64,000 nucleotides of DNA from Terriglobia bacterium (lineage in GTDB: Bacteria; Acidobacteriota; UBA6911). This document shows, piece after piece, positions 1 through 64,000 of the stretch (its first letter is position 1; each line of letters begins with the position of its first letter). The notes under the pieces are model-generated. The model was not told where the DNA came from, made no database searches, and worked only from the letters and a program-made list of their open reading frames with translations. A program made the position numbers and the translations under genes. The DNA is taken from positions 1 through 64,000 of the forward strand of contig JAIQGI010000038.1 of NCBI GenBank assembly GCA_020072565.1, in the 5' to 3' direction.

Positions 1-2
1 GC

Positions 3-89
3 GGCGACCAGGTCAGACTGCGTTTCGAGCTCGAAAGCATCACAGAGAATACGACCTTCGTCCATCGCAAGCCTTACGGGGCACAATAA
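3..89 (+). CDS. C-terminal tail of a truncated upstream gene
   Basis: An open frame enters from the left edge and stops at TAA 87-89, giving a 28-residue tail (begins GDQVRLRFELES, ends KPYGAQ). The alternating polar/hydrophobic composition looks like real protein, and an intergenic stretch with hairpins follows it. Too short to identify. It could be a chance frame. Confidence 0.4.
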   Translation, partial: GDQVRLRFELESITENTTFVHRKPYGAQ

Positions 90-97
90 CATTTTCA

Positions 98-122
98 TGC
101 ACCTGGGTGCACCCCCGGTGCA
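98..122. repeat. Overlapping alternative hairpins after the first stop
   Basis: TGCACC (98-103) pairs with GGTGCA (106-111) around a 2-nt loop. TGCACC (108-113) pairs with GGTGCA (117-122) around CCC. The two stems share bases 108-111, so only one can form at a time. There is no T-run, so a simple intrinsic terminator is not supported. A further hairpin, CTTGCC/GGCAAG, lies at 151-167. Nothing else is seen between 90 and 328. Confidence 0.5.
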
Positions 123-328
123 TGGGAGACTGCGTTGATCTTTTGCTTTTCTTGCCTGAATGGCAAGGATCTGCAGGTAAGTAGCAGGAATGGCACGAAA
201 GAGGAGATTCGTGCTGTTCGTGTCGTTTGCGGCTGCTTCTTTTTTGTTTTTTCTTCCCCTCCTGCGTTGTTATTTTGCTTTTAGGCATTTCGTGATAGCA
301 TTTTTGTTCGTCCAACCACGGGGGAGCT

Positions 329-763
329 ATGGCAAAAGAAGAGGAAGATCAGAGCTTTAGGGTGACGGACAAACGGCTTTTCACCGAGGACGGCAGGCTG
401 CGCGAGGAGGCTGCCAAGGAAGCCCCGAAGCAGCCGGAGGCGCCAGGAGCGTCCGGAGGAAAACCGCGCGCGGCGGAACCTGAAGAGGCGCCGCCGGGAA
501 CCGGCGCCCGAATCGACTTTCCTTCCTACGTCCTCTCCTACTACACCCAAAGCCTTGTGCTGCTGGGGGAAGTGCCCAATCCTTATACCAACAAAAAGGA
601 AGAAGACCTGGAAGCTGCGCGCCACACGGTGGACATACTCGGCATGCTCAAGGACAAGACCAAGGGAAACCTCGCCCCTGAGGAAGAGCAGCTCCTGGAG
701 AGCGTGCTCTATGAAGTGCGCATGAAATATATGGCCAAGATCAACAAGATCAAATTGCCGTAG
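329..763 (+). CDS. DUF1844 domain protein
   Basis: A 144-residue protein. The first ~65 residues are charged and low-complexity (rich in Glu, Lys, Ala and Pro). The C-terminal ~75 residues match the DUF1844 pattern: a FPSYVLSYYTQSLVLLGEVPNP block followed by a helical segment with DILGMLKDKTKGNL and a Glu-rich region. The family has no known biochemical function. It is a small predicted cytosolic protein of Acidobacteria, Deltaproteobacteria and relatives. The ATG is preceded by GGGGGAG. It lies 8 bp upstream of ribF, so the two are probably cotranscribed. Confidence 0.8.
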   Translation: MAKEEEDQSFRVTDKRLFTEDGRLREEAAKEAPKQPEAPGASGGKPRAAEPEEAPPGTGARIDFPSYVLSYYTQSLVLLGEVPNPYTNKKEEDLEAARHTVDILGMLKDKTKGNLAPEEEQLLESVLYEVRMKYMAKINKIKLP

Positions 764-771
764 AGAGGTAC

Positions 772-1749
772 ATGAAGGTAGTCTTTCGCTTGGAGGATCT
801 TCCCCTCGATTTTCCCCGCCCCGTGGCGACGATCGGCAACTTCGACGGTGTGCATCTCGGACACGAGCAGCTTCTGCGCGACCTCGTCGAACGCGCGGAG
901 CGCATCCGGGGTACGCCCGCCGTGGTGACGTTTCACCCGCATCCGTTGCAGGTGCTGGCGCCGAACAACGCTCCCAGGCAGATTCAGACGCTCCACCAGA
1001 AACTGGCGACCATGGAGAAACTCGGGATCCGCCTGGTTGTGGTGATACCTTTCACGCGCGAGTTCGCCCTCACCAGCGCGCGCGACTTCGCCCTCGGGAT
1101 CCTCTGGGAGAAACTCAGGATCCAGGAAATCCATGTCGGTCCCAATTTCGCTTTCGGACACCGCCGTGAGGGGAGCTTCAATCTGTTGAAAGAAATCGGC
1201 ACAGAAAAGGGCTTTTTTGTGGGCAGGATCCACCAGGTCCAGTTTCGCGGCAACCGCGTGTCGAGCACCGCCGTGCGGCAGGCCCTGGTCGCCGGCCAAG
1301 TTGCCCTGGCGCGACGGATGCTCGGCCGCCCCTTTTCACTCGAGGGGGAAATCGTTCACGGGGCCGCCATCGGCACGGGCATCAGCGTGCCGACCGCGAA
1401 CCTGCGCACGTCGAATGAACTGATCCCTCGCGACGGCGTTTATGTGGTGCTCGTCACGCTGGAAGGGCGGCGTCACCGCGGAGTCACGAACATCGGGGTG
1501 CGTCCCACGGTAACCTCCGAAGGATCTGTTGCGGAGCCGACCATTGAAACCCACCTCCTCGATTTCAAGCGGGATCTCTACGGCAGTGAAGTCACGATCG
1601 AGCTGCTCCTGTATTTGCGTGAGGAACGGCGCTTTGACAACAAGCAGGCGCTCGTGGCCCAGATTCGCAGAGACATCGCGCGGGCGCGCCGCTATCTCCG
1701 CTGGTTCGAGCGCGCGGCGCCGGCCAGGTGGACGGGAAACATCGATTGA
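772..1749 (+). CDS. ribF: Bifunctional riboflavin kinase / FAD synthetase
   Basis: RibF phosphorylates riboflavin to FMN and adenylylates FMN to FAD in the cytosol. The 325-residue length is normal. The N-terminal nucleotidyltransferase carries the G-N-F-D-G-V-H-x-G-H signature near residue 22. The C-terminal riboflavin kinase domain carries a GTGISVPTANL segment and PRDGVYVV. Start ATG is preceded by GAGAGG. This flavin supply gene is not linked to the flavoprotein operons further on, so its placement is ordinary housekeeping. Confidence 0.95.
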   Translation: MKVVFRLEDLPLDFPRPVATIGNFDGVHLGHEQLLRDLVERAERIRGTPAVVTFHPHPLQVLAPNNAPRQIQTLHQKLATMEKLGIRLVVVIPFTREFALTSARDFALGILWEKLRIQEIHVGPNFAFGHRREGSFNLLKEIGTEKGFFVGRIHQVQFRGNRVSSTAVRQALVAGQVALARRMLGRPFSLEGEIVHGAAIGTGISVPTANLRTSNELIPRDGVYVVLVTLEGRRHRGVTNIGVRPTVTSEGSVAEPTIETHLLDFKRDLYGSEVTIELLLYLREERRFDNKQALVAQIRRDIARARRYLRWFERAAPARWTGNID

Positions 1750-1858
1750 TCGACAGGAGCGACATAGGTGGCACTACAAATCTCAACGCGGAGAGCGCTG
1801 AGATCGCAGAGGCTTCTAAAGGGTAAATATCTGAGGGGTAGTAATTTGGAGGGCTGCT

Positions 1859-2155
1859 GTGGCTATAACACGTGCGGAAGTGCTCAGAATTGCAGAGCTG
1901 GCAAAACTCCACTTCAGCGAGTCGGAACTCGACGCCTTCACGGCACAGTTCCAGCATATCCTCGACTATATCGAAAAACTGAAGGAAGTGGATGTCGAAG
2001 GTGTGATGCCGACGAGCCACGTAGCGCTCGCCGGAGATTTTGACAAGCACACTTTCCGTGAGGACCGGACACGCCCTTCCCTCCCTGTGGAGGAGTCTCT
2101 GATGAACGCCCCGGACCGCGGCAACGACCATTTCAGAGTTCCGAAGGTCATCTGA
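1859..2155 (+). CDS. gatC: Aspartyl/glutamyl-tRNA amidotransferase subunit C
   Basis: A 98-residue protein with the usual GatC pattern: LRIAELAKLHFSESEL, an FQHILDYIEKLKEVD helix and a C-terminal LREDRTRPSL-like loop (FREDRTRPSL here). GatC stabilises the GatCAB transamidase that converts Glu-tRNA(Gln) and/or Asp-tRNA(Asn) to the amidated forms. The start is GTG, with a GGAGGG ribosome-binding site 6 to 11 bp upstream. gatA follows after a 69-bp gap that holds an inverted repeat. gatB is not in the window. Confidence 0.93.
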   Translation: MAITRAEVLRIAELAKLHFSESELDAFTAQFQHILDYIEKLKEVDVEGVMPTSHVALAGDFDKHTFREDRTRPSLPVEESLMNAPDRGNDHFRVPKVI

Positions 2156-2159
2156 CGGC

Positions 2160-2211
2160 AACCACGAAATACGCGAAAAGGCCTTGCGTGCATTTCGTGT
2201 GTTTCGTGGTT
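2160..2211. repeat. Intergenic inverted repeat between gatC and gatA
   Basis: AACCACGAAA (2160-2169) is the exact reverse complement of TTTCGTGGTT (2202-2211). The spacer is 32 nt and contains further CGCGAAAAG / TTTCGTGTG near-repeats. Similar CACGAA-rich tracts occur at about 8490-8560 and 19390-19445. This looks like a short dispersed non-coding element, not a terminator, because no T-run follows. Confidence 0.6.
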
Positions 2212-2224
2212 TGAGAGGCTTAAG

Positions 2225-3676
2225 GTGGAATTACACAGCGCGTGGGCAATTCGGGAGGCGGTAAACGCCGGCAAGACCACGGCGGTGGCGGTGGCGCGCG
2301 CGGCCCTTGCACGTATCGAGGCTGCCGACACGACGCTCCAGGCTTTTATCACGGTGGAGCCGGAGCGGGTGCTGGCGCGCGCGTCTGAAGTGGATCGCCA
2401 CGTACGTGCTGCGGGAGGCTTGCCCCTGGCCGGAGTGCCCGTCGCCGTCAAAGACAACATCTGCACGCGCCATCTCAAGACTACCTGCGGCTCGAAGATC
2501 CTCGCGAATTTTGTGCCACCGTACAATGCTACGGCGGTCGAGCGCATGGAACACACCGGTGCGGTTATCATCGGCAAGACCAATTGCGATGAGTTTGCCA
2601 TGGGCTCCTCGACGGAAAACTCCGCTTACCAGACGACGCGAAATCCCTACGATCTCGCGCGCGTTTCAGGTGGCAGCAGCGGCGGCAGCGCCGTGGCGGT
2701 CGCGGCCGGAATGGCGACGCTGGCCCTCGGTTCTGAAACCGGCGGCTCCGTGCGCCAGCCCGCATCGTTCTGCAACGTGCTCGGGCTGAAGCCGACCTAT
2801 GGCAGGATCTCACGATATGGCCTGGTGGCTTTTGCTTCTTCGCTGGATTCCATTGGGCCTCTTGCGCACAACCCTCGTGACCTGGCCTTGCTGCTGTCGG
2901 TGATCTCCGGCCGTGACGAGTACGACTCGACCTCGGCGCCTGTGCCTGTCCCCGACTATGCTTCTGAAATAAGCCGGGCCTTGACGGGAATGCGCATCGG
3001 GATCCCGAGGGAATATTTTGGCGCAGGACTCGATCCGGCCGTCAGGTCGATTGTCGAGCAGGGACTGCGCAACGCCGAAGCACTGGGTTGCTCGCTGATC
3101 GAGGTCTCGATGCCCCATACGGAGTATGCGATCGCCGATTATTACATCATCGCGCCCGCCGAGGCGAGCTCGAACCTGGCACGCTATGATGCCGTGCGTT
3201 ACGGCTATCGCGCGCCCAATCCGGATGACCTGTCGGAGATGTACGAGCAGAGCCGCAGCTCAGGCTTCGGACCGGAGGTGAAACGCCGCATCATGATCGG
3301 CACCTACGCGCTATCGTCGGGTTACTACGAAGCCTATTACGGCCGTGCCATGCGGGTGCGCACCCTGATCAAGCGTGATTTCGAGATGGCGTTTGCGAAG
3401 GTGGACGCCCTGTTGGCTCCGGTGAGCCCGACCGCGGCTTTCGGCATCGGCGAAAAGACCCAGGATCCTCTCGAGATGTACCTTTCCGACATCTACACGG
3501 TCACGGCGAATCTGTCCGGCGTTCCCTCCCTCTCCTTGCCTTGCGGATTTACCCCGGCAGGGCTGCCTGTGGGGCTGCAGGTCCTGGCCAATCAGTTCCA
3601 GGAGCCGGCGATCTTGCGGTTTGCCGAAGCCTATGCACAGGCTTACCCCCTCACCGTTCCCGCCCTCAAAGTGTAG
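2225..3676 (+). CDS. gatA: Aspartyl/glutamyl-tRNA amidotransferase subunit A
   Basis: A 483-residue amidase-signature enzyme that hydrolyses glutamine to supply ammonia for tRNA transamidation. The catalytic triad is visible: Lys76 (VAVKDN), Ser151 in VSGGSSGGSAVAVAAG (cis-Ser) and nucleophile Ser175 in GSETGGSVRQPA. Start GTG is preceded by TTAAG, a poor ribosome-binding site, so translational coupling through the region after gatC is uncertain. Length and domain layout are complete. With gltX nearby it fits an indirect Gln-tRNA and/or Asn-tRNA pathway. Confidence 0.96.
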   Translation: MELHSAWAIREAVNAGKTTAVAVARAALARIEAADTTLQAFITVEPERVLARASEVDRHVRAAGGLPLAGVPVAVKDNICTRHLKTTCGSKILANFVPPYNATAVERMEHTGAVIIGKTNCDEFAMGSSTENSAYQTTRNPYDLARVSGGSSGGSAVAVAAGMATLALGSETGGSVRQPASFCNVLGLKPTYGRISRYGLVAFASSLDSIGPLAHNPRDLALLLSVISGRDEYDSTSAPVPVPDYASEISRALTGMRIGIPREYFGAGLDPAVRSIVEQGLRNAEALGCSLIEVSMPHTEYAIADYYIIAPAEASSNLARYDAVRYGYRAPNPDDLSEMYEQSRSSGFGPEVKRRIMIGTYALSSGYYEAYYGRAMRVRTLIKRDFEMAFAKVDALLAPVSPTAAFGIGEKTQDPLEMYLSDIYTVTANLSGVPSLSLPCGFTPAGLPVGLQVLANQFQEPAILRFAEAYAQAYPLTVPALKV

Positions 3677-3989
3677 CGGGCAAGATTCCTAGGATTACGT
3701 TGGATGTGCTGGCCCTTCGGGCCTCACGTCAGATCGTGCCCTAACCCCGCGCTGACGCACTGCCGGTGCTTCGCGCCTCTTGCAAGTTGGGGGCTCGAAA
3801 CCAGCTTGAGAATGGCCCTGCTACTCGCATTGATTCGTCCATGCTTCGGACTCGCTATCCCCAAGAGGATCTGTTGTGGTTATGATCCGGGTGACAAAGC
3901 AACTTCCGAATCCGGGCTGAAGGCGGCGGCGAGCTGCCGCAGTCCAAGGATTTTTCGCTCAAAACGGCGCGCCGGCCGTTAGAAGGAGT
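3677..3989. other. Intergenic, no supported gene
   Basis: About 310 bp between gatA and the next gene. Short frames exist but none has a ribosome-binding site or recognisable content. GGCCCTTCGGGCC at 3713-3725 is a small perfect palindrome (GGCCC/GGGCC around TTC) without a T-run. No tRNA or riboswitch-like structure was recognised. Confidence 0.5.
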
Positions 3990-4547
3990 ATGAAACGGGC
4001 ATTGGGTGTGATATTGCTCGCTCTGGTCCAACCCCTAGGGGGTGCGGCCAGCGGCCCTCAATCGCTGGCTGAGGTGGCGCGCAAGGAAGCCGAGCGCCGG
4101 CAGAAACTCGCGCAGCAGGGCGTTCAGGAGAAACGGATCGAGGCGTCGGATCCAGCACAGCTCGCTCCTGGAGGAACGATCAGTCTCTCCTCTCCGGACC
4201 CGCGTCCGGCTCCTGCACGTGCGCCGGCGACGAAGGCCGAACCGCGGGCTTCTCTGCGCTCATTCCAGACACGGCTGCAGAAGCTCGACCGTGACATCGT
4301 GCAGGCGGAGGATCGGCTCAAGCTGCTGCGGGCGAGGTTGGAAGCGGAGCGCTGGGCACCCATCAAGACGGCCAAGGGATCCAAAGGGTCCGCTTCGTCA
4401 GCGGGGCTGGAGCAATTGCGCTGGCAGATCGTCGAGCAGGAAGGTAAGTTGGCTCGCCTGCGCCAGGACCGCAGCGACACCTTCCAGGCCGGCCGCAAAG
4501 CGGGATACCTCCCAGGGGAACTGGAAGGCAGGGGCATCATGCGCTAG
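3990..4547 (+). CDS. Secreted coiled-coil protein of unknown function
   Basis: 185 residues. A short hydrophobic leader (residues 1-22, MKRALGVILLALVQPLGGAASG) predicts export. It is followed by a charged helix (LAEVARKEAERRQKLAQQG), a Pro/Ala/Arg-rich linker (about 65-95) and a long predicted coiled coil (about 96-170) with heptad-like Leu spacing. The ATG is well supported by AGAAGGAG. It is probably periplasmic. No enzymatic motif is seen and I do not recognise the family. Confidence 0.75.
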   Translation: MKRALGVILLALVQPLGGAASGPQSLAEVARKEAERRQKLAQQGVQEKRIEASDPAQLAPGGTISLSSPDPRPAPARAPATKAEPRASLRSFQTRLQKLDRDIVQAEDRLKLLRARLEAERWAPIKTAKGSKGSASSAGLEQLRWQIVEQEGKLARLRQDRSDTFQAGRKAGYLPGELEGRGIMR

Positions 4548-4579
4548 CTGGATTCCCATGGAGGGGAGCCGGCCTAACG

Positions 4580-4720
4580 AGAACTCAAGTGGAAGCCGAA
4601 AGGGCGCCGGAGGAGTGGCAGCGGTGGACCGAGGAAGATGGACTGACGCTGCAACCGGCGAAGACGCGGATTGTGGACGCGAGCAACAAAAGGGGCTTCG
4701 ATACACGATGTCTCATAAGT
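4580..4720 (+). pseudogene. Decayed group II intron reverse transcriptase/maturase fragment
   Basis: One frame reads RTQVEAERAPEEWQRW, then EEDGLTLQPAKTRIVDASNK and RGFD. The GLTLxPxKTRIVD...GFD series is the conserved block after the YADD palm motif of group II intron reverse transcriptases (typically GLTLHPxKTRIVD...GGFDFLGY). The YADD motif is absent upstream, and the GFDFLGY block breaks down right after GFD. There is no start codon or complete domain. I read it as a roughly 45-codon relic of an inserted retroelement downstream of the coiled-coil gene. Confidence 0.7.
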
Positions 4721-5150
4721 GGTTCCTTAGATGGAAATAGTTAATCGTAAACCTTCGACAGGTTTCCCTGGTAACCTTCCCGCGATCCTATTTCCGGCGA
4801 TGTGCAATCGACAAAGCAAAATCAACTTTCCCTAATGCTTTGTTCAGGACCGCCAGATGACCAGAGCATTATTCTGAACGGCCTGCAATTCAGGTTCGCA
4901 TGTAACAGAGAGAGCAAGGCAATCGGTGTGGTTTTGCGCCTAAGTATGAATTTTTCTTCACCTTCTTCGGCCCCTCTGCATTGAATCAATTTCGACCAAT
5001 AGGTGGGATTATTCTCTCTTGCCGCATCGACCCGTTTTCTTCTGAACGAATGCGCCCCAGCGCATAAGGGGCGGCAAAGCCCCGCGCCCTCTGCGTTGAT
5101 CTGTTGCGGCTTGAGGTAGTTTTGATGCGCGTGCATGCCTGCGCGGCACC
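4721..5150. other. Intergenic between intron relic and rsmI
   Basis: Roughly 430 bp with no supportable gene. The right end contains GCGCCCTCTGCGTTGA (5084-5099). The same 16-mer occurs in the 3' arm of the hairpin after spoVR (30342-30357), which marks a dispersed element. It lies downstream of the minus-strand rsmI and may carry its transcription end, but no clean terminator is seen. Confidence 0.45.
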
Positions 5151-6026
5151 TTACGGCTTGAGACTTTTCCGGGCAAGCAGCAACTGGCGGTAAGCATCTT
5201 TGCGGGAGATGCCGCGCTGCCGGGCTATGGATTTCAGCGCATCTTTCCGCGAGGCGCCGGTCTTCTGCATTTCTTCCTGGAGGTGCTCTGCGATCGACGC
5301 CGGCCAGCTGGCTTGCGCCGGTGGCGGAACGGATGCGCCGCGATCTACGATTAGCGTGATCTCTCCCCGAATTTGCGGACGGGTGCGGAGCGCGGTAAGT
5401 ATCTCTGGAAGGGTTCCCTGGAGCCACTCTTCGTGAATCTTGGTCAATTCGCGGGCCAGGCATGCCTGCCGCGCGCCCAGGATGCCGACCATGTCCTCCA
5501 GCGCGGCCTCGAGGCGGTGCGGAGCCTCGTAAAAGACCAGGGTAGCCGGGATATCTGCAATTTCCTGCAGCCTCTTTCTGCGCGGGCCTCGCCTTGGCGG
5601 CAAAAATCCCGCGAAAAAAAAGCTGTCGGTCGGGAGCCCGGAACCCGTGAGCGCGGCCACGATGGCGGACGGTCCGGGTATGGGGATAACTGAGAGCCCG
5701 GCTTTCCGGCACGCCGTGACCAGAGTATAGCCAGGGTCGGAGAGCAGCGGTGTGCCAGCATCGGATACCAGCGCAACATTCTTTCCTTCCTGGAGCAGCG
5801 CCAGAAGACGCCTGGTATGGCCGGCTTCATTGTGCTCGTGATGGCTTTCGCACGGCGTCTTGATCCCGTAATGGTTGAGAAGCCGGGCCGTGTGGCGGGT
5901 ATCCTCGCAGGCGACCAGATCCACTTCCTTCAGCACGCGCAGGGCACGCAGGGATATATCCTCGAGGTTGCCGATCGGCGTGGCAACCAGAAAAAGGGTC
6001 GAGGTTCCGATGCGTGATTCCCCCAA
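5151..6026 (-). CDS. rsmI: 16S rRNA (cytidine-1402-2'-O)-methyltransferase
   Basis: A 291-residue SAM-dependent tetrapyrrole-methylase-fold enzyme that 2'-O-methylates C1402 in the 16S rRNA P site. Diagnostic blocks are LFLVATPIGNLEDISLRAL, VACEDTRHTARLLNHYGI, VSDAGTPLLSDPGY, IPGPSAIVAALTGSGLPTDSF and the ARELTKIHEEW region. The ~60-residue C-terminal extension is normal for RsmI. The start gives MGESRIGTSTLFLVATPIGN; an internal start closer to the core is possible. It is followed on the same strand by no close partner. Confidence 0.94.
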   Translation of the reverse strand: MGESRIGTSTLFLVATPIGNLEDISLRALRVLKEVDLVACEDTRHTARLLNHYGIKTPCESHHEHNEAGHTRRLLALLQEGKNVALVSDAGTPLLSDPGYTLVTACRKAGLSVIPIPGPSAIVAALTGSGLPTDSFFFAGFLPPRRGPRRKRLQEIADIPATLVFYEAPHRLEAALEDMVGILGARQACLARELTKIHEEWLQGTLPEILTALRTRPQIRGEITLIVDRGASVPPPAQASWPASIAEHLQEEMQKTGASRKDALKSIARQRGISRKDAYRQLLLARKSLKP

Positions 6027-6038
6027 TTGACCCTCCGA

Positions 6039-6130
6039 CGATTTTGGATTTTAGATTTTGGATTGCTGATTTGGAGATTTTTTTGTTGAGCAATTCGAGG
6101 ATGCCATCGCAGTCCTCAAATCCAAAATCG
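6039..6130. repeat. Inverted repeat between rsmI and pdxJ
   Basis: CGATTTTGGATTT (6039-6051) is the exact reverse complement of AAATCCAAAATCG (6118-6130). The interior is AT-rich and repeats the GATTTTGGATT theme. It stands out against the GC-rich surroundings. It may be a small mobile or recombination-derived intergenic element, or it may fold as a transcription end for pdxJ. Confidence 0.6.
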
Positions 6131-6134
6131 AAAA

Positions 6135-6872
6135 TCAGATTGATCTCATGGCTTCGATCATATCGACAACGGCTTGGCGCATTCCGACCAGGGCTGCGTG
6201 CGCCACAATGTTATGGCCGATGTTGAGCTCTTCGATGACCGGGATGTCAGAGATGAGGCGGACGTTGCGATAGGTCAGCCCATGGCCGGCCAGGATTTTC
6301 AGGCCTCTCTCGGCGCCCCGGTTGGCTGCGGCCAGCACCTTCGCCAGTTCGCGCCGAAGTTCCGTGCCTGCCAGATCCGGGCTGCGCGGGCAGGTCTCGG
6401 AGTAGGCGCGCGTGTTGAGCTCGATCATTGTGGCGCCCGCTTTGATCGCCGCGTCCACCTGGGGCGACTCCGGGTCAATGAACAGGCTTACCTGGATGCC
6501 CCCGCCCTGAAGCTTCCTGATCGCGGCTGCAATCTGCTTCAGGTTGCGCGCGACATCGAGGCCCCCCTCGGTCGTGACTTCGCCTTCCCGTTCAGGCACG
6601 AGGGTCGCCTGGTCGGGCCGAAGTCCGAGCGCGGCGCGGACCATCTCTGAAGAAGCTGCCATCTCGAGATTGAGGCGCGTAGTTATGGTCTCCCGGAGGC
6701 GCCGGACGTCGCTGTCGCGAATGTGCCGGCGGTCCTGGCGCAGATGAACCGTGATGCCGTCGGCTCCGGCCAGTTCCGCCAGCACGGCGGCGGCGACGGG
6801 ATCGGGCTCGATGGCCTGCCGCGCCTGCCGGATGGTTGCGATATGATCGATATTCACTCCCAGCCTGGTCAT
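6135..6872 (-). CDS. pdxJ: Pyridoxine 5'-phosphate synthase
   Basis: PdxJ condenses 1-deoxy-D-xylulose 5-phosphate with 3-amino-2-oxopropyl phosphate to give pyridoxine phosphate. The TIM-barrel blocks are typical: RLGVNIDHIATIRQAR, AGADGITVHLRQDRRHIRDSDV, LNLEMAAS, VPEREGEVTTEGGLDV, VSLFIDPE, IELNTRAYSE and GHGLTYRNV. The start chosen is the ATG at 6872 (MTRLGVNIDH). It has AAGGA just upstream and matches family N-termini. A longer frame to 6953 adds an unrelated 27-residue leader. Length 245 aa. Confidence 0.94.
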   Translation of the reverse strand: MTRLGVNIDHIATIRQARQAIEPDPVAAAVLAELAGADGITVHLRQDRRHIRDSDVRRLRETITTRLNLEMAASSEMVRAALGLRPDQATLVPEREGEVTTEGGLDVARNLKQIAAAIRKLQGGGIQVSLFIDPESPQVDAAIKAGATMIELNTRAYSETCPRSPDLAGTELRRELAKVLAAANRGAERGLKILAGHGLTYRNVRLISDIPVIEELNIGHNIVAHAALVGMRQAVVDMIEAMRSI

Positions 6873-6965
6873 TTCCTTATCACCCCCGCGATCGGATGAA
6901 CTGCATGAGATGGACAGAATTCCACGCGCCTTACAACGCAGATCAAGGCTCACCAGGCCTTGCCT

Positions 6966-8414
6966 CTACACGTGCAGCTGCTCGAGATAGTGGGCCAGCC
7001 TGCGCATGCGTTCAAGTGTGCGCTCCCGCCCCAGCACCTGCATCACTTCGAACAATCCCGGAGCCACTCCCTGCCCGGTCAAACCCACCCGCAATGCATT
7101 GATCAGCACTCCCGCCTTGATGCCGCTCTCCTGGGCGAGGGCGCGCAAGTGCTGCTCTGTTGACTCCGGTGTGAAGGAGGCGTCGCGCTCATATCGGTCG
7201 AGCAGGGCGGGAATCAGCGTTTTCAGCTGCGGGTCATCCAGGAACTTGGCCGAAGCTGCCGGATCGTACTCATACCGGTTGGTGAAAAATGCACGAAAGC
7301 GGCCGCTGAAATCCTTCAGAACATGCGCGCGGTTCTTCAGCAGGGCGAGAGTCCGATCCATGGTTTCGAGATCAAGTCCGGGAATCGTGCCTTGCCAGAC
7401 ACGGACGGCTCTGAGCTCCGCTGCGACCAGACGGCGCAGTTCCGCAGGTGGAGTCGCGTTGATATATTGGCCGTTGAACCAGTTGAGCTTGTCAATGCCG
7501 AAAACCGCATTGGCTTTGCCCACCCCTTCGAGAGAAAAGAGGGACACCAATTCCCGGCGCGAAAGGATCTCCCGATCATCGCCGGGCGACCATCCCAGCA
7601 GTGCGAGAAAATTGAAAAACGCTTCGGGGAGGTACCCCATCTCCATGTATGCCATCACCGAGGTCGCGCCGTGGCGTTTGGAGAGCCGCTGCTTGTCCGG
7701 CCCGAGGATGAGGGGCACGTGGGCAAATTCAGGGAGAGGTTGGCCGGCCGCCTGATACAAGAGAATCTGCTTGGGCGTGTTGGAAATGTGATCGGCGCCG
7801 CGGACGACATGAGTAATGTCCATATCCAGGTCGTCGACCACGACTCCGAGGTGATAGGTCGGGACTCCGTCCGAGCGCAGCAGGACGAAATCTTCGACGG
7901 TGGCATGCTCGACCTCGATCCGGCCGAACACGTGGTCGAGGTAAGAGGTCTTACCTTCGGGCACCTGGAAACGAACTGCGAATGGGGCACCGGAGCGCTC
8001 GAGGGACTCCGACTCGTCGGGCGGAAGGGCGAGGCAGTGCCGGTCGTAGAGCCAGGTGCCTCCCGTGCCCTGCTGGGCGCCCTTGCGCCGGCCGAGTTCT
8101 TCGGGAGTGCAGAAACAACGGTAGGCGTGCCCGCTCCCAAGCAGGCTGCGCGCAAACGCCTGATACCGGTCGAGCCGCTGGGACTGAAAATATGGGCCCT
8201 CATCCCAGTCGAGGCCAAGCCACCGCATGCCTTGCAATATGCCTTCCACCATCTCTTCGGAGGAACGCGCCAGATCGGTGTCTTCAATGCGCAGGACGAA
8301 TTTCCCGCCGTGATGCCGGGCGAAGAGCCAGTTGAAGAGGGCGGTGCGGGCCCCGCCTACATGAAGGTAGCCCGTGGGACTGGGAGCAAAACGAACGCGC
8401 ACGGACGTGGCCAT
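6966..8414 (-). CDS. gltX: Glutamyl-tRNA synthetase
   Basis: A 482-residue class I aminoacyl-tRNA synthetase that charges Glu onto tRNA(Glu), and possibly tRNA(Gln) given gatCA in the same window. The HIGH-equivalent lies at residues 11-23 (PSPTGYLHVGGAR). The KMSKS-equivalent is in GPDKQRLSKRHG. The zinc-binding-like segment CFCTPEE is present. The C-terminal anticodon-binding domain is complete. It is separated from pdxJ by about 90 bp on the same strand. Confidence 0.95.
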   Translation of the reverse strand: MATSVRVRFAPSPTGYLHVGGARTALFNWLFARHHGGKFVLRIEDTDLARSSEEMVEGILQGMRWLGLDWDEGPYFQSQRLDRYQAFARSLLGSGHAYRCFCTPEELGRRKGAQQGTGGTWLYDRHCLALPPDESESLERSGAPFAVRFQVPEGKTSYLDHVFGRIEVEHATVEDFVLLRSDGVPTYHLGVVVDDLDMDITHVVRGADHISNTPKQILLYQAAGQPLPEFAHVPLILGPDKQRLSKRHGATSVMAYMEMGYLPEAFFNFLALLGWSPGDDREILSRRELVSLFSLEGVGKANAVFGIDKLNWFNGQYINATPPAELRRLVAAELRAVRVWQGTIPGLDLETMDRTLALLKNRAHVLKDFSGRFRAFFTNRYEYDPAASAKFLDDPQLKTLIPALLDRYERDASFTPESTEQHLRALAQESGIKAGVLINALRVGLTGQGVAPGLFEVMQVLGRERTLERMRRLAHYLEQLHV

Positions 8415-8686
8415 ACCGTTTCTTCAACCTCGCTGAAAAACACCAAGATTATAAGACCGTAGCAAAAAAATCAAAGCAACCAAACCCAAAAACAGAAACC
8501 ACGAAGGACTCGAAACACACGAAAGCCTTATTTGTGGGTTTCTTGGTTATCGTTTTTGAGGCACGGGTGGAATTGCGGATTTTGCATATCGTCCCTGGTT
8601 TTCTCTGGCAAAGAACGGCGCGCTTCGCTAACATTGCGTGCTGTGCCGCCGCATAGTTCATCGCGAGCGCATCCGAAATCGACTAT

Positions 8687-8781
<95 letters not shown>

Positions 8782-8848
8782 CCCCTGGACGGCATTCGAC
8801 CCCGCCATGATCCCGCCGCCAGCTGACCTGCGGATGAAGGATAACCGG

Positions 8849-8947
8849 CGCCGGCCGATCCGCAATTAGTCACCACCCCCGTTTGTCGGGATGTTCCTGT
8901 CCGCCGTGCCGGCATCGACTGCAAAAGAAATTGACAGGGGCCCTTCT
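8849..8947. repeat. Dispersed 99-bp repeat, copy 1
   Basis: This segment and 14094-14191 align essentially without gaps over about 98 bp at roughly 90% identity by eye. The last 20 bases (AAATTGACAGGGGCCCTTCT) are identical. Both copies lie in intergenic DNA in the same orientation. It overlaps no gene. No terminal inverted repeats or target duplications were recognised. Confidence 0.8.
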
Positions 8948-9309
8948 ACGGGAGCCTGTCGACGATCGACGGGACCGATGTCGGTTTCAAAACGCTTTCG
9001 TCCTGGATGTTCACAGGAATTGCGCCCGCGGGTTTCACCCCGGATTCACGTGGGAGGTTCCGTCGCGCCGGCGGCGCTTGAGGCGATAGAGCAGCCTGCC
9101 GTCGGGCGGAACGGACAGACGCTCGGTGGCCACCGGAGGACGGCCGGCATGACGAAAGAGCCGTTCCAGCCGCATGCGGTCGGCTTCTTCGACTCTCAAC
9201 CCCAGAGGCGGTGGTTTGACTTGGCCGAATGAGCCTCCATCCGGGCCAGCGGTCTTGCTGAAACAAGGTCGAGTCAGGGATCTTCCACGCCAGGTTAGAC
9301 TTCCGGCAC
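8948..9309. other. Intergenic, no supported gene
   Basis: About 360 bp between the repeat and the stop of the membrane-protein gene. Overlapping short frames on both strands lack ribosome-binding sites and have Arg/Pro-rich compositions typical of shadow frames in GC-rich DNA. I see no structured RNA or further repeat copy. Confidence 0.45.
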
Positions 9310-9792
9310 TCAGCTTTTCTTTCGGACGAACGCGCCGATCAACAGAGAGCAGACAAACCCGGTGACCACGGTTCCGGCGAATCCTGTGATGGCCTGAAAG
9401 AACGAAGTCTGAGTTCCGGCTACCATGTCCAGCATGGTTTTGATCTCCGCCGGAGACCGTCCTGATATTCGAAGCGCTTCTTCCCGCATAGCCCTCATTT
9501 CAGAGAAGTAATTCGGATACAGGACCGAAGTGAAAAGAAAGGAAACGAAGAAGAGAATCACTCCCGCGATGAGAGACATGAGGGTCCCAAGACCCACCTG
9601 GGCCCAATACGCCTTCCCTTCTTTCGCAGTGCGCCTCAATCCCCAGATGAGGAATCCGATCTGAATGAGAATCACCACCCAGAACATGTTCATCATGACA
9701 GGATCCTTGTACCAGCCTGTCACACCCAACAGAAGTTGCCAGAGTCCACAAAAGACACCAATGAGAATCCCTGCAGTCAACACATGCTTCAT
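9310..9792 (-). CDS. Four-helix membrane protein, DUF4199-like
   Basis: 160 residues with four predicted membrane segments: about 5-25, 34-54, 65-90 and 132-154. An amphipathic loop (YFSEMRAMREEALRISGRSPAEIKTMLDMV) sits between helices 3 and 4, which is the layout of DUF4199 proteins. The start at 9792 (MKHVLTAG) is preceded by AAGGAG with good spacing; a longer frame adds seven residues. Function unknown, probably inner membrane. It appears to be monocistronic. Confidence 0.72.
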   Translation of the reverse strand: MKHVLTAGILIGVFCGLWQLLLGVTGWYKDPVMMNMFWVVILIQIGFLIWGLRRTAKEGKAYWAQVGLGTLMSLIAGVILFFVSFLFTSVLYPNYFSEMRAMREEALRISGRSPAEIKTMLDMVAGTQTSFFQAITGFAGTVVTGFVCSLLIGAFVRKKS

Positions 9793-10321
9793 GAGAATCT
9801 CCTTGAATCGCACCGGTGCTGATCAGATTACTTCACATGTTCGGAAACGACGGAGGCCAGATTAGCGCAGCCCGGGGGACTAATGCAATGGCGTATGGCA
9901 AGAAATGGCCACGTGGCCGGAGCTCAGAGGCTCAGGTCCAGTTGCTGAAAGGTCCCTATGGATCCATCCTCCCTGATGTAAGCACTGGTGGACCTGATCT
10001 GGACCAGACCTTCCCCACAGAAAGTCGCCGGGAGCGGCGCGATTAGGGCTCTACTGCCTTTTTCCCAAAGAACTACAACCTTTAGGGTATGGCGAGCAGG
10101 ATATTGAAATGATAGCGTCACTCGCTGTACGGCTCTTACTCGATCAGGGTCCCAATCTCTTAACAACCACGGTTTATAGGTCCCGGAGCGGCATTCTTGC
10201 CTTTGCCCTGAGGGGAGCTGCTGAAGCGGAAATCGTTCCGCCGCCGCTCACCCCTGTCGGGAACTTCCGCGGCCGACAGGGGAAGCACCCGATCCCTGAT
10301 CCGTTTTGGCGACTCATCAAA
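9793..10321. other. Intergenic, upstream of GT-C-like gene
   Basis: About 530 bp. Frames on both strands cover parts of it, including an 80-codon minus frame at 9924-10166 and an N-terminal extension of the next gene. None has a convincing ribosome-binding site or family resemblance. No repeat copy or RNA was recognised. Confidence 0.4.
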
Positions 10322-11791
10322 ATGACAGGCGACCGGATGTTTGCGCGGAGAGAGATCTTCATCGGCCTCGGCCTTTTTCTGCTGACGATCAGCGTTTACT
10401 ACCCGGCACTCGAAGCCAGCATGGTCGCTGATGATTTCCGCATCGTCGAACGGTTGAACTTTGATGACGCCTTCCGGTCCCTTCATGAAACCGTCGGCTA
10501 CGGACGCAATGAATACCGTCCTCTGATCGCCTTCTCGTACGCGCTCAGCAACACGCTCTGGAGGGGTGATCCTCGTGGCTACCACCTGGAGAGCATCCTC
10601 CTACATGCCCTGAATGTCCTTCTGCTTTTTTCCTGGCTCTTTCTGTTGACGAGGTCGTCGCTGATTTCGAGTGCAGCCGGACTGATGTTCGCCATACATC
10701 CGATCCATCATTCCCGCGTCGTCTGGATCGCTGCGAGGGACAGCCTCCCCAGTTTGTTTTTTCTGCTCGCCGCGCTAATAGCGTACACTCTTGCACGCCG
10801 CCCAAATGACCACTTATGCGCGAGAAAACCGGGTACCGCAAGAGTACTCGTCATCCTGTCGATTGTTTTTTTCGCTCTAAGCCTCCTTTGCTATGAGGGC
10901 GCGGTAGTGCTTCCGGGAATCCTGTTTGGGCTGGAGTTTTTGCTTTTGGCTCGCCCGGCGCAGGCTTTCTGGAGCCGGGTCCGGACTGCGGCCGTCCGGG
11001 TCCTGCCGCATGCAGCAGCTCTGGGCATTTACCTGGCCTTCTGGCTGCTTCTGTTTCGCGGGGAGGTAGGTCAATACGATTTGTCCCTCACTTTTGGAAA
11101 CTTCGTGGGGAACTACCATAACCTGCTCTATCAGTTGCTTCACGGCCATCAGCGTCTTGCCGGCATCCTCTATTTCTTCCTCTTTATTCTAGGGCTGCTC
11201 CTTCCTCGAGGATGCCGGCCCCTGCTCTGGTTCTCGATCCTGTTCATGCTGGCCGCCTTTGTTCCCTTCGTGATGATCACGGGCTTTGCTGCCAGGTTTG
11301 CCTATGCCAGCGCCATCGGTTATGCATTGCTGGCCGCGCTCTTGCTTTCCGCGGGCTTCCTCCGAGCAAAAGCGGACTCGAGCCGCACGATCCGAATCCT
11401 CGCGCCTTCCCTGGCGGCCATGGTCTTGTTGCTGCTCGCAGGATACTACGTGACCGATCTGCGGGCTCGGATCGCCGAGTGGAAGGCCGCGGGTGAAATC
11501 GCCGATTCCATCCCTCGGCAAATCAAGGCGCGCTACCCTGATTTGCCGACCGGATCGACGCTGGTGCTGGCGCGGATACCCCGAATGCATGGGCATGCAT
11601 ACTTGTATCCCCTGGGGCTCAAGGCTTCGATCGAGCGTTTCTATTCCGGACGGGATCTGCAGGTCTATTACGGGCCGGGCGAGGTGGATGAGATTCTGCA
11701 GGGAAGGAAAATGGGAACACCGGACACCTACCTGTTCCGATATATCCAGGACCGCCAGGGCATCGAAGAAATCACGATACCGCACAAATAG
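10322..11791 (+). CDS. Polytopic membrane protein, GT-C glycosyltransferase-like
   Basis: 489 residues from the ATG at 10322, with about ten hydrophobic segments. The loop after the first helix contains MVADDFRIVERLNFDDAF and later RPLIAFSYAL. This resembles the acidic loop of GT-C (protein O-mannosyltransferase/ArnT-like) enzymes, which bind a lipid-linked sugar. Later features are HLESILLHALNVLLLF and FAIHPIHHSRVVWIAARDSL, common in bacterial relatives of these proteins. The C-terminal ~90 residues form a soluble tail. The open frame extends 71 codons upstream, but that part looks non-coding. The start is uncertain because no strong ribosome-binding site is seen. Confidence 0.65.
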   Translation: MTGDRMFARREIFIGLGLFLLTISVYYPALEASMVADDFRIVERLNFDDAFRSLHETVGYGRNEYRPLIAFSYALSNTLWRGDPRGYHLESILLHALNVLLLFSWLFLLTRSSLISSAAGLMFAIHPIHHSRVVWIAARDSLPSLFFLLAALIAYTLARRPNDHLCARKPGTARVLVILSIVFFALSLLCYEGAVVLPGILFGLEFLLLARPAQAFWSRVRTAAVRVLPHAAALGIYLAFWLLLFRGEVGQYDLSLTFGNFVGNYHNLLYQLLHGHQRLAGILYFFLFILGLLLPRGCRPLLWFSILFMLAAFVPFVMITGFAARFAYASAIGYALLAALLLSAGFLRAKADSSRTIRILAPSLAAMVLLLLAGYYVTDLRARIAEWKAAGEIADSIPRQIKARYPDLPTGSTLVLARIPRMHGHAYLYPLGLKASIERFYSGRDLQVYYGPGEVDEILQGRKMGTPDTYLFRYIQDRQGIEEITIPHK

Positions 11792-11861
11792 CATATGTGG
11801 TTCGTGGACGGCGATCCTCGAACCGCCGGGTGCGTGGAGGCGGGGCAAGCATCGGCCGCGC

Positions 11862-12512
11862 TCATACAAGGATCTTCTTGCGGACGGCATAGAGAACGAT
11901 CTCTGCGGTGGTGTGGAGATTCAGCCTCTGCATCAGATGGGCCCTGTGGGTTTCAACGGTATAGACGCTCAGTCCGAGAATAGTGGCGACTTCCTTGTTC
12001 GATTTTCCCTCGGCCAGCAGTTGAAGGATTTCTTTTTCGCGCTCCGTCAGCAGATCGTAGGAATCTTCAAGCCCCCGCTCCTGCAGTTGACGCATGTAGT
12101 CCTCCAGCAGGGTTTTCGCGATCTGCGGGCTGAAGAAAGGCTTGCCCTGGGCTACGGCCTCGACGGCTCGAACCACATCCATTTCTGCGCAATCCTTGAG
12201 CAGATATCCCTTGGCGCCGGCGGTCAAAATGCGCACGAGGTAGCTTTCGTCCGCGTGCATGCTCAGAACGATGATCCCGATCCCGGGATTGCGCTTGATA
12301 ATCTGCGCGGTCGCCTCGATCCCGTTCAACAGCGGCATCGCAATATCCATGATCACGATCGCGGGATTCAACTCTTCGGCGAGGCGTACTGCCTCCCGGC
12401 CGTCCTTCGCTTCTCCTACCACCGCCATGCCGGGCTGGCGTTCCAGCAGAAACCGCAACCCCTTTCTCACCACGCCATGATCATCGGCCAGTAGGATTCC
12501 TATATTGCTCAT
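11862..12512 (-). CDS. NarL/FixJ-family response regulator
   Basis: 216 residues. The receiver domain (about 3-120) carries acidic residues D10-D11, phospho-acceptor D56 (VIMD) and Lys in KGYLLKDC. The C-terminal LuxR-type helix-turn-helix (about 150-212) contains LTEREKEILQLLAEGKSNKEVA and LGLSVYTVETHRAHLMQRLNL. It acts as a DNA-binding transcription factor. Its start overlaps the stop of the upstream kinase by 4 nt (ATGA), so the two form one translationally coupled two-component operon. The target is unknown. Confidence 0.93.
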   Translation of the reverse strand: MSNIGILLADDHGVVRKGLRFLLERQPGMAVVGEAKDGREAVRLAEELNPAIVIMDIAMPLLNGIEATAQIIKRNPGIGIIVLSMHADESYLVRILTAGAKGYLLKDCAEMDVVRAVEAVAQGKPFFSPQIAKTLLEDYMRQLQERGLEDSYDLLTEREKEILQLLAEGKSNKEVATILGLSVYTVETHRAHLMQRLNLHTTAEIVLYAVRKKILV

Positions 12513-13849
12513 GATGCCTGCTGCTGCATCATCGGAATGGCTATTTCCAGGCGGGTTCCCTGGTTCCGCTGCGAAGAAATCTTCATCGTCCCTCCGAGCT
12601 CGCGCACACGTTCCTCCATTCCGACCAGCCCGATCCCCCGGCGCGCTGAGCCGGCGGGGTCAAATCCGACGCCGTCATCCTGAATCGTAATGGCAAGATT
12701 GCCGTTGTTGCTGTGGACCGTGACGCGCACATTTTTGGTGTGCGCATGCCGGGCGCAATTGGTCAGGGATTCCTGGACTACCCTGTAGACGCAGGTGCGA
12801 AGCTTATCCGACAGCCCCTCAAGCGCCCCCTCCACCTCGACCTTAGCGGGTATGCCGTTGTGGCGCGCATATTCCCGGGCCTGCCACTGCAGCGCCGGCC
12901 CAAGGCCGAGGTCATCCAGCATAGATGGGCGCAATCCCATCGCCAGGTCGCGGATGGAACATAGGGACCTCTCGGCCAGATCTTTGGCCTCGACGAGGTG
13001 CTCCATGAAATCCGGACCGGCCGACGTGCGCAGTTCTTCCACGTTGCGGAGTTCCAGACGGAGCCCGGTCAGCATCTGGCCGATTTCGTCGTGCAACTCC
13101 CGGGAAATCGATCTGCGCTCCTCTTCCTGGGCCTGTACCAGCTTTTGGGAAAGATCCCTCAGCTCCAGTTCGGTTTGTTCGGTCCTGCGGCGCTCCCTCT
13201 CGGAGTTCCGCTCCAGCCGCGAAATATGGAAGCAACTGATGCCCGCGATAAGCAGGGCCAGGGACAAGGCAACGACAAACACACCCACCATGTAGCGGCG
13301 GAATTCCGCCTGGCTCTGGCTTATCTTTTGCTCTTCTTTCTGGAGATTCGCCGCATTCAGATCATTGATCTCCTGGGTGAGCAGAATGACGGCCTGCCGG
13401 TGGGGAATAACGCTTCGCAGAAGGCTGAAACCCTCTTTCGATTTCTGTTGGGGAGTCAAGTCAAAAATGGAGTCACGCGAGTTCCAATAAGTATCTATCG
13501 CCCGACGGAGGCGATCGAAAGTGCCGCTGTCTCCTGTCCCGGCGATCGAGTGCAGGTCAGCCAGATGTTTCTCCATGGAAGCGCGGAGTGTCACCAAGTC
13601 GTTTCGATAGAGTTCCATTGCCTCGACACGCGGATCCATAAGATAGTCACGCACGATGATACTGGTCGTGTAGACATTCGCATGTATGCCATCGAGCACG
13701 GAATCGGCTTTTCGGTACGCGTCATGGATGGCCGCCATCTCGTCGTAGAGGTGTTCGGCCTTCCAAAAAGAACTCAGTACCAGGAAACCGATCAGGATCA
13801 GCAGGCTTCCGAAGCCTATCAATAGGATGAATCTGATGGGCGACTTCAT
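12509..13849 (-). CDS. Membrane histidine kinase, NarX/DegS type
   Basis: 446 residues. Transmembrane helices at about 7-27 and 187-208 bracket a helical periplasmic sensor (four-helix-bundle or CHASE3-like). A short coiled coil leads to a HisKA_3 dimerisation domain with phospho-acceptor His253 (SRELHDEIGQML). The HATPase domain follows, with N-box VVQESLTNCARHA and G-box DDGVGFD / GIGLVGMEERV. It phosphorylates the overlapping NarL-type regulator. The signal is not predictable from the sequence. Confidence 0.92.
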   Translation of the reverse strand: MKSPIRFILLIGFGSLLILIGFLVLSSFWKAEHLYDEMAAIHDAYRKADSVLDGIHANVYTTSIIVRDYLMDPRVEAMELYRNDLVTLRASMEKHLADLHSIAGTGDSGTFDRLRRAIDTYWNSRDSIFDLTPQQKSKEGFSLLRSVIPHRQAVILLTQEINDLNAANLQKEEQKISQSQAEFRRYMVGVFVVALSLALLIAGISCFHISRLERNSERERRRTEQTELELRDLSQKLVQAQEEERRSISRELHDEIGQMLTGLRLELRNVEELRTSAGPDFMEHLVEAKDLAERSLCSIRDLAMGLRPSMLDDLGLGPALQWQAREYARHNGIPAKVEVEGALEGLSDKLRTCVYRVVQESLTNCARHAHTKNVRVTVHSNNGNLAITIQDDGVGFDPAGSARRGIGLVGMEERVRELGGTMKISSQRNQGTRLEIAIPMMQQQAS

Positions 13850-14093
13850 TGACTTGTGTCTCCAGTTGCTATTTCATCATCGTGCGACGGCAGACGAACC
13901 GAAATGCGCAACGACGATGATAAGAATATTCTAATATGAAGCTATGGTAACACACCTGGCGCATTGTTATCCTCAGTTGTGTGATGGTGCCGGAGTTTGC
14001 TGATACCCTTGCAGGCCGAGGTAAGAAAAGAGGTTCCGGACCGATCCCACAAGCGCTAGCCGCACGACGGCCCGGCCGACCGGCCAACTTATC

Positions 14094-14191
14094 GCCGGCC
14101 GATTCGCAAATAGCCACCGCTTCCGTTGGTCGGAATGTTCCTGTCCGCCTTGCCGGCATCGACTGTAAAAGAAATTGACAGGGGCCCTTCT
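14094..14191. repeat. Dispersed repeat, copy 2
   Basis: Second copy of the element at 8849-8947, in the same orientation, with about ten substitutions. Both copies are followed by different sequence. The rest of the 13850-14294 gap holds no supported gene. A short tail GTGATGCAAAATATC follows, and AGGAGG precedes the next gene. Confidence 0.8.
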
Positions 14192-14294
14192 GCGTACATA
14201 GAGTGATGCAAAATATCAGACTGGATTTGCTCGCGGAATCGCACAACGCGGCGTTGCGCGGCCCGCGTTCGCTTGGCTCTCAGGAGGCATGAAG

Positions 14295-15425
14295 ATGAGC
14301 GGGAAAATGAAACGCCGGGAATTCGTTCTCACCACCGCGGCTGCAGGCTTGGCGGCCGCCTCATCGCACAAGGTTTTCGGACAGGCCCCTGCGGTGCTGA
14401 CGCGACAAGGCGTCAGGCCGATCGTGATTTCGTCCGCCAATGGGCACCGATTTAAGAACGGAGGCACGCAGACCTGCGTCGAGAAGGCATTTTCCATGAT
14501 TACACAGGGAGCCGACGTTCTCGCCGCCGTCATCGCCGGGGTCAATATTGTGGAACTCGATCCGGAGGACAACAGTGTGGGCTACGGCGGGCTGCCCAAT
14601 GCCGACGGCGTGGTGCAACTGGATTCATGCTGCATGCATGGCCCGCTGAAGCGTGCCGGCGGGGTTGCGGCTCTGGAAGGAGTGCGCACTCCGTCGCTCG
14701 TAGCCAAAGCCGTCATGGACAATACGGACCACCACCTCCTGGTAGGGAAGGGCGCACAGAGCTTTGCCAGGAGCCTGGGATTCAAAATCGAAGACGACCT
14801 CAACACCGAGCGATCGCGCAGGGCCTGGCTGGATTGGAAGCGCCGCACTGACTCTGACCACTACCTCGATCCGAAAAGGCGCGTCGAGGCGGGCCTGAAG
14901 GCGGCGCTGGAGATGGCCAACGAGGGATTGATCGATCTGGAGCACCTCTGGGGCACGATCAATTGCGATGGCATGAATGCCAAGGGCGAGATCTGCGGCG
15001 TGACGACGACCAGCGGCTTGGCCTTCAAAATAGCCGGGCGGGCAGGGGATTCCCCCATCCTGGGTGCGGGTCTCTATGTGGACGGCGCCATAGGCGCAGT
15101 GGGCTCAACCGGCAGGGGCGAGGCCAATCTCTATAACCTCACGTCGTTCCTCGTCCTGGAAGCCATGCGCAAGGGCATTCCTCCCAAGGACGCGGGCATG
15201 GAAGGGCTGAAGCGGATCAAAGAAAACACGGTGGAGAAACGGCTCCTCAACGCAAACGGCAATCCGAACTTCGGCATTAATTTCTACATGCTCAACGCCA
15301 AGGGGGAACACGCGGGCGTCACCATGTATGCGGGCGATAGAGCCCGCTACGCAGTCTGCACGGAAAACGGCCCGCAACTGCTGGCCTGCGAAGCGCTGCT
15401 GCAGGGATCGCCGACGGGAGGCTAG
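14295..15425 (+). CDS. N4-(beta-N-acetylglucosaminyl)-L-asparaginase-like Ntn hydrolase, Tat-exported
   Basis: 376 residues. The N-terminus (MKRREFVLTTAAAGLAAASS) is a twin-arginine-type leader, so the enzyme is probably periplasmic. The body matches glycosylasparaginases: NIVELDPEDNSVGYGGLPNADG, then a self-cleavage region and GVTTTSGLAFKIAGRAGDSPILGAGLYVD. The autocatalytic Thr is predicted at residue 221 in LWGTINCDG. The usual His-Asp before it is Trp-Gly here, so autoprocessing would occur at Gly-Thr as in type III asparaginases. ATG 14295 is chosen because AGGAGG lies 7 bp upstream. An ATG at 14289 is too close to that site. Confidence 0.85.
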   Translation: MSGKMKRREFVLTTAAAGLAAASSHKVFGQAPAVLTRQGVRPIVISSANGHRFKNGGTQTCVEKAFSMITQGADVLAAVIAGVNIVELDPEDNSVGYGGLPNADGVVQLDSCCMHGPLKRAGGVAALEGVRTPSLVAKAVMDNTDHHLLVGKGAQSFARSLGFKIEDDLNTERSRRAWLDWKRRTDSDHYLDPKRRVEAGLKAALEMANEGLIDLEHLWGTINCDGMNAKGEICGVTTTSGLAFKIAGRAGDSPILGAGLYVDGAIGAVGSTGRGEANLYNLTSFLVLEAMRKGIPPKDAGMEGLKRIKENTVEKRLLNANGNPNFGINFYMLNAKGEHAGVTMYAGDRARYAVCTENGPQLLACEALLQGSPTGG

Positions 15426-15938
15426 ACCGCACTCGAGCGGCTGCTGACGTAATCGCAAGTGTAAGCGCGAGAATGCGAATTCTTATGCTGCCGATGCAAT
15501 CTTTTTTCTTTCTTTATCTCAATCGCCAGTTGTGTTATTCATGGAGATGTCGGATCTATCCAACGGATGAGTTCTCTCAGGCGCAAAAGCAGAAGACACG
15601 TTTTTGCTGCAGGGAGTGCCGTTAACTTATCGTACGCCAAGTAGATATAGCTTGGCTTCCTGCTGTAGCCTTCCGCTTGGGCGCATTAAGCGCCGCACCT
15701 GGTGGGCAACGAAGTCCAAGGATGGACCGATTTCTGTGATCAAAGGGGTGCAACGCCCCTAACATCAACCGTTTCAAGACCGTGGGGTTGCCTGCATTCT
15801 TTGGGGCACCTCCCGCAATGGAGGTTGATAGCACGGAACTTGTCCACAGGTGTGAGGGAGGAAAAAGGTGAGGGGGCCTCTAAACGCTTGTGGGCAGGTT
15901 CCTCTATTTAGCCCACGCTCCGGAATCTCAGCTCAGGC
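15426..15938. other. Intergenic, small hairpins only
   Basis: Over 500 bp between convergent genes with no convincing reading frame. GGGGTGCAACGCCCC at 15747-15761 is a short hairpin (GGGG/CCCC plus flanking A/T pairs). A poorly conserved frame at 15622-15834 on the minus strand has no ribosome-binding site. Confidence 0.4.
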
Positions 15939-16496
15939 TTATGTCCGCTCCCCGCTGCCCGGCAGCGCCTTCAACTGTTCCCGATAGATGTATCGGAGTC
16001 GTGTGAAGAACTCATGGTAGCGGCCGCTGCGGAAATCCGGGAATGACCAAGGGAAGGCCTGCCACGACCCTGCCGAATAGTGGAGAGTCACTTCACCATA
16101 GATGCCGTCCGAGAGCAGGATACGATGATAGAAGTTCTTTGTTGAAGCCAGGATGATCTTCGACTCTTCGAGATAGCCGGGATCAAGATTTACCGGCCGC
16201 TGCACCTGTCGGTGCTCAACTGCGAAGGCCGCTTCCAGGTCGTTGGTGGCTCTTTTGATGGATGAAATCGCCGTCGGAGCGATCAACGTACGGAAGGCCA
16301 GGAAACTGCGGATGATCGGACTGCCCATTTGCCCGTCATAGTAGTGCGTCAATTCGAAGGGAAAAGCATCGCTGGCCAGGTCGACGGAACCATACCGGTC
16401 GGTGAGGCGCCCTTGGACTTCGGGAATGATCTCCGGTAGAGATGTCAAGATCCCGGTAAAGAGCTTTACCGGCACCGGTGAGTTTATTATCCCCAT
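15939..16496 (-). CDS. DUF4416 family protein
   Basis: About 185 residues. The N-terminus PVPVKLFTGILTS, the central YYDGQMGSPIIRSFLAF and KRATNDLEAAFA, the RPVNLDPGYLEESKIILASTKNFYHRILLSDGIYGEVTLHY block and the AFPWSFPDFRSGRYHEFF tail are the DUF4416 signature. The family is cytosolic and uncharacterised. ATG 16496 is preferred over an upstream TTG at 16514. It lies about 70 bp downstream of queC on the same strand and may be cotranscribed. Confidence 0.85.
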   Translation of the reverse strand: MGIINSPVPVKLFTGILTSLPEIIPEVQGRLTDRYGSVDLASDAFPFELTHYYDGQMGSPIIRSFLAFRTLIAPTAISSIKRATNDLEAAFAVEHRQVQRPVNLDPGYLEESKIILASTKNFYHRILLSDGIYGEVTLHYSAGSWQAFPWSFPDFRSGRYHEFFTRLRYIYREQLKALPGSGERT

Positions 16497-16566
16497 AATG
16501 ACCTGGGTGGGCAATCACGCCCCTCGTTGATAGCCGTCATTCTGGCCCCCGACTCCTGACTCCTGG

Positions 16567-17343
16567 TCAGGCCGGATGTCGGAGGTCTGCATACCGCGTC
16601 GGATCTGTGATGCCCGATTCCATGAAACCAAGCCGCCGCACCGTACAGGAGTCGCAGGAGCCGCAGGCGAGCCCTTCCGGCGTGGGATCATAGCAGCTGT
16701 GCGTGAGGGAGAAATCTACGCCGGCATCATGACCAACCCGGATGATCGCGGCCTTGCTCAAGTCGAGCAGGGGCGCATGAATACGGTAACGCGCTCTACC
16801 TTCCACGCCGGCCTTGGTGGCGAGTTGGGCCAGGCGCTCGAATTGTTCGAGGAAGCCGGGCCTGCAATCCGGGTATCCGGAGTAATCGACGGCGTTGGCT
16901 CCGATGAAAATATCCTGCGCCTGCAACACCTCACACCATCCCAGCGCAAAACTGAGAAAGATCGTGTTGCGCGCCGGCACGTAGGTCACGGGTATTTCCG
17001 CGGGCAGTCGTTTTGCGGGCCGTCCCTTGGGGACTTCGATGTCTGCCGTGAGCGCGGAGCCGCCGAAAACACGCAGGTCGATCCTGGCAATGACATGTCG
17101 CGTCACCCCGAGGGAGGACACGACACGGCGAGCTGCTTCCAGTTCGCAACGGTGGCGCTGGCCATAGTCAAAGGTCAGAGCATAGACTTCGAATCCTTCT
17201 CTGCGGGCCAACGCCAGGGTGGTACTCGAATCTATGCCGCCGCTGACCAGAGCCACTGCCTTTGTACCAGGTACGACCACGATATGCTGCGCCCTCAGGT
17301 ATCCTGCCTTGAGGATTTCGCTTTTCAGAAATCCGGCCTCCAT
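16567..17343 (-). CDS. queC: 7-cyano-7-deazaguanine synthase
   Basis: QueC converts 7-carboxy-7-deazaguanine to preQ0 in queuosine synthesis, using ATP and ammonia. The PP-loop lies near residue 33 ([14 protein letters not shown]). The family block [19 protein letters not shown] and the zinc-binding C-terminus ([18 protein letters not shown]) are intact. The ATG at 17343 adds about 20 residues before the core. A GTG at 17280 ([11 protein letters not shown]) is an alternative start. Other que genes are not in the window. Confidence 0.93.
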
Positions 17344-17417
17344 CGGGCACTTGCGTGAAAAGCGAAATTTTCAAGTCCTGACATCCGTTTTTGTTAAACT
17401 AATGGATTTTCGAGGGA

Positions 17418-19355
17418 ATGATGCTTCAAATCAAGGGCCTCGGCAAGGCTTTCCGCGGCGACTGGCTCTTCCGCGCGCTGGATTTCCAGATCAACGAGCG
17501 GGATCGCATCGGGTTGGTAGGGGACAACGGAACCGGAAAATCGACGCTCATGAAGATGCTGGCCGGCATGCTCCCACCCGATGAGGGCGAGGTTGTCGGC
17601 TCGCGGGATTTGAGCTTCGGCTATCTCCCGCAGGACGGCCTTTTCGTCCGGGGCCGCACTGTTTTCGAGGAAGCCCTGTCGGTGTTCGAGGAACTGCGCG
17701 GCCTGGAGCAGGAGTGCCGCCGGTTGGAGCACGAACTGGCCGGAATGCAGCACTCCGGTCCCGAGTATGACAGGACGACAGAGCGCTACTCGTCCCTGAC
17801 GCAGCAGTTCCGCCTCCATGGAGGGTATGCCCTGGAAGCCAGGGTCGGTGCTGTTCTGAACGGTCTCGGTTTTTCGCAGGGCGATTGGCTCCGCCAGTGC
17901 GATGAATTCAGCGGCGGTTGGCAGATGCGCATTGCGCTGGCGAAGCTGCTGCTGCAGCAACCGAGCCTGCTGTTGCTGGACGAGCCGACCAATCATCTCG
18001 ACCTGGAATCCCGCAACTGGCTTGAAGGATACCTGCAGGATTATCCGCACGCGCTCGTGCTCGTTTCCCACGACCGGTACTTTCTCGACGCCACGATCCA
18101 GCGGGTCCTGGAGATCCGTAACCGGGCGGTCCATTTCTACAGGGGCAACTACCAGGACTTCGTCCGGCAAAGAGAGGAACGGATGGCGCAGTTGATCGCG
18201 GCCTATGAAGCGCAACAACAGGAGATCGCCCGTATCAAGGCCTTCGCCGACAAGTTCCGCTATAAGGCGACCAAGGCGGCGCAGGTTCAGAGCCGACTCA
18301 AGGACCTCGAACGCATGGAGCGGATCGAGTTGCCTCCGGAAGTCAAGCCGATTCATTTCCGATTCCCGGAAGGACCGCGGACGGGGCGGGTAGTCCTCGA
18401 ATTGGCGGGCGTCACCGCCGGCTACGGCGCAACCGTCGTATTCCGGGATCTGAATCTCAATCTCGAGAAGGGGGATCGAATCGCACTGGTCGGACCCAAC
18501 GGTGCGGGAAAGTCCACCTTGATGAAGATCCTTGCCGGGAGACTGCCGTTGATGTCCGGAATGCGCCGGGAGGGGCACAACGTCCTGGTCTCTTTTTTCT
18601 CCCAAGACCAGGATGACCTTCTTACTTCCGAAAAGACGGTCTGGCAAGAGGTGTTTGAGGTCGCGCCTCACTACATCGTGCCCCAACTACGCACCTTGCT
18701 CGGCTGTTTTCTGTTCTCCGGCGACACGGTCGAAAAACAAGTCGCGGTGCTGAGCGGTGGTGAACGAAGCCGCCTCGTGCTGTGCAAGCTCCTGCTCTCA
18801 CCCGCCAACTGTCTGCTCCTGGATGAGCCCACCAACCACCTGGACATCCGCTCCAAAGACATTCTCATGGACTCATTGCGCGAATATGGCGGAACGCTCG
18901 TGTTTGTGAGCCACGATCGTTATTTCCTGGACGGGTTGGCAACGAAGGTGCTCGAGGTCGGCCGCGGCACGGCGACGTCCTATCTCGGCAACTATGAGGA
19001 TTACCTGCTCAAAAAGAAGATGGAGGAAGAAGCGGAGCCACAGACCGGGTCAGTGTCCGAAGCCGCGGCACGGAGCCGCGAGCTGGAAGTATCCCGCGAG
19101 CGCGCGAGGAAGAAAGTCAATCCCTACAAGATTCAACAGCTGACGGAGAAGATTGAAGGACTTGAATCCGCGATTCACACCCACGAGACGCGCATCGCCG
19201 CCCTGGCGCAGAGGCTCGCCTCCGAAGAACTCTATCGCGACTATACGCTGTTTCGGGCCACGATGGAGGAACATGAGCAGCTCCGGCAGGAGCTGGCATC
19301 CTTCATGGAACAATGGGAAAAGCTCCAGACGGAGCTGGCCCGGTTGCAGGACTGA
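17418..19355 (+). CDS. ABC-F family ATP-binding protein
   Basis: 645 residues with two ABC ATPase domains and no membrane segments. Domain 1 has Walker A GDNGTGKST (35-43), signature FSGGWQMRIALAKLLLQ and LLLDEPTNHLD. Domain 2 has GPNGAGKST, LSGGERSRLVLCKLLL and LLLDEPTNHLD. A charged inter-domain linker with FRYKATKAAQVQSRLKDLER is the ribosome-contacting arm region of ABC-F proteins. A C-terminal coiled coil follows (about 560-640). These proteins act on the ribosome. The C-terminal coiled coil favours a Uup/YdiF-like subgroup over EttA. Confidence 0.92.
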   Translation: MMLQIKGLGKAFRGDWLFRALDFQINERDRIGLVGDNGTGKSTLMKMLAGMLPPDEGEVVGSRDLSFGYLPQDGLFVRGRTVFEEALSVFEELRGLEQECRRLEHELAGMQHSGPEYDRTTERYSSLTQQFRLHGGYALEARVGAVLNGLGFSQGDWLRQCDEFSGGWQMRIALAKLLLQQPSLLLLDEPTNHLDLESRNWLEGYLQDYPHALVLVSHDRYFLDATIQRVLEIRNRAVHFYRGNYQDFVRQREERMAQLIAAYEAQQQEIARIKAFADKFRYKATKAAQVQSRLKDLERMERIELPPEVKPIHFRFPEGPRTGRVVLELAGVTAGYGATVVFRDLNLNLEKGDRIALVGPNGAGKSTLMKILAGRLPLMSGMRREGHNVLVSFFSQDQDDLLTSEKTVWQEVFEVAPHYIVPQLRTLLGCFLFSGDTVEKQVAVLSGGERSRLVLCKLLLSPANCLLLDEPTNHLDIRSKDILMDSLREYGGTLVFVSHDRYFLDGLATKVLEVGRGTATSYLGNYEDYLLKKKMEEEAEPQTGSVSEAAARSRELEVSRERARKKVNPYKIQQLTEKIEGLESAIHTHETRIAALAQRLASEELYRDYTLFRATMEEHEQLRQELASFMEQWEKLQTELARLQD

Positions 19356-19605
19356 CTTCTGCAGTTCCGAGCATACAAAAGCAGCCGCGAAGGGCGCGAA
19401 TTACACGGATTGCGATTTTCGTGAGGTTCGTGCGATTCGTGGCCGACTCTGAAAAATCGCGAGTCGTTTTAAACAGACTGACCGCGATCCCAAGACTCCA
19501 GAGTTATCGAATTAAATTAAAATAACCTGCCCTTAATCCTGCCTTAATGATCCGGCTGATAAGCTCACGCGCGGAACTGAACCGATAGTCAAGGGAGAAC
19601 AAGGT

Positions 19606-19953
19606 ATGAAAAGAGTATTTGCTGTAATGATCGGATTGTGTTTGCTCGTGTCTGCTGTTGCCCTCGCTCAGGCTCCCAAAACCGTCAAGCCGGCCCCCAA
19701 GCCGACCACGAAGCAGGCGGTGGGAACGATCGACTCCGTCGACGCCTCGAGCCTGGTCCTTACCCACAAAATGGCTGGCAAAGATGTAACGACGACTTTT
19801 GTTCTGAATGCCGATACCAAGAAAGAGGGCGACCTGGCGAAAGGCGCCAAGGTGACCCTGCACTACGTGGTTGCGAACGGCCAGAACATCGCGACCTTGG
19901 TGAAGGCATCCCCTGCGAGTGCGCCAAAGCCCGCCGCCACAAAGAAGAAGTAA
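19606..19953 (+). CDS. Small exported protein, DUF5666-like
   Basis: 115 residues. A clear signal peptide (residues 1-22, ending ALAQ) is followed by a Lys/Pro-rich linker. A single small beta domain comes next (QAVGTIDSVDASSLVLTH ... VTTTFVLNADTKKEGDLAKGAKVTLHYVVANGQNIATLV), then a Pro/Lys tail. The GTIDSVD...LVL...FVLNADT...KGAKVTVHY pattern resembles small DUF5666-type OB-like periplasmic proteins. GGGAGAACAAGGT precedes the ATG. A strong terminator follows, so it is probably monocistronic. Confidence 0.75.
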   Translation: MKRVFAVMIGLCLLVSAVALAQAPKTVKPAPKPTTKQAVGTIDSVDASSLVLTHKMAGKDVTTTFVLNADTKKEGDLAKGAKVTLHYVVANGQNIATLVKASPASAPKPAATKKK

Positions 19954-19984
19954 TCCGTTAATCGGGAATTGGAGTTGCTGCGAA

Positions 19985-20017
19985 GGGGGGACGCAAAGCT
20001 CGGCCGCGTCCCCTTTT
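19985..20017 (+). terminator. Intrinsic terminator after small exported protein
   Basis: GGGGACGC (19987-19994) pairs with GCGTCCCC (20006-20013) around an 11-nt loop and is followed directly by TTTT (20014-20017). G-U and A-U pairs extend the stem through the T-run. Confidence 0.8.
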
Positions 20018-20228
20018 CCAGGGCTCCATTCGTGTTGTGCGCACTACTGACCGCCGCAACCTTGCCCGACGCGAAAGAACCTTATAGGTTCTGCGGTCTG
20101 CGCGATCTCAGCGCACGCTCCGGAAACCTCCGCCAGGAGGGCCGCGAATTCAATATGTATTCACCATATATTCACCATAGGTTCCCCTCGCGGCGCGAAT
20201 AACTAAAAGTTTCTTTTCTCAATGAACG

Positions 20229-20245
20229 GCGACGATAGTCGTCGC
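20229..20245. repeat. REP-like hairpin 1
   Basis: GCGACGA (20229-20235), TAG loop, TCGTCGC (20239-20245), followed by AGG. It is a perfect 7-bp stem with the same GATAGTC centre and 3' CAGG context as the hairpin at 20878-20894. Confidence 0.65.
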
Positions 20246-20877
20246 AGGAGCTCTACGTTGAGATATCTTGCATGCGGCTATGCCGCGCCCTGCCATTCGA
20301 CGCACCTGCTCGCAGTGTCTGAATCACACGGGCTCCGATAAAAGTTGTGGACGTAGCACCCTGATTTGGGCCAAAATACAATTCTGTTTTAGCAAACAAC
20401 GCGTCTAGCCTCGGAACAGCGCAAAGCCTGTAATTTGCGTAAAGCTCATTCGCAGCCGTATAATACAACCACCGTGGTCCGGAAAGGTGGGAAGCAGGTC
20501 CGCGACCTGATCCAGTATTTCGCGACGCACTAGAGCGACACATGTAGTCCAAGCGAGCCGTTCAGGATTGGTCTTGCGACGTTCGTGCAGCAGAGTGTGC
20601 CTGGTGGTTTCCGCTAAACCGTCTCAAAGTTAAGCAAGATCCTGAGCGGGATTGTTCCCAGTTGAATCAACAGGCTATGACAGGTCCGGCGCACTGAACG
20701 CCGCATGCCCACCCTCCGCAAAGAAAGTGGCGACTCATGACTGCAGCTTCCCGGACGAGGGGAAACCGCCATAACCGATGCCCTGGGGAGGGTTGAGGTC
20801 GCCGAATCCTGACACCAGCAGGCTGTTCACCACTGGTGTCTATCTTCGCAGTACAAGAGTTGCTCCGGGATCAACGT

Positions 20878-20894
20878 CCGCCGATAGTCGGCGG
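20878..20894. repeat. REP-like hairpin 2
   Basis: CCGCCGA (20878-20884), TAG loop, TCGGCGG (20888-20894), followed by CAGG. It shares architecture and centre with the hairpin 650 bp upstream. Confidence 0.65.
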
Positions 20895-21081
20895 CAGGCC
20901 CGGAATTATCAGTGAGTCATGGCGGGTGAAGGCGAAGTTGTCCCGGCGACGCTGCGCCTGTCACCGGGTTTCATCCGATCGCGTTCTGGAACGTCTGGAC
21001 CGCATCGTCGGGGATGTGTATCATATCTGGTGAATCCCGTCCTTGCAGGTCTTCTCCAGCACAATGTCTTTAAGGAGGAAA

Positions 21082-21495
21082 ATGAGCAGAAAGTATCGTC
21101 AACATGGTTATCAGGATGAGGACCGCGAGAGGAAACCCAAACCGCCGCCGCGTCCCAAAGGTGCCGGTGCCCGCATCGAAACGCGCTTCCATTTGATCAC
21201 TCGCTGTAACAATTGTGCCGCGGAAATCCAGGTTACCGATCAGATCAAGGTAACGGACCAGTGCAAGAATTGCGGGACGGATCTGCACACGTGTCGAAAC
21301 TGTCTGAACTTCGATCCTTCCGCGCGCAACGAGTGTGTCAAGCCCATCGAAGTGCGCGTACCCAACAAGAGCGCCAATAACCTCTGTCCCTTCTTCGAAG
21401 CCAAGGTCCTGGTTGAAAAACAAGGAAGTGGCGCAGCTCCTCCCAAACCCGAAAACAGCCACCGGCAGGCATTTCTGGACCTCTTTAAGAGGTAG
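21082..21495 (+). CDS. Small cysteine-rich (zinc-ribbon-like) protein
   Basis: 137 residues. A basic, Pro-rich N-terminus (about 1-35) precedes a C-x-x-C ... C-x-x-C pair (CNNC and CKNC), a further CRNC, and single Cys in NECVKP and NNLCPFFEAK. The pattern suggests a zinc ribbon or small metal-binding module. The start ATG at 21082 has an excellent AAGGAGG 4 bp upstream, which excludes the longer frame from 21043. It is likely a cytosolic binding protein. The specific family is not recognised. Confidence 0.75.
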   Translation: MSRKYRQHGYQDEDRERKPKPPPRPKGAGARIETRFHLITRCNNCAAEIQVTDQIKVTDQCKNCGTDLHTCRNCLNFDPSARNECVKPIEVRVPNKSANNLCPFFEAKVLVEKQGSGAAPPKPENSHRQAFLDLFKR

Positions 21496-21517
21496 TGATC
21501 CGCTTGATCTGTGGGGT

Positions 21518-23017
21518 TCAAAAGCGTTTGAAACTCCATCGCATCGTCAGCTCGGCGTGATTCCAGCTCGCGTATCCCGATGAACTGACGTGATTGAACG
21601 CAAAGTTGATAAGAAAGTCGGTTCCGGGGATCCGGCGCGGCAGTTTGACCATGGTGCATAGCAGGATGCGTGCCGCTGTCAGACCGAGAGCAGGCGAACT
21701 GCCCTCCTGCCGGCGGAGGTCGAACGCCGGAGCCAGCGATAGTTTGTCTCCCCCCACGTTCATGCGCGTATCGAACTGCAGGCTGGAAGTGGATACGACC
21801 TGTAGAAGCATGTGCTGCCTCAACCCGCTCGTTTCATAACGCATGTGGAGACTGCGATTCGGGCGGATCTCGATAGTGGCATCGCCGGAGAGAACAGCGC
21901 GCTCCCACAGTAGGAGCGCCGATCCAGCGTCGGCGCGCACTCCGCGGAGGTAGGCGAGGCTGGCATGGAGTCGCCGGAGCGACTTGTCGAGGGAGAGCCG
22001 AAAAGTTTTTTCTTCCTCCCGTCTGCCTGCCACCGTCAGCCGGCTCCAGCCTTGTGATGCGGAAATCTGAGGCAGCCGCGGGTGAACATAGGTCCAGCGC
22101 AAGCTGTTCTCCGAGACATCCCGGACCACCCACCCTAGCGCGGGAGCCGCCCCCTGGCTATTTGACTGGCCGCCGTATTGAAAATGGTGCCGCTTCATCT
22201 TCCGGCTCACATCCAGCCGGAAACCCCGTTGTGCAGGTCCATACACCGGCGCTGCGGGATCGGCAAGGCCTTCATCCCTTGCAACATAGGCGAAGTTGAA
22301 ATCGGTCCGGGCAAGCGAGCCGTCGAGCCTGACCAGCAAGCCGCGATGCGCCCCCCGGGCGAGACCGTTTCGGTTGCCGGACGAGAGGAGTGCATAACGA
22401 GCCTGAACCCATTCGGCCTGGAGGGTGGTGCCCTTCCTCAGCTCGCGCACCACAGTGACGCCAATCTGAGAACCGTCCGATCCTGCCAGAGAATTACTGT
22501 TGGACCTCCGGGCTTGCGAGGTGGGAGTGGCCTGCAGGAAATAGGCAGACAGGCGCGTGCCGAAAACAGCCTTCGGCGTCTCCACTCCGGCCCCGGTGAT
22601 GGTGCGGGCGAACTCGGGCGACACCAGACGCGAATTGTAGCGGAGGCTCCGGAATCCATGGACTGCTCCCCATTTTCTTGAGAGGGAGAACTCTGTGAGC
22701 TGATAACCCCCTGGAAACCCTTGAAACTGCTTTCCGCTCAGAAAATCGGGGGCTTGATCGGAGAACTGCAGCTTGACGTTTTTCGTGCCGGCCAGGAGCT
22801 TGAAGCGATCGGTGACCAGCTTGCTTTGAGCCCAGGGATTCAGAGACTCGCTCCATTCCACCGATAACGGCAAAGGGAGAATCAGTGGCTCGACTTTCAC
22901 GCCGTTTGTCTGAGCGTATCCCGTCCAGCGAGGCAGGATAAGCAGAGACCACAGCAGGGTGCCAACCGCGATCCTGCGACTGGAGGAGCGGGTTATGACA
23001 GCAGCGGTGCTTGTCAC
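21518..23017 (-). CDS. Predicted outer-membrane beta-barrel protein
   Basis: 499 residues. A signal-like N-terminus (hydrophobic segment about 17-35, then AQ) is followed by a long series of alternating hydrophobic/polar strands with many aromatic girdle residues. The last residue is Phe (MRWSFKRF), the classic C-terminal signal for BamA-dependent insertion. No plug or TonB box is visible. The start is GTG at 23017 with no strong upstream site, so the N-terminus is uncertain. Function unknown. Confidence 0.65.
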   Translation of the reverse strand: MTSTAAVITRSSSRRIAVGTLLWSLLILPRWTGYAQTNGVKVEPLILPLPLSVEWSESLNPWAQSKLVTDRFKLLAGTKNVKLQFSDQAPDFLSGKQFQGFPGGYQLTEFSLSRKWGAVHGFRSLRYNSRLVSPEFARTITGAGVETPKAVFGTRLSAYFLQATPTSQARRSNSNSLAGSDGSQIGVTVVRELRKGTTLQAEWVQARYALLSSGNRNGLARGAHRGLLVRLDGSLARTDFNFAYVARDEGLADPAAPVYGPAQRGFRLDVSRKMKRHHFQYGGQSNSQGAAPALGWVVRDVSENSLRWTYVHPRLPQISASQGWSRLTVAGRREEEKTFRLSLDKSLRRLHASLAYLRGVRADAGSALLLWERAVLSGDATIEIRPNRSLHMRYETSGLRQHMLLQVVSTSSLQFDTRMNVGGDKLSLAPAFDLRRQEGSSPALGLTAARILLCTMVKLPRRIPGTDFLINFAFNHVSSSGYASWNHAELTMRWSFKRF

Positions 23018-23228
23018 GTGTACTCGCCGAAGGCTCAGGGTCTCCAGGATTTGTCCTTGAGTAAGCCTTCACTGGATCCCATATCAGACGCGAAGTTACC
23101 CCTCTTATCATCACGAGACAACAATTATCTCCAGGCAAGAATGCGACATTCCACAGCTCGTGCCGTGTTCCGCGCTTGAAGTGCCGGGGTGTATCTGTTA
23201 GAAAGGCAGCTCGGCGAAGGGTACGGCA

Positions 23229-24542
23229 ATGGGAACGACCGCAGAAAAGACCACGCGGCGGGAGCTTATGCGATTGGGGCTTGGCGCCATCCTCACGCTT
23301 CCGGCGGCGTTACGACGCGCAGAGGCTGCCGGCACGAGTGCCGCCACAGAGCTCAAGATTACGGATCACCTCAGCCCGAAAAACAAGCGCCGGCCGTTGC
23401 GGCCGCATACTCTCTACATCGTGCTCCACACGACGGAAGGAGCGGAGGCGGGTTCGCTGGACAAGTTGTGGCGGCGGGGGGAGGCACACTATTTCGTAGA
23501 GACCAACGGCAGAGTGCTGCGCATCATCGACCGCGCCAAGATCGCGACTCATGCGGGCAGGAGCATGTGGGAAGGGCATCGCAACATCGACAACTATGCC
23601 CTCGGCATCGAGGTCGTCGGCTATCACGATCGGGAAATCAACGAGGCTCAATACGCGGCGCTGGGCGACCTGCTGCGCATGCTCCAGCGCACGTACCGGA
23701 TCGCCGATAAGCGCGTGCTTACTCACTCGATGGTGGCCTACGGACGCCCGAACCGGTTTCATCTCAACGATCACCGTGGGCGCAAGCGATGTGGCATGAT
23801 CTTTGCGCGTGCCGATGTCAGGTTGAAACTGGGATTGGCAGCCAAACCCGAGCATGATGCGGATGTTGAAGCACGACGGTTGGTCGTGGCCGACGCCGAG
23901 CTTTATCACTTTCTCTATGCGCCAGGCCCGGTGGCCTCCGCTGCCGCTGCATCGGCGCGCGCACCGGCGCCCGCGGTCCAGGTCCCGGCGGAATCGAACC
24001 TCGTCTCCAGGAACTGGACCCCGTGGCACATCGCGCGCGAGAGGTATAACCAGCCCGATACTACCTATGTCTTTCCTGACGGCAGGAAGCTGCGCGGCGA
24101 CCAGATCCAGGATTGGAACAGGATTCCCGAGGGCACGCGCGTCCTGGTAGCCGAAGGCGAAAGCGAGAACGAACCTTCCATGGAAGGCTTTCTCGAGATC
24201 GGCAAAGACGGCGATAGCGCGCAAGCACTGGCAGGCGAGGTCTTCGACCGGGAATCGACGATTTACTTTCTGCCGAACGGGCTGATACGGACAGGGCGCG
24301 ATCTCAGAAGCAGCAAGGCTTCGCAGGCCCTCCTGGATCGGCTGCCGCAGGGTACGCGCGTGCTCGTGGGATACATCTACGGCGGCTATGTGAGGTCACG
24401 CAGGCCGCCGTCCAGCATTGCCGGCATCAAATGGAATTACCCTTCCACTTTCTATCGTTTTCCCGACGGCCGCATCGTCAGCGGTGACGAGATCGACGAT
24501 GCCGCCATCCCTGCTCATACTCTGATCTTCTATCAGAACTAG
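23229..24542 (+). CDS. N-acetylmuramoyl-L-alanine amidase (Amidase_2) with C-terminal repeats
   Basis: 437 residues. An N-terminal twin-arginine-like leader (TTRRELMRLGLGAILTLP, about 8-25) predicts export. The Amidase_2 domain spans about 45-200, with LYIVLHTTEGAEAG (His67 as candidate zinc ligand), HAGRS, NIDNYALGIEVVGY and FHLNDHRGRKRCG (second His region). It should cleave the amide bond between muramic acid and peptide in peptidoglycan. An Ala/Pro linker (233-255) leads to three related repeats: 267-308, 334-381 and 398-436. Each carries a Y/F-x-x-P-D/N-G core, then G-x-x-I/L and P-x-x-T-x-V/I-L. These may bind the cell wall. Confidence 0.85.
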   Translation: MGTTAEKTTRRELMRLGLGAILTLPAALRRAEAAGTSAATELKITDHLSPKNKRRPLRPHTLYIVLHTTEGAEAGSLDKLWRRGEAHYFVETNGRVLRIIDRAKIATHAGRSMWEGHRNIDNYALGIEVVGYHDREINEAQYAALGDLLRMLQRTYRIADKRVLTHSMVAYGRPNRFHLNDHRGRKRCGMIFARADVRLKLGLAAKPEHDADVEARRLVVADAELYHFLYAPGPVASAAAASARAPAPAVQVPAESNLVSRNWTPWHIARERYNQPDTTYVFPDGRKLRGDQIQDWNRIPEGTRVLVAEGESENEPSMEGFLEIGKDGDSAQALAGEVFDRESTIYFLPNGLIRTGRDLRSSKASQALLDRLPQGTRVLVGYIYGGYVRSRRPPSSIAGIKWNYPSTFYRFPDGRIVSGDEIDDAAIPAHTLIFYQN

Positions 24543-24709
24543 CTGGCCGATATCGGTTGACGAAGTCGGATCTCGGATCTCGGATTCCGGACTAAAACGC
24601 CTCCAAGTCGAGGATGTTCTGAGCTGGGGGTTACCGGCAGCCGCGATTGTCGATCCAAAATCCAGAATAGACTCTCAGTCTTCTGCTCCTGGTTCTCTTT
24701 TTCGTTTGG

Positions 24710-25252
24710 ATGGGACGGCAGGCGACTCAGCGGCAATCCGGGATTTTCAGCTTCGGTCGCTCCAAGGCGCGGCAGTACAAGGCAGATCAGCCGGCTGTGA
24801 CTTTTGCGGACGTGGCCGGCGTGGACGAGGCCAAAGCGGAGCTGGAAGAGGAAGTGGATTTTCTCCGCCACCCGCAGAAGTACCACGACCTGGGGGCGCG
24901 CATTCCCCGCGGCATCCTCCTGGTAGGCGCACCCAGCACTGGAAAAACGCTTCTGGCTCGGGCCGTGGCCGGAGAGGCCGGCGTTCCTTTCTTCAACATC
25001 AGCGCCTCCGAGTTCGTGGAAATGTTCGTGGGTGTCGGGGCCAGCCGTGTGCGCGATCTGTTTGAACGAGCCAAGGCAGCCGCGCCGGCGATTGTTTTCA
25101 TCTTGGATCGTCTTGTCGAAACGCTGCTCAAGCGTGAAACCGTAAAAAAGGAGGAGCTTGCGGATCTTCTTGGACCGCGCGCCGCAACCCAGCCTCAGGG
25201 ATCCGTGCCGGAATCCAGGGAAACACCGAGCGTGGTATTGCCGGCGAACTAG
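24710..25252 (+). pseudogene. ftsH: FtsH relic with large in-frame internal deletion
   Basis: 180 residues. Residues 1-131 match FtsH from the end of the second membrane helix through [18 protein letters not shown], a Walker A (GAPSTGKT, 73-80; canonical GPPGTGKT) and [20 protein letters not shown], up to the start of Walker B (IVFI). The sequence then jumps straight to a typical FtsH C-terminus ([23 protein letters not shown]). Walker B, sensor and arginine-finger regions and the HEXGH protease domain are all missing. The frame upstream reads [11 protein letters not shown], the rest of the membrane helix, but a stop precedes it. I call this a decayed gene. Expression as a dominant-negative fragment is possible but unsupported. 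Confidence 0.85.
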
Positions 25253-25645
25253 GATGCGGGAGATCAAACATCGGTTGAGGACGGCATGAAGCGAGCCGGA
25301 GGGAAGGTTTTGGGGGTTCCGTGCCGGCTGCGCCCTGCGATGGTTCCACTTGACCCTCTAATCCACGGATGTTAACCTTTTTCCATGGATGTTCGTAGAC
25401 CGTTCCGCAGCTAAACCGGAAGAGAAGCGAGGCTTCTCTCGAGGTTGTTCCTCACAGCGCTCCACTACATCCCAATCCGGGCGGCACGCTGTTTCCGCTC
25501 GAGATCCTGTCGGGGGTGGGCATCCGTGTGTCTTGATTTCTATGAGCGAAATCTTATGAATCACCGGGACCTCGATATGCATCTATATACGTAGGTAGCT
25601 GCTGGCTTGGGTGAGTGGCTAGGCAGAAATACCAAAGGAGCGGAG
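25253..25645. other. Intergenic, upstream of prkA
   Basis: About 390 bp. AGAGAAGC (25421-25428), loop GAG, GCTTCTCT (25432-25439) forms a strong 8-bp hairpin without a T-run. No gene is supported. The prkA promoter should lie in the right half, but I cannot point to one. Confidence 0.45.
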
Positions 25646-27583
25646 ATGGAGCAAGTTACCAGCAAGTTCGGGAAAATGATCCAGGAGGATCGGGACACGC
25701 GGGAGAGACATGTCTGGCGCGGAACATTCCTCGGGTACCTGGATCAGCTGAGGGATAACCCTGGTCTTACGAAACTGACACACGCGCGATTGTACGATGT
25801 CATCACAAGCGCAGGATCGCGCGACATCGGCGATATCGACGATGCTCGTACCAAAAGGCTCTTTAAGGATGAATCGCTCAAGGTTTACAGTTTCTTCGAG
25901 GACGAGTTCTTCGGCATCGAGCATGTGCTTTCCAAGATCGTCCGCTACTTCCATTCGGCGGCCTTGAAAGGCGAGGAGAGCCGCCAGGTGCTCTACCTGA
26001 TGGGGCCTGTCGGATCCGGCAAGAGCTCGCTCGTGGAGAAACTGGAGCGTGGACTGGAGGACAGCGAGGCGTTTTTTGCCATCGAGGGCTGCCCGATGGG
26101 GGAAGAGCCGCTGCACTTGATACCACGCCACCTCCGGCGCGAGTTTGAAAAAATGCTCGGCGTTCACATCGAAGGAGACCTGTGTCCGGTCTGTCGTTTC
26201 CGGCTTAAGGAAGAGTTCGGCGGGCGCTATGAAGAGGTCCCAGTAATCACCAAATTCTTCTCCAAGCGTAACCGGGTCGGCATCGGCGTGGTGCCTCCGG
26301 TAGACCCCAACAACCAGGACACCTCGGTGCTGATCGGCAGCGAGGACATCTCAAAGCTCGACCTCTATTCGGAGGGGGATCCGCGCGTTCTCGATCTGAA
26401 CGGCGCGCTCAATGTCGGCAACCGCGGCATGGTGGAGTTTATCGAGGTTTTTAAAAACGAAACCGAGTATCTCCATGCAATGATCACGGCTACGCAGGAG
26501 AAGGTCATACCGGCACCCGGCCGCCACGGCATGGTGTACGTCGATACGGTGATTGTCGCGCACTCCAACGAAGCCGAGTGGCAGAAGTTCAGATCCGATC
26601 ACACGAACGAAGCTATCCTCGACCGCATCGTGGTGATCAAGGTGCCTTACAACCTGCGGCTTTCCGAAGAGGTGAAAATCTACCAGAAGATCATTCGGCA
26701 TTCTGATTTCCACGCCCACATTGCCCCGCACACGCTCGAGGTCGCCTCGATGTTCGCCATCCTGACACGCCTCGAGCCGAGTGCGAAGTGCGACCTGCGC
26801 ACCAAACTCAAGCTCTACAACGGTGAGGAGGTGGTCGAAAAGGGCAAGACCAAGAAGGTCGACATGCAGGAACTGCGCGATGACACCAAGCGCGAAGGGA
26901 TGAGCGGCATCTCCACTCGTTTCATCATGAAGGCGCTCGACAATGCCCTGTCGGATAATGCGGCGGGGAATTGCATCAACCCGATCAATGTGCGCGAGGC
27001 CCTGATCAACATGACCAAGGAAGCCGACCTTCCCGACGATACGCGCAAGCAGTACCTGGACTTCCTCCAGGATATTCTGCACAAGGAATACCTGGAGATT
27101 CTCGAGAAGGAGATTACCAAGGCCTTCGTCTACTCATACCAAGAGCAGGCCGAATCGCTGTTCCAGAACTACCTCGACCATGCTGAGGCCTATGTCAACA
27201 AGACCAAGGTGAAGGATAGAAACACCAAGGAGGAGCTGCAGGCGGACGAGGGATTCCTCAAATCGATTGAAGAGCAGATCGCGATCATCGGCTCCGCGGC
27301 GGAAGGGTTCCGCCAGGAGGTGATCGCCTATCTGTGGGCGTCGGCACGCCGCAACGAAAGGGTCAGTTACACCAGCTATGAACCTCTCAAGGAAGCCATC
27401 GAAAGAAAGCTGATGACTTCGGTGCGCGACATCAGCCGCATCATCACCAAAGCACGTACCCGGGACGAGGCTCAGTCGGAAAAGTACAGTGCCATGGTCC
27501 AGAACCTGATGCAGATAGGCTACTGCCACAGCTGCGTCGACGTCGTCCTGAAGTACGCCGCCAACAATCTGTGGAAAGACTGA
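25646..27583 (+). CDS. prkA: PrkA family serine protein kinase / AAA+ protein
   Basis: 645 residues from the ATG at 25646, which has AAAGGAG upstream; a frame from 25607 adds 13 residues. The N-terminal AAA+ domain contains Walker A GPVGSGKS (120-127). The protein then shows the PrkA core: CPVCRFRLKEEF, a long conserved AAA region with DLNGALNVGNRGMVEFIEVFKNE, HSNEAEWQKF and AILDRI. The C-terminal third holds the PrkA kinase-like domain. It is the first gene of the conserved prkA-yeaH-spoVR set, linked in several bacteria to starvation and stress responses. Confidence 0.95.
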   Translation: MEQVTSKFGKMIQEDRDTRERHVWRGTFLGYLDQLRDNPGLTKLTHARLYDVITSAGSRDIGDIDDARTKRLFKDESLKVYSFFEDEFFGIEHVLSKIVRYFHSAALKGEESRQVLYLMGPVGSGKSSLVEKLERGLEDSEAFFAIEGCPMGEEPLHLIPRHLRREFEKMLGVHIEGDLCPVCRFRLKEEFGGRYEEVPVITKFFSKRNRVGIGVVPPVDPNNQDTSVLIGSEDISKLDLYSEGDPRVLDLNGALNVGNRGMVEFIEVFKNETEYLHAMITATQEKVIPAPGRHGMVYVDTVIVAHSNEAEWQKFRSDHTNEAILDRIVVIKVPYNLRLSEEVKIYQKIIRHSDFHAHIAPHTLEVASMFAILTRLEPSAKCDLRTKLKLYNGEEVVEKGKTKKVDMQELRDDTKREGMSGISTRFIMKALDNALSDNAAGNCINPINVREALINMTKEADLPDDTRKQYLDFLQDILHKEYLEILEKEITKAFVYSYQEQAESLFQNYLDHAEAYVNKTKVKDRNTKEELQADEGFLKSIEEQIAIIGSAAEGFRQEVIAYLWASARRNERVSYTSYEPLKEAIERKLMTSVRDISRIITKARTRDEAQSEKYSAMVQNLMQIGYCHSCVDVVLKYAANNLWKD

Positions 27584-27655
27584 GGCGGCACGGGGGCGGT
27601 CGCTCTGTGAAACCGGCGCGTGCGCCTCATGGCCGCGCCTGAGTGAGCCTGTATC

Positions 27656-28837
27656 ATGAAACCTTTTTCGGAGACCATCTTCCGACCCTTTCGCCAGTCT
27701 GAAGCCGAGCACAGCGACCGCTCTGCAGGCGACCGCCTGCGCCATCGGCAGAAGGTCCGGGAATCCATCCGCGATAACATCGCCGACATCATCGCCGAAG
27801 AGTCGATTATCGGGCGCGACAGGGACCGGATCATCAAGGTGCCGATCCGCGGGATCAAGGAGTATCGCTTTATCCACGGCGAAAACGCTCCGGGTGTAGG
27901 GGAAGGACAGGGCGATGAGCAGCCCGGGCAAACGATCGGCAAGGCCGGTGGAAAAGGGGATGGCGCAGGCCAGGCCGGCGATCAGCCCGGCGTCGACTAT
28001 TATGAAACAGACGTCACCCTGGATGAGTTGATCGAGATCATGTTTGAAGACCTCGAGCTGCCCGACCTCGAGCGCAAGAAGCTGCGCGAAATCGAGGCGG
28101 AACGCATCAGCCGCAGGAAGGGCTATCGCCAGGTAGGGATCCGCGTTCGACTGGACAAGCGGCGCACGGTCAAAGCCAGGGTGCGGCGCCAGCATGCCAC
28201 GCGCCGCGGGCCGGACGATACGCGCACGCGCTTTCCGTTTCACGACGACGATCTGACCTACCGCCACATGATCACGGATACCAAGAAGGAGTCTAATGCG
28301 GTGGTGATTGCCATCATGGATACCTCCGGTTCCATGGACACCATGAAGAAGTACCTCGCGCGCAGCTTTTTCTTCCTGCTGTCGCAGTTCGTCGCCACTA
28401 AATATCGCACCGTTGAGACGGTGTTCATCGCCCACCATACCGAGGCCGCCGAAGTGACCGAAGAAGAATTCTTCCACAAAGGAGAATCCGGCGGGACCTT
28501 TGTTTCTTCAGGTTACCGAAAGTCGCTCGAAATCATCGAGGCCCGCTATCACCCGTCGCTATGGAATATTTACGTGTTCCACTGCTCCGATGGAGACAAC
28601 TTCGATTCCGACAATGCTGCCGCATTGCAGAGCGCAGATGAGCTCTGCCAGGTGTCCAACCTTTTCGGCTACGGCGAGATCAAGCCGCAGGGCATGAGCT
28701 ATTACGAGAACTCCATGATGAAGATCTTCAGCCGTCTCGAAGCCGGCAACTTTCACACGATGCTTATCGAGCGCAAGGAAGATGTGTGGCCGAGCTTCAA
28801 GGCATTTCTCGCAAAGGATCGCGCGGCAGAACAGTGA
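27656..28837 (+). CDS. yeaH: YeaH/YhbH family protein (DUF444)
   Basis: 393 residues. The basic N-terminus has RLRHRQKVRESIRDNI and a YRFIHGEN block. A Gly/Gln-rich spacer (79-112) follows. The C-terminal von Willebrand A-like domain carries the metal-binding DTSGS (222-226) in VVIAIMDTSGSMDTMKK. Family members occur with PrkA and SpoVR and are thought to form a functional unit with them. The gap to prkA is about 70 bp and to spoVR 12 bp. Confidence 0.94.
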   Translation: MKPFSETIFRPFRQSEAEHSDRSAGDRLRHRQKVRESIRDNIADIIAEESIIGRDRDRIIKVPIRGIKEYRFIHGENAPGVGEGQGDEQPGQTIGKAGGKGDGAGQAGDQPGVDYYETDVTLDELIEIMFEDLELPDLERKKLREIEAERISRRKGYRQVGIRVRLDKRRTVKARVRRQHATRRGPDDTRTRFPFHDDDLTYRHMITDTKKESNAVVIAIMDTSGSMDTMKKYLARSFFFLLSQFVATKYRTVETVFIAHHTEAAEVTEEEFFHKGESGGTFVSSGYRKSLEIIEARYHPSLWNIYVFHCSDGDNFDSDNAAALQSADELCQVSNLFGYGEIKPQGMSYYENSMMKIFSRLEAGNFHTMLIERKEDVWPSFKAFLAKDRAAEQ

Positions 28838-28849
28838 GGAAGTTGCGAC

Positions 28850-30280
28850 ATGGCTCCGCTTTACGACATCAAAGATCTGGAAAAGTGGGACGCCCGCATC
28901 CGAGAGAAGGTAAATGAATTCGGCCTCAGCTGCTTCCCTCAGGAATTCGAGATGTGCGATCACAACCAGATGCTGGCCTATATGTCCTACTCGGGGATGC
29001 CGGCGCACTATCCGCACTGGTCCTTCGGCAAGGCTTTCGAAAAGCTCAAGACTCTTTACGATTACGGGGTCTCCGGCCTTCCCTACGAGATGGTCATCAA
29101 CTCTAACCCGGCGCTTGCCTACCTGATGCGCGACAACTCCCTGCTCCTGCAGATTCTGACGATTGCCCACGTCTATGCCCACAACGACTTCTTCAAAAAC
29201 AATTTTACTTTTCGTACCACACGCCCGGAGTACACGCAGGCCACCTTCAAGGTCCACGGCGGCCGCATCCGGGCATACATCGAAGACCCGAGCATAGGGC
29301 TGGACAAAGTCGAAGGCATGCTGGATGCCGCGCACGCCGTCTCGCTGCAGTGCCGCCGGAACCTTGCCGTGCGCAAGCCTACCCTGGAGGAGGAGCGCCG
29401 GCGACTCCTCGACCAGGCATGCCCGCCTGCCGACAAGTTCGCCAGGATCCACCGCCGCCAGCCGTACGTCGAGCCCGATCTGCACAAAGTCCCGCTCGTG
29501 CCCGACGAGGATCTGCTGCTTTTTATACGTGACCACAATCCCTACCTGGCCGAGTGGGAAAAGGACGTGCTCACGATCGTGCACGAGGAAGCTCAGTACT
29601 TCATTCCTCAGATTGAAACCAAGATCATGAATGAAGGTTGGGCAACCTACTGGCACAAGCGCATCCTCGACAGCCTGAACCTGCCCCAGGATCTGCAGCT
29701 CGAATTCATCGTGCGCCACAACCAGGTCGTGCGGCCCTTCCCCAAAGGATTCAACCCGTACCACATCGGCTTGCGCGTTTGGGAAGATATCGGAAGGCGC
29801 GGGGAAGAAGGGAACGTGAAGAAGGAAGAGGCTGAAAAAGCAGCTCGCTTCCCCGGCACCCGCCTGCTATTTGAAGTGCGCGAAGCCGACCGGGATACCT
29901 CGTTTCTGCGCCGGCACCTCGGCGAGCAGCTCATGCGCGAGCTGAACCTCTTCGAGTTCGAAAAGCGCGACGAGGATCTGGTGGTCAGCCGGGTTTCCGA
30001 CGAGGCGGAATGGCGCGCCGTCAAGGAGACGCTCCTGAAGAACGTGGGTGTGAACGGCATGCCCGTGATCAAAGTGGAGGATTCCGACTACAGCCACAAC
30101 CACACCTTGTATCTCAAGCACTACCACGACGGCCGCGACCTGCAGTTGGAGTACGCAGAAAAGACCTTGGCCCACCTGCGCCGACTATGGCAGCGCGACG
30201 TCGTTCTCGAGACCATCGTCAACAGCGAGCCGGTGCTGCTCCTCTATCAGGAAGACGGCCTCTCGCGGAAACACATCTAG
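28850..30280 (+). CDS. spoVR: SpoVR family protein
   Basis: 476 residues, full length for the family. Characteristic segments are LSCFPQEFEMCDHNQMLAYMSYSGMPAHYPHWSFGKAFE, EMVINSNPALAYLMRDNSLLLQILTIAHVYAHNDFFKNN and ETKIMNEGWATYWHKRIL. The C-terminal SpoVR domain has LKHYHDGRDLQLEYAEKTL. Its molecular role is not established. In non-sporulating bacteria it accompanies PrkA and YeaH. GAGGAAGTT precedes the ATG. Confidence 0.95.
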   Translation: MAPLYDIKDLEKWDARIREKVNEFGLSCFPQEFEMCDHNQMLAYMSYSGMPAHYPHWSFGKAFEKLKTLYDYGVSGLPYEMVINSNPALAYLMRDNSLLLQILTIAHVYAHNDFFKNNFTFRTTRPEYTQATFKVHGGRIRAYIEDPSIGLDKVEGMLDAAHAVSLQCRRNLAVRKPTLEEERRRLLDQACPPADKFARIHRRQPYVEPDLHKVPLVPDEDLLLFIRDHNPYLAEWEKDVLTIVHEEAQYFIPQIETKIMNEGWATYWHKRILDSLNLPQDLQLEFIVRHNQVVRPFPKGFNPYHIGLRVWEDIGRRGEEGNVKKEEAEKAARFPGTRLLFEVREADRDTSFLRRHLGEQLMRELNLFEFEKRDEDLVVSRVSDEAEWRAVKETLLKNVGVNGMPVIKVEDSDYSHNHTLYLKHYHDGRDLQLEYAEKTLAHLRRLWQRDVVLETIVNSEPVLLLYQEDGLSRKHI

Positions 30281-30367
30281 AATCTCGACGCACAGGGCGC
30301 AGGGCATGCGGAGAAAAGCATGGATTTCCTCTCTGTGCCCGGCGCCCTCTGCGTTGAGATTTTTTTG
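30281..30367 (+). terminator. Long hairpin terminator after spoVR, dispersed-element arms
   Basis: A 26-bp inverted repeat (30281-30306 with 30336-30361) has three mismatches between the arms and is followed by a T-run (30360-30366). The spacer is about 29 nt. It begins at the first base after the spoVR stop. The arms contain GCGCCCTCTGCGTTGA, also found at 5084-5099, and a related AATCTCAACGCGGAG occurs near 1778, so the terminator seems to derive from a dispersed palindromic element. Confidence 0.82.
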
Positions 30368-30419
30368 ATGTTACACTAGTCTGAACCTATCGATGCCTGA
30401 TGATGAAGGAGCGAGGTCT

Positions 30420-32441
30420 ATGGGCAATCTTGAGAGCATGTCGATCGAGGATTTGACGATCTGCACGATCCGCACTCTGGCGATGGATGCCGTCCAGAAA
30501 GCCGACTCAGGCCATCCGGGCACGCCGATGGCCCTGGCCCCGCTGGCTTATGTCCTTTGGCGGAGATTTCTCCGCTTCAATCCCGGCAATCCCGATTGGT
30601 TCAATCGAGACCGTTTCATCCTCTCATGCGGCCACGCCTCGATGCTGCTGTATGCCATGCTGTATCTGAGCGGCTATAGTCTGACGCTCGAGGATATCAA
30701 GAACTTCCGGCAGTGGGGCAGCAAGACTCCCGGCCACCCCGAATATGGTTTGACCCCCGGAGTGGAGACCACCACGGGACCCCTGGGGCAGGGGATTATG
30801 AACTCCGTGGGGATGGCGATGGCCGAAGCTCACCTCGCCGCCAGGTTCAACAGGGATGGCCACGACATTGTCGATCACTTCACCTATGCGTTTTGCAGTG
30901 ATGGAGATCTGATGGAAGGCGCATCGAACGAAGCCGCCTCGGTTGCCGGACACCTTGGCCTGGGAAAACTGATCTGGGTCTACGACAACAACCACATCAG
31001 CCTGGAAGGGCCCACCGAACTCTCTTACTCGGATGATGTGGCGCGGCGCTTCGAAGGTTACCGGTGGCACGTCCAGGATATCGGCGACCAGGCCAATGAT
31101 CTGGAAGCTCTGAGTTCGGCCCTTCAGCAGGCCTGCGAGGAAAAAGAGCGGCCGTCGCTCATCATCGTGCAGTCACACATCGGCTATGGGGCCCCGCACA
31201 TGCAGGATACCTTCGAGGCGCACGGTTCTCCTCTGGGCGAGGAAGAGGTCAGGCTCGCCAAAAAGTTCTACGGCTGGCCGGAAGAGGCAAAATTCCTGGT
31301 GCCGGACCGCGCGCTCCAGCACATGCGCGAAGCGGTGGATCGGGGACGGAAATGGGAGGCAGAGTGGCAGGCGAAATTCAGCGCTTACAGAAAGGCGTTC
31401 CCGGAGCCGGCGCGGGAATTCGAGCAGGCGCTGCGCGGCGATCTTCCTCCCGGGTGGGACAAAGATATCCCCGTTTTCAAACCATCCGACGGCCCCATGG
31501 CGACGCGCTCGGCCTCGAACAAGATCCTCAACGCCTTTTCGGACCGGCTCCCCTGGTTGATCGGCGGCAGCGGCGATCTGGCGCCGTCCACCAAGACGCT
31601 GATGAAGAACACATCCTATTTCGAGAAGGGCGCCTGCGCGAACCGCAATATTGCCTGGGGAGTGCGCGAGCACTGCATGTGCGCCTCGAGCTCCGGCATC
31701 GTCCTCCACGGCGGGGTGCGCGCGTTCGCCGCTTCGTTTTTCATCTTCACCGATTACGCCCGTCCGGCGATCCGGCTGGCTGCACTGATGGAGCTGCCCG
31801 CCATCTACGTGATGACCCACGATTCGATCGGCCTGGGCGAAGATGGACCGACACACCAGCCCGTGGAGCAACTTGCTTCGCTCCGGGCTATGCCGCACAT
31901 GTGCGTCATCCGGCCCGCCGATGCCAACGAGGTCTCCTACGCCTGGCGCGCCGCACTTGCGCGCACAACGGGCCCGACCATGATGGTGCTCAGCCGTCAG
32001 AATCTGCCGATCGTCGACAGGAGCAAGCTGGCCGGAGCCGAAGGCGTTCTGAAGGGCGCTTATGTTCTCTCGCGGGAAAAGGGGAAAGTGCCTCGCGCGC
32101 TGTTGATTGCCAGCGGCTCTGAGGTGCCGCTGATTCTCGCGGCCCAGGAGAAGCTGCAACAGGACGAAATCGGCGTGCGCGTCGTGAGCATGGCAAGCTG
32201 GGAGCTTTTCCGGGAACAGCCGCAAAGCTATCGGGATGAAGTGCTGCCGCCGAACGTGACTGCCCGGTTGGCGGTCGAAGCCGGTGTAGCGCAAGGCTGG
32301 CATGAATGGGTAGGCGATGCCGGCGATGTCATCGCCATCGCTACGTTCGGCGCCAGCGCCCCCTACCAGGAAAACTTCAAGCATTACGGACTCACCGTGG
32401 AAAACATCATCGCGAAAACCAAGAAACTCTTAAAAAAGTGA
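30420..32441 (+). CDS. tkt: Transketolase
   Basis: 673 residues from the ATG at 30420, chosen because AAGGAG lies about 12 bp upstream; a frame from 30393 adds nine residues. It is a thiamine diphosphate enzyme of the pentose phosphate pathway. Visible blocks: ADSGHPGTPMALAPLAYVLW, FILSCGHASMLLYAMLYLSGY, TPGHPEYGLTPGVETTTGPLGQG, FCSDGDLMEGASNEAASVAGHLGLGKLIWVYDNNHISLEG (TPP motif) and GVREHCMCASSSGIVLHGG. The tandem tal-pgi fusion downstream gives a compact non-oxidative pentose phosphate cassette. Confidence 0.96.
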   Translation: MGNLESMSIEDLTICTIRTLAMDAVQKADSGHPGTPMALAPLAYVLWRRFLRFNPGNPDWFNRDRFILSCGHASMLLYAMLYLSGYSLTLEDIKNFRQWGSKTPGHPEYGLTPGVETTTGPLGQGIMNSVGMAMAEAHLAARFNRDGHDIVDHFTYAFCSDGDLMEGASNEAASVAGHLGLGKLIWVYDNNHISLEGPTELSYSDDVARRFEGYRWHVQDIGDQANDLEALSSALQQACEEKERPSLIIVQSHIGYGAPHMQDTFEAHGSPLGEEEVRLAKKFYGWPEEAKFLVPDRALQHMREAVDRGRKWEAEWQAKFSAYRKAFPEPAREFEQALRGDLPPGWDKDIPVFKPSDGPMATRSASNKILNAFSDRLPWLIGGSGDLAPSTKTLMKNTSYFEKGACANRNIAWGVREHCMCASSSGIVLHGGVRAFAASFFIFTDYARPAIRLAALMELPAIYVMTHDSIGLGEDGPTHQPVEQLASLRAMPHMCVIRPADANEVSYAWRAALARTTGPTMMVLSRQNLPIVDRSKLAGAEGVLKGAYVLSREKGKVPRALLIASGSEVPLILAAQEKLQQDEIGVRVVSMASWELFREQPQSYRDEVLPPNVTARLAVEAGVAQGWHEWVGDAGDVIAIATFGASAPYQENFKHYGLTVENIIAKTKKLLKK

Positions 32442-32445
32442 TGGA

Positions 32446-32537
32446 TGATGAGTCATGAGTGACAGGACGGTGATCGATGAAGGTGATGTCAAACCACCGG
32501 TACGCTTGGCTCATCATCCGCGACTCATGACTCATCA
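32446..32537. repeat. 15-bp perfect inverted repeat between tkt and tal-pgi
   Basis: TGATGAGTCATGAGT (32446-32460) is the exact reverse complement of ACTCATGACTCATCA (32523-32537), with a 62-nt spacer. No T-run follows. It could be a transcription-attenuating hairpin, a protein-binding dyad or another small palindromic element. Confidence 0.6.
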
Positions 32538-32567
32538 CTCGTGAAACATGCGTGGGATGGAGGAACA

Positions 32568-35423
32568 ATGAACAATCTACTCAAGCTCAGGGACTACGGA
32601 CAGAGCTACTGGATGGACAATCTTACCCGGGGCATGATTGTGCGCGGCGAGCTGAAGAAACGTGTCACAGAGCAGGGCCTGTTGGGAATCACGTCCAATC
32701 CGACAATATTCAACAAAGCAATCTCCAAGAGCAGCGACTACGACGAACAGATCAGGCAACTGGTCGAGGAGAAACGCGGGGTTCGTGAGATCTACGAAGC
32801 CCTGGTGGTGAAGGACATCCAGGATGCTTGCGACATTCTGCGTCCGGTATACGACCAGTCCGATGGCATCGACGGTTTCGTGAGCCTGGAGGTTTCTCCC
32901 TATCTGGCCTACGACACGCAAGGCACCATCCAGGAGGTGAACCGGCTGTTTCAGGCGGTGTCACGGCCGAACTGCTTCATCAAGATTCCCGGCACATCCG
33001 CCGCCGTGCCTGCGATCGAAGAGTGTCTCTACCGGGGAGTGAATGTCAACATCACGCTCCTGTTTTCGATTCAGAACTACGAAGCAGTCGCGCATACCTA
33101 CATCCGAGCTCTGGAGCGGCGCGTGGCGGAAGGCAAGCCCATCCGGCAGCTGGCTTCCGTCGCCAGCTTCTTCCTGAGCCGCATCGACACGCTCGCCGAC
33201 CAGCTTCTCGGGCATAGGATCGTCCCCGGTGCGGAGGTCGACGACACGCCGCCGGTGCAGCTGCTCGGCAAGGCCGCCGTAGCCAGTGCCAAGCTTGCCT
33301 ATGTGAGCTTCAAGAGAATTTTCAACGGCGATCGCTGGCAAAAACTGGCCGACCAAGGCGCGCGCGTCCAGAGGCCTCTCTGGGCCAGCACCAGCACCAA
33401 GGATCCCCTCTATCGGGACGTCAAATATGTCGAGCCGCTCATCGGGCCGCATACCGTCAATACCATGCCTGAACCGACCATCTCCGCTTTCGCGGACCAC
33501 GGAATCATTGAAGCGAACTCCATCGAAAAGGATGTAGAGGAAGCGCGGCAGGTCGTGAACGACCTCGGGAAAGCGGGTATAGACCTGGATTTTGTCACGC
33601 GCCAGCTGGTGAATGAAGGGATTCAAAAGTTCATCGAACCCTACAACACACTCATGAGCGCCCTCGCCGGCAGGCGCCGGCAGCTGCTGGCTGACAAGGA
33701 ATCCCCACAGATAGTGAGTTTCGGTCCCTCCAAAGCCGAGGTTGCCGCCGCATACGAATCGCTGGACGCGAAGCAGTTTGCCAGGCGCCTGTATGCGCGC
33801 GACGCACTCCTGTGGAAGTCGGACCCCAAACAGGTCGCTGCGATCCGCAATCGGCTCGGCTGGCTGGACAGCATGAAGGATTTCCTGGTGAAAGCGGATG
33901 ACCTCACCAGCTTCGCCCGCGAGATCAGGGATGCGCAGTTCCAGCATGTGGTACTGCTGGGAATGGGTGGCAGCAGCCTGTGTCCCGAAGTGGCCCGGGA
34001 AACCTTCGGATCCGCGCCCGGCTGGCCGAAGCTCCTGGTGCTCGACAACACCGATCCTGCGGCAATCGCCGACGTGGAGTCGCAGATCGATCTCAAGCAC
34101 ACCTTGTTCCTGGTTGCGAGCAAATCGGGCACCACCACGGAAACCATCAGTTTCTACCGCTACTTCTACGGCCGGATGAGCGGGAAGGGAATCGACAAGG
34201 CCGGCAGCCACTTTGTCGCCATTACCGATCCGGGGACACGCCTGGCAGAGGAGGGACGAGGACGCGGCTTCCGGCGCATCTTCGAAAATCCCGCCGACGT
34301 CGGCGGCCGCTACTCTGCGGTTTCCTACTTCGGGCTGCTGCCCATGGCGCTCATAGGCGTCGACATCCGGTTGCTTCTCGATCAGGCTCTTCAAATGCGC
34401 CAGAGCTGCGGGCCTTCCGTGCCCCCGGAAGCCAACCCCGGTGTCAGTCTCGGCGCGCTGCTCGGCATCAACGAACGGAACGGACGTGACAAAGTTACAT
34501 TTGTACTCTCCCGTTCGGTGAGCCGATTCGGTGCCTGGGCCGAACAACTGCTTGCAGAAAGCACCGGCAAGGATGGACGCGGGCTGATACCCATCGATGG
34601 TGAGGAACTCGGCAAACCTGAAGACTACGGACAGGACCGCACCTTCATTTTCATGAGACTGAAGGACGAAACGGATCAGAAGACCGAGAGAAAGCTGCAG
34701 ACTCTGGAGGCGGCCGGTCACCCTCTGGTTCGCATCGAACTCAGGGACAGATTGGCGCTAGGGGCCGAGTTCATGCGCTGGGAAGTGGCCACGGCTGCCG
34801 CCGGCGCCGTCCTCGGCATCGATCCCTTCGATGAACCGAACGTCGCGGAAAGCAAGAAGAACACGACGGACCTGTTGCAGGAGTGGAAACAGAAAGGCAC
34901 CTTTGCCGAGGGCAGTCCAATCATCGGTGACGATCGACTCAATGTTTATTGTGCGGGGGGCGCCCGCTGGCTTTTTGAAGGAAGCCGGAATTCCATGGCG
35001 AACTTCGTGAATGCATTCCTTGGCCTGGCCCGATCCCCCGATTATGTGGCATTGCTGGCTTACTTCCTTTCGACTTCAGGGCGCGACAAGAGGCTGGATG
35101 CCCTGCGCCTCCATGTGCGCAATCGGGCGCGAGTGGCAACCACTCTTGGATATGGGCCACGCTACCTCCACTCCACCGGACAATTGCACAAGGGGGGGCC
35201 GGACCGGGGCGTCTTCGTCCTGCTTACTGCAGATGCGTCCGAAGACCTTCTCATTCCCGGGGAAGACTTCGGATTTGCCGTCTTGCAGCGGGCCCAGGCA
35301 CTTGGCGACTTCCGGTCGCTGAACAGCAAGGGCCGGCGCGTCATTCGCATCCACCTGGGACCCGACGTTGACAAAGGACTCAAGCTGCTTGTCGATATGG
35401 TAAACGAGAGAGGCGGTGCGTAG
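32568..35423 (+). CDS. tal-pgi: Bifunctional transaldolase / glucose-6-phosphate isomerase
   Basis: 951 residues from the ATG at 32568, which has TGGAGGA upstream. The N-terminal transaldolase (about 1-365) carries QSYWMDNLTRGMI, GITSNPTIFNKAI, VSLEVSPYLAYDTQGTI, the Schiff-base Lys in NCFIKIPGT and SRIDTL. The C-terminal part is glucose-6-phosphate isomerase (about 395-950), with LLGMGGSSLCPEVARETFG, LFLVASKSGTTTETISFYRYF and GGRYSAVSYFGLLP. Such fusions are known in several phyla. It links the pentose phosphate pathway to fructose 6-phosphate and glucose 6-phosphate. Confidence 0.96.
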   Translation: MNNLLKLRDYGQSYWMDNLTRGMIVRGELKKRVTEQGLLGITSNPTIFNKAISKSSDYDEQIRQLVEEKRGVREIYEALVVKDIQDACDILRPVYDQSDGIDGFVSLEVSPYLAYDTQGTIQEVNRLFQAVSRPNCFIKIPGTSAAVPAIEECLYRGVNVNITLLFSIQNYEAVAHTYIRALERRVAEGKPIRQLASVASFFLSRIDTLADQLLGHRIVPGAEVDDTPPVQLLGKAAVASAKLAYVSFKRIFNGDRWQKLADQGARVQRPLWASTSTKDPLYRDVKYVEPLIGPHTVNTMPEPTISAFADHGIIEANSIEKDVEEARQVVNDLGKAGIDLDFVTRQLVNEGIQKFIEPYNTLMSALAGRRRQLLADKESPQIVSFGPSKAEVAAAYESLDAKQFARRLYARDALLWKSDPKQVAAIRNRLGWLDSMKDFLVKADDLTSFAREIRDAQFQHVVLLGMGGSSLCPEVARETFGSAPGWPKLLVLDNTDPAAIADVESQIDLKHTLFLVASKSGTTTETISFYRYFYGRMSGKGIDKAGSHFVAITDPGTRLAEEGRGRGFRRIFENPADVGGRYSAVSYFGLLPMALIGVDIRLLLDQALQMRQSCGPSVPPEANPGVSLGALLGINERNGRDKVTFVLSRSVSRFGAWAEQLLAESTGKDGRGLIPIDGEELGKPEDYGQDRTFIFMRLKDETDQKTERKLQTLEAAGHPLVRIELRDRLALGAEFMRWEVATAAAGAVLGIDPFDEPNVAESKKNTTDLLQEWKQKGTFAEGSPIIGDDRLNVYCAGGARWLFEGSRNSMANFVNAFLGLARSPDYVALLAYFLSTSGRDKRLDALRLHVRNRARVATTLGYGPRYLHSTGQLHKGGPDRGVFVLLTADASEDLLIPGEDFGFAVLQRAQALGDFRSLNSKGRRVIRIHLGPDVDKGLKLLVDMVNERGGA

Positions 35424-35424
35424 T

Positions 35425-35467
35425 GACTGCGGAAAAGATCACAGGTCTGCCTTCCGCGGTCTCCTTT
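35425..35467 (+). terminator. Intrinsic terminator after tal-pgi
   Basis: GACTGCGGAA (35425-35434) pairs with TTCCGCGGTC (35452-35461) with one G-U pair and a 17-nt loop, followed by TCCTTTTCT. It begins 2 bp after the stop codon. Confidence 0.8.
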
Positions 35468-35531
35468 TCTCTGAGGATTGAAAGATTCCGTCAAAGCTGA
35501 TATCTTGCCTCCAAATCTCTCGGGAGGCTAT

Positions 35532-35849
35532 ATGAGCAATGACGCGGAGATGGCTGCGCCAGCGCGCATGATGGCGGAGTTTGCAGATCAGAAGCGCCAT
35601 TTAAAAACTGTTAAATCCGAGGCGCACAGGATCGGTGAGCAGTTAATGGCAATCGGAAAGTTGATTTGCGATCACCCCAGCAGCGTTACGATTGATCCGG
35701 AATCTTATCCTTTTCTGAATGTGATGATGCTTCAGGCCATGATCGAGGATTGCCGGATCAGGGAAAACAAAGTATCTGATCTGCGCGCACAATTGATTTC
35801 GATGGGATTGCTGGCCCATCCTGTCCCGCCGAGTTTGCGTCGGGGTTAG
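35532..35849 (+). CDS. Small hypothetical protein
   Basis: 105 residues from the ATG at 35532, which has GGGAGG upstream; a longer frame begins at 35478. It is mostly helical: a charged stretch with ADQKRHLKTVKSEAHRIGEQLMAIGKLI, then SSVTIDPESYPFLNVMMLQAMIEDCRIRENKVSDLRAQL. No membrane segments and no known domain. It stands between two terminated blocks and ends tail-to-tail with the hydrogenase protease gene, the two stop codons overlapping at 35846-35849. It may have no link to the hydrogenase operon. Confidence 0.6.
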   Translation: MSNDAEMAAPARMMAEFADQKRHLKTVKSEAHRIGEQLMAIGKLICDHPSSVTIDPESYPFLNVMMLQAMIEDCRIRENKVSDLRAQLISMGLLAHPVPPSLRRG

Positions 35850-36343
35850 ACGAGTCTTTCGGTCAGGAGCGCATGGCGATCGCCATCGCTCAGCTCACGC
35901 ATAATCGAATCCACGGCCCTCTGCATCCCGAGCGCCACTGCCGGGCTCAGGGACTCGCCGAATGTCTGCGCATCTTCCGCCTGGATGCCAAAGATTGTAA
36001 TGTCTTCGGGCATCCGCAAGCCGAGGTGTCGTCCGAGGCCGAGGGCGGTAGGGAGGTCTATTTCGTGAACCGAGCGGAGCCTGAGAGAGGTCCGGAGATC
36101 ATGAGGTGCGATCTGGACCACCGTCCCAGGTTCCAGATTATCGAACTGGATGGAATCCACCAGGATCGCTCGCCTGCATCCGGCCAGCAGCTCCATGAGG
36201 GCGAATCCAGCAACTTCCGATTCGACAACGTCCACGGCCGATGCGAGGCCGGCGTGAGCGAGCCGCCGGCCGATTTCCCGCGCCGCGTATATGCCGACAC
36301 CGTCGTCGCTAAGGATCGTGTTGCCGAGGCCGATGATGCGCAT
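35846..36343 (-). CDS. [NiFe] hydrogenase maturation protease
   Basis: 165 residues from the ATG at 36343; a longer frame starts at a poor TTG (36367). The HybD/HyaD fold motifs are intact: N-terminal IIGLGNTILSDDGVGIYAAREI, the nickel-sensing Glu in VVESEVAGFALMELL, Asp in ILVDSIQF and His in SVHEIDLP. It removes the C-terminal extension of a hydrogenase large subunit after nickel insertion. It is the last gene of the operon, 27 bp after the MvhA-like gene whose product has a 25-residue extension, so that is its presumed substrate. Confidence 0.92.
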   Translation of the reverse strand: MRIIGLGNTILSDDGVGIYAAREIGRRLAHAGLASAVDVVESEVAGFALMELLAGCRRAILVDSIQFDNLEPGTVVQIAPHDLRTSLRLRSVHEIDLPTALGLGRHLGLRMPEDITIFGIQAEDAQTFGESLSPAVALGMQRAVDSIMRELSDGDRHALLTERLV

Positions 36344-36370
36344 GCTTATGAAGCCCTCAACCGTCAAACC

Positions 36371-37831
36371 CTAGCGGGCCTCACGATGAATAATCTCTCC
36401 GTCGGCGGTCTTTACTTCCACTATCAGCGGCATCTTGCCGGGGAGCGAGTGCGTGGCGCACGAGAAACACGGGTCGTAGAGCCGGAATGCCATCTCAATC
36501 ATATTCAGCAGACCTTGTCCTACTTCCTTTCCCGGTTGAATGAGCTTCTGGGCCGCCCGTTTGATGGCCATCGAGATCGGCGCGTGATTGTTGGTCGTGC
36601 CGACAATGAGGTTGGCTTCGGTCACCAGCCCGTTCTTGTCGGTCTTGAAGTGATGCGTGAGAATTCCACGCGGCGCCTCCACGATCCCGACACCTTCTTG
36701 TGGTGTTTCGGTGGGCAGTGTCCGGAAGTTGGGTGAGGTGATCTCAGGATCTTCCGCCAACTCGAGCATTCTCTCGGCGGCATACAACAGCTCGATGAGG
36801 CGTGCCCAGTGCGTGGCCAGGAGCTTCTTGACCGGCTTGCCGCCCAGGGTCTTGTACATCTTCTCGTACTCCGCATGCGCCAACGGCGTGGCCATGCCAT
36901 CGGCGGCGTTCAGCCGGGAAAGTGGCGTGGCCTGATACAGGCCGGACTCTGGACCGTCGACAAAACCCTTCCAGCCGATTTTCTTAAGGAACGGGAATTT
37001 CAGATAAGTGAATTTCTCCACGTGCTCCGCTATGTAGTCCAGATACTCGTGGTCCTTGTACCGGAAGACTTCTTTGCCTTTCTGGTCCACGACGCGGTGA
37101 TCGCCGTGGTAGAAGTTCACGCGGTTTTTCTGATCTACGGTGCCGATCCAGTACGTGTCCATTTCATAGATGTCGGACAGGACTATGTCCAGGTATGCCT
37201 TGTTGTTCAGGACTATGTCCTCGAACAGCTTCAAGGAGAACTTAGCGAACTCGATGCTGGATTTCGCCTTCTCGACGATCTCTTTCCGCTGCTCCTCGGT
37301 GATTCCCTTGGAGACTCCGCCGGGCAGGGTCCAAACCGGGTGCGTCGAGCGGCCGCCCACCATGATCTGAATGTCCTGTCCGATGGCGCGGTGCTTGATC
37401 ACTTCTGCGCCGATAGGAACGCCTACCTTGTCCACAATGCCGAGAATATTGCGTTTCGCAGGGTCGGCGTCCGGTCCCATGACGAAATCCGGCGCAGCCA
37501 GGGCATAGAAATGCGCGATGTGGCTGTGGAAGTAATGAGCACTGTAGTAGAGCTCCCGGAGCTTCTTTGCCGCCGCGGGTGGATCAATCTTGTACACGGC
37601 GTCGACAGCCTTGCCCGCGGCCAGGTGGTGGGCGGCCGGGCAGACGCCGCAGATGCGCGACACGACCCGGGGGACTTCCTCGATCGGCATGCCCTCGATG
37701 AATTTCTCGAAGCCGCGCAACTCGGGTACCTGGAAGTAACAGTTGGCAACCCCTCCGTCGTCGTTCAGGAAGATTTCGATTTTGCCGTGTCCTTCGAGGC
37801 GTGTGATCGGGTCAATGGAAATGCGCTTCAT
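36371..37831 (-). CDS. mvhA: [NiFe] hydrogenase large subunit, group 3c (MvhA-like)
   Basis: 486 residues. The four nickel ligands are present: C61 and C64 in RICGVCPAAHH, C455 and C458 in DPCFSCATH. His461 is the predicted cleavage site, leaving a 25-residue tail to be removed. Sequence flavour (ITRLEGHGKIEIFLND, APDFVMGPDADPAKRNI, GGRSTHPVW) matches cytosolic group 3 hydrogenases, especially the F420-non-reducing type paired with heterodisulfide reductase. It overlaps the small subunit gene by 4 nt. It activates H2 and passes electrons through MvhG and MvhD to HdrA. Confidence 0.94.
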   Translation of the reverse strand: MKRISIDPITRLEGHGKIEIFLNDDGGVANCYFQVPELRGFEKFIEGMPIEEVPRVVSRICGVCPAAHHLAAGKAVDAVYKIDPPAAAKKLRELYYSAHYFHSHIAHFYALAAPDFVMGPDADPAKRNILGIVDKVGVPIGAEVIKHRAIGQDIQIMVGGRSTHPVWTLPGGVSKGITEEQRKEIVEKAKSSIEFAKFSLKLFEDIVLNNKAYLDIVLSDIYEMDTYWIGTVDQKNRVNFYHGDHRVVDQKGKEVFRYKDHEYLDYIAEHVEKFTYLKFPFLKKIGWKGFVDGPESGLYQATPLSRLNAADGMATPLAHAEYEKMYKTLGGKPVKKLLATHWARLIELLYAAERMLELAEDPEITSPNFRTLPTETPQEGVGIVEAPRGILTHHFKTDKNGLVTEANLIVGTTNNHAPISMAIKRAAQKLIQPGKEVGQGLLNMIEMAFRLYDPCFSCATHSLPGKMPLIVEVKTADGEIIHREAR

Positions 37832-38784
37832 AAGGTCTTCCTCCTCAGGAGTGATGCGGGGATGCCAAAGCGATTCAGGCTCCTCAGACTGTCAGGAACT
37901 TGCGCCAGGATGCGCTCGATTTCGGCTTCCTCTTTCGCCTCAATCACAGATGCTATCGCCGATACCGCCTTTGCCCCCTGGTCGAGCACTCCGGGAGGCG
38001 GCCCGTAACAGCCGCGGCACGCGACACCGGAGGTCTGACAGCGCGTATCGCACCCTCCCCTGGTGACGGGACCCAGGCAGAGGAAGCCCTGTTCGAGATA
38101 GCAATTCTCCTGCTCGGGCTGCGCTGTAGCAATGCGCTTGAAGCTCGCGATCTTCTTCTCGTTCTTCTTGCGCGGACACTCGTCGCACTGGGTCTTTTCC
38201 GATGCCCCGACCACGGAACCCTTGGGCGGGAGTTGTCCGCTCACGATCGCCTGCACGACGTTCCAGATCTGCTTGGGTGTCGGCGGGCAACCGGGCAGGT
38301 AATAATCGACATCCACCACCTGGTCCAGGCATTTGACTGTGTCGTACATCTCGGGAATGGTAATTTCTCCTTCGGGCACCTGGGTTCTTGCCTGCGGTTC
38401 GACCTTTTCCGGATTCACCGTGGACGGCGAATCATGGTAGACCCGCTTGAAGATTTCCTTCTTGCTGAACAGGTTCGCGAGCCCGGGAATCCCTCCGATA
38501 TGGGCGCACGTGCCGAAAGCCACCAGGACCTTGGACTTCGCCCTCAGGAGGTGTGCCAGGTGCTCATTTTCCGAGTTTCGGACGGCACCGTGAAAGAGGG
38601 TCACATCGATGTGACCGTCCGGCATGGCTTCCACGTCCGCGTATTTGAAATCCGTGGCAATGGGCCAGAAAACGATATCTGCCGCCGCGGCAATATCCAG
38701 TATCTTCTCGTTCGTGTCCAGGATGGCCACATCGCAACCTCCACAGGCAGCCGCCCAGTATGATGCCAGCTTTAATTTTGCCAT
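37828..38784 (-). CDS. mvhG: [NiFe] hydrogenase small subunit (MvhG-like)
   Basis: 318 residues, cytosolic with no Tat signal. Cluster ligands include C14 and C17 (AACGGCDVA), Cys in FGTCAHIGG and in LPGCPPTP. The C-terminal half adds more cysteines (CDECPRK, CLGPVTRGGCDTRCQTSGVACRGCYGPPPG) for medial and distal clusters. This is the group 3c pattern. It relays electrons from the NiFe site to the MvhD-like protein. A 65-bp gap separates it from mvhD, the largest spacing inside the lower operon. Confidence 0.93.
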   Translation of the reverse strand: MAKLKLASYWAAACGGCDVAILDTNEKILDIAAAADIVFWPIATDFKYADVEAMPDGHIDVTLFHGAVRNSENEHLAHLLRAKSKVLVAFGTCAHIGGIPGLANLFSKKEIFKRVYHDSPSTVNPEKVEPQARTQVPEGEITIPEMYDTVKCLDQVVDVDYYLPGCPPTPKQIWNVVQAIVSGQLPPKGSVVGASEKTQCDECPRKKNEKKIASFKRIATAQPEQENCYLEQGFLCLGPVTRGGCDTRCQTSGVACRGCYGPPPGVLDQGAKAVSAIASVIEAKEEAEIERILAQVPDSLRSLNRFGIPASLLRRKTL

Positions 38785-38849
38785 CCGTCCCTCCGATATG
38801 TATCAAATTTCAAAGATTTAAAACACTCCAATTCGCTTCGTCAGGACGC

Positions 38850-39281
38850 TCAAGCAGGGATTTTTTTCTTACGTGCTGCCCTGAAACGTGCCGGTCCAAG
38901 TTTTCTCACATCCTCGGTGATCTGGTTCACGACCTGGGCCCACCGATCTCCCTCCGATGCCGAGACCCATTCCAGCCGGAACCTTCCCGGTTCGATGCCG
39001 TAATCGGCCAGCATTTTCTTAAAGAGCGCCATCCGGCGCATGGTCTTATAGTTTCCTTCGATGTAGTGGCAGTCCCCCGGATGGCAGCCGGCCACGAGGA
39101 CTCCGTCAGCGCCGTCCGCGAATGCCTTCAAGATGAAGGTCGGATCTACCCTGCCGGAGCACATCACGCGCAGCACGCGCACGTTAGGGGCATACTTGAT
39201 ACGCGCGGTTCCTGCAAGATCCGCACCGGTATAGGAACACCAGTTGCAGAGGATTCCCACGATCTTAGGCTCGAACGTCAT
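38850..39281 (-). CDS. mvhD: MvhD-like [2Fe-2S] linker protein
   Basis: 143 residues. It shows the MvhD/FrhD pattern: PKIVGILCNWCSYTGADLAGTARIKYAPNVRVLRVMCSGRVDP, FADGADGVLVAGCHPGDCHYIEGNYKT and a C-terminal helical region. Five conserved cysteines (LCNWC, MCSG, GCHPGDC) hold a [2Fe-2S] cluster. In Mvh-Hdr complexes this subunit docks hydrogenase onto HdrA. Its start lies inside the preceding gene, the NuoG-HdrA fusion (17-nt overlap), which suits a direct physical partnership. Confidence 0.95.
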   Translation of the reverse strand: MTFEPKIVGILCNWCSYTGADLAGTARIKYAPNVRVLRVMCSGRVDPTFILKAFADGADGVLVAGCHPGDCHYIEGNYKTMRRMALFKKMLADYGIEPGRFRLEWVSASEGDRWAQVVNQITEDVRKLGPARFRAARKKKIPA

Positions 39282-41022
39282 ACAATACTCCTTCTATCTC
39301 GGCAAACAACTGCTCATCGGTAAAGTGCCTTGCCGTGATGGCAGCACTCGGGCAAGCCGCCGCGCACGTTCCGCATCCTTTGCATAGAACGTCGTTGATG
39401 ACGGAGATCTTCTTTTCCTCATCAAAGCTGATCGCCGACAGCGAACAAAGCGTGTTGCATATCCTACAGCCGGCGCACTTCTCCGCATCCACGACACTGG
39501 TTGCAGATTCAACCTCGATCTCACCCTTTGCCATCAGGGATTGAACCAGAGAGGCTGCTGCCGAGGCTTGGGCTACCGTATCAGGGATGTCCTTGGGGCC
39601 CTGGCATGCGCCTGCGATGAAGATCCCGTCGGTCGCGGTCGACACCGGAGCCAGTTTCGGATGCCTTTCCATGAAGAATCCGTTGCCGCAGCTGATATGG
39701 AATGTGCGTGCCAGCTGGGCAGCATCGTCGGCTGGACTGAGGCCTGTCGCCAGGACGACCATGTCCACGGGAATCCGTCGAACCTGGCCGACGAGAGTAT
39801 CTTCGACCCTGATTACCAGCTTGCCAACCTCCTTCTCGTTCAATGGGAAATCGGTGACCGAGGCGGCGCGTCCCCTGATGAACCGCACTCCCTCTTCCAG
39901 GAGCCGGTGATAAAACTCTTCATATCCCTTCCCGAAACAGCGCATGTCGATGTAGAAGTTGTAGACTTCGGCGCCGGTCTTCTCTTTGATCAGGTGCGCG
40001 AATTTCAGGGCATACATGCAGCAAACGCGGGAGCAATACTTGTTGTGGCGCTCGTCACGGCTTCCGACGCAGTGGATGATGCCGACCTGCTTGGGTTCCT
40101 TGGTGTTCGCGAGCAGTATTTTGCCGCCTGTCGGGCCGGAGGCGCTGTTCATCCTCTCAAACTCCAAGCCGGTGAGGACATCCTTAAATCTCCCGTAACC
40201 GTATTCGGGAATACTTTTGGGATCAGAGGGCTTGAAGCCCGTGGCCAGAATCACGGCGCCGACATCGATCTCCTCGACCTGATCGGTCTGCTGGTGGTCA
40301 ATCGCCTTGACCTCGCACACCTTCTCGCACACCTTGCACTCCCCCGTCTTGAAGTGGATGCACGAGTCGTGGTCGATGACGGGCTTGTGCGGGACCGCCT
40401 GCATGAACGGGATGGCTACTGGTGTCAGCGGGCCGAGCGGCAGGGCCTGACGGACCAACTCGGAATCGTTCTCGATGCGTATGGCTCCGGTCGGGCAGAC
40501 ATAGGCACATGCCCCGCAGGCGATGCACTGGGGAGAGGTCTCGCCATAGGCCGTCGAGACCTCACGAGTCGTGCCCCTGCCGAAAAAGCCGAGCACGTTG
40601 GCCCCGACGACGTCCGAGCAGACGCGCACACACAGCCCGCAAAGAATGCAGTCGTCGTCCCCGCGGCCGAATCTCGGCTCGACGATGCCGTAGTCCTTGG
40701 CGAGCTGCTCCAGGACAGGGACATGGCCGCAACGCGACATGAGCCATTCAATGATCAGCTTTCGATCCCTGCGCACGCGGTCGGAGTTGGTCAGCACCTC
40801 AATGCCGTTGGTTGCCGGATAATTGCAGGCCGTCACCATGCGAACCCGTTTGCCCGACCGCACCTCAACCGTGCAGATGCGGCAAACACCGTATGGCTCC
40901 AGGATCGGGTGATGGCAAAGCGTGGGAATTTTGATCCCCAGCTTCTCGGCGATTGCCAGTACCGGCGTTCTGTCTTCGGCTGTCGTCTCGATTCCGTCGA
41001 TCTTGAGCTTGATTGTTTTCAT
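39265..41022 (-). CDS. Fusion: NuoG/HoxU-type Fe-S domain + C-terminal half of HdrA
   Basis: 585 residues. Residues 1-75 are a [2Fe-2S] domain (C36, C47, C50, C66). Residues 80-115 occupy the usual His-Cys3 [4Fe-4S] position but keep only SRCGH. Residues 120-182 are a 2x[4Fe-4S] ferredoxin (C125-C135, C166-C176). From about 195 the sequence is HdrA after its N-terminal Rossmann part: PVAIPFMQAVPHKPVID, CKVCEKVC, GAVILATGFKP, EYGYGRFKDVLTGLEFERMNSASGPTGG, HCVGSRD, YCSRVCCM and GKGYEEFYHRLLEEGVRFIRGR. It ends with two more [4Fe-4S] motifs (C516-C526, C547-C557). No GxGxxG is present; that part is encoded at 47575-48447. The start overlaps nuoF by 4 nt. It likely bridges the diaphorase to the Hdr flavin. 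Confidence 0.9.
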   Translation of the reverse strand: MKTIKLKIDGIETTAEDRTPVLAIAEKLGIKIPTLCHHPILEPYGVCRICTVEVRSGKRVRMVTACNYPATNGIEVLTNSDRVRRDRKLIIEWLMSRCGHVPVLEQLAKDYGIVEPRFGRGDDDCILCGLCVRVCSDVVGANVLGFFGRGTTREVSTAYGETSPQCIACGACAYVCPTGAIRIENDSELVRQALPLGPLTPVAIPFMQAVPHKPVIDHDSCIHFKTGECKVCEKVCEVKAIDHQQTDQVEEIDVGAVILATGFKPSDPKSIPEYGYGRFKDVLTGLEFERMNSASGPTGGKILLANTKEPKQVGIIHCVGSRDERHNKYCSRVCCMYALKFAHLIKEKTGAEVYNFYIDMRCFGKGYEEFYHRLLEEGVRFIRGRAASVTDFPLNEKEVGKLVIRVEDTLVGQVRRIPVDMVVLATGLSPADDAAQLARTFHISCGNGFFMERHPKLAPVSTATDGIFIAGACQGPKDIPDTVAQASAAASLVQSLMAKGEIEVESATSVVDAEKCAGCRICNTLCSLSAISFDEEKKISVINDVLCKGCGTCAAACPSAAITARHFTDEQLFAEIEGVLYDVRA

Positions 41023-42860
41023 GCTGCATGACTCCTTGGAACCTTCTGGATTGCTTCACGCTTGCACACCTCGACGCAGGCGCCGCACTTGATGCACATC
41101 GTCTTGTCGAGCATATGCAGTTTCTTGACCTCTCCCATGATCGCCTTGGTCGAGCAACCGGCGACACAGGCGTGACAACCATCGCATTTTTCGGGGTCAA
41201 TGACGTATTCGATCAGATCTCTGCAGGCGCCCGCCGGGCATATGTGATCCTTGATGTGGGCGTCAAACTCATCCTTGAAGTACTGGATCGTGGACAGGAC
41301 CGGGTTGGATGCCGAAGTGCCGAGAGCGCACAGGCAACAATCCTGCATGACTGCTCCGATTTCGCGGAGAAGGTCGATGTCCTCGGGGCTGCCCTTGCCC
41401 TGGGTGATGCGGGTCAGGGCATCCAAAGAGGTTCTCAGCCCCTCGCGGCACGGCACACATTTGCCACAGGACTCCTCGGTGAGGAAGGAGATGAAGTATC
41501 GAGCCACTTCCACCATGCAGGTCTGATCGTCCATTACGATCATCCCTCCCGAGCCCATCATCGATCCGGCGCTGGTCAGGCTGTCGAAATCGACGGGCAT
41601 GTCCAGGAGCTCTTCCGGCAGGCAACCGCCCGACGGTCCTCCCGTCTGGACGGCTTTGAACTTGCGCCCTGCCGGGATGCCTCCTCCGATGTCGAATACG
41701 ATCTCGCGGAGCGTGATCCCCATCGGGACTTCAATCAAGCCCGTGTTGTTGACCTTGCCCACCATCGAGAAGACCTTGGTCCCGCTGCTTCCGTTCCAGG
41801 GGTTCTCGCTCACCTCGCCGGTGCCCATGGAAGCGAACCACTGCGCGCCGCGGTTGATGATGAGGGGCACATTGGCCCAGGTTTCCACATTGTTCAAGTT
41901 GGTGGGGCGGTTCTGGTAACCGTACTCGACGGTATGGATGTATTTGGCGCGGGGCTCGCCGACCCTGCCCTCCAGCGAAGCCATCAAGGCGGTGGACTCG
42001 CCGCAGACAAAGGCGCCGGCGCCCTGGACGATCTCGATGTCAAAATCCATTCCGGTGCCCAGGATGTCCTTGCCAAGAAATCCATAGTCCTGCGCCTGTT
42101 CGATTGCTTTGAGCAGGCGCTCACGGGCGAGCGGGTATTCGTGCCTGATGTAAATGAAGCCTTCCCTGCATCCGATGGCACGCGCACCGATGACCATGCC
42201 TTCGAGCACGGCATGCGGATCGCTCTCGATGATGCTTCGGTCCATGAAGGCGCCGGGATCACCCTCATCGGCGTTGCAGACTATGACCGGTTCGATCCCC
42301 CTCGCCTTGGCAGCATGGCGGCAGGTCTCCCACTTGATGCCGGCCGGGAATCCACCGCCGCCGCGCCCTCGCAATCCCGAACGCTTGATCTCGGCTATGA
42401 TCTGCTCCGGCGTCATCTCGGTTACAGCCTTCCCCAGGGCCATGTATCCGTCGACGGCGATATAGTCATTGATCCGTTCGGGATCGATGATGCCGCGGTT
42501 GCGGAGCACGACCAGCTTTTGCTTGGCGAAGAAGGGAATATCCTTCAGGGCGGGGATGGGGCTCTTCTCGGCCGGCGGCGAGTACATGAGGTTCTTTAGC
42601 GGCCGTCCCTTGAGGAGGTGCTCCTGGACCAGGTGGGCAGCCGACTTCTGATTGACGCCGCAGTAGAAGACGCCGTCCGGTTGCACGATCACTATGGGTC
42701 CTTGAGCGCAAAATCCCTGGCAACCTGTTCGAATTATCTGGACCTCGCCTGCCAGACCTTGCTTCTGCACTTCGGTCTCCAGGGCCTTAGCCGTAGCAAA
42801 CGAGTCGCCAGAAACACATCCTGTCCCCGCGCAAACTAGAACATGTGTGCGAAATGCCAT
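41019..42860 (-). CDS. NuoF/HydB-like NADH-binding diaphorase subunit
   Basis: 613 residues. The N-terminal thioredoxin-like [2Fe-2S] domain has C10, C15, C47 and C51. The FMN/NADH domain has RGRGGGGFPAGIKW (about 165-177), NADEGDPGAFMDR and GAGAYVCGEST-like GAGAFVCGEST. The [4Fe-4S] site follows (ESCGKCVPCREG, C465/C468/C471, with a downstream C511). A C-terminal ferredoxin has C559-C569 and C589-C599. This is the HydB architecture of bifurcating [FeFe] hydrogenases and of NAD-reducing hydrogenases. It should exchange electrons with NAD(H). Confidence 0.94.
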   Translation of the reverse strand: MAFRTHVLVCAGTGCVSGDSFATAKALETEVQKQGLAGEVQIIRTGCQGFCAQGPIVIVQPDGVFYCGVNQKSAAHLVQEHLLKGRPLKNLMYSPPAEKSPIPALKDIPFFAKQKLVVLRNRGIIDPERINDYIAVDGYMALGKAVTEMTPEQIIAEIKRSGLRGRGGGGFPAGIKWETCRHAAKARGIEPVIVCNADEGDPGAFMDRSIIESDPHAVLEGMVIGARAIGCREGFIYIRHEYPLARERLLKAIEQAQDYGFLGKDILGTGMDFDIEIVQGAGAFVCGESTALMASLEGRVGEPRAKYIHTVEYGYQNRPTNLNNVETWANVPLIINRGAQWFASMGTGEVSENPWNGSSGTKVFSMVGKVNNTGLIEVPMGITLREIVFDIGGGIPAGRKFKAVQTGGPSGGCLPEELLDMPVDFDSLTSAGSMMGSGGMIVMDDQTCMVEVARYFISFLTEESCGKCVPCREGLRTSLDALTRITQGKGSPEDIDLLREIGAVMQDCCLCALGTSASNPVLSTIQYFKDEFDAHIKDHICPAGACRDLIEYVIDPEKCDGCHACVAGCSTKAIMGEVKKLHMLDKTMCIKCGACVEVCKREAIQKVPRSHAA

Positions 42861-42886
42861 TGTCTTTATGCCTCCCAGCCGGCCCC

Positions 42887-43270
42887 TTAGCCGGTTGTTT
42901 CACAACCGCTCGCAAGCGCGAAATCGGTAACGATTTTCCCCTCGATCACGTGTTCTTTGAGCACCCTCACTATCTTGTCGGGCTTTAGCTCCACATATTT
43001 GACAGGGGATGCGCCTGTCAACTCCACGGTAGCCATGGGTTCACGGCTGCAAAGCCCTGCGCAACCCGAGGTGGTCACGATGACATCAGTTAACTTCAGG
43101 TTTTCAATCTCCTTCAGCAGCGCTCCCATGACTTCACGCGCTCCGGCCGCGATGCCGCAGGTGCCCATGTGCACGGTCACCCGGGCACGCGCCGTGCCGG
43201 ACCGCAGCGTCAAAGTCTGCTTCCCCTCTTCGCGTATGCGCTTCAGGTCTTCAATGGACAGTCTCGGCAT
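42887..43270 (-). CDS. Thioredoxin-like [2Fe-2S] ferredoxin subunit
   Basis: 127 residues. A short helix (LSIEDLKRIREEGK) precedes a thioredoxin-fold ferredoxin-like domain: VTVHMGTCGIAAGAREVM, then VIVTTSGCAGLCSREPMATVEL. Visible cysteines are one in the first motif and two in GCAGLC, with another near the C-terminus. Small proteins of this type sit between NuoE- and NuoF-like genes in bifurcating hydrogenase operons. The start overlaps the NuoE-like gene by 20 nt. Cluster ligation is uncertain with this cysteine pattern. Confidence 0.85.
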   Translation of the reverse strand: MPRLSIEDLKRIREEGKQTLTLRSGTARARVTVHMGTCGIAAGAREVMGALLKEIENLKLTDVIVTTSGCAGLCSREPMATVELTGASPVKYVELKPDKIVRVLKEHVIEGKIVTDFALASGCETTG

Positions 43271-43739
43271 GTGTCGCCTCCTTTGCCCGGTAACGTTTGA
43301 TTATTCTTGGAACGGAAGTTTGCTTCAGCTTGCCATGCACGTCGTGCGCCACGGTCATCACTGGAGCCAGTCCACAACAACCGACGCAGTTGACCGTGTC
43401 GAGACTAAACTGCATGTCAGGCGTGGTCTCGCCCCGCTTGATCTTCAGTTCGCGTTCGAGCGCCTCGACCAGCTGGGGCCCGCCCTGGATGTTGCAGGCG
43501 GTGCCCATGCAGACGTGGACCTGGTAGCGACCCACGGGCTTCAGGCTGAAGGCCCGGAAAAATGTTGCGATCGAGAGAATAGACGTCAGCGGTGTGCTGA
43601 TCCGGATCGACAACTCCTCCAGGACTTCTCTGGGAAGGTAGCAATACTCTTCCTGGCAGTCGAGCAGGATTGCGATCATATGGCCCTTCTTGCCACCGTG
43701 CTGGTCTACGATCTCGCGAACCCTAGTAACGTCAACCAT
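43251..43739 (-). CDS. NuoE/HydC-like [2Fe-2S] subunit
   Basis: 162 residues from the ATG at 43739; a frame from 43754 adds five residues. The N-terminal helical bundle is followed by a thioredoxin-like [2Fe-2S] domain: LLDCQEEYCYLPREVLEELS, LTSILSIATFFRAFSLKPVGRYQVHVCMGTACNIQGG and VNCVGCCGLAPVMTV. The four cluster cysteines (CMGTAC, CVGCC) are present. It is the partner of the NuoF-like subunit in NAD(H)-linked hydrogenases. Confidence 0.94.
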   Translation of the reverse strand: MVDVTRVREIVDQHGGKKGHMIAILLDCQEEYCYLPREVLEELSIRISTPLTSILSIATFFRAFSLKPVGRYQVHVCMGTACNIQGGPQLVEALERELKIKRGETTPDMQFSLDTVNCVGCCGLAPVMTVAHDVHGKLKQTSVPRIIKRYRAKEATHAETVH

Positions 43740-43757
43740 GTTCGGCCTCCACAATCT

Positions 43758-45056
43758 CTAGTGCAATTTGGGCGCAATGCCCGGCCTGCCCAGGCCGGCT
43801 TCGCCCTTACGTATGGACTCACGCAGCGTGGCCAGTCCATCCGGTGAGGCCGGGTAGGCACTGGAGGAGCGGAGGACCTGCGTGTTCACCTCAAAGCCCT
43901 CGCTCCCCACGCAATGCTTAAAGCGGATATCCAGATCAGGGTGGCCGGCCAGCAGCACCATGAGGGTTGTCTCCAGGTCGCCTACCGGCGCCCTGTCGAT
44001 GTGGTGGTACTGGAAGATGGCCCGGACGCGACTTCCGGCGCCTGGTCTGGATTCAATCTCAATTCTGCCTCCCGCCGCGCGCGCGGCCTCACTGAGCAGC
44101 GAGAGGCCCAATCCCACTCTGCGCGTCGTGCGAGTGGTATAGAACGGATCCGTGGCCCTGGCGATTGCTGCCGCATCCATCCCGCGTCCATTGTCCCGCA
44201 CCTCAATAATCAGCTGGTCCGAGGACGGATACTCCAGCAGGTCTATTTCGAGCGCGGTGGCTCCGGCCTCGATGGAGTTTTGTGCAATATCGAGGATGTG
44301 CAACGCGAGGTCCTCCATCGGCCTTCCTCCTCCGAGAATCGCCCTGCCGTCTTCCTCTACAAACGCGCGCCGCAACTCGGCGAGCGTCGGCTCCGCCAGC
44401 AGCACGAATGTCACCGCCCTGCCTACATCCTTGGGCTCGTGCGCGTCGGAAGCGCAGACAATCGGGAACTCACCTTTCGGTGCGAATGCCGCACGACCCG
44501 CCGGAAGAGCCGTACGGCACGAGATTTCCAGAGCATCGAGCGCCAGGCCTTTTGGGATCATGCCGAGCTGGCCGATGATGCCGTTTCTTTCCCGGTCGAC
44601 ATGGGAGGCAACGGCGAGCCCCGCGACATCGTGGATTGCGGTAACGACCCTGTCCACACTGAGTGTCGTCGCGCCGGACAGGAGGTGTTCGTCAAAGCCG
44701 AGTACCTCTGCATGCTCGTTGGCAATTACCTGGGGACCGAAGGCTCGTTCATCGTTATGCCCGGGCAATGACCTGTAAATCCTTGACTGCAGCGCCAGCG
44801 CTGCCTCGCTGCCGGGCAGCAAGCCGAGGATGTGAGCCTCCTCCGCGGTTGTGATCTCAATGCCGGCGATCACCGCCATGCCGGCGGTATGCCCCGCCCT
44901 CTCCACCGCCGCCACATTCCCGGCCGAGTTGTGATCGCAGACGGCTACCGCGTCCAGCCCGGCGCAGATGGCCGCATCAATCAACCCCGCGGGGTGCATG
45001 TCGAGCACCGCACAGGGCGAGAGGCAACTATGCAGGTGAGGATCGATCACAAACAC
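43758..45056 (-). CDS. PHP domain fused to GHKL-type ATPase
   Basis: 432 residues. The N-terminal PHP phosphoesterase domain (about 1-225) has DPHLHSCLSPC, VCDHNS, AGIEITTAEE, SHVDRERNG and CASDAHEP, so the metal-binding His/Asp set looks complete. From about 245 a histidine-kinase-type ATPase follows: N-box LHILDIAQNSIEAGA, G1 VRDNGRGMD and GLGLSLLSEAARAAGG, but no phospho-acceptor His domain. A ~90-residue tail with one Cys (RFKHCVGSEG) ends the protein. Separate PHP and ATPase genes lie next to [FeFe] hydrogenase genes in anaerobes; here they are one polypeptide. It is probably regulatory. Enzymatic activity is unproven. Confidence 0.85.
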   Translation of the reverse strand: MFVIDPHLHSCLSPCAVLDMHPAGLIDAAICAGLDAVAVCDHNSAGNVAAVERAGHTAGMAVIAGIEITTAEEAHILGLLPGSEAALALQSRIYRSLPGHNDERAFGPQVIANEHAEVLGFDEHLLSGATTLSVDRVVTAIHDVAGLAVASHVDRERNGIIGQLGMIPKGLALDALEISCRTALPAGRAAFAPKGEFPIVCASDAHEPKDVGRAVTFVLLAEPTLAELRRAFVEEDGRAILGGGRPMEDLALHILDIAQNSIEAGATALEIDLLEYPSSDQLIIEVRDNGRGMDAAAIARATDPFYTTRTTRRVGLGLSLLSEAARAAGGRIEIESRPGAGSRVRAIFQYHHIDRAPVGDLETTLMVLLAGHPDLDIRFKHCVGSEGFEVNTQVLRSSSAYPASPDGLATLRESIRKGEAGLGRPGIAPKLH

Positions 45057-45058
45057 CT

Positions 45059-45412
45059 TCAGGCCGACCTCCTTCCCCTGACGCCCCGGTCATAAAGAAT
45101 GCCAGCCACATCAAAAGCCGGCAATTCGGTGACGATGATCGGTATGTGTTCCTCTTCCGCCCTGGCCACGGCAGCCTCTTCCGGCTGGCGGCCATTCACC
45201 ACCACGATGCCGGCCAAGCCCTTGAGTTGAGCAACCGCCACGATGTTCACGTGTTTCTGCATCGTCACCCACAGATCCCCCTGGCGACTGTTCCCCATCG
45301 TGTCCGAGAGCAGATCCGACGCATATCCGCCGCGCACTTCCCTCACGATCGCGGATGCGGCGCAGGCGATTACAGTTCCCTGGATCTGCTCGGAGGCTTC
45401 CGCAACGGTCAC
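45059..45412 (-). CDS. DRTGG domain protein (second copy)
   Basis: 117 residues. It starts with MTVAEASEQIQGTVIACAA, continues through YASDLLSDTMGNSRQGDLWVTMQKHVNIVAVAQLKGLAGIVVVNGR and ends PIIVTELPAFDVAGILYDRGVRG. This is the DRTGG fold, a small ligand-binding domain also found in phosphotransacetylases. It overlaps the [FeFe]-like gene by 4 nt and precedes the PHP-ATPase gene by 2 bp. Homologous to the protein at 47185-47547. The ligand is unknown. Confidence 0.85.
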   Translation of the reverse strand: MTVAEASEQIQGTVIACAASAIVREVRGGYASDLLSDTMGNSRQGDLWVTMQKHVNIVAVAQLKGLAGIVVVNGRQPEEAAVARAEEEHIPIIVTELPAFDVAGILYDRGVRGRRSA

Positions 45413-46737
45413 CGTGGCACTCCTTTCGTGGATGGCTGAAGCTGGATCAGGCGGGCGAGGTCCTCAACCCGGCTCGCAAGCTCGCGCTGCCAGAAGAAGG
45501 TACATGCTTCCCGCTCTACTTCTCCCAGGACCACGTCTTCGGCAAACGCCCGGCACGAAGGTGCGCCACAGGCGCCGCAGTCGACACCCGGCAGTTCCGA
45601 GATGAGCTGGTCACGCTCCCTCATCTTGGCAATGGCCCCGGAGATATTCTCGTCCAGCGGCCTGAGCGGCCGGCTGGTAAAAGGCTCGTCCATCAGAAAT
45701 TTCCCCTCCCGGTAGTCCTGCGCCACTTCCTTCCGTTCCACGACCGGCCCTGCTGGGAGTTTCTGCCTCAGTTTGACTATTTTCCCCCGTGCCACGTACG
45801 GATTCTCGACCGTGAGACAACCGCCCACGCATCCCTCGGGGCAGGCGTGACATTCGATGAATGAGTACTTCCGGAGTTTCCCCTTGACGATATCGTCGAG
45901 TATCCGGATTACATTGGGCAACCCGGCCACCGACAGCGTGTTTTCTGCGGGCACGGACCTCGGCAAACCACCCAGAAAGGCCCAACTCACCCCGGATGCG
46001 GTCTCTCCTGCATCCATCCTCACCTCCGCCTCTCGAACCTTGGAGACAGCCGGAGCCAGAGTTTGATACAGGTCGATGATGGAAACCGCCGCGTCCAAAT
46101 ATGAGTTTGACATGCCGGGGTGTTCAAGGATGGCTACGATCTTGGCGGGACACGGAGTGATGTAGACGGCGCCGATCCGGTCTGTAGCCAACCCGGTCTC
46201 CGCTGACTTGCGCGCTTTTGCATCTCTGGCTGAGATCTCGCGCGGGGACAAGATCGGCAGCAATTGCCCGACGAATTCGGGGTACTTCACCTGCACCAGA
46301 CGCACGACTGTGGGGCAGAAGGACGAGATCAACGGAGACTGGCCCCGATACTCGCTCAGGAAGATCTCGGTAGCCACACTCACCGCGTCACAGGCTGGAG
46401 ACAGGGGTTCCACGTCATCGAATCCGCAGCGCTGCAAGGCCGCTACGACGATCCCAGGGGGCAGGTCCTCATCGAATTGCGCATATAAGGCAGCCGACGG
46501 TATCGCCACCGCGTAATCGAACTTGGAGAGGTCAGCCATGTGGTCCGTTAGAGGTACGATGGCGCCCGCCTCGCACACCTTGATGCACTCTCCGCAGTCG
46601 ATGCAGCGGTCGTCGAGCTTCATCGCCCGTCCCTTGCGAACTCGCACTGCCGCGGTGGGGCAAGCACGCATGCACGACCTGCAGCCATCGCATTTGTCGG
46701 GCACGAAGCGTAGAGAGTGGTGATATTGAGCTGCCAC
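45409..46737 (-). CDS. [FeFe]-hydrogenase-like protein, probable sensor
   Basis: 442 residues. Two N-terminal [4Fe-4S] motifs (C16-C26, C45-C55) precede an Fe-hydrogenase large-subunit C-terminal domain. Counterparts of the H-cluster cysteines remain: C141 in SSFCPTVVRL (motif 1), C196 with K199 in TPCPAK (motif 2), C299 and C303 in ECHACPEGCVGG (motif 3). The motif contexts deviate from catalytic HydA, which has TSCCPxW, MPCxxKxxE and ACPGGCxxGGG. A C-terminal [4Fe-4S] element (GVDCGACGAPSC, 384-395) resembles Fes domains of sensory hydrogenases. It sits among regulatory proteins. A role in sensing H2 or redox state is likely but inferred. Confidence 0.88.
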   Translation of the reverse strand: MAAQYHHSLRFVPDKCDGCRSCMRACPTAAVRVRKGRAMKLDDRCIDCGECIKVCEAGAIVPLTDHMADLSKFDYAVAIPSAALYAQFDEDLPPGIVVAALQRCGFDDVEPLSPACDAVSVATEIFLSEYRGQSPLISSFCPTVVRLVQVKYPEFVGQLLPILSPREISARDAKARKSAETGLATDRIGAVYITPCPAKIVAILEHPGMSNSYLDAAVSIIDLYQTLAPAVSKVREAEVRMDAGETASGVSWAFLGGLPRSVPAENTLSVAGLPNVIRILDDIVKGKLRKYSFIECHACPEGCVGGCLTVENPYVARGKIVKLRQKLPAGPVVERKEVAQDYREGKFLMDEPFTSRPLRPLDENISGAIAKMRERDQLISELPGVDCGACGAPSCRAFAEDVVLGEVEREACTFFWQRELASRVEDLARLIQLQPSTKGVPR

Positions 46738-46746
46738 GCGGGTTCC

Positions 46747-47181
46747 TTATGCAATCTGGTTGACACGGATATAGAGCTGCGTTCCCTTGGAAACCTCCGA
46801 AGTAATCTCGAACTCATCCGCAATTTTTTTGATGTTCGGCAGTCCCATTCCGGCCCCGAATCCCATTTCTTGCATTTCGGGCGTTGCGGTCGAATAGCCC
46901 TCCTGCATTGCCAGATCGATGTCCTCGATGCCGGGACCCTCGTCCTTGACCTCGATGGTTACAGCCTGCGGGCTGACCCTGAGCGATATCGTCCCACGCA
47001 GGGCATACATGACGACGTTCATTTCGGCCTCGTAGGAGGCAATCGCGACGCGGCGCACAACCTCTGGATCCGCGCCGAGGCGCTTTAAGATATCCATAAT
47101 CGCCGTCGAGATCCTGCCGGCGTTGGTGAAGTCCCTGCCCGCGATTGGATACACACTCTTGAGTTCCTCCGGCGGATCCAT
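46747..47181 (-). CDS. RsbW-like serine kinase / anti-sigma-type ATPase
   Basis: 144 residues forming one GHKL ATPase domain: N-box EAEMNVVMYA, G1 VKDEGPGIEDIDLAM and G2 region GFGAGMGLPNIKKIADEFEI. It lacks a dimerisation/phospho-acceptor domain, which is the RsbW/SpoIIAB layout. It could phosphorylate a partner or simply sequester it. No sigma factor or anti-anti-sigma gene adjoins it. The neighbours are a DRTGG gene (3-bp gap) and the [FeFe]-like gene (9-bp gap), a set known from operons of bifurcating [FeFe] hydrogenases. Confidence 0.88.
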   Translation of the reverse strand: MDPPEELKSVYPIAGRDFTNAGRISTAIMDILKRLGADPEVVRRVAIASYEAEMNVVMYALRGTISLRVSPQAVTIEVKDEGPGIEDIDLAMQEGYSTATPEMQEMGFGAGMGLPNIKKIADEFEITSEVSKGTQLYIRVNQIA

Positions 47182-47184
47182 GAC

Positions 47185-47547
47185 CTACCTGCCGGACATG
47201 GCCATGTAAAGCAGCCCCACCGCCTCGAACATCGGGAGCGGCGTTCCCAGCAGCGGGATTTTTCTCTCCCGGGCCAGCGCCAAAACCGATTCATCCGGTG
47301 TTCTTCCTTGCACAAACACCACGCCGCAAAGGCCTGCCACTAAAGCGGTTCTTATCACCTGGGGGCTGGCGAGGCTCGTCAGAAGTAGCATCCCCCGCTT
47401 GCTCTGGATGAGGACGTCGCTCATCAGGTCCGCTGCGACCACGTGCTCCACCTGCGGGGAAAGGTCTTCGCCACAGAACGCCTTCGCTCCCAGCAGGTCG
47501 CGGATCTGAGTCAGACTCACCGCCTTCAGGTTCACCAATGTAGGCAT
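47185..47547 (-). CDS. DRTGG domain protein (first copy)
   Basis: 120 residues: LVNLKAVSLTQIRDLLGAKAFCGEDLSPQVEHVVAADLMSDVLIQSKRGMLLLTSLASPQVIRTALVAGLCGVVFVQGRTPDESVLALARERKIPLLGTPLPMFEAVGLLY in outline, read here as separate DRTGG blocks. The fold should bind a small ligand. It begins 27 bp after the HdrA N-half stop and ends 3 bp before the RsbW-like start. Only weakly similar to the second copy, so the two may bind different ligands. Confidence 0.85.
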   Translation of the reverse strand: MPTLVNLKAVSLTQIRDLLGAKAFCGEDLSPQVEHVVAADLMSDVLIQSKRGMLLLTSLASPQVIRTALVAGLCGVVFVQGRTPDESVLALARERKIPLLGTPLPMFEAVGLLYMAMSGR

Positions 47548-47574
47548 GGGACAGTCATCCTCGGGATTCCAGCA

Positions 47575-48447
47575 CTATTCCTTGCCGGGAGGTACACTGC
47601 CGTGAGGGCCGTCCCCGACCGCAGTGTTCCCGATCACCAGCTTGCCTTTACGTATCACGCGCGCAGCAGGGATTTTCCTCGCGGGGCATGATTCCCAGCA
47701 GAGCCCGCATCCCGTGCATTTGGCATGATCCACGTATGTGGCCTTGTGCCGCAGCTTCACTTTGAAATTGCCGACAAAGCCACGGACCTCTTCCACTTCG
47801 CTGGAGGACATCAGCTTGATGTTGGCGTGGTTCCCCACCTGCACCATCTTGGGAGTAAGGATGCACGCAGCACAGTCCAGCGTGGGAAACGTCTTGTCGA
47901 ACTGCGCCATATGCCCGCCGATCGAAGCTTCCTTCTCGACGAGGTAGACGGTCCGCCCCGACTCAGCGATATCCAATGCAGCCTGGATGCCGGCGATGCC
48001 ACCCCCCACCACGAGGGCGGCATTGTTGACAGGGACCGTCTTGCGGGGCAGTTCGGCCAGAAACGTGGCCTTCGCGACGGACGCGGCGATGAGCGCCTTG
48101 GCCTTCTCGGTCGCAGCGTTGGGATCCACCGTAACCCACGAGCAATGCTCCCGGATATTCGCCATCTGGAAAAGGTAGCGGTTCAGATCCGCCCTCTCGC
48201 AGGCGCCCCGGAAAGTCGGTTCGTGCATGAGCGGGGAACAGGAGGCAACGACAATGCGATCCAGCCCGGCGTTCTTGATATCGTCCTGGATCAGGAGCTG
48301 GCCAGGATCGGAGCACATGAACTTGTATTCCCGGGCTATGACCACATTCGGAAGCGTGCCGGCAAACGCGGTCACTTCCGGAACGTTTACTTTGCCCGAG
48401 ATATTGGTGCCGCAGTGACAAACGTATACGCCGATCCGGACACTCAT
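47575..48447 (-). CDS. hdrA: N-terminal half of heterodisulfide reductase subunit A (split HdrA)
   Basis: 290 residues; full HdrA is usually around 650 or more. It contains the standard N-terminus (IGVYVCHCGTNI), FMCSDPGQLLIQDDI, VVASCSPLMHEPTFRGACERADLNRYLFQMANIREHCSWV, the FAD-binding VVGGGIAGIQAALDIAESG and FDKTFPTLDCAACILTPKMV. One ferredoxin-like motif (CTGCGLCWESCP) follows, after which it stops in an unrelated Gly-rich tail. The rest of HdrA is encoded at 39265-41022. Both halves are needed for a complete flavin domain, so they should associate. Overlaps hdrB by 4 nt. Confidence 0.93.
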   Translation of the reverse strand: MSVRIGVYVCHCGTNISGKVNVPEVTAFAGTLPNVVIAREYKFMCSDPGQLLIQDDIKNAGLDRIVVASCSPLMHEPTFRGACERADLNRYLFQMANIREHCSWVTVDPNAATEKAKALIAASVAKATFLAELPRKTVPVNNAALVVGGGIAGIQAALDIAESGRTVYLVEKEASIGGHMAQFDKTFPTLDCAACILTPKMVQVGNHANIKLMSSSEVEEVRGFVGNFKVKLRHKATYVDHAKCTGCGLCWESCPARKIPAARVIRKGKLVIGNTAVGDGPHGSVPPGKE

Positions 48448-49322
48448 ACGACCTCCTCGGCAAATCGGGCCACGACATCGGTTGCCGGCACGATGCAGCG
48501 CTGCAGTCCCAGCTGTTTGGATTCCAGAGCGAATGCCAGTCCCATCAGTTGCGTGAAGTACACAATCGGAATGCGAAAATCCGTCTTATAATACTTGTTG
48601 ATGCGGGCTTGGTAAGCATCGAGGTTAATCTGGCACAGAGGGCAAGTAACCGCGATACAGTCGGCCTTGTCCTGCTGCGCGCAGAGCAGAAGATTGCGGC
48701 ACAACCGCAGGGCCACATCCTCGCGCGTTCCCATCAGTGAACCGCCGCAACACATGGTCTTCATCGGGAAGTAGGTCGGTGTAGCTCCAAGCGCCTCCAG
48801 AAGCCGGTCCAGCATTTTGGGGTTGTCCGTGTCATCTTCAATGCCATAGGGCCTGGCGATCTGGCACCCATAATAGGGGGCGACCCGTAAGCCCGTGAGC
48901 GGACGCTTCACCAGACCCTTCACACGCTCGAGCGCCGCGCCCTCGACCACCACTTGCAGGAAGTGCTTGATGACAGCTCCCCCGTCATAGCGCAATCCGG
49001 CCTCGCCGAGCGCCTGGTCCACCTTATTCTTGATATCGGGAGATTCCGCCAGGTACGCGTCCGTCTTGCGGAGGTTGGTGAAACAAGCACTGCAAGCCGT
49101 GACGATGGGATCTCCGTTACGATGGGCCTGGGCCAGGTTGCGGGCGCTAAGGCAGAAAGACAGAATCTCGTTCACGTTCATGTACGCCGTCGCGCCGCAG
49201 CAGTTCCAGTCCTCGATCTCAACCAAATCGATCCCGAGACATGAGGCAACGGCATGTACCGATTCCCCGTACGGTAGCGCAGTTGCGTCCAACGAACATC
49301 CTGGATAGTAGGAATAGCGCAT
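48444..49322 (-). CDS. hdrB: Heterodisulfide reductase subunit B
   Basis: 292 residues with two complete CCG domains. First: YYPGCSLD, NCCGATAY and TACSACFTNL. Second: YYGCQIARP, MCCGGSLMG and TCPLCQINL. In HdrB these bind two non-cubane [4Fe-4S] clusters that reduce disulfides by one-electron steps. All ligands look intact, so a disulfide or another thiol-type acceptor is plausible. Bacteria lack coenzyme M-coenzyme B, so the substrate is unknown. Starts at the hdrC stop (1-nt overlap). Confidence 0.95.
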   Translation of the reverse strand: MRYSYYPGCSLDATALPYGESVHAVASCLGIDLVEIEDWNCCGATAYMNVNEILSFCLSARNLAQAHRNGDPIVTACSACFTNLRKTDAYLAESPDIKNKVDQALGEAGLRYDGGAVIKHFLQVVVEGAALERVKGLVKRPLTGLRVAPYYGCQIARPYGIEDDTDNPKMLDRLLEALGATPTYFPMKTMCCGGSLMGTREDVALRLCRNLLLCAQQDKADCIAVTCPLCQINLDAYQARINKYYKTDFRIPIVYFTQLMGLAFALESKQLGLQRCIVPATDVVARFAEEVV

Positions 49323-49903
49323 TACTCACCCCCCAGTTCTTGCGCCTTCGCCACAATCTTGCAAAGGCCATCCATGTCACGAACCCGGGATCCCCCCAGG
49401 GGAAGACGTCCATGCATGCGGAGGTGTATGGCGATCGGCGCCGCTGCGACTGCACCCAGTGGATTTGTAGACAGCATGTACCGCGTCATCAGAGCCGTCT
49501 CGCGGTTGCGGCCATACTTGTTGACGATGTCGACGAAGTGTCTCGAGAGAGCGCGAGCCCGCTTGCTCCGCTGCCGATTTTCACGGATGGCCATGCGCTT
49601 GAGCATGTACATGATGTCCGTGATCTTGATCTGTTGCGGGCAACGGTGCGCACATTGATAGCATGATGCGCAAGTCCATATGGTGAGGCTATCCAAGATG
49701 CGATCACGCATCCCCGCCCGGACCATGGCGAAAATCTGCCGTGGTGTCTCTTCCATGGCCCAGGACACCGGACATGATCCACTGCACGTGCCGCATTGGA
49801 TGCAGTCCTTTATCTTCTCACCTCCGTAAATGTTGTAGACCTCATCCAGAAATCCCGGGTCCATACTCTGTTCGTAGAGAACAGTCTGATGCACTCCAGT
49901 CAT
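49322..49903 (-). CDS. hdrC: Heterodisulfide reductase subunit C
   Basis: 193 residues, soluble, with two [4Fe-4S] motifs: CIQCGTCSGSCP and CASCYQCAHRCP. A helical C-terminus follows (MLKRMAIRENRQRSKRARALSRHFVDIVNKYGRNRETALM in outline). HdrC passes electrons from HdrA to HdrB. It is the first gene of the operon. The ATG is preceded by AGGAGGG. Upstream lies an 850-bp divergent gap. Confidence 0.95.
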   Translation of the reverse strand: MTGVHQTVLYEQSMDPGFLDEVYNIYGGEKIKDCIQCGTCSGSCPVSWAMEETPRQIFAMVRAGMRDRILDSLTIWTCASCYQCAHRCPQQIKITDIMYMLKRMAIRENRQRSKRARALSRHFVDIVNKYGRNRETALMTRYMLSTNPLGAVAAAPIAIHLRMHGRLPLGGSRVRDMDGLCKIVAKAQELGGE

Positions 49904-50753
49904 GAATGCCCTCCTGCCTCATAGGCCGTCTTCCCAGCAGTGGATAGCAGCTCTGTCGATCTGACTTTCCAAACTACTACAAGAGCTAAACTATTGCTGG
50001 AAAGTGACTTATGCCGCAACGTTCCCGTTTCAAACCTCGACATAAAACTCATCCGTCTCAATCGCCGGGAAGGATGATACAAGAGTAACGGCTAGCTCGT
50101 TCTGGGAGTAATTGCACGAGGTCAAGCGGGGGATCCCATCATTATTATGCCGTTGCCCCACTCGACTTCATGAAGGCCGGCGAGCCTCATCGGACTTCGT
50201 CATGGCCTCCATGAGCATACATCAAAGCACGTACCCTGCCAGATGGGGCAATTCCCGCACAGGACATTTCTTCCGGAAAATGACGAAATAAAGCGTTTTA
50301 AATGATAGACTTATAAACACTGCCAACCGAACTAGGCAAACATATAAAAATTTAATGAAATTAACAATTCACTACATTAAGGCTAAATGACTCACTTTTT
50401 GGGCTATATAACCCGCTTGATTTTGGGCGCCTGAACTGGTTCAGAAAGCAAAGTCCGGAGCTCAAGGGTTATGGTCGCTTTCTCGTTGTTGCCGATCCGG
50501 ATCACCATGATGCCGCAACTGCTGAGTCGACTGTAGCATCCGCGCCGCAGCTGGCTTGAGCCCTTTCTGCTGACTGCGCTGACGCCACACTGGAACGTGA
50601 AACCCATTGAAATCCATCCAGGCACGGTTCTATTGTTGCGTCTGAGACAGTTCTCTTGAAAATCTTTACTGCACAGGTGCAGGCGATCGGAAGCGCAATC
50701 ATAAAACCGTCTACGCTCAGGCTATTTTCGGATATTGACGAGGAAAGGGGAAC
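49904..50753. other. Divergent control region between hdrC operon and kinase
   Basis: 850 bp without a supported gene. The middle (about 50280-50410) is strikingly AT-rich for this genome (AACATATAAAAATTTAATGA, TTAACAATTCACTACATTAA) and is the best place for promoters on both strands. I searched for sigma-54 -24/-12 sites on both strands and found no full match. Minus frames that run into the kinase gene look like shadows. Confidence 0.55.
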
Positions 50754-52736
50754 ATGGGCAGATCGACCATCCGGGGCAGGCTGATCAGAAGTTTCTCTAT
50801 AGCGATTCTTATTCCTTCTTTGATCACGATGGTGGTGGGCATCAGAGTAATCGAGCAGCAGATCTACGCGCAGGCCCAGGCACAGGTAAACTCGGACCTC
50901 GAAGGCGCCATGGAGATTTGGCGGCATAACCTCGAGAGGCTCGAAAATGCGATCCGAATCCATGCCACGCGCATGGTTATCTACGGCGCCCTGGCCCGTA
51001 ATGATCCCGGCGGACTGGGACCAGAAATGAATCGAGTGCGCGCAGCGGAAGGGCTCGACGTCCTGACTCTGCTGGATACTTCCGGCAAGGTTTTTTACCG
51101 CACCCTCAACCCCGCGCTGGTGGGAGACATCGAGATCGATGATGAGTTGATAGGCGGCGTTTACAAGAAAAAGGCCCCCCTTTCGGGGGTTGTAATTGTT
51201 GCCGCGGACGAGCTTGCCCGCGAGTCTCAGGATCTCAGACAGCAGGCAAGCATGGAGATTACCTTCACACCCAGAGCCGGCCCCCCCGGGAAGGAGAGGG
51301 TAACCGATGGAATGATGCTCAAGGCGGCGGCTCCGGTGACCACGGCTGACGGCCGTTTCGTGGGCGTGTTGTACGGGGGTACGCTCATCAATCGCAACTA
51401 TGAGGTAGTGGACAAGATACGAAGTATCGTGTTCAGACAGGAGTCGTACAAAAATCGAGAGGTGGGCACAGCCACCGTCTTCCAGGATGATGTACGCATA
51501 TCGACCAACGTCAGGAATGCCGACGGCACGCGCGCGATAACCACCCGGGCCTCGGCCGAAGTTGCTGACGATGTTCTTCAGCGCAACCGAACCTGGAGAG
51601 GCCGTGCATTCGTGGTCAACGACTGGTACATCGCAGCTTACGCGCCCATTCGGGACATAGCGGGGAAAACGATCGGCATGCTTTACGTCGGCACGCTCGA
51701 GCAGCCTTATCGCGATAGCCTGTGGCGGACATTATTCACGTTTCTGGGCATCACTCTCTTGGGCATGATACTGGTAAGCATTGTGGGCATCAAGGTGGCT
51801 CAGCGGATTTCTGAGCCTATTCAAGCCATGGCTGCAGCAGCCCGGCGAGTGGCCGAGGGTGACTACTCCCATAAGGTCGAAGTCCTCTCCAGCGACGAGA
51901 CCGGCTATCTGGCCGAGTGCTTCAACCGGATGACCCTCGAGCTTGCCCGTGCGACACAGGAGCTGAGGCAATGGGCAGAAAGCCTGGAGACCAAAGTGGA
52001 GGAACGAACAGCTCAGGTGAAGGCCATGCAAGGCCAGTTGGTCCAGGCCGAAAAGCTGGCCGCCATCGGGAAACTCGCCGCCGGAGTCGCCCATGAAATC
52101 AACAACCCGCTCACCGGCGTTCTTACCAATAGCAGCCTCATGCTCCAGGATCTGGCTCCCGATGACCCCAGGCGTGATGACTTGCAGACCATCGTCGACG
52201 AGACCCTGCGCTGTCGTAAGATCGTGAAGGGATTGCTCGATTTTGCCAGGCAGACCAAACCCCTGAAGCAGGCAGTCAACATAAACCAAATCGTTGAGGA
52301 CGCACTCAACCTGGTGAGGAACCAGGCCTCGCTCAGCAACATCACGCTTCAGACGGAATTGCAGGCCGATCTTCCCACGATCATGGTGGACAAAGACCAG
52401 ATGCGGCAAGTGGTCCTGAATATCGTCATAAACGCCGCGGAAGCCTTGCCGAACGGGGGTGAGATCCGGGTCATTTCGCGGCTGGATCGCGGCGCCAATC
52501 TGGTATGTCTGAGTGTCGCCGACACAGGACCGGGCATTCCGGAAGCGGTCAGGACCAGGCTCTTCGAACCCTTCTTTACCACCAAGGCGAGCGGTACAGG
52601 CCTGGGTCTTGCCATTGCTTATGGCATTATGGAGCGCCATAGGGGCACGATCACAGTTGCCAGTGCTGCCGGCCAAGGTACCACGATCAGTCTTCGCCTT
52701 CCCGTGAACAGCAAGGAGGGAGATGAACAATCCTGA
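50754..52736 (+). CDS. Cache-HAMP histidine kinase
   Basis: 660 residues. Membrane helices at about 13-33 and 327-349 bracket an extracytoplasmic sensor of Cache type (KVFYRTLNP, GVLYGGTLINRNYEVVD, FVVNDWYIAAYAPIRD). A HAMP domain follows (about 348-402), a coiled coil, then HisKA with phospho-acceptor His447 (GVAHEINNPLTG). The ATPase domain has N-box NIVINAAEALPNGG, G1 ADTGPGIPE and TGLGLAIAYGIM. It overlaps the NtrC-type gene by 14 nt, so it is that regulator's cognate kinase. Sensor homologous to that at 56166-58223. Confidence 0.94.
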   Translation: MGRSTIRGRLIRSFSIAILIPSLITMVVGIRVIEQQIYAQAQAQVNSDLEGAMEIWRHNLERLENAIRIHATRMVIYGALARNDPGGLGPEMNRVRAAEGLDVLTLLDTSGKVFYRTLNPALVGDIEIDDELIGGVYKKKAPLSGVVIVAADELARESQDLRQQASMEITFTPRAGPPGKERVTDGMMLKAAAPVTTADGRFVGVLYGGTLINRNYEVVDKIRSIVFRQESYKNREVGTATVFQDDVRISTNVRNADGTRAITTRASAEVADDVLQRNRTWRGRAFVVNDWYIAAYAPIRDIAGKTIGMLYVGTLEQPYRDSLWRTLFTFLGITLLGMILVSIVGIKVAQRISEPIQAMAAAARRVAEGDYSHKVEVLSSDETGYLAECFNRMTLELARATQELRQWAESLETKVEERTAQVKAMQGQLVQAEKLAAIGKLAAGVAHEINNPLTGVLTNSSLMLQDLAPDDPRRDDLQTIVDETLRCRKIVKGLLDFARQTKPLKQAVNINQIVEDALNLVRNQASLSNITLQTELQADLPTIMVDKDQMRQVVLNIVINAAEALPNGGEIRVISRLDRGANLVCLSVADTGPGIPEAVRTRLFEPFFTTKASGTGLGLAIAYGIMERHRGTITVASAAGQGTTISLRLPVNSKEGDEQS

Positions 52737-54132
52737 CAGCCCCAGAGTCCTGGTGGCGGACGATGAACTGTCCGTGTGCAAGTCCTGCGAGAAAATCCTG
52801 CGCCGACACGGCTGCGAGGTTAGAACGGTTCTTTCCGGCAAGGAGGCGCTCGCCCTGTTGGAACACGAGCCCTTCGACCTTGTCTTCACTGATCTGAAGA
52901 TGGCCGAGGTAGGGGGCATGGAGCTGCTTCAAGCCCTGCAGACTCGTTTTCCCGACATCGTGCCCATAGTAATCACTGGGTATGCTTCCGTGGCTTCCGT
53001 GGTCGAAACCATGAAGCTCGGGGCCTTCGATTATCTCCCCAAGCCCTTTACCCCGGCCGAGATGATCGTTGTGGTCACCCATGCCTGGGAGAAGCGGAAG
53101 CGTATCCTCGAAGCCCGCGCGGCAGCCAGCGGGGAGCCCGTCGAAACCTTCTCCGGCATGGTGGGCCGAAGTCCAAAGATGCAGCAGGTCTACAGCCTGA
53201 TCCGGAAAGTCGCGCCCACCTCGAGCACGGTCCTGATCATCGGTGAAAGCGGGACAGGCAAGGAACTCGTGGCCCGCGCCATTCACAGTCTGAGCCCCAG
53301 GCAGGACCGGCGTTTCTTCGCTGTGGACTGTGGGACACTCTCTGCAAACCTTCTCGAAAGTGAGCTGTTCGGCCACGTCAGGGGAGCCTTTACCGGCGCT
53401 GTCGTCACCAAACGCGGCATTTTCGAAGTAGCGGACCACGGGACGGTATTCTTGGACGAAATCTGCAACGTCGATTCCGAGATCCAGGGCAGATTGCTGC
53501 GCTTCATCCAGGAACGAGAATTCCTCCCTGTCGGCGGCACGGAGCCGAAGCGCGTAGACGTTCGTCTCGTCTTTGCCACAAACCGAGATTTGACCCGGAT
53601 GGTTTCCGAGGGAACGTTCAGGGAAGACTTATACTATCGGCTCCATGTGTTCCCGATCTACCTTCCTCCCCTCCGGGATCGGCCGGAAGACATCCCGTTG
53701 CTTGTGCGCTACCTACTACTGAAAATCAGGGGACGCAGCGGCAAAAACATCACCACGATCTCAGACCCGGCACTAAAGCTCTTGATAGAGCACAACTGGC
53801 CCGGCAATGTGCGCCAACTTGAGAGCGCCCTCGAGTGGGCCGTAATTTCCTGTGAGGATGATGTGCTGCAACCATCTAATTTTCCACGGTTTGCGCATTC
53901 GCAGGCGCAAACTGCCGACCTGTCGACGCCTCGCAGCAATGCGGAATTCCTGACATTGAAAAAGAAGATCAAGGAACAGGCGGTTTCCGAGCTTGAACGT
54001 GACTTTGTCCTGGCCGCCCTCCAAAGGAATCAATGGAATGTCACCCGGGCCGCGCAGGAAGTAGGCATCGCCCGTCCAAATTTCCAAGCCCTCATGCGCA
54101 AGCACGGGATTCGCGCCAGTGGGGAAAACTAG
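52723..54132 (+). CDS. NtrC-family sigma-54-dependent response regulator
   Basis: 469 residues. Receiver domain (8-122) with D57 and K107. The AAA+ domain has Walker A GESGTGKE (174-181), the sigma-54-contacting GAFTGA loop (221-226) and Walker B TVFLDE (241-246). The Fis-type helix-turn-helix is at the C-terminus (LERDFVLAALQRNQWNVTRAAQEVGIARPNFQALM in outline, about 425-463). AAGGAGGG precedes the ATG. A consensus sigma-54 promoter lies about 280 bp downstream of its stop, in front of the two-receiver gene, so that gene is a likely direct target. Confidence 0.95.
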   Translation: MNNPDSPRVLVADDELSVCKSCEKILRRHGCEVRTVLSGKEALALLEHEPFDLVFTDLKMAEVGGMELLQALQTRFPDIVPIVITGYASVASVVETMKLGAFDYLPKPFTPAEMIVVVTHAWEKRKRILEARAAASGEPVETFSGMVGRSPKMQQVYSLIRKVAPTSSTVLIIGESGTGKELVARAIHSLSPRQDRRFFAVDCGTLSANLLESELFGHVRGAFTGAVVTKRGIFEVADHGTVFLDEICNVDSEIQGRLLRFIQEREFLPVGGTEPKRVDVRLVFATNRDLTRMVSEGTFREDLYYRLHVFPIYLPPLRDRPEDIPLLVRYLLLKIRGRSGKNITTISDPALKLLIEHNWPGNVRQLESALEWAVISCEDDVLQPSNFPRFAHSQAQTADLSTPRSNAEFLTLKKKIKEQAVSELERDFVLAALQRNQWNVTRAAQEVGIARPNFQALMRKHGIRASGEN

Positions 54133-54187
54133 ACGTTTGAATCTGATCTTAATGGCGCCGATGGTGGCAAGCCCACCTGCCCCTGGG

Positions 54188-54226
54188 TGTATTTACTTTG
54201 AATACACTGTATGTGAGACTCATACA
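54188..54226. promoter_or_regulatory. Tandem dyads, candidate enhancer for the NtrC-type activator
   Basis: Two 19-bp dyads fit TGTAT-N9-ATACA: 54188-54206 (TGTATTTACTTTGAATACA) and 54208-54226 (TGTATGTGAGACTCATACA). Their centres are 20 bp apart, about two helical turns, so both face the same side of the DNA. They lie roughly 190-225 bp before the sigma-54 promoter, the normal distance for an enhancer. A degenerate half-site (TGCCT-N9-ATACA) is at 54298-54316. Confidence 0.65.
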
Positions 54227-54385
54227 TACCTGTGGATGCCTGTTCATCAAATATTGCCGTATTTGCGCCCGATCCCTGGCTGCGGCAACCACCCGAGTGC
54301 CTATTTTCGATATACACCTGGAGTTAGAGCGGCGTCCTGGCCCTGACTTGACTTCTCATTAAGTCCAATTACATAAATCACTTAC

Positions 54386-54408
54386 AGTGCCTCATCCCGC
54401 AAGGCACT
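54386..54408. promoter_or_regulatory. Promoter-proximal dyad
   Basis: AGTGCCT (54386-54392) and AGGCACT (54402-54408) form a perfect 7-bp inverted repeat with a 9-nt spacer, just upstream of the -24 element. It could bind an accessory regulator. It differs from the TGTAT-N9-ATACA dyads. Confidence 0.5.
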
Positions 54409-54411
54409 GAC

Positions 54412-54427
54412 TGGCACACCTCTTGCT
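54412..54427 (+). promoter_or_regulatory. Sigma-54 (-24/-12) promoter
   Basis: TGGCACACCTCTTGCT matches the consensus TGGCACR-N4-TTGCW at every defined position. GG is at 54413-54414 and GC at 54425-54426. Transcription should start near 54437, about 50 bp before the ATG of the two-receiver gene. The adjoining gene encodes a complete sigma-54 activator. Confidence 0.88.
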
Positions 54428-54489
54428 GTAATCCCAGTTGAAGAATGTTAGAAGCAGTGGAACCAAATCAGTAAGGAATGGAGGTCATT

Positions 54490-55689
54490 ATGCTACCGGA
54501 TAATTCTCTTGCCAATAAATCTCGAGTCCTGGTTGTGGATGATGAACCCGCCGTCTGCCGAAGTGTGACCAAGGTCCTCGAGCGCAAGGGGTACAAGGTC
54601 GCAGAGGCGCTCTGCGCATCATCTGCCCTGGATCTATTGGAGCAGGGTGAGCCCTACGACTTGATCATTGTCGATCTCATGATGCCCCAGACGAGTGGTG
54701 TCGAACTTCTGAAGATCGCCAGGGAAAGATGGCCCAAGACACCGGTCTTGATCATCACAGGGTATGCCTCTATCGCTTCGGCGGTTGAAACTACAAAGCT
54801 CGGAGCCCTAGGTTACCTGCCAAAGCCATTCACACCGGAAGAACTGGCGCAGGCCGTCGAAGAGGTTTTGTCCGGGCCGGCTCCGGAGGTAGCTGACACT
54901 GACAGTTTCCCTCCCGAAAGCTCCCTTGACGTGGATATGCCTTTTGACCGCCGCGAGTTGGCGCAAGCGACTTCGGCGAGCTACGTGGAGCACCTGACGC
55001 GGTCGGATCTACCCCTGGTCGATCAACCGCGTCGCGCCGCCTTGCCGGTGGACTACTGCTCCCTCGGCGAGAGGTCCTGCAAGCGCTTTGCGAAACAGGG
55101 AATGTGCAAACAGGCGGAGTGTCCCATCATCGTGAGTGAGCGCAAGAAGGCAGCCAGGTCGGCGACGGTCGTGTACATGATGAATGATCCGATCGATGTC
55201 GACATGCCTTTCTCCCGCGCTGAGGTTGCCTCGATGACCGGCGAAGCCTACGTCAATGCGCTCGGCCGATCCGACATGCCCGTGGTCGGCTTCTGGCGAT
55301 CCGCATCCGAGGGCGCGGCAGCGCCCAAGGTGCTGGTTGTGGACGACGAGCCTGTCGTGGTCAACAGCATCCGGAAGACTCTTGCCCGCAAAGCCTACAA
55401 GGTGGAGGAGGCGTTTTCGGGCCAGGAAGCCCTTTCCCTGATCGCGAAGCGAACCTACGATCTTGTGCTCCTGGACATGCGGCTTCCCGATGCCAACGGC
55501 CTCGAACTCATCTCCGACATCAGAAAGCGCAAACCCAAACTGCGGGTAGTCATCGTCACAGGCTATGCCACTATCGACACTGCCGTGGAGGCGATCAAGC
55601 GGGGGGCCAGCGATTATGTGGCGAAGCCCTTTACCCCTGATGAGCTTTATGACGTGACGAGCCGCATCTTGAAGCGTGCGGTCGCGTAG
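54490..55689 (+). CDS. Two-receiver protein with cysteine-rich linker
   Basis: 399 residues from the ATG at 54490; GGAGG at 54480-54484 supports it over the ATG at 54478. Receiver 1 spans about 10-130 (D62, K112) and receiver 2 about 278-395 (D329, K379). The linker holds two copies of a ~31-residue motif (147-177 and 236-266; core DVDMPF-x-R, YV-x2-L-x-RSD-x-P). Between them lies a basic segment with C190, C197, C206 and C211. No DNA-binding or enzymatic output domain is present. It probably works by phosphotransfer or protein binding, perhaps with a metal- or redox-sensing centre. The sigma-54 promoter upstream places it under the NtrC-type activator. Confidence 0.88.
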   Translation: MLPDNSLANKSRVLVVDDEPAVCRSVTKVLERKGYKVAEALCASSALDLLEQGEPYDLIIVDLMMPQTSGVELLKIARERWPKTPVLIITGYASIASAVETTKLGALGYLPKPFTPEELAQAVEEVLSGPAPEVADTDSFPPESSLDVDMPFDRRELAQATSASYVEHLTRSDLPLVDQPRRAALPVDYCSLGERSCKRFAKQGMCKQAECPIIVSERKKAARSATVVYMMNDPIDVDMPFSRAEVASMTGEAYVNALGRSDMPVVGFWRSASEGAAAPKVLVVDDEPVVVNSIRKTLARKAYKVEEAFSGQEALSLIAKRTYDLVLLDMRLPDANGLELISDIRKRKPKLRVVIVTGYATIDTAVEAIKRGASDYVAKPFTPDELYDVTSRILKRAVA

Positions 55690-55735
55690 GGCGGACACAG
55701 GCATGCTGCAACGATCACAACTGCATTCCTGAGGA

Positions 55736-56233
55736 TTACAGCAGTTCACGCACCTTTCCGGCGCCTGCGGCGACCGCTTGCTCGCTCAAGGCGCCGGGTC
55801 CCGCATCCGCTCCATATCCGCGAGCGGCCTTGTCCGTGCACAGCCCCACCAGGAGAATTTGCGTAGCTGCATGCGGATGGAGGCGGCGGAAGAGTCTTAC
55901 CGCGAGGATGGGCGCGAGCTGGTGTGCGCTGGACGAGGTCTCCGGCCATGTCCGCATAGTCTGTTCTTCCAGAAGCACGACCTGACCGGCGCTGCCTACC
56001 TTTTGTTCAGGATCGAGAATGGCATCCACAAGCACCACGCGCTCGTATGCCGGGAATTGGTCGATCTGGCCCAGCAGATCGGTATGGGCATCGACCAGAT
56101 CGGCTTGCAGCGGCGAATTCGAAGCCTCCCGGCGCAAACGCTGGATCACTCGCGATCCGAAAGCATCATCCCCCATCAGCGGGTTGCCCAATCCGATCAC
56201 CAGCGTCCTCATGCTCTTGTCTTGCATCTCCAT
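55736..56233 (-). CDS. [NiFe] hydrogenase maturation protease (second)
   Basis: 165 residues, or 158 from the ATG at 56212 (MRTLVIGLGN). N-terminal TLVIGLGNPLMGDDAFGSRV, then ADLVDAHTDL (nickel-ligand region, with Asp where others have Glu or Asp), VVLVDAILD and SSAHQLAPILA. It belongs with the proteases of group 3b large subunits, which trim very short C-terminal tails. The start lies inside the 3' end of the kinase gene, an overlap of 47-68 nt. Presumed substrate: the large subunit at 58342-59637. Confidence 0.87.
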   Translation of the reverse strand: MEMQDKSMRTLVIGLGNPLMGDDAFGSRVIQRLRREASNSPLQADLVDAHTDLLGQIDQFPAYERVVLVDAILDPEQKVGSAGQVVLLEEQTMRTWPETSSSAHQLAPILAVRLFRRLHPHAATQILLVGLCTDKAARGYGADAGPGALSEQAVAAGAGKVRELL

Positions 56234-58223
56234 TCTTGATCTCGCGGGCGACGGGTAGCCTTATGGTAAATGTGGCTCCCGCCGACGAGCTCGAAGCCTC
56301 CACCCTTCCGCCGGCACGGGTAACGATGCCGTGGACGATCGAGAGACCGAGCCCGGTTCCCTCGCCCACCTTCTTGGTAGTGAAGAACGGTTCGAATATC
56401 AAAGGCAGAATCTCTGCGGGGATACCCTTGCCGGTATCGCTGATTCGGATGACGACCTCCTGCGCCTGCGGATCCAAATCCGTTTCGACCGTGAGCGTTC
56501 CAGCCTCCGCCATGGCATCGACCGCGTTCAATGCGATGTTTACCACCACCTGCTGCAACTGCCCCGGATCGATGAGCACTGGCGGCAAATCCGGGTTGAA
56601 TCCGCGCACCGTGCGCACGTTCTGGAATATCGACTGATTCTGGAGCAACAAGAGGGTCTTGTCGACGACCTGATTGACCTCAGTCGGCGAGGCAGCAGCC
56701 GTCGATTGCCGTGCGAAGTCAAGCAGACCCTTGACGGTCTCACGACAGCGCATGGTCTGCTTGATGACGATTTCGAGATTCGGGCGCAGGGGATTCTTGT
56801 CATCGCAATCCTCGAGCGCCAGCATTCCGAATGTCAGTATCCCTCCCAGGGGGTTGTTGATCTCGTGTGCAACCCCCGCCGCCAGCCTGCCGAGCGAGGC
56901 CAATTTTGCCGACTGCGCCATCTGGTTCTGTACCGCAACCAGCTCCTCGGTCCGCTTGTTTACCTTCTCCTCCAGAGTGCGTCCCCACTCTTCCAGCTCG
57001 TATTTCATAGTCTTGATGCTGGCAACCATCTTGTTGAAACGATCGGCGAGGCGGCCAATCTCATCGCGCGAGCGCACGTTGATGACGCTGTGGTCGAGAT
57101 CTCCGTCGGCGATCCGGTTGCTGGCCGCCACGATTTCCTCGAGCGGTTGAATCATGCTGCGGGTGATAAGGTAGGTCAGTCCCAATACCACGAGAACACC
57201 GACCGCGGCCACGATCACGAATGTGAGCATCATGTCGGTGCGGACCGCCAGAAACGGCTTCTCCTGCATGCCCACATAGAGGACGCCGATGACGGCTCCA
57301 GTGTGGTCGCGGATGGGTTCATACGCGGCGATACGCCAATCATTGACGACGTAAGCGCGGCCAATCCAGGGCCTGCCCCCGCTCAACACCGTGCGCGCGA
57401 CCTCAGCTGAGACGCGGGTGCCGACGGCGCGCTGCTTGGGCGCCGTCAGCACGGTGGTGGCCACCCTGACATCCTGCATGAAGATCGAGACCGACCCGAT
57501 CTCGCGGCCCGCGGACTGTTCCCCGCCAAATATGGCGCGATTGATCTGATCCACCAACTCAAAGTTGCGATTGAGCAGGATGCCGCCGTAGAGCACCCCT
57601 TTGAGTCCGGATCCGGTTGCTACGGGCGCGGCAGCCAGGAGCACCAGGCCCGAGTCAACGTCGGTGCGAGAATCCGGGGTTGTCATAGGCACGGGGACAA
57701 TCTTGAAATGCGCCTGTTCGGCTAGCGTTGGGTCTTCCTGGAGCAACGCATCACGGCCCAGTACCTCGGTGCTTGCCATGACCTTTCCCGCTCCGGCACC
57801 CGCCAGCAAGTCCGAGAACGACGGCGCACTCCGCGGCGGCGAGACGGCGCCCGCCTCCGAACCGCGAAAGACCCGGCCGCTCTTTGCGTCGACGAAGGCG
57901 AGGAAATCGAGATCATTTTCCTTGCGCAGTGTGGACAGGATCTGCGGCATGCGCTGCAAGTCCGGGGAGTCGGGCGCTGCCGCCAGTTTTTCCGCGGCTG
58001 CCGCGCCTGTGATCGCCTTGCGAACACCCTCCAGGCGCGCGGCATAAGCCATCCTTGCCGCTTCCAGGCCGTGCCGCACCTGCTCGAGCGCCTCGTTGAG
58101 CATCGCATTGGTTATGATGCGAGAGCCGATGAAGGTCGAGATCGCAGTCCCGCACAGAACAATCAGCACAAAGCTGATCGTGATCTTCCCCCTCAGCGAG
58201 ACATTCCTCAGAGGACTGATCAT
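56166..58223 (-). CDS. Cache-HAMP histidine kinase (second, paralogous)
   Basis: 685 residues. Helices at about 15-37 and 331-353 flank a Cache-type sensor homologous to the one at 50754-52736 (shared GVLYGG-x-L-x-NRN, R-x-VVNDW-x-IAAY-x-PIRD, IG-x-LYVG). The sensor has a longer first half. HAMP follows (about 353-407), then HisKA with His453 (GVAHEINNPLGG) and HATPase with NIALNAVDAMAEAG, SDTGKGIP and GTGLGLSIVHGI. It is transcribed with the overlapping maturation protease and sits directly downstream of the group 3b hydrogenase genes. Its cognate receiver may be the two-receiver protein. Confidence 0.93.
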   Translation of the reverse strand: MISPLRNVSLRGKITISFVLIVLCGTAISTFIGSRIITNAMLNEALEQVRHGLEAARMAYAARLEGVRKAITGAAAAEKLAAAPDSPDLQRMPQILSTLRKENDLDFLAFVDAKSGRVFRGSEAGAVSPPRSAPSFSDLLAGAGAGKVMASTEVLGRDALLQEDPTLAEQAHFKIVPVPMTTPDSRTDVDSGLVLLAAAPVATGSGLKGVLYGGILLNRNFELVDQINRAIFGGEQSAGREIGSVSIFMQDVRVATTVLTAPKQRAVGTRVSAEVARTVLSGGRPWIGRAYVVNDWRIAAYEPIRDHTGAVIGVLYVGMQEKPFLAVRTDMMLTFVIVAAVGVLVVLGLTYLITRSMIQPLEEIVAASNRIADGDLDHSVINVRSRDEIGRLADRFNKMVASIKTMKYELEEWGRTLEEKVNKRTEELVAVQNQMAQSAKLASLGRLAAGVAHEINNPLGGILTFGMLALEDCDDKNPLRPNLEIVIKQTMRCRETVKGLLDFARQSTAAASPTEVNQVVDKTLLLLQNQSIFQNVRTVRGFNPDLPPVLIDPGQLQQVVVNIALNAVDAMAEAGTLTVETDLDPQAQEVVIRISDTGKGIPAEILPLIFEPFFTTKKVGEGTGLGLSIVHGIVTRAGGRVEASSSSAGATFTIRLPVAREIKNGDARQEHEDAGDRIGQPADGG

Positions 58224-58341
58224 ATGGGTGTGGGGTCCTGCATCGTGACCTCACTTTCCCGTCAGCATCTGCTTTGATTTCCCGGGATCGTGAAAAAGTG
58301 AAGCCGTGGCGTCTGACCTGCTTCCCTCCACTTCCCCTGCT

Positions 58342-59637
58342 TCAGGTTCGAACCAGGTGAACGGAACAGCTGATGCAGGGATCGTAGGCGCGCGCGATGA
58401 TGGCCAACCGCTGCTCGAGCACACCGTCCGGAATACCCGCTCCAATCCCGTGCCGCACCGCCGCCCGCAGCTGATCCTCGACATGGTTCAAGTTCTGCGC
58501 TGTTGGTGTAATGACATCCGCCGCCGCCACGCGTCCCTCGGCATCCAGCTCGTAGGAATAAAAGAGGATGCCGCGGGGGACTTCGGTAGCAGCGGTTCCC
58601 CGGCAGGCCCGGGCGCCATAGCGCGGAGGTGACTCCGGAGTGATTCCCGTCTCGAGCAGTTCCTGGACCAGGCTTAAAGCGTGTTCAACGGAATAGATCA
58701 TTTCCACTGCCTGGGCGATGTTGTTCATGAGGATGTTGGTGGAGGGAAGGGTCAGTCGGAGTTCTTCCCATGCCCTGCGCGCCATTCCTCCGATGCGCTC
58801 ACCGTTAACGGTGAGCCGGGCCAGTGCGCCGACCATGTATGAGCGATGGTCCTGAGCACTTCGCTTGGCATGAGAGTAGGACACGAGGTGCTCGTTGGTC
58901 AGGGTGCGGTAATCTCGGACCGGTATCCTCTTGGGACCACCGCCATCGGAGAGCTCAATGCTGTTGCCGAAGAAGAATGCCTCATCTTCGGGCACCAGGG
59001 CGGCGCAACGGATCGGTTCGCTCGCGAAGATCGGCACTTCGACCCCCCGGAGGACTTCGAGGGTGCGCTCGCAGTCGGCGAGCCGGGCAGTGATCTCCTT
59101 TTTGAGCGTGAGCAGATCGTCGGTCGAGGGAGCCTTGCCGAAGCCGCCGATTACGTAATTGACCGGATGGACGGCTCGGCCGCCGATGACTTCCTGGATG
59201 GTGTTTCCCAGCTTCTTAAGCCGCAAGGCCATCGCCACTGCATCCGGGTTGGCGCCTGCCAGGCTGATGACACTCGGGTGCCCGAGCAGGTCTGGAAGTG
59301 CGAGGACGAACACATGCAGCGCGTGGCTCTCGATGTTGGCGCCCTGGTAAGCCAGATCGCGCAGCCTGCGCGTTTGCGGGGATACCACAATCCCGAGCGC
59401 ATCCTCGAGCGCCTGAAGCGAAGTGATGCTGTGGCCATGCGAGCAAATAGCGCAGATGCGCGAGACGATGCTGGTGACGTCCTCCAGACTACGTCCGCGC
59501 ACAAGCCCCTCAAACAGTCGGATCCCCTCAAAGACGTCGAACTCGATCTTGCCGACCTGGTCCCCATCGAGGACAACTTTGATGCCTCCATGCCCTTCAA
59601 CCCGCGCAAGGTGATCAATGGTGATAGTACGTGTCAT
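58342..59637 (-). CDS. hydA: [NiFe] hydrogenase large (alpha) subunit, group 3b
   Basis: 431 residues from the ATG at 59637 (MTRTITIDHLARVEGHGG); the longer frame to 59790 is spurious. Nickel ligands: C62 and C65 (RICAICSHGHS), C421 and C424 in DPCISCSVH. Only four residues (LVRT) follow His427, the short-tail form seen in archaeal sulfhydrogenases. It is the catalytic subunit of a cytosolic NAD(P)-linked hydrogenase that may also reduce sulfur. Overlaps the delta gene by 4 nt. Confidence 0.95.
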   Translation of the reverse strand: MTRTITIDHLARVEGHGGIKVVLDGDQVGKIEFDVFEGIRLFEGLVRGRSLEDVTSIVSRICAICSHGHSITSLQALEDALGIVVSPQTRRLRDLAYQGANIESHALHVFVLALPDLLGHPSVISLAGANPDAVAMALRLKKLGNTIQEVIGGRAVHPVNYVIGGFGKAPSTDDLLTLKKEITARLADCERTLEVLRGVEVPIFASEPIRCAALVPEDEAFFFGNSIELSDGGGPKRIPVRDYRTLTNEHLVSYSHAKRSAQDHRSYMVGALARLTVNGERIGGMARRAWEELRLTLPSTNILMNNIAQAVEMIYSVEHALSLVQELLETGITPESPPRYGARACRGTAATEVPRGILFYSYELDAEGRVAAADVITPTAQNLNHVEDQLRAAVRHGIGAGIPDGVLEQRLAIIARAYDPCISCSVHLVRT

Positions 59638-60404
59638 GCCAAACCTCCCTGCCCATTCCGATCCAGTGCCGGTGCCGCGAATGTCCTGAGCTTGCGTCGG
59701 ATTTCCGCTGCGCGCAGCTCCTTCTCGATAAAGATCTTCTGGAGCGACTTTATGTTGGATTCCTCGACGGGACCGCGGCAGCCGATGCACGCAATATTAT
59801 AGGCCGGGCAGCGCGCGCCGCAGCCGGCGTTCGTCACCGGTCCCGCGCATGGCAAGCCCCGCGATATCAGCAGGCAGTCGTTTTCAATCATCTTGCACTC
59901 GAGGCAGACGGGGTAAGCGGGCAGCTGCGGCAGGTCGCCATTCAGAAGGCTGGCGGCTGCGCGCAAAAAATCGTTCTTTTCCATGGGGCAACCCGGTATC
60001 GCGGCGTCCACCTTGACGAAATCCGAAAGCGGACGGTGCGGCCGGATGTCCCAGGTGGATGCGGTTCCGCCGGAGCCGTATACCTGGGCAATAACCTGAT
60101 CGCGGGGCAGTTCTGCATCCATGGCGGCGATGCCGCCAAAGCAGGCGCAGGTACCGCAGGCAACGAGCAGCCCGGCCCGTTCACGGATCCGGCTCAGTTG
60201 CTTCTCTTCCCGCTCATTCGCCACGGAGCCTTCCACGAATGCGACGGCAAGAGGGCTCTCCTTGTCGTTGACGGACGATCCGCCGAGGAAATCCACGATC
60301 TCCGTGGCACCCACGATGTCCAGCAGCTGGTCTTCACAGTTGAGAATTACGATCTGCTCGCCCCAGCAGCCGCTTAGTCCAAAAATGCCGATCTTGGGCT
60401 TCAT
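59634..60404 (-). CDS. hydD: [NiFe] hydrogenase small (delta) subunit, group 3b, variant cluster ligand
   Basis: 256 residues. Proximal-cluster region: C13 in SGCWGEQIV, where most relatives have C-x-x-C; the fourth residue here is Glu16. Other ligands look intact: CGTCACFGG, IPGCPM. The C-terminal half has CLECKMIENDC, CAGPVTNAGCGARCP and CIGCRGPVEESN for two more clusters. The GAG codon is plain in the sequence. It relays electrons between alpha and the beta/gamma subunits. Overlaps alpha by 4 nt. Confidence 0.92.
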   Translation of the reverse strand: MKPKIGIFGLSGCWGEQIVILNCEDQLLDIVGATEIVDFLGGSSVNDKESPLAVAFVEGSVANEREEKQLSRIRERAGLLVACGTCACFGGIAAMDAELPRDQVIAQVYGSGGTASTWDIRPHRPLSDFVKVDAAIPGCPMEKNDFLRAAASLLNGDLPQLPAYPVCLECKMIENDCLLISRGLPCAGPVTNAGCGARCPAYNIACIGCRGPVEESNIKSLQKIFIEKELRAAEIRRKLRTFAAPALDRNGQGGLA

Positions 60405-60413
60405 ATTTAACCC

Positions 60414-61283
60414 CTATACGATTTCCGGAAGGTTGATCGCATCCCAATAGGTGAAAACCGGGCCGTGGATGCAGGTATACTTGTAGCCCACGCTGCAGTG
60501 ACCGCACTTGCCCACGCCGCACTTCATCCGGCGCTCGAGACTCATCAGGATGCGGTCTTTGTGAAAGTTGAGCTTGAGCAGCTCCGCGAGCACGAACTTG
60601 TAAACAACCGGCGGGCCGACCACCGCTGCATAGGTCCGGATCGGATCGATCCGAACCTTCTCAAAAAGGGTTGGCAGCAAGCCGACGTGATGCTTCCAGT
60701 TTCCGGTCGGGTCCCGGTCCACCGTCAGCAAGGTGGTCAGATCCTCCACCTCCGCAAGAGAAAGCAGCTCCTCGCGAAAGAGCATCTCCCCGGGAGTACG
60801 CGCGCCGTACATCAGGGTGATCTTGCTAAACCTTTCCCTGTGGTCCAGAGCATACCAGAGGAGCGAGCGCAAGGGGGCCATTCCCAGCCCGCCGGCCACG
60901 ATGAGCAGGTCATGACCCTCCATCTCTTCGATCGGAAAGCCGTTGCCGTAGGGGCCTCGAATTCCGACCATGGTATTGGTGGGTAAGCGGTAAAGGGATG
61001 ACGTAACCCTCCCGACGCGGCGCACACAGAGTTCAAGGATGCCCTTGCGCGTGGGTGCCGATGCGATTGAAATGGGCACTTCACCGGTCCCGATTACAGA
61101 GACCTCGACGAACTGCCCTGGCCGGTGCTCCCAGCGTTCGGCAACGGCATCGTCGGCGAAGCGGAACTGGAACAAGTAGTTGTCGGGCACCATCCGATGA
61201 ATCCGGACGATCCGCGCCAGGTGAGGCAGGTAAGGGTTGGCCACGTAGTTAGGCCGTTGGGGCAACGCTGCTTCTGGATTCAT
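60414..61283 (-). CDS. hydG: NAD(P)-binding flavoprotein (gamma) subunit, group 3b hydrogenase
   Basis: 289 residues from the ATG at 61283 (MNPEAALPQ), with GAGGTGAGCG upstream; an alternative start is at 61307. Ferredoxin-NADP reductase fold: FAD-binding RPGQFVEVSVIG and PISIASAP, then IRGPYGNGFPIEEM, IVAGGLGMAPLRSLLWYAL and GARTPGEMLF. The C-terminal [2Fe-2S] site is MKCGVGKCGHCSVGYKYTC (Cys spaced 4-2-7). It exchanges electrons with NAD(P)H. Its 5' end overlaps the beta gene by about 35 nt. Confidence 0.94.
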   Translation of the reverse strand: MNPEAALPQRPNYVANPYLPHLARIVRIHRMVPDNYLFQFRFADDAVAERWEHRPGQFVEVSVIGTGEVPISIASAPTRKGILELCVRRVGRVTSSLYRLPTNTMVGIRGPYGNGFPIEEMEGHDLLIVAGGLGMAPLRSLLWYALDHRERFSKITLMYGARTPGEMLFREELLSLAEVEDLTTLLTVDRDPTGNWKHHVGLLPTLFEKVRIDPIRTYAAVVGPPVVYKFVLAELLKLNFHKDRILMSLERRMKCGVGKCGHCSVGYKYTCIHGPVFTYWDAINLPEIV

Positions 61284-62304
61284 CTCGCTCACCTCGAATA
61301 GTTTCAATGACCGTTACGATATCGATCTTGGCCGGACAGGATGCGGCACAGCGGCCGCAGCCGACACAGCTCGGCCGGCCATACTCGGCGACAAAACCAC
61401 GCTGCTTATGGTAGTAGCGGAATTTGATCCGTGACGCACGAGACGATCTGAAGTTCTCTCCTCCGGCAACCAGCGCGTGGGTTTTGAACAGGCACGAGTC
61501 CCACGATCGGATCCTGCTGCCTGTCCTGTCCCCCAGCTCGGCCTCATCGTTTACATCGAAGCAGTAGCACGTCGGGCAAACTGCACTGCATGACCCGCAG
61601 GAAAGACAACGCTCCCCCATCTCCTCCCAGACCTTGCTGTGGTACTCCATCTCCAGGATTTCAGGGAGCTCGCCGAGCTCAAGCCGGGTCCTGTAAGCTG
61701 ACCGCCGGATGCCTGACCGCCGCTTGTATTCGGCAAAGTCCGCTTGGGTGGGCTTCTGAAGCAGGGATCCGCTCATCAACACGATATCGTCGCCCCGGCT
61801 CGTCCCCACCAGAACCAGGTAATCCGCCCCGATATCACTGAGAAAGAGATCGAATCCGCTCTCGACGAAATCAGCGTTCATGGAATAAGCGAAATGCTTG
61901 TCATCGGGCTCGAAATCTATCCCGATGATTGCGGTGCTTTTCCTGCGGGCAACATAGTAAGGGTCCACGTATCTGCCCTGAGCAAACACACGGTCGAGGA
62001 TGTTCAAACCGAAAATGTCATACGCATGGACTCCAAATAACACAACCGGCTTTGCTGCCTCCACCGACAGCTCGCGGTAGCCTTTCCTGGGATCGAACAG
62101 GAAAGTCGCCTCTCGTGGAGGCAGCAGGAATTTCTTGGGGGGAAGAATAGTGCGCGGGTACTTCAATTGTACATCGGACCAGCGCGCCGCCCGATCGAAG
62201 GCATAGCCCGCCCCGCGCTTTACCGGGGCATATACCTCCCCGAAGGCCGGCAGGACTGACACAAAGAGATCCAGGTCTTGCTTCGGAATCTTCAATATTT
62301 TCAT
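61249..62304 (-). CDS. hydB: Iron-sulfur (beta) subunit, group 3b hydrogenase
   Basis: 351 residues from the ATG at 62304, which overlaps the preceding response-regulator stop (ATGA). The N-terminal two thirds form the characteristic HydB domain (KYPRTILPPKKFLLP, VLFGVHAYDIFGLNILDRVF, DLFLSDIGADYLVLVGT). Two [4Fe-4S] motifs follow: CLSCGSCSAVCPTCYCFDV and CVGCGRCAASCPAKID. Gene order beta-gamma-delta-alpha is the same as in the Pyrococcus soluble hydrogenase operon. Confidence 0.94.
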   Translation of the reverse strand: MKILKIPKQDLDLFVSVLPAFGEVYAPVKRGAGYAFDRAARWSDVQLKYPRTILPPKKFLLPPREATFLFDPRKGYRELSVEAAKPVVLFGVHAYDIFGLNILDRVFAQGRYVDPYYVARRKSTAIIGIDFEPDDKHFAYSMNADFVESGFDLFLSDIGADYLVLVGTSRGDDIVLMSGSLLQKPTQADFAEYKRRSGIRRSAYRTRLELGELPEILEMEYHSKVWEEMGERCLSCGSCSAVCPTCYCFDVNDEAELGDRTGSRIRSWDSCLFKTHALVAGGENFRSSRASRIKFRYYHKQRGFVAEYGRPSCVGCGRCAASCPAKIDIVTVIETIRGERDESRSSVAPTA

Positions 62305-62735
62305 GACTCTCTCCTTCCACCGACCACGTGGCGGTCCGGGGCGCACGCCCCCTTGGTCAGCCGTCGGACCTCCGCCAGCAGACGCTCCGGATCAAGCGGC
62401 TTGGGCAGAAACAGGTCAGCGGGAAGCCAGCCGGCTTCGGGACTCACTCGGAAGATCGGCTGATTCGCATAAATAGACGAGACCACGATCACCGGGGTTT
62501 GGCTCAGCTCGGGAATCCGGCGGACGTCCTGCAGCATGAAGAAGCCCTCGGTCCTTTCCGTCATGATGACATCGAGCAGGATCAAGTCCGGCCTGAGCGT
62601 CTTGGCCAGATGCAGACCATCCCGACCGTTGAACGCGGTCCGGACCTGATACCCCGAGGATTGCAGCAAGGCCTCGATGGCAGCGACGAAGTCGCGGTCG
62701 TCGTCGACGATAAGCACTATCTTTGATTCATTCAT
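62301..62735 (-). CDS. Single-domain response regulator
   Basis: 144 residues, one receiver domain: VDDDRDF, phospho-acceptor D55 (LILLDVI), VVSSIYANQ and KPLDPE. No output domain. It overlaps both the kinase hybrid upstream and the hydrogenase beta gene downstream by 4 nt each, so it is translationally coupled to the hydrogenase subunits. Confidence 0.92.
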   Translation of the reverse strand: MNESKIVLIVDDDRDFVAAIEALLQSSGYQVRTAFNGRDGLHLAKTLRPDLILLDVIMTERTEGFFMLQDVRRIPELSQTPVIVVSSIYANQPIFRVSPEAGWLPADLFLPKPLDPERLLAEVRRLTKGACAPDRHVVGGRRES

Positions 62736-63916
62736 TTGGCTTCACCTGGTATGGTATCCAAAGCAGCTTTCAGCTTGGGCTCTGCTTGTGTTTCTGCCAC
62801 AGGGATCTGGACGAGGAAGGTGGTTCCTTGCCCTTCCCTACTTCTTACCTCGATGGATCCTCCCAGCTCGGTGACGATCCTGTTACAGATTACCAACCCG
62901 AGTCCCGTTCCCGGAATATCCGCTGTTTGTTCCGTCCTGACCCGGTAGAACTCCTGGAAAAGAAGAGGGAGGCATTCTTCGGGGATGCCGATGCCGGTGT
63001 CTTTCACTTCCAGTGTGATCCGTCGCTCGCGAGAAAACGCGCGGATCGAGACCGAACCGCCCGGACGGTTGTACTTGATGGCATTTCCCACCAGATTGCT
63101 CACCAGCATGCTGATACTGACAGGATCGCCGCACACGTGAGGTAGGTCGGGTGGAAGATCGACGCTGATGGTCACCGCGGCGGCAGTCGGCAGATGGAGC
63201 TGATCTTTGACGATGTCATCCACGATGGAGGAGAGGCTGGTAGTCGCGGCGCGATCGCAATAGCAGCCGCGGTCGATTTTGGCCAGCGCCAACCAGTCCT
63301 GGATGAGCGTCAGCATCTCCCCGAGCCGCAATTGGGAGCGAGTGATCCATTCGACGGCCTTTTCCGGAAGTTGACCCTGAAGGGAGAAGAGCAAAACATC
63401 AAGGTACTGCTTGACAGCAACCAGCGGGCTCTTGAGTTGATGAGAGACGAGGGTGATAATCCTGTGCTCAACCTCCTCCTTCTCACGGCGCAGACGCTGC
63501 GCTTCCTTGATCAGCCTCCATCGCTCCAGACCGCGATTGACGATCATGCGCAGCTCGCCTGGAGTAAAAGGCTTGGGCAGGAAGTCGTATGCACCTGCCT
63601 TCATGGCATCGACTGCCGTCTCGATGGTGGCGTAACCGGTGATCACGACAATTACCAGGTCGGGATCGAGCTTGCGGACGATGTTAATAACCTCAAAACC
63701 GTTCAGCTCCGGCATCTTGATGTCAACGACAAGCAGAGGAGGCCTGATCTCCTGCAGCCTCCGGATACCGTCGTGCCCATTGCCGAAAGTCTCAACCCGG
63801 CAACCGGCCTTCCTCAGAATCTGCTCGCACGAGAGGCGCATGATCTCGTCGTCGTCGATAACGAGAACCAGATTTTCTGCTGCAGGATTCGGCTTGATCG
63901 GACTTGGTGAAGCCAC
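62732..63916 (-). CDS. Receiver-histidine kinase hybrid (cytosolic)
   Basis: 394 residues. N-terminal receiver domain (about 15-130; D65, FLPKPFTPGEL) is followed by a coiled coil, HisKA with His159 (TLVSHQLKSPLVAV) and HATPase with NLVGNAIKYNRPGG, VKDTGIGIPEECLP and GTGLGLVICNRI. No membrane segment, so its input is intracellular or comes from another kinase. The start is GTG at 63916 with GGAG 6 bp upstream. First visible gene of the group 3b operon. The remaining 84 bp to the window edge hold no gene I can support. Confidence 0.92.
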   Translation of the reverse strand: MASPSPIKPNPAAENLVLVIDDDEIMRLSCEQILRKAGCRVETFGNGHDGIRRLQEIRPPLLVVDIKMPELNGFEVINIVRKLDPDLVIVVITGYATIETAVDAMKAGAYDFLPKPFTPGELRMIVNRGLERWRLIKEAQRLRREKEEVEHRIITLVSHQLKSPLVAVKQYLDVLLFSLQGQLPEKAVEWITRSQLRLGEMLTLIQDWLALAKIDRGCYCDRAATTSLSSIVDDIVKDQLHLPTAAAVTISVDLPPDLPHVCGDPVSISMLVSNLVGNAIKYNRPGGSVSIRAFSRERRITLEVKDTGIGIPEECLPLLFQEFYRVRTEQTADIPGTGLGLVICNRIVTELGGSIEVRSREGQGTTFLVQIPVAETQAEPKLKAALDTIPGEAK

Positions 63917-64000
63917 AGATTCTCCAACCTCAGGTTGCTAGATTCCCCTCACCGCACCCGAGGGAGGAAGGATGTGGTCTGTCAGGGGGTCAGCCCCGGT

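Follow-up and report, generated by a model that had tools for sequence, protein, structure and literature searches.

In A. woodii, the GHKL-type accessory gene hydE (Awo_c27000) encodes a protein that reportedly does not belong to the active enzyme and may function in assembly or signaling (PMC3315566). The HydS/HfsB proteins, which contain a PAS domain, have been proposed as H2 sensors, and deletion of hfsB alters fermentation in several bacteria (PMC5707799; PMC8924675), a result that suggests regulation (PMC5707799). A term search of the 2022 Bfu family paper returned no discussion of a sensory or kinase role (PMC9304861). Here, we analyze a five-gene module in a 64,000-nucleotide stretch of a Terriglobia bacterium genome (contig JAIQGI010000038.1; referred to as the window). 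In the portions of the open-licence literature covered by our search we found no description of this module; an earlier account may exist elsewhere. If our reading of it is correct, one module would regulate H2-, formate-, and Hdr-linked bifurcation.

Organization of the operon

The module is part of a 16-gene operon on the minus strand, running from position 49903 to 35846 with intergenic gaps of -20 to +65 bp. The first three genes encode an HdrC-like 4Fe-4S protein (49322 to 49903; ORF list, Pfam, and sequence comparison), an HdrB-like CCG protein (48444 to 49322; Pfam), and the N-terminal half of HdrA, equivalent to HdrA2 positions 1 to 256 (47575 to 48447; sequence comparison). The module follows, with DRTGG protein 1, which carries an invariant Ser and Thr (47185 to 47547; Pfam DRTGG, E = 1e-7; conservation), an RsbW/SpoIIAB-like GHKL ATPase with the N-box E-A-E-M-N (46747 to 47181; Pfam HATPase_c_2, E = 4e-12), an [FeFe]-hydrogenase-like protein, hereafter the FeFe-like protein (45409 to 46737; Pfam Fe_hyd_lg_C, 2e-27, FeS, 2e-13, and two 4Fe-4S motifs), DRTGG protein 2 (45059 to 45412; Pfam DRTGG, E = 6e-6), and a protein that joins a PHP phosphoesterase domain to a DHp-less GHKL ATPase domain (43758 to 45056; Pfam PHP at E = 1e-4, just under the curated cut-off, PHP_C, and HATPase_c at 3e-16).

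Downstream of the module are genes for a NuoE/HydC-like [2Fe-2S] subunit (43251 to 43754; Pfam), a HydD-like small thioredoxin-fold protein (42887 to 43270; Pfam), and a NuoF/BfuB-like diaphorase (41019 to 42860). The closest solved relative of the diaphorase is NiFe-Bfu subunit B (7t2r); the match to 7t2r_B is full length (E = 1.5e-230), and the BfuB hallmark regions, an N-terminal thioredoxin-like and a C-terminal 2x[4Fe-4S] region, are present. The next gene joins a HoxU-type N terminus to the HdrA C-terminal part, equivalent to HdrA2 positions 238 to 640 (39265 to 41022), and is followed by genes for an MvhD-like protein (38850 to 39281), VhuG-like small and VhuA-like large [NiFe] subunits (37828 to 38784 and 36371 to 37831; both by sequence comparison), and a probable hydrogenase maturation protease (35846 to 36367); the names of the MvhD-like protein and the protease come from their sequences and their place in the operon. 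Another maturation protease gene, HyaD-like and named from its sequence only, lies at 55736 to 56233 on the minus strand.

The first-pass annotation had described a row of five genes between Hdr and diaphorase genes, and the ORF list and Pfam scan returned the same coordinates and domains, all on the minus strand, with HdrC-HdrB-HdrA(N) on one side and NuoE-NuoF on the other. Because the module separates the two HdrA halves, the genes that flank it are likely to specify a single complex and to enclose the module. HdrA N-terminal pieces of 280 to 314 aa also occur in about 20 of the compared loci (drawn from the best 80 of 403 relatives plus loci of the window's family). We found no description of a split-HdrA arrangement around such a module in the parts of the open-licence literature searched.

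Distribution of the module and its partner enzymes

From the 403 relatives found in a scan of GTDB species genomes, the best 80 loci were taken; with duplicates removed and loci of the window's family added, the compared set consisted of 79 loci and the window. The same gene order was found in loci of at least seven phyla and is thus not a chance arrangement, and the RsbW gene lies directly upstream of the FeFe-like gene in 74 of the 79 other loci in this set (best 80 of 403 plus family). The partner enzymes vary: the 79 loci carry [FeFe] HydABC (in Bacillota only), Hdr/[NiFe] genes, formate dehydrogenase (FDH), or HdrA of full length, and some have no such enzyme. At least 18 of the 24 loci from Bacillota have NuoE or NuoF nearby, and at least 8 have catalytic HydA; the 55 other loci have NuoE or NuoF in at least 34, a [NiFe] large subunit in at least 23, HdrB in at least 21, and FDH in at least 9, all of these counts being lower bounds since many contigs are short. 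Catalytic HydA was found near the module in 0 of the 55 non-Bacillota neighborhoods, many of them on short contigs. Across this range of partners, the module goes with bifurcating cores of the NuoE/NuoF type rather than with a single catalyst. The earlier view that such genes typically accompany bifurcating [FeFe] hydrogenases is supported in Bacillota, and a specific tie to [FeFe] hydrogenases is not supported; on comparing neighborhoods of the FeFe-like protein (79 loci; best 80 of 403 plus family), gene order proved conserved and partner enzymes varied.

The same genome contains a second copy of the module (L020), on contig C2 at about 111400 to 119000, before NAD-linked FDH genes. This cluster encodes a DRTGG protein, a DRTGG-RsbW fusion, an FeFe-like paralogue (C2:112902-114155), NuoE, and NuoF, together with an FDH-like molybdopterin protein. 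In a tree of FeFe-like proteins, the window protein falls, with full support, among Hdr/NiFe loci of its own family. The labels for partner enzymes are clustered on this tree yet switch repeatedly, with 27 changes versus a shuffled mean of 49; contigs that end short of the partner genes account for some of these, and true partner exchanges are therefore fewer than 27.

The position between the HdrA halves, the tight operon, and the many [4Fe-4S] clusters would also fit a set of structural or electron-transfer subunits, in which the FeFe-like protein wires the Hdr and diaphorase clusters and the small proteins also belong to the complex. We regard this as unlikely, since in four loci (L073, L089, L097, and L101) the module occurs with neither NuoE/NuoF nor Hdr genes nearby, its kinase and phosphoesterase active sites are conserved, and the A. 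woodii HATPase HydE is reported to lie outside the active enzyme (PMC3315566).

The FeFe-like protein and H-cluster assembly genes

The predicted model of the FeFe-like protein scored highly (pLDDT 93.9, pTM 0.91), and its best structural matches are [FeFe] hydrogenases. Its H-domain keeps C141, C196, C299, and C303, the four cysteines that ligate the [4Fe-4S] portion of an H-cluster, and these are kept in all 80 rows of the alignment. The protein also bears a PF04060 cluster and two 4Fe-4S motifs; across 53 rows, 14 Cys are invariant and C22 is nearly so, with C19 of the first ferredoxin motif varying. The proton-relay Cys of the L1 motif is Phe140 in the window protein and Cys in 0 of the 80 rows; most non-Bacillota lineages have Phe, Tyr, His, Val, or similar and many Bacillota members Ala, as against 13 of 13 catalytic HydA proteins of the loci examined that keep the Cys. 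The position of M353 is occupied by Thr or Ser, rarely Ala, and the L2-motif Lys is conserved in 93% of FeFe-like proteins. A Pfam scan detected no PAS domain in the window protein.

We then considered the whole genome (7.46 Mb, 98% complete, 3.8% contaminated). A PF02906 profile search matched two proteins only, the window FeFe-like protein and its paralogue of the same kind, and no catalytic HydA, so the catalytic [FeFe] subunit noted as missing from the operon is absent genome-wide. Searches for the maturases HydE, HydF, and HydG were judged by curated cut-offs, with a positive T. maritima control: HydG was not found, HydF gave GTPase-domain matches only and HydE weak radical-SAM-type matches only, both far below the cut-off. 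This genome-wide check, which the first-pass annotation had called for, thus counts against sensing at an H-cluster. HypD is present; a [NiFe] enzyme can therefore be matured, and the genome is probably unable to assemble an H-cluster. Given the missing maturases, the FeFe-like protein itself presumably lacks one.

HydG and HydA were compared across 42 module-bearing genomes (31 non-Bacillota and 11 Bacillota). Among the former, HydG occurs in 4 (L033, L035, L036, and L072), with HydA over the cut-off in the same 4, and 27 of 31 have neither; the completeness of the 42 genomes is not given, which makes single absences weak and the agreement of two independent markers the stronger point. The 11 Bacillota genomes have HydG in 6 and HydA in 8. 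Since most non-Bacillota module genomes appear unable to build an H-cluster, metagenome surveys should leave PF02906 matches of this kind out of their hydrogenase counts.

Could the FeFe-like protein nevertheless hold a full H-cluster and, like sensory HydS, report H2 to the kinase? The four cluster cysteines and the L2 Lys (93%) are kept, Ala is found at the relay position in many members from Bacillota, some of whose genomes have HydG, and TmHydS retains an active H-cluster with Ala at that position (PMC10055695). HydE, HydF, and HydG are absent from the window genome, however, HydG is missing from 27 of 31 non-Bacillota module genomes, and a residue such as Phe, Tyr, His, or Val takes the relay position in most of those lineages. 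That the window protein senses H2 at an H-cluster is thus unlikely, and as an account of the module we hold it to be highly improbable.

Kinase, DRTGG, and PHP proteins

In the alignment across loci, the N-box Glu and Asn of the RsbW-like protein are conserved at 100%, as are the His/Asp/Glu ligand residues of the PHP domain; we take the Glu to be the catalytic residue of SpoIIAB and the PHP residues to be metal ligands. In domain numbering, Ser32 and Thr46 of DRTGG1 are each conserved at 100%, and Ser25 and Thr39 of DRTGG2 at 97% and 100%. A PDB sequence search gave no convincing DRTGG relative. In other proteins, DRTGG domains are regulatory, as in the CBS-DRTGG region of a pyrophosphatase.

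DRTGG1 and RsbW are fused in 9 loci (among those from the best 80 of 403 relatives plus family); apparent fused forms in L034-L036 were over-extended ORFs in GC-rich DNA and were not counted. A natural DRTGG1-RsbW fusion was modeled at pTM 0.58 with the domains not placed relative to each other, and hence gives no confident interface. Two further fusions, RsbW-FeFe-like in L109 and FeFe-like-DRTGG2 in L100, occur in single loci from MAGs and could be assembly errors. The PHP and HATPase domains, fused in the window, are separate genes in most loci. Four loci of the window's bacterial family (L027, L028, L029, and L030) carry, downstream of HydABC, a fusion of HisKA-HATPase with a related FeFe-like domain. 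In a Spirochaetales locus (L097:9103-11299), a receiver-domain protein, RsbW, and the FeFe-like protein are encoded in a row without genes for a bifurcating enzyme.

The RsbW-like sequence is closest to SpoIIAB, and a structure comparison gave the same result for the homologous RsbW domain of the paralogous locus. One could therefore envisage a transcriptional partner switch, in which RsbW holds a sigma factor or other regulator that the FeFe-like protein frees, and the receiver protein beside RsbW in L097 would suit it. We consider this quite unlikely, as the module contains no sigma factor or STAS antagonist and the divergent two-component genes at 50754 to 54132 were not tied to it by any test. 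The divergent region as a whole (50754 to 55689, plus strand) encodes a histidine kinase, a sigma-54-type response regulator, and a double-receiver protein, and possibly serves transcriptional control. The best match to a sigma-54 site before hdrC was 9/12, about chance level in 950 bp, and was rejected.

A role in biogenesis, with the ATPases and the FeFe-like protein loading clusters or flavin into the diaphorase core, would agree with the constancy of the NuoE/NuoF core as partner across three enzyme classes, and the A. woodii authors allow assembly or signaling for HydE (PMC3315566). A GHKL kinase with a phosphoesterase is, however, an unusual set for cluster loading, and the HisKA fusions point to signaling, making an assembly factor distinctly unlikely in our estimation.

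Proposed mechanism

Module integrity, conservation, partner enzymes, and the absence of H-cluster assembly genes were computed; the roles of sensor, kinase, substrate, and phosphatase, and the output, we infer from protein families and conservation. On this basis, we propose, at about an even chance of being right, that this conserved module works as a phosphorylation switch under redox control, serving bifurcating enzymes of the NuoE/NuoF type (Bfu-like) and of the HdrA type. The FeFe-like protein would be the sensor, with a hydrogenase fold and several [4Fe-4S] clusters, one at the former H-cluster site, and no diiron part; it would accordingly respond to whether ferredoxin or the complex is reduced or oxidized, and not bind H2. 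It may gate the adjacent RsbW/SpoIIAB-type kinase, which would probably phosphorylate the DRTGG proteins at their invariant Ser or Thr. The PHP domain would take the phosphate off again, and the state of the DRTGG proteins would then tune activity, assembly, or expression of the enzyme.

We count in favor of this switch the RsbW adjacency, the fusions, the conserved residues, the HisKA-fused siblings, the receiver locus, and the missing relay Cys and maturases; against it, the DRTGG Ser and Thr may be ligand-binding residues instead of phosphate acceptors. The regulatory role suggested at first reading is plausible. It had been framed as sensing of H2 or redox state: the H2 part, through an H-cluster, is not supported, HydE, HydF, and HydG being absent, and the sensor and phospho-switch part fits the intact kinase and PHP sites, the fusions, and the FeFe-like/histidine kinase fusions in siblings. 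The broader proposal, that the [FeFe] fold, reused without its diiron center, serves as a [4Fe-4S] redox sensor and drives a Ser/Thr phosphorylation switch on DRTGG proteins that controls bifurcation in three enzyme classes and many phyla, is tentative and, we think, somewhat more apt to fail than to hold.

Comparison with known systems

Like the module, A. woodii hydE places a GHKL ATPase gene inside a bifurcating hydrogenase operon, but that operon, as described in the part of the source available, has five genes with a catalytic [FeFe] HydA and without DRTGG, RsbW, FeFe-like, or PHP genes. The group C sensory [FeFe] proteins (TmHydS, RaHydS, and HfsB) share with the FeFe-like protein the hydrogenase fold, the retained cluster Cys, and the lost relay Cys; they differ in having a PAS domain and, in the case of TmHydS, a working H-cluster (PMC10055695), whereas the window has neither PAS domain nor maturases. 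BfuT, of group C3 [FeFe], is encoded beside BfuABC in Hydrogenedentota (PMC11406978) and, as in the window, sets an FeFe-like regulator next to a bifurcating core; it is a single protein with a fused PAS or histidine kinase and is accompanied by a catalytic [FeFe] enzyme, in contrast to five separate genes with NiFe/Hdr in the window. The window NuoF-like subunit matches NiFe-Bfu subunit B of the Bfu family over its full length, but the accessible text of the family paper (PMC9304861) includes no hybrid of MvhAGD, split HdrA, and HdrBC and no such module. With the SpoIIAB/RsbW kinases, finally, the window RsbW shares the fold and the N-box; their STAS partner is missing from the module, and DRTGG proteins stand in the neighboring place.
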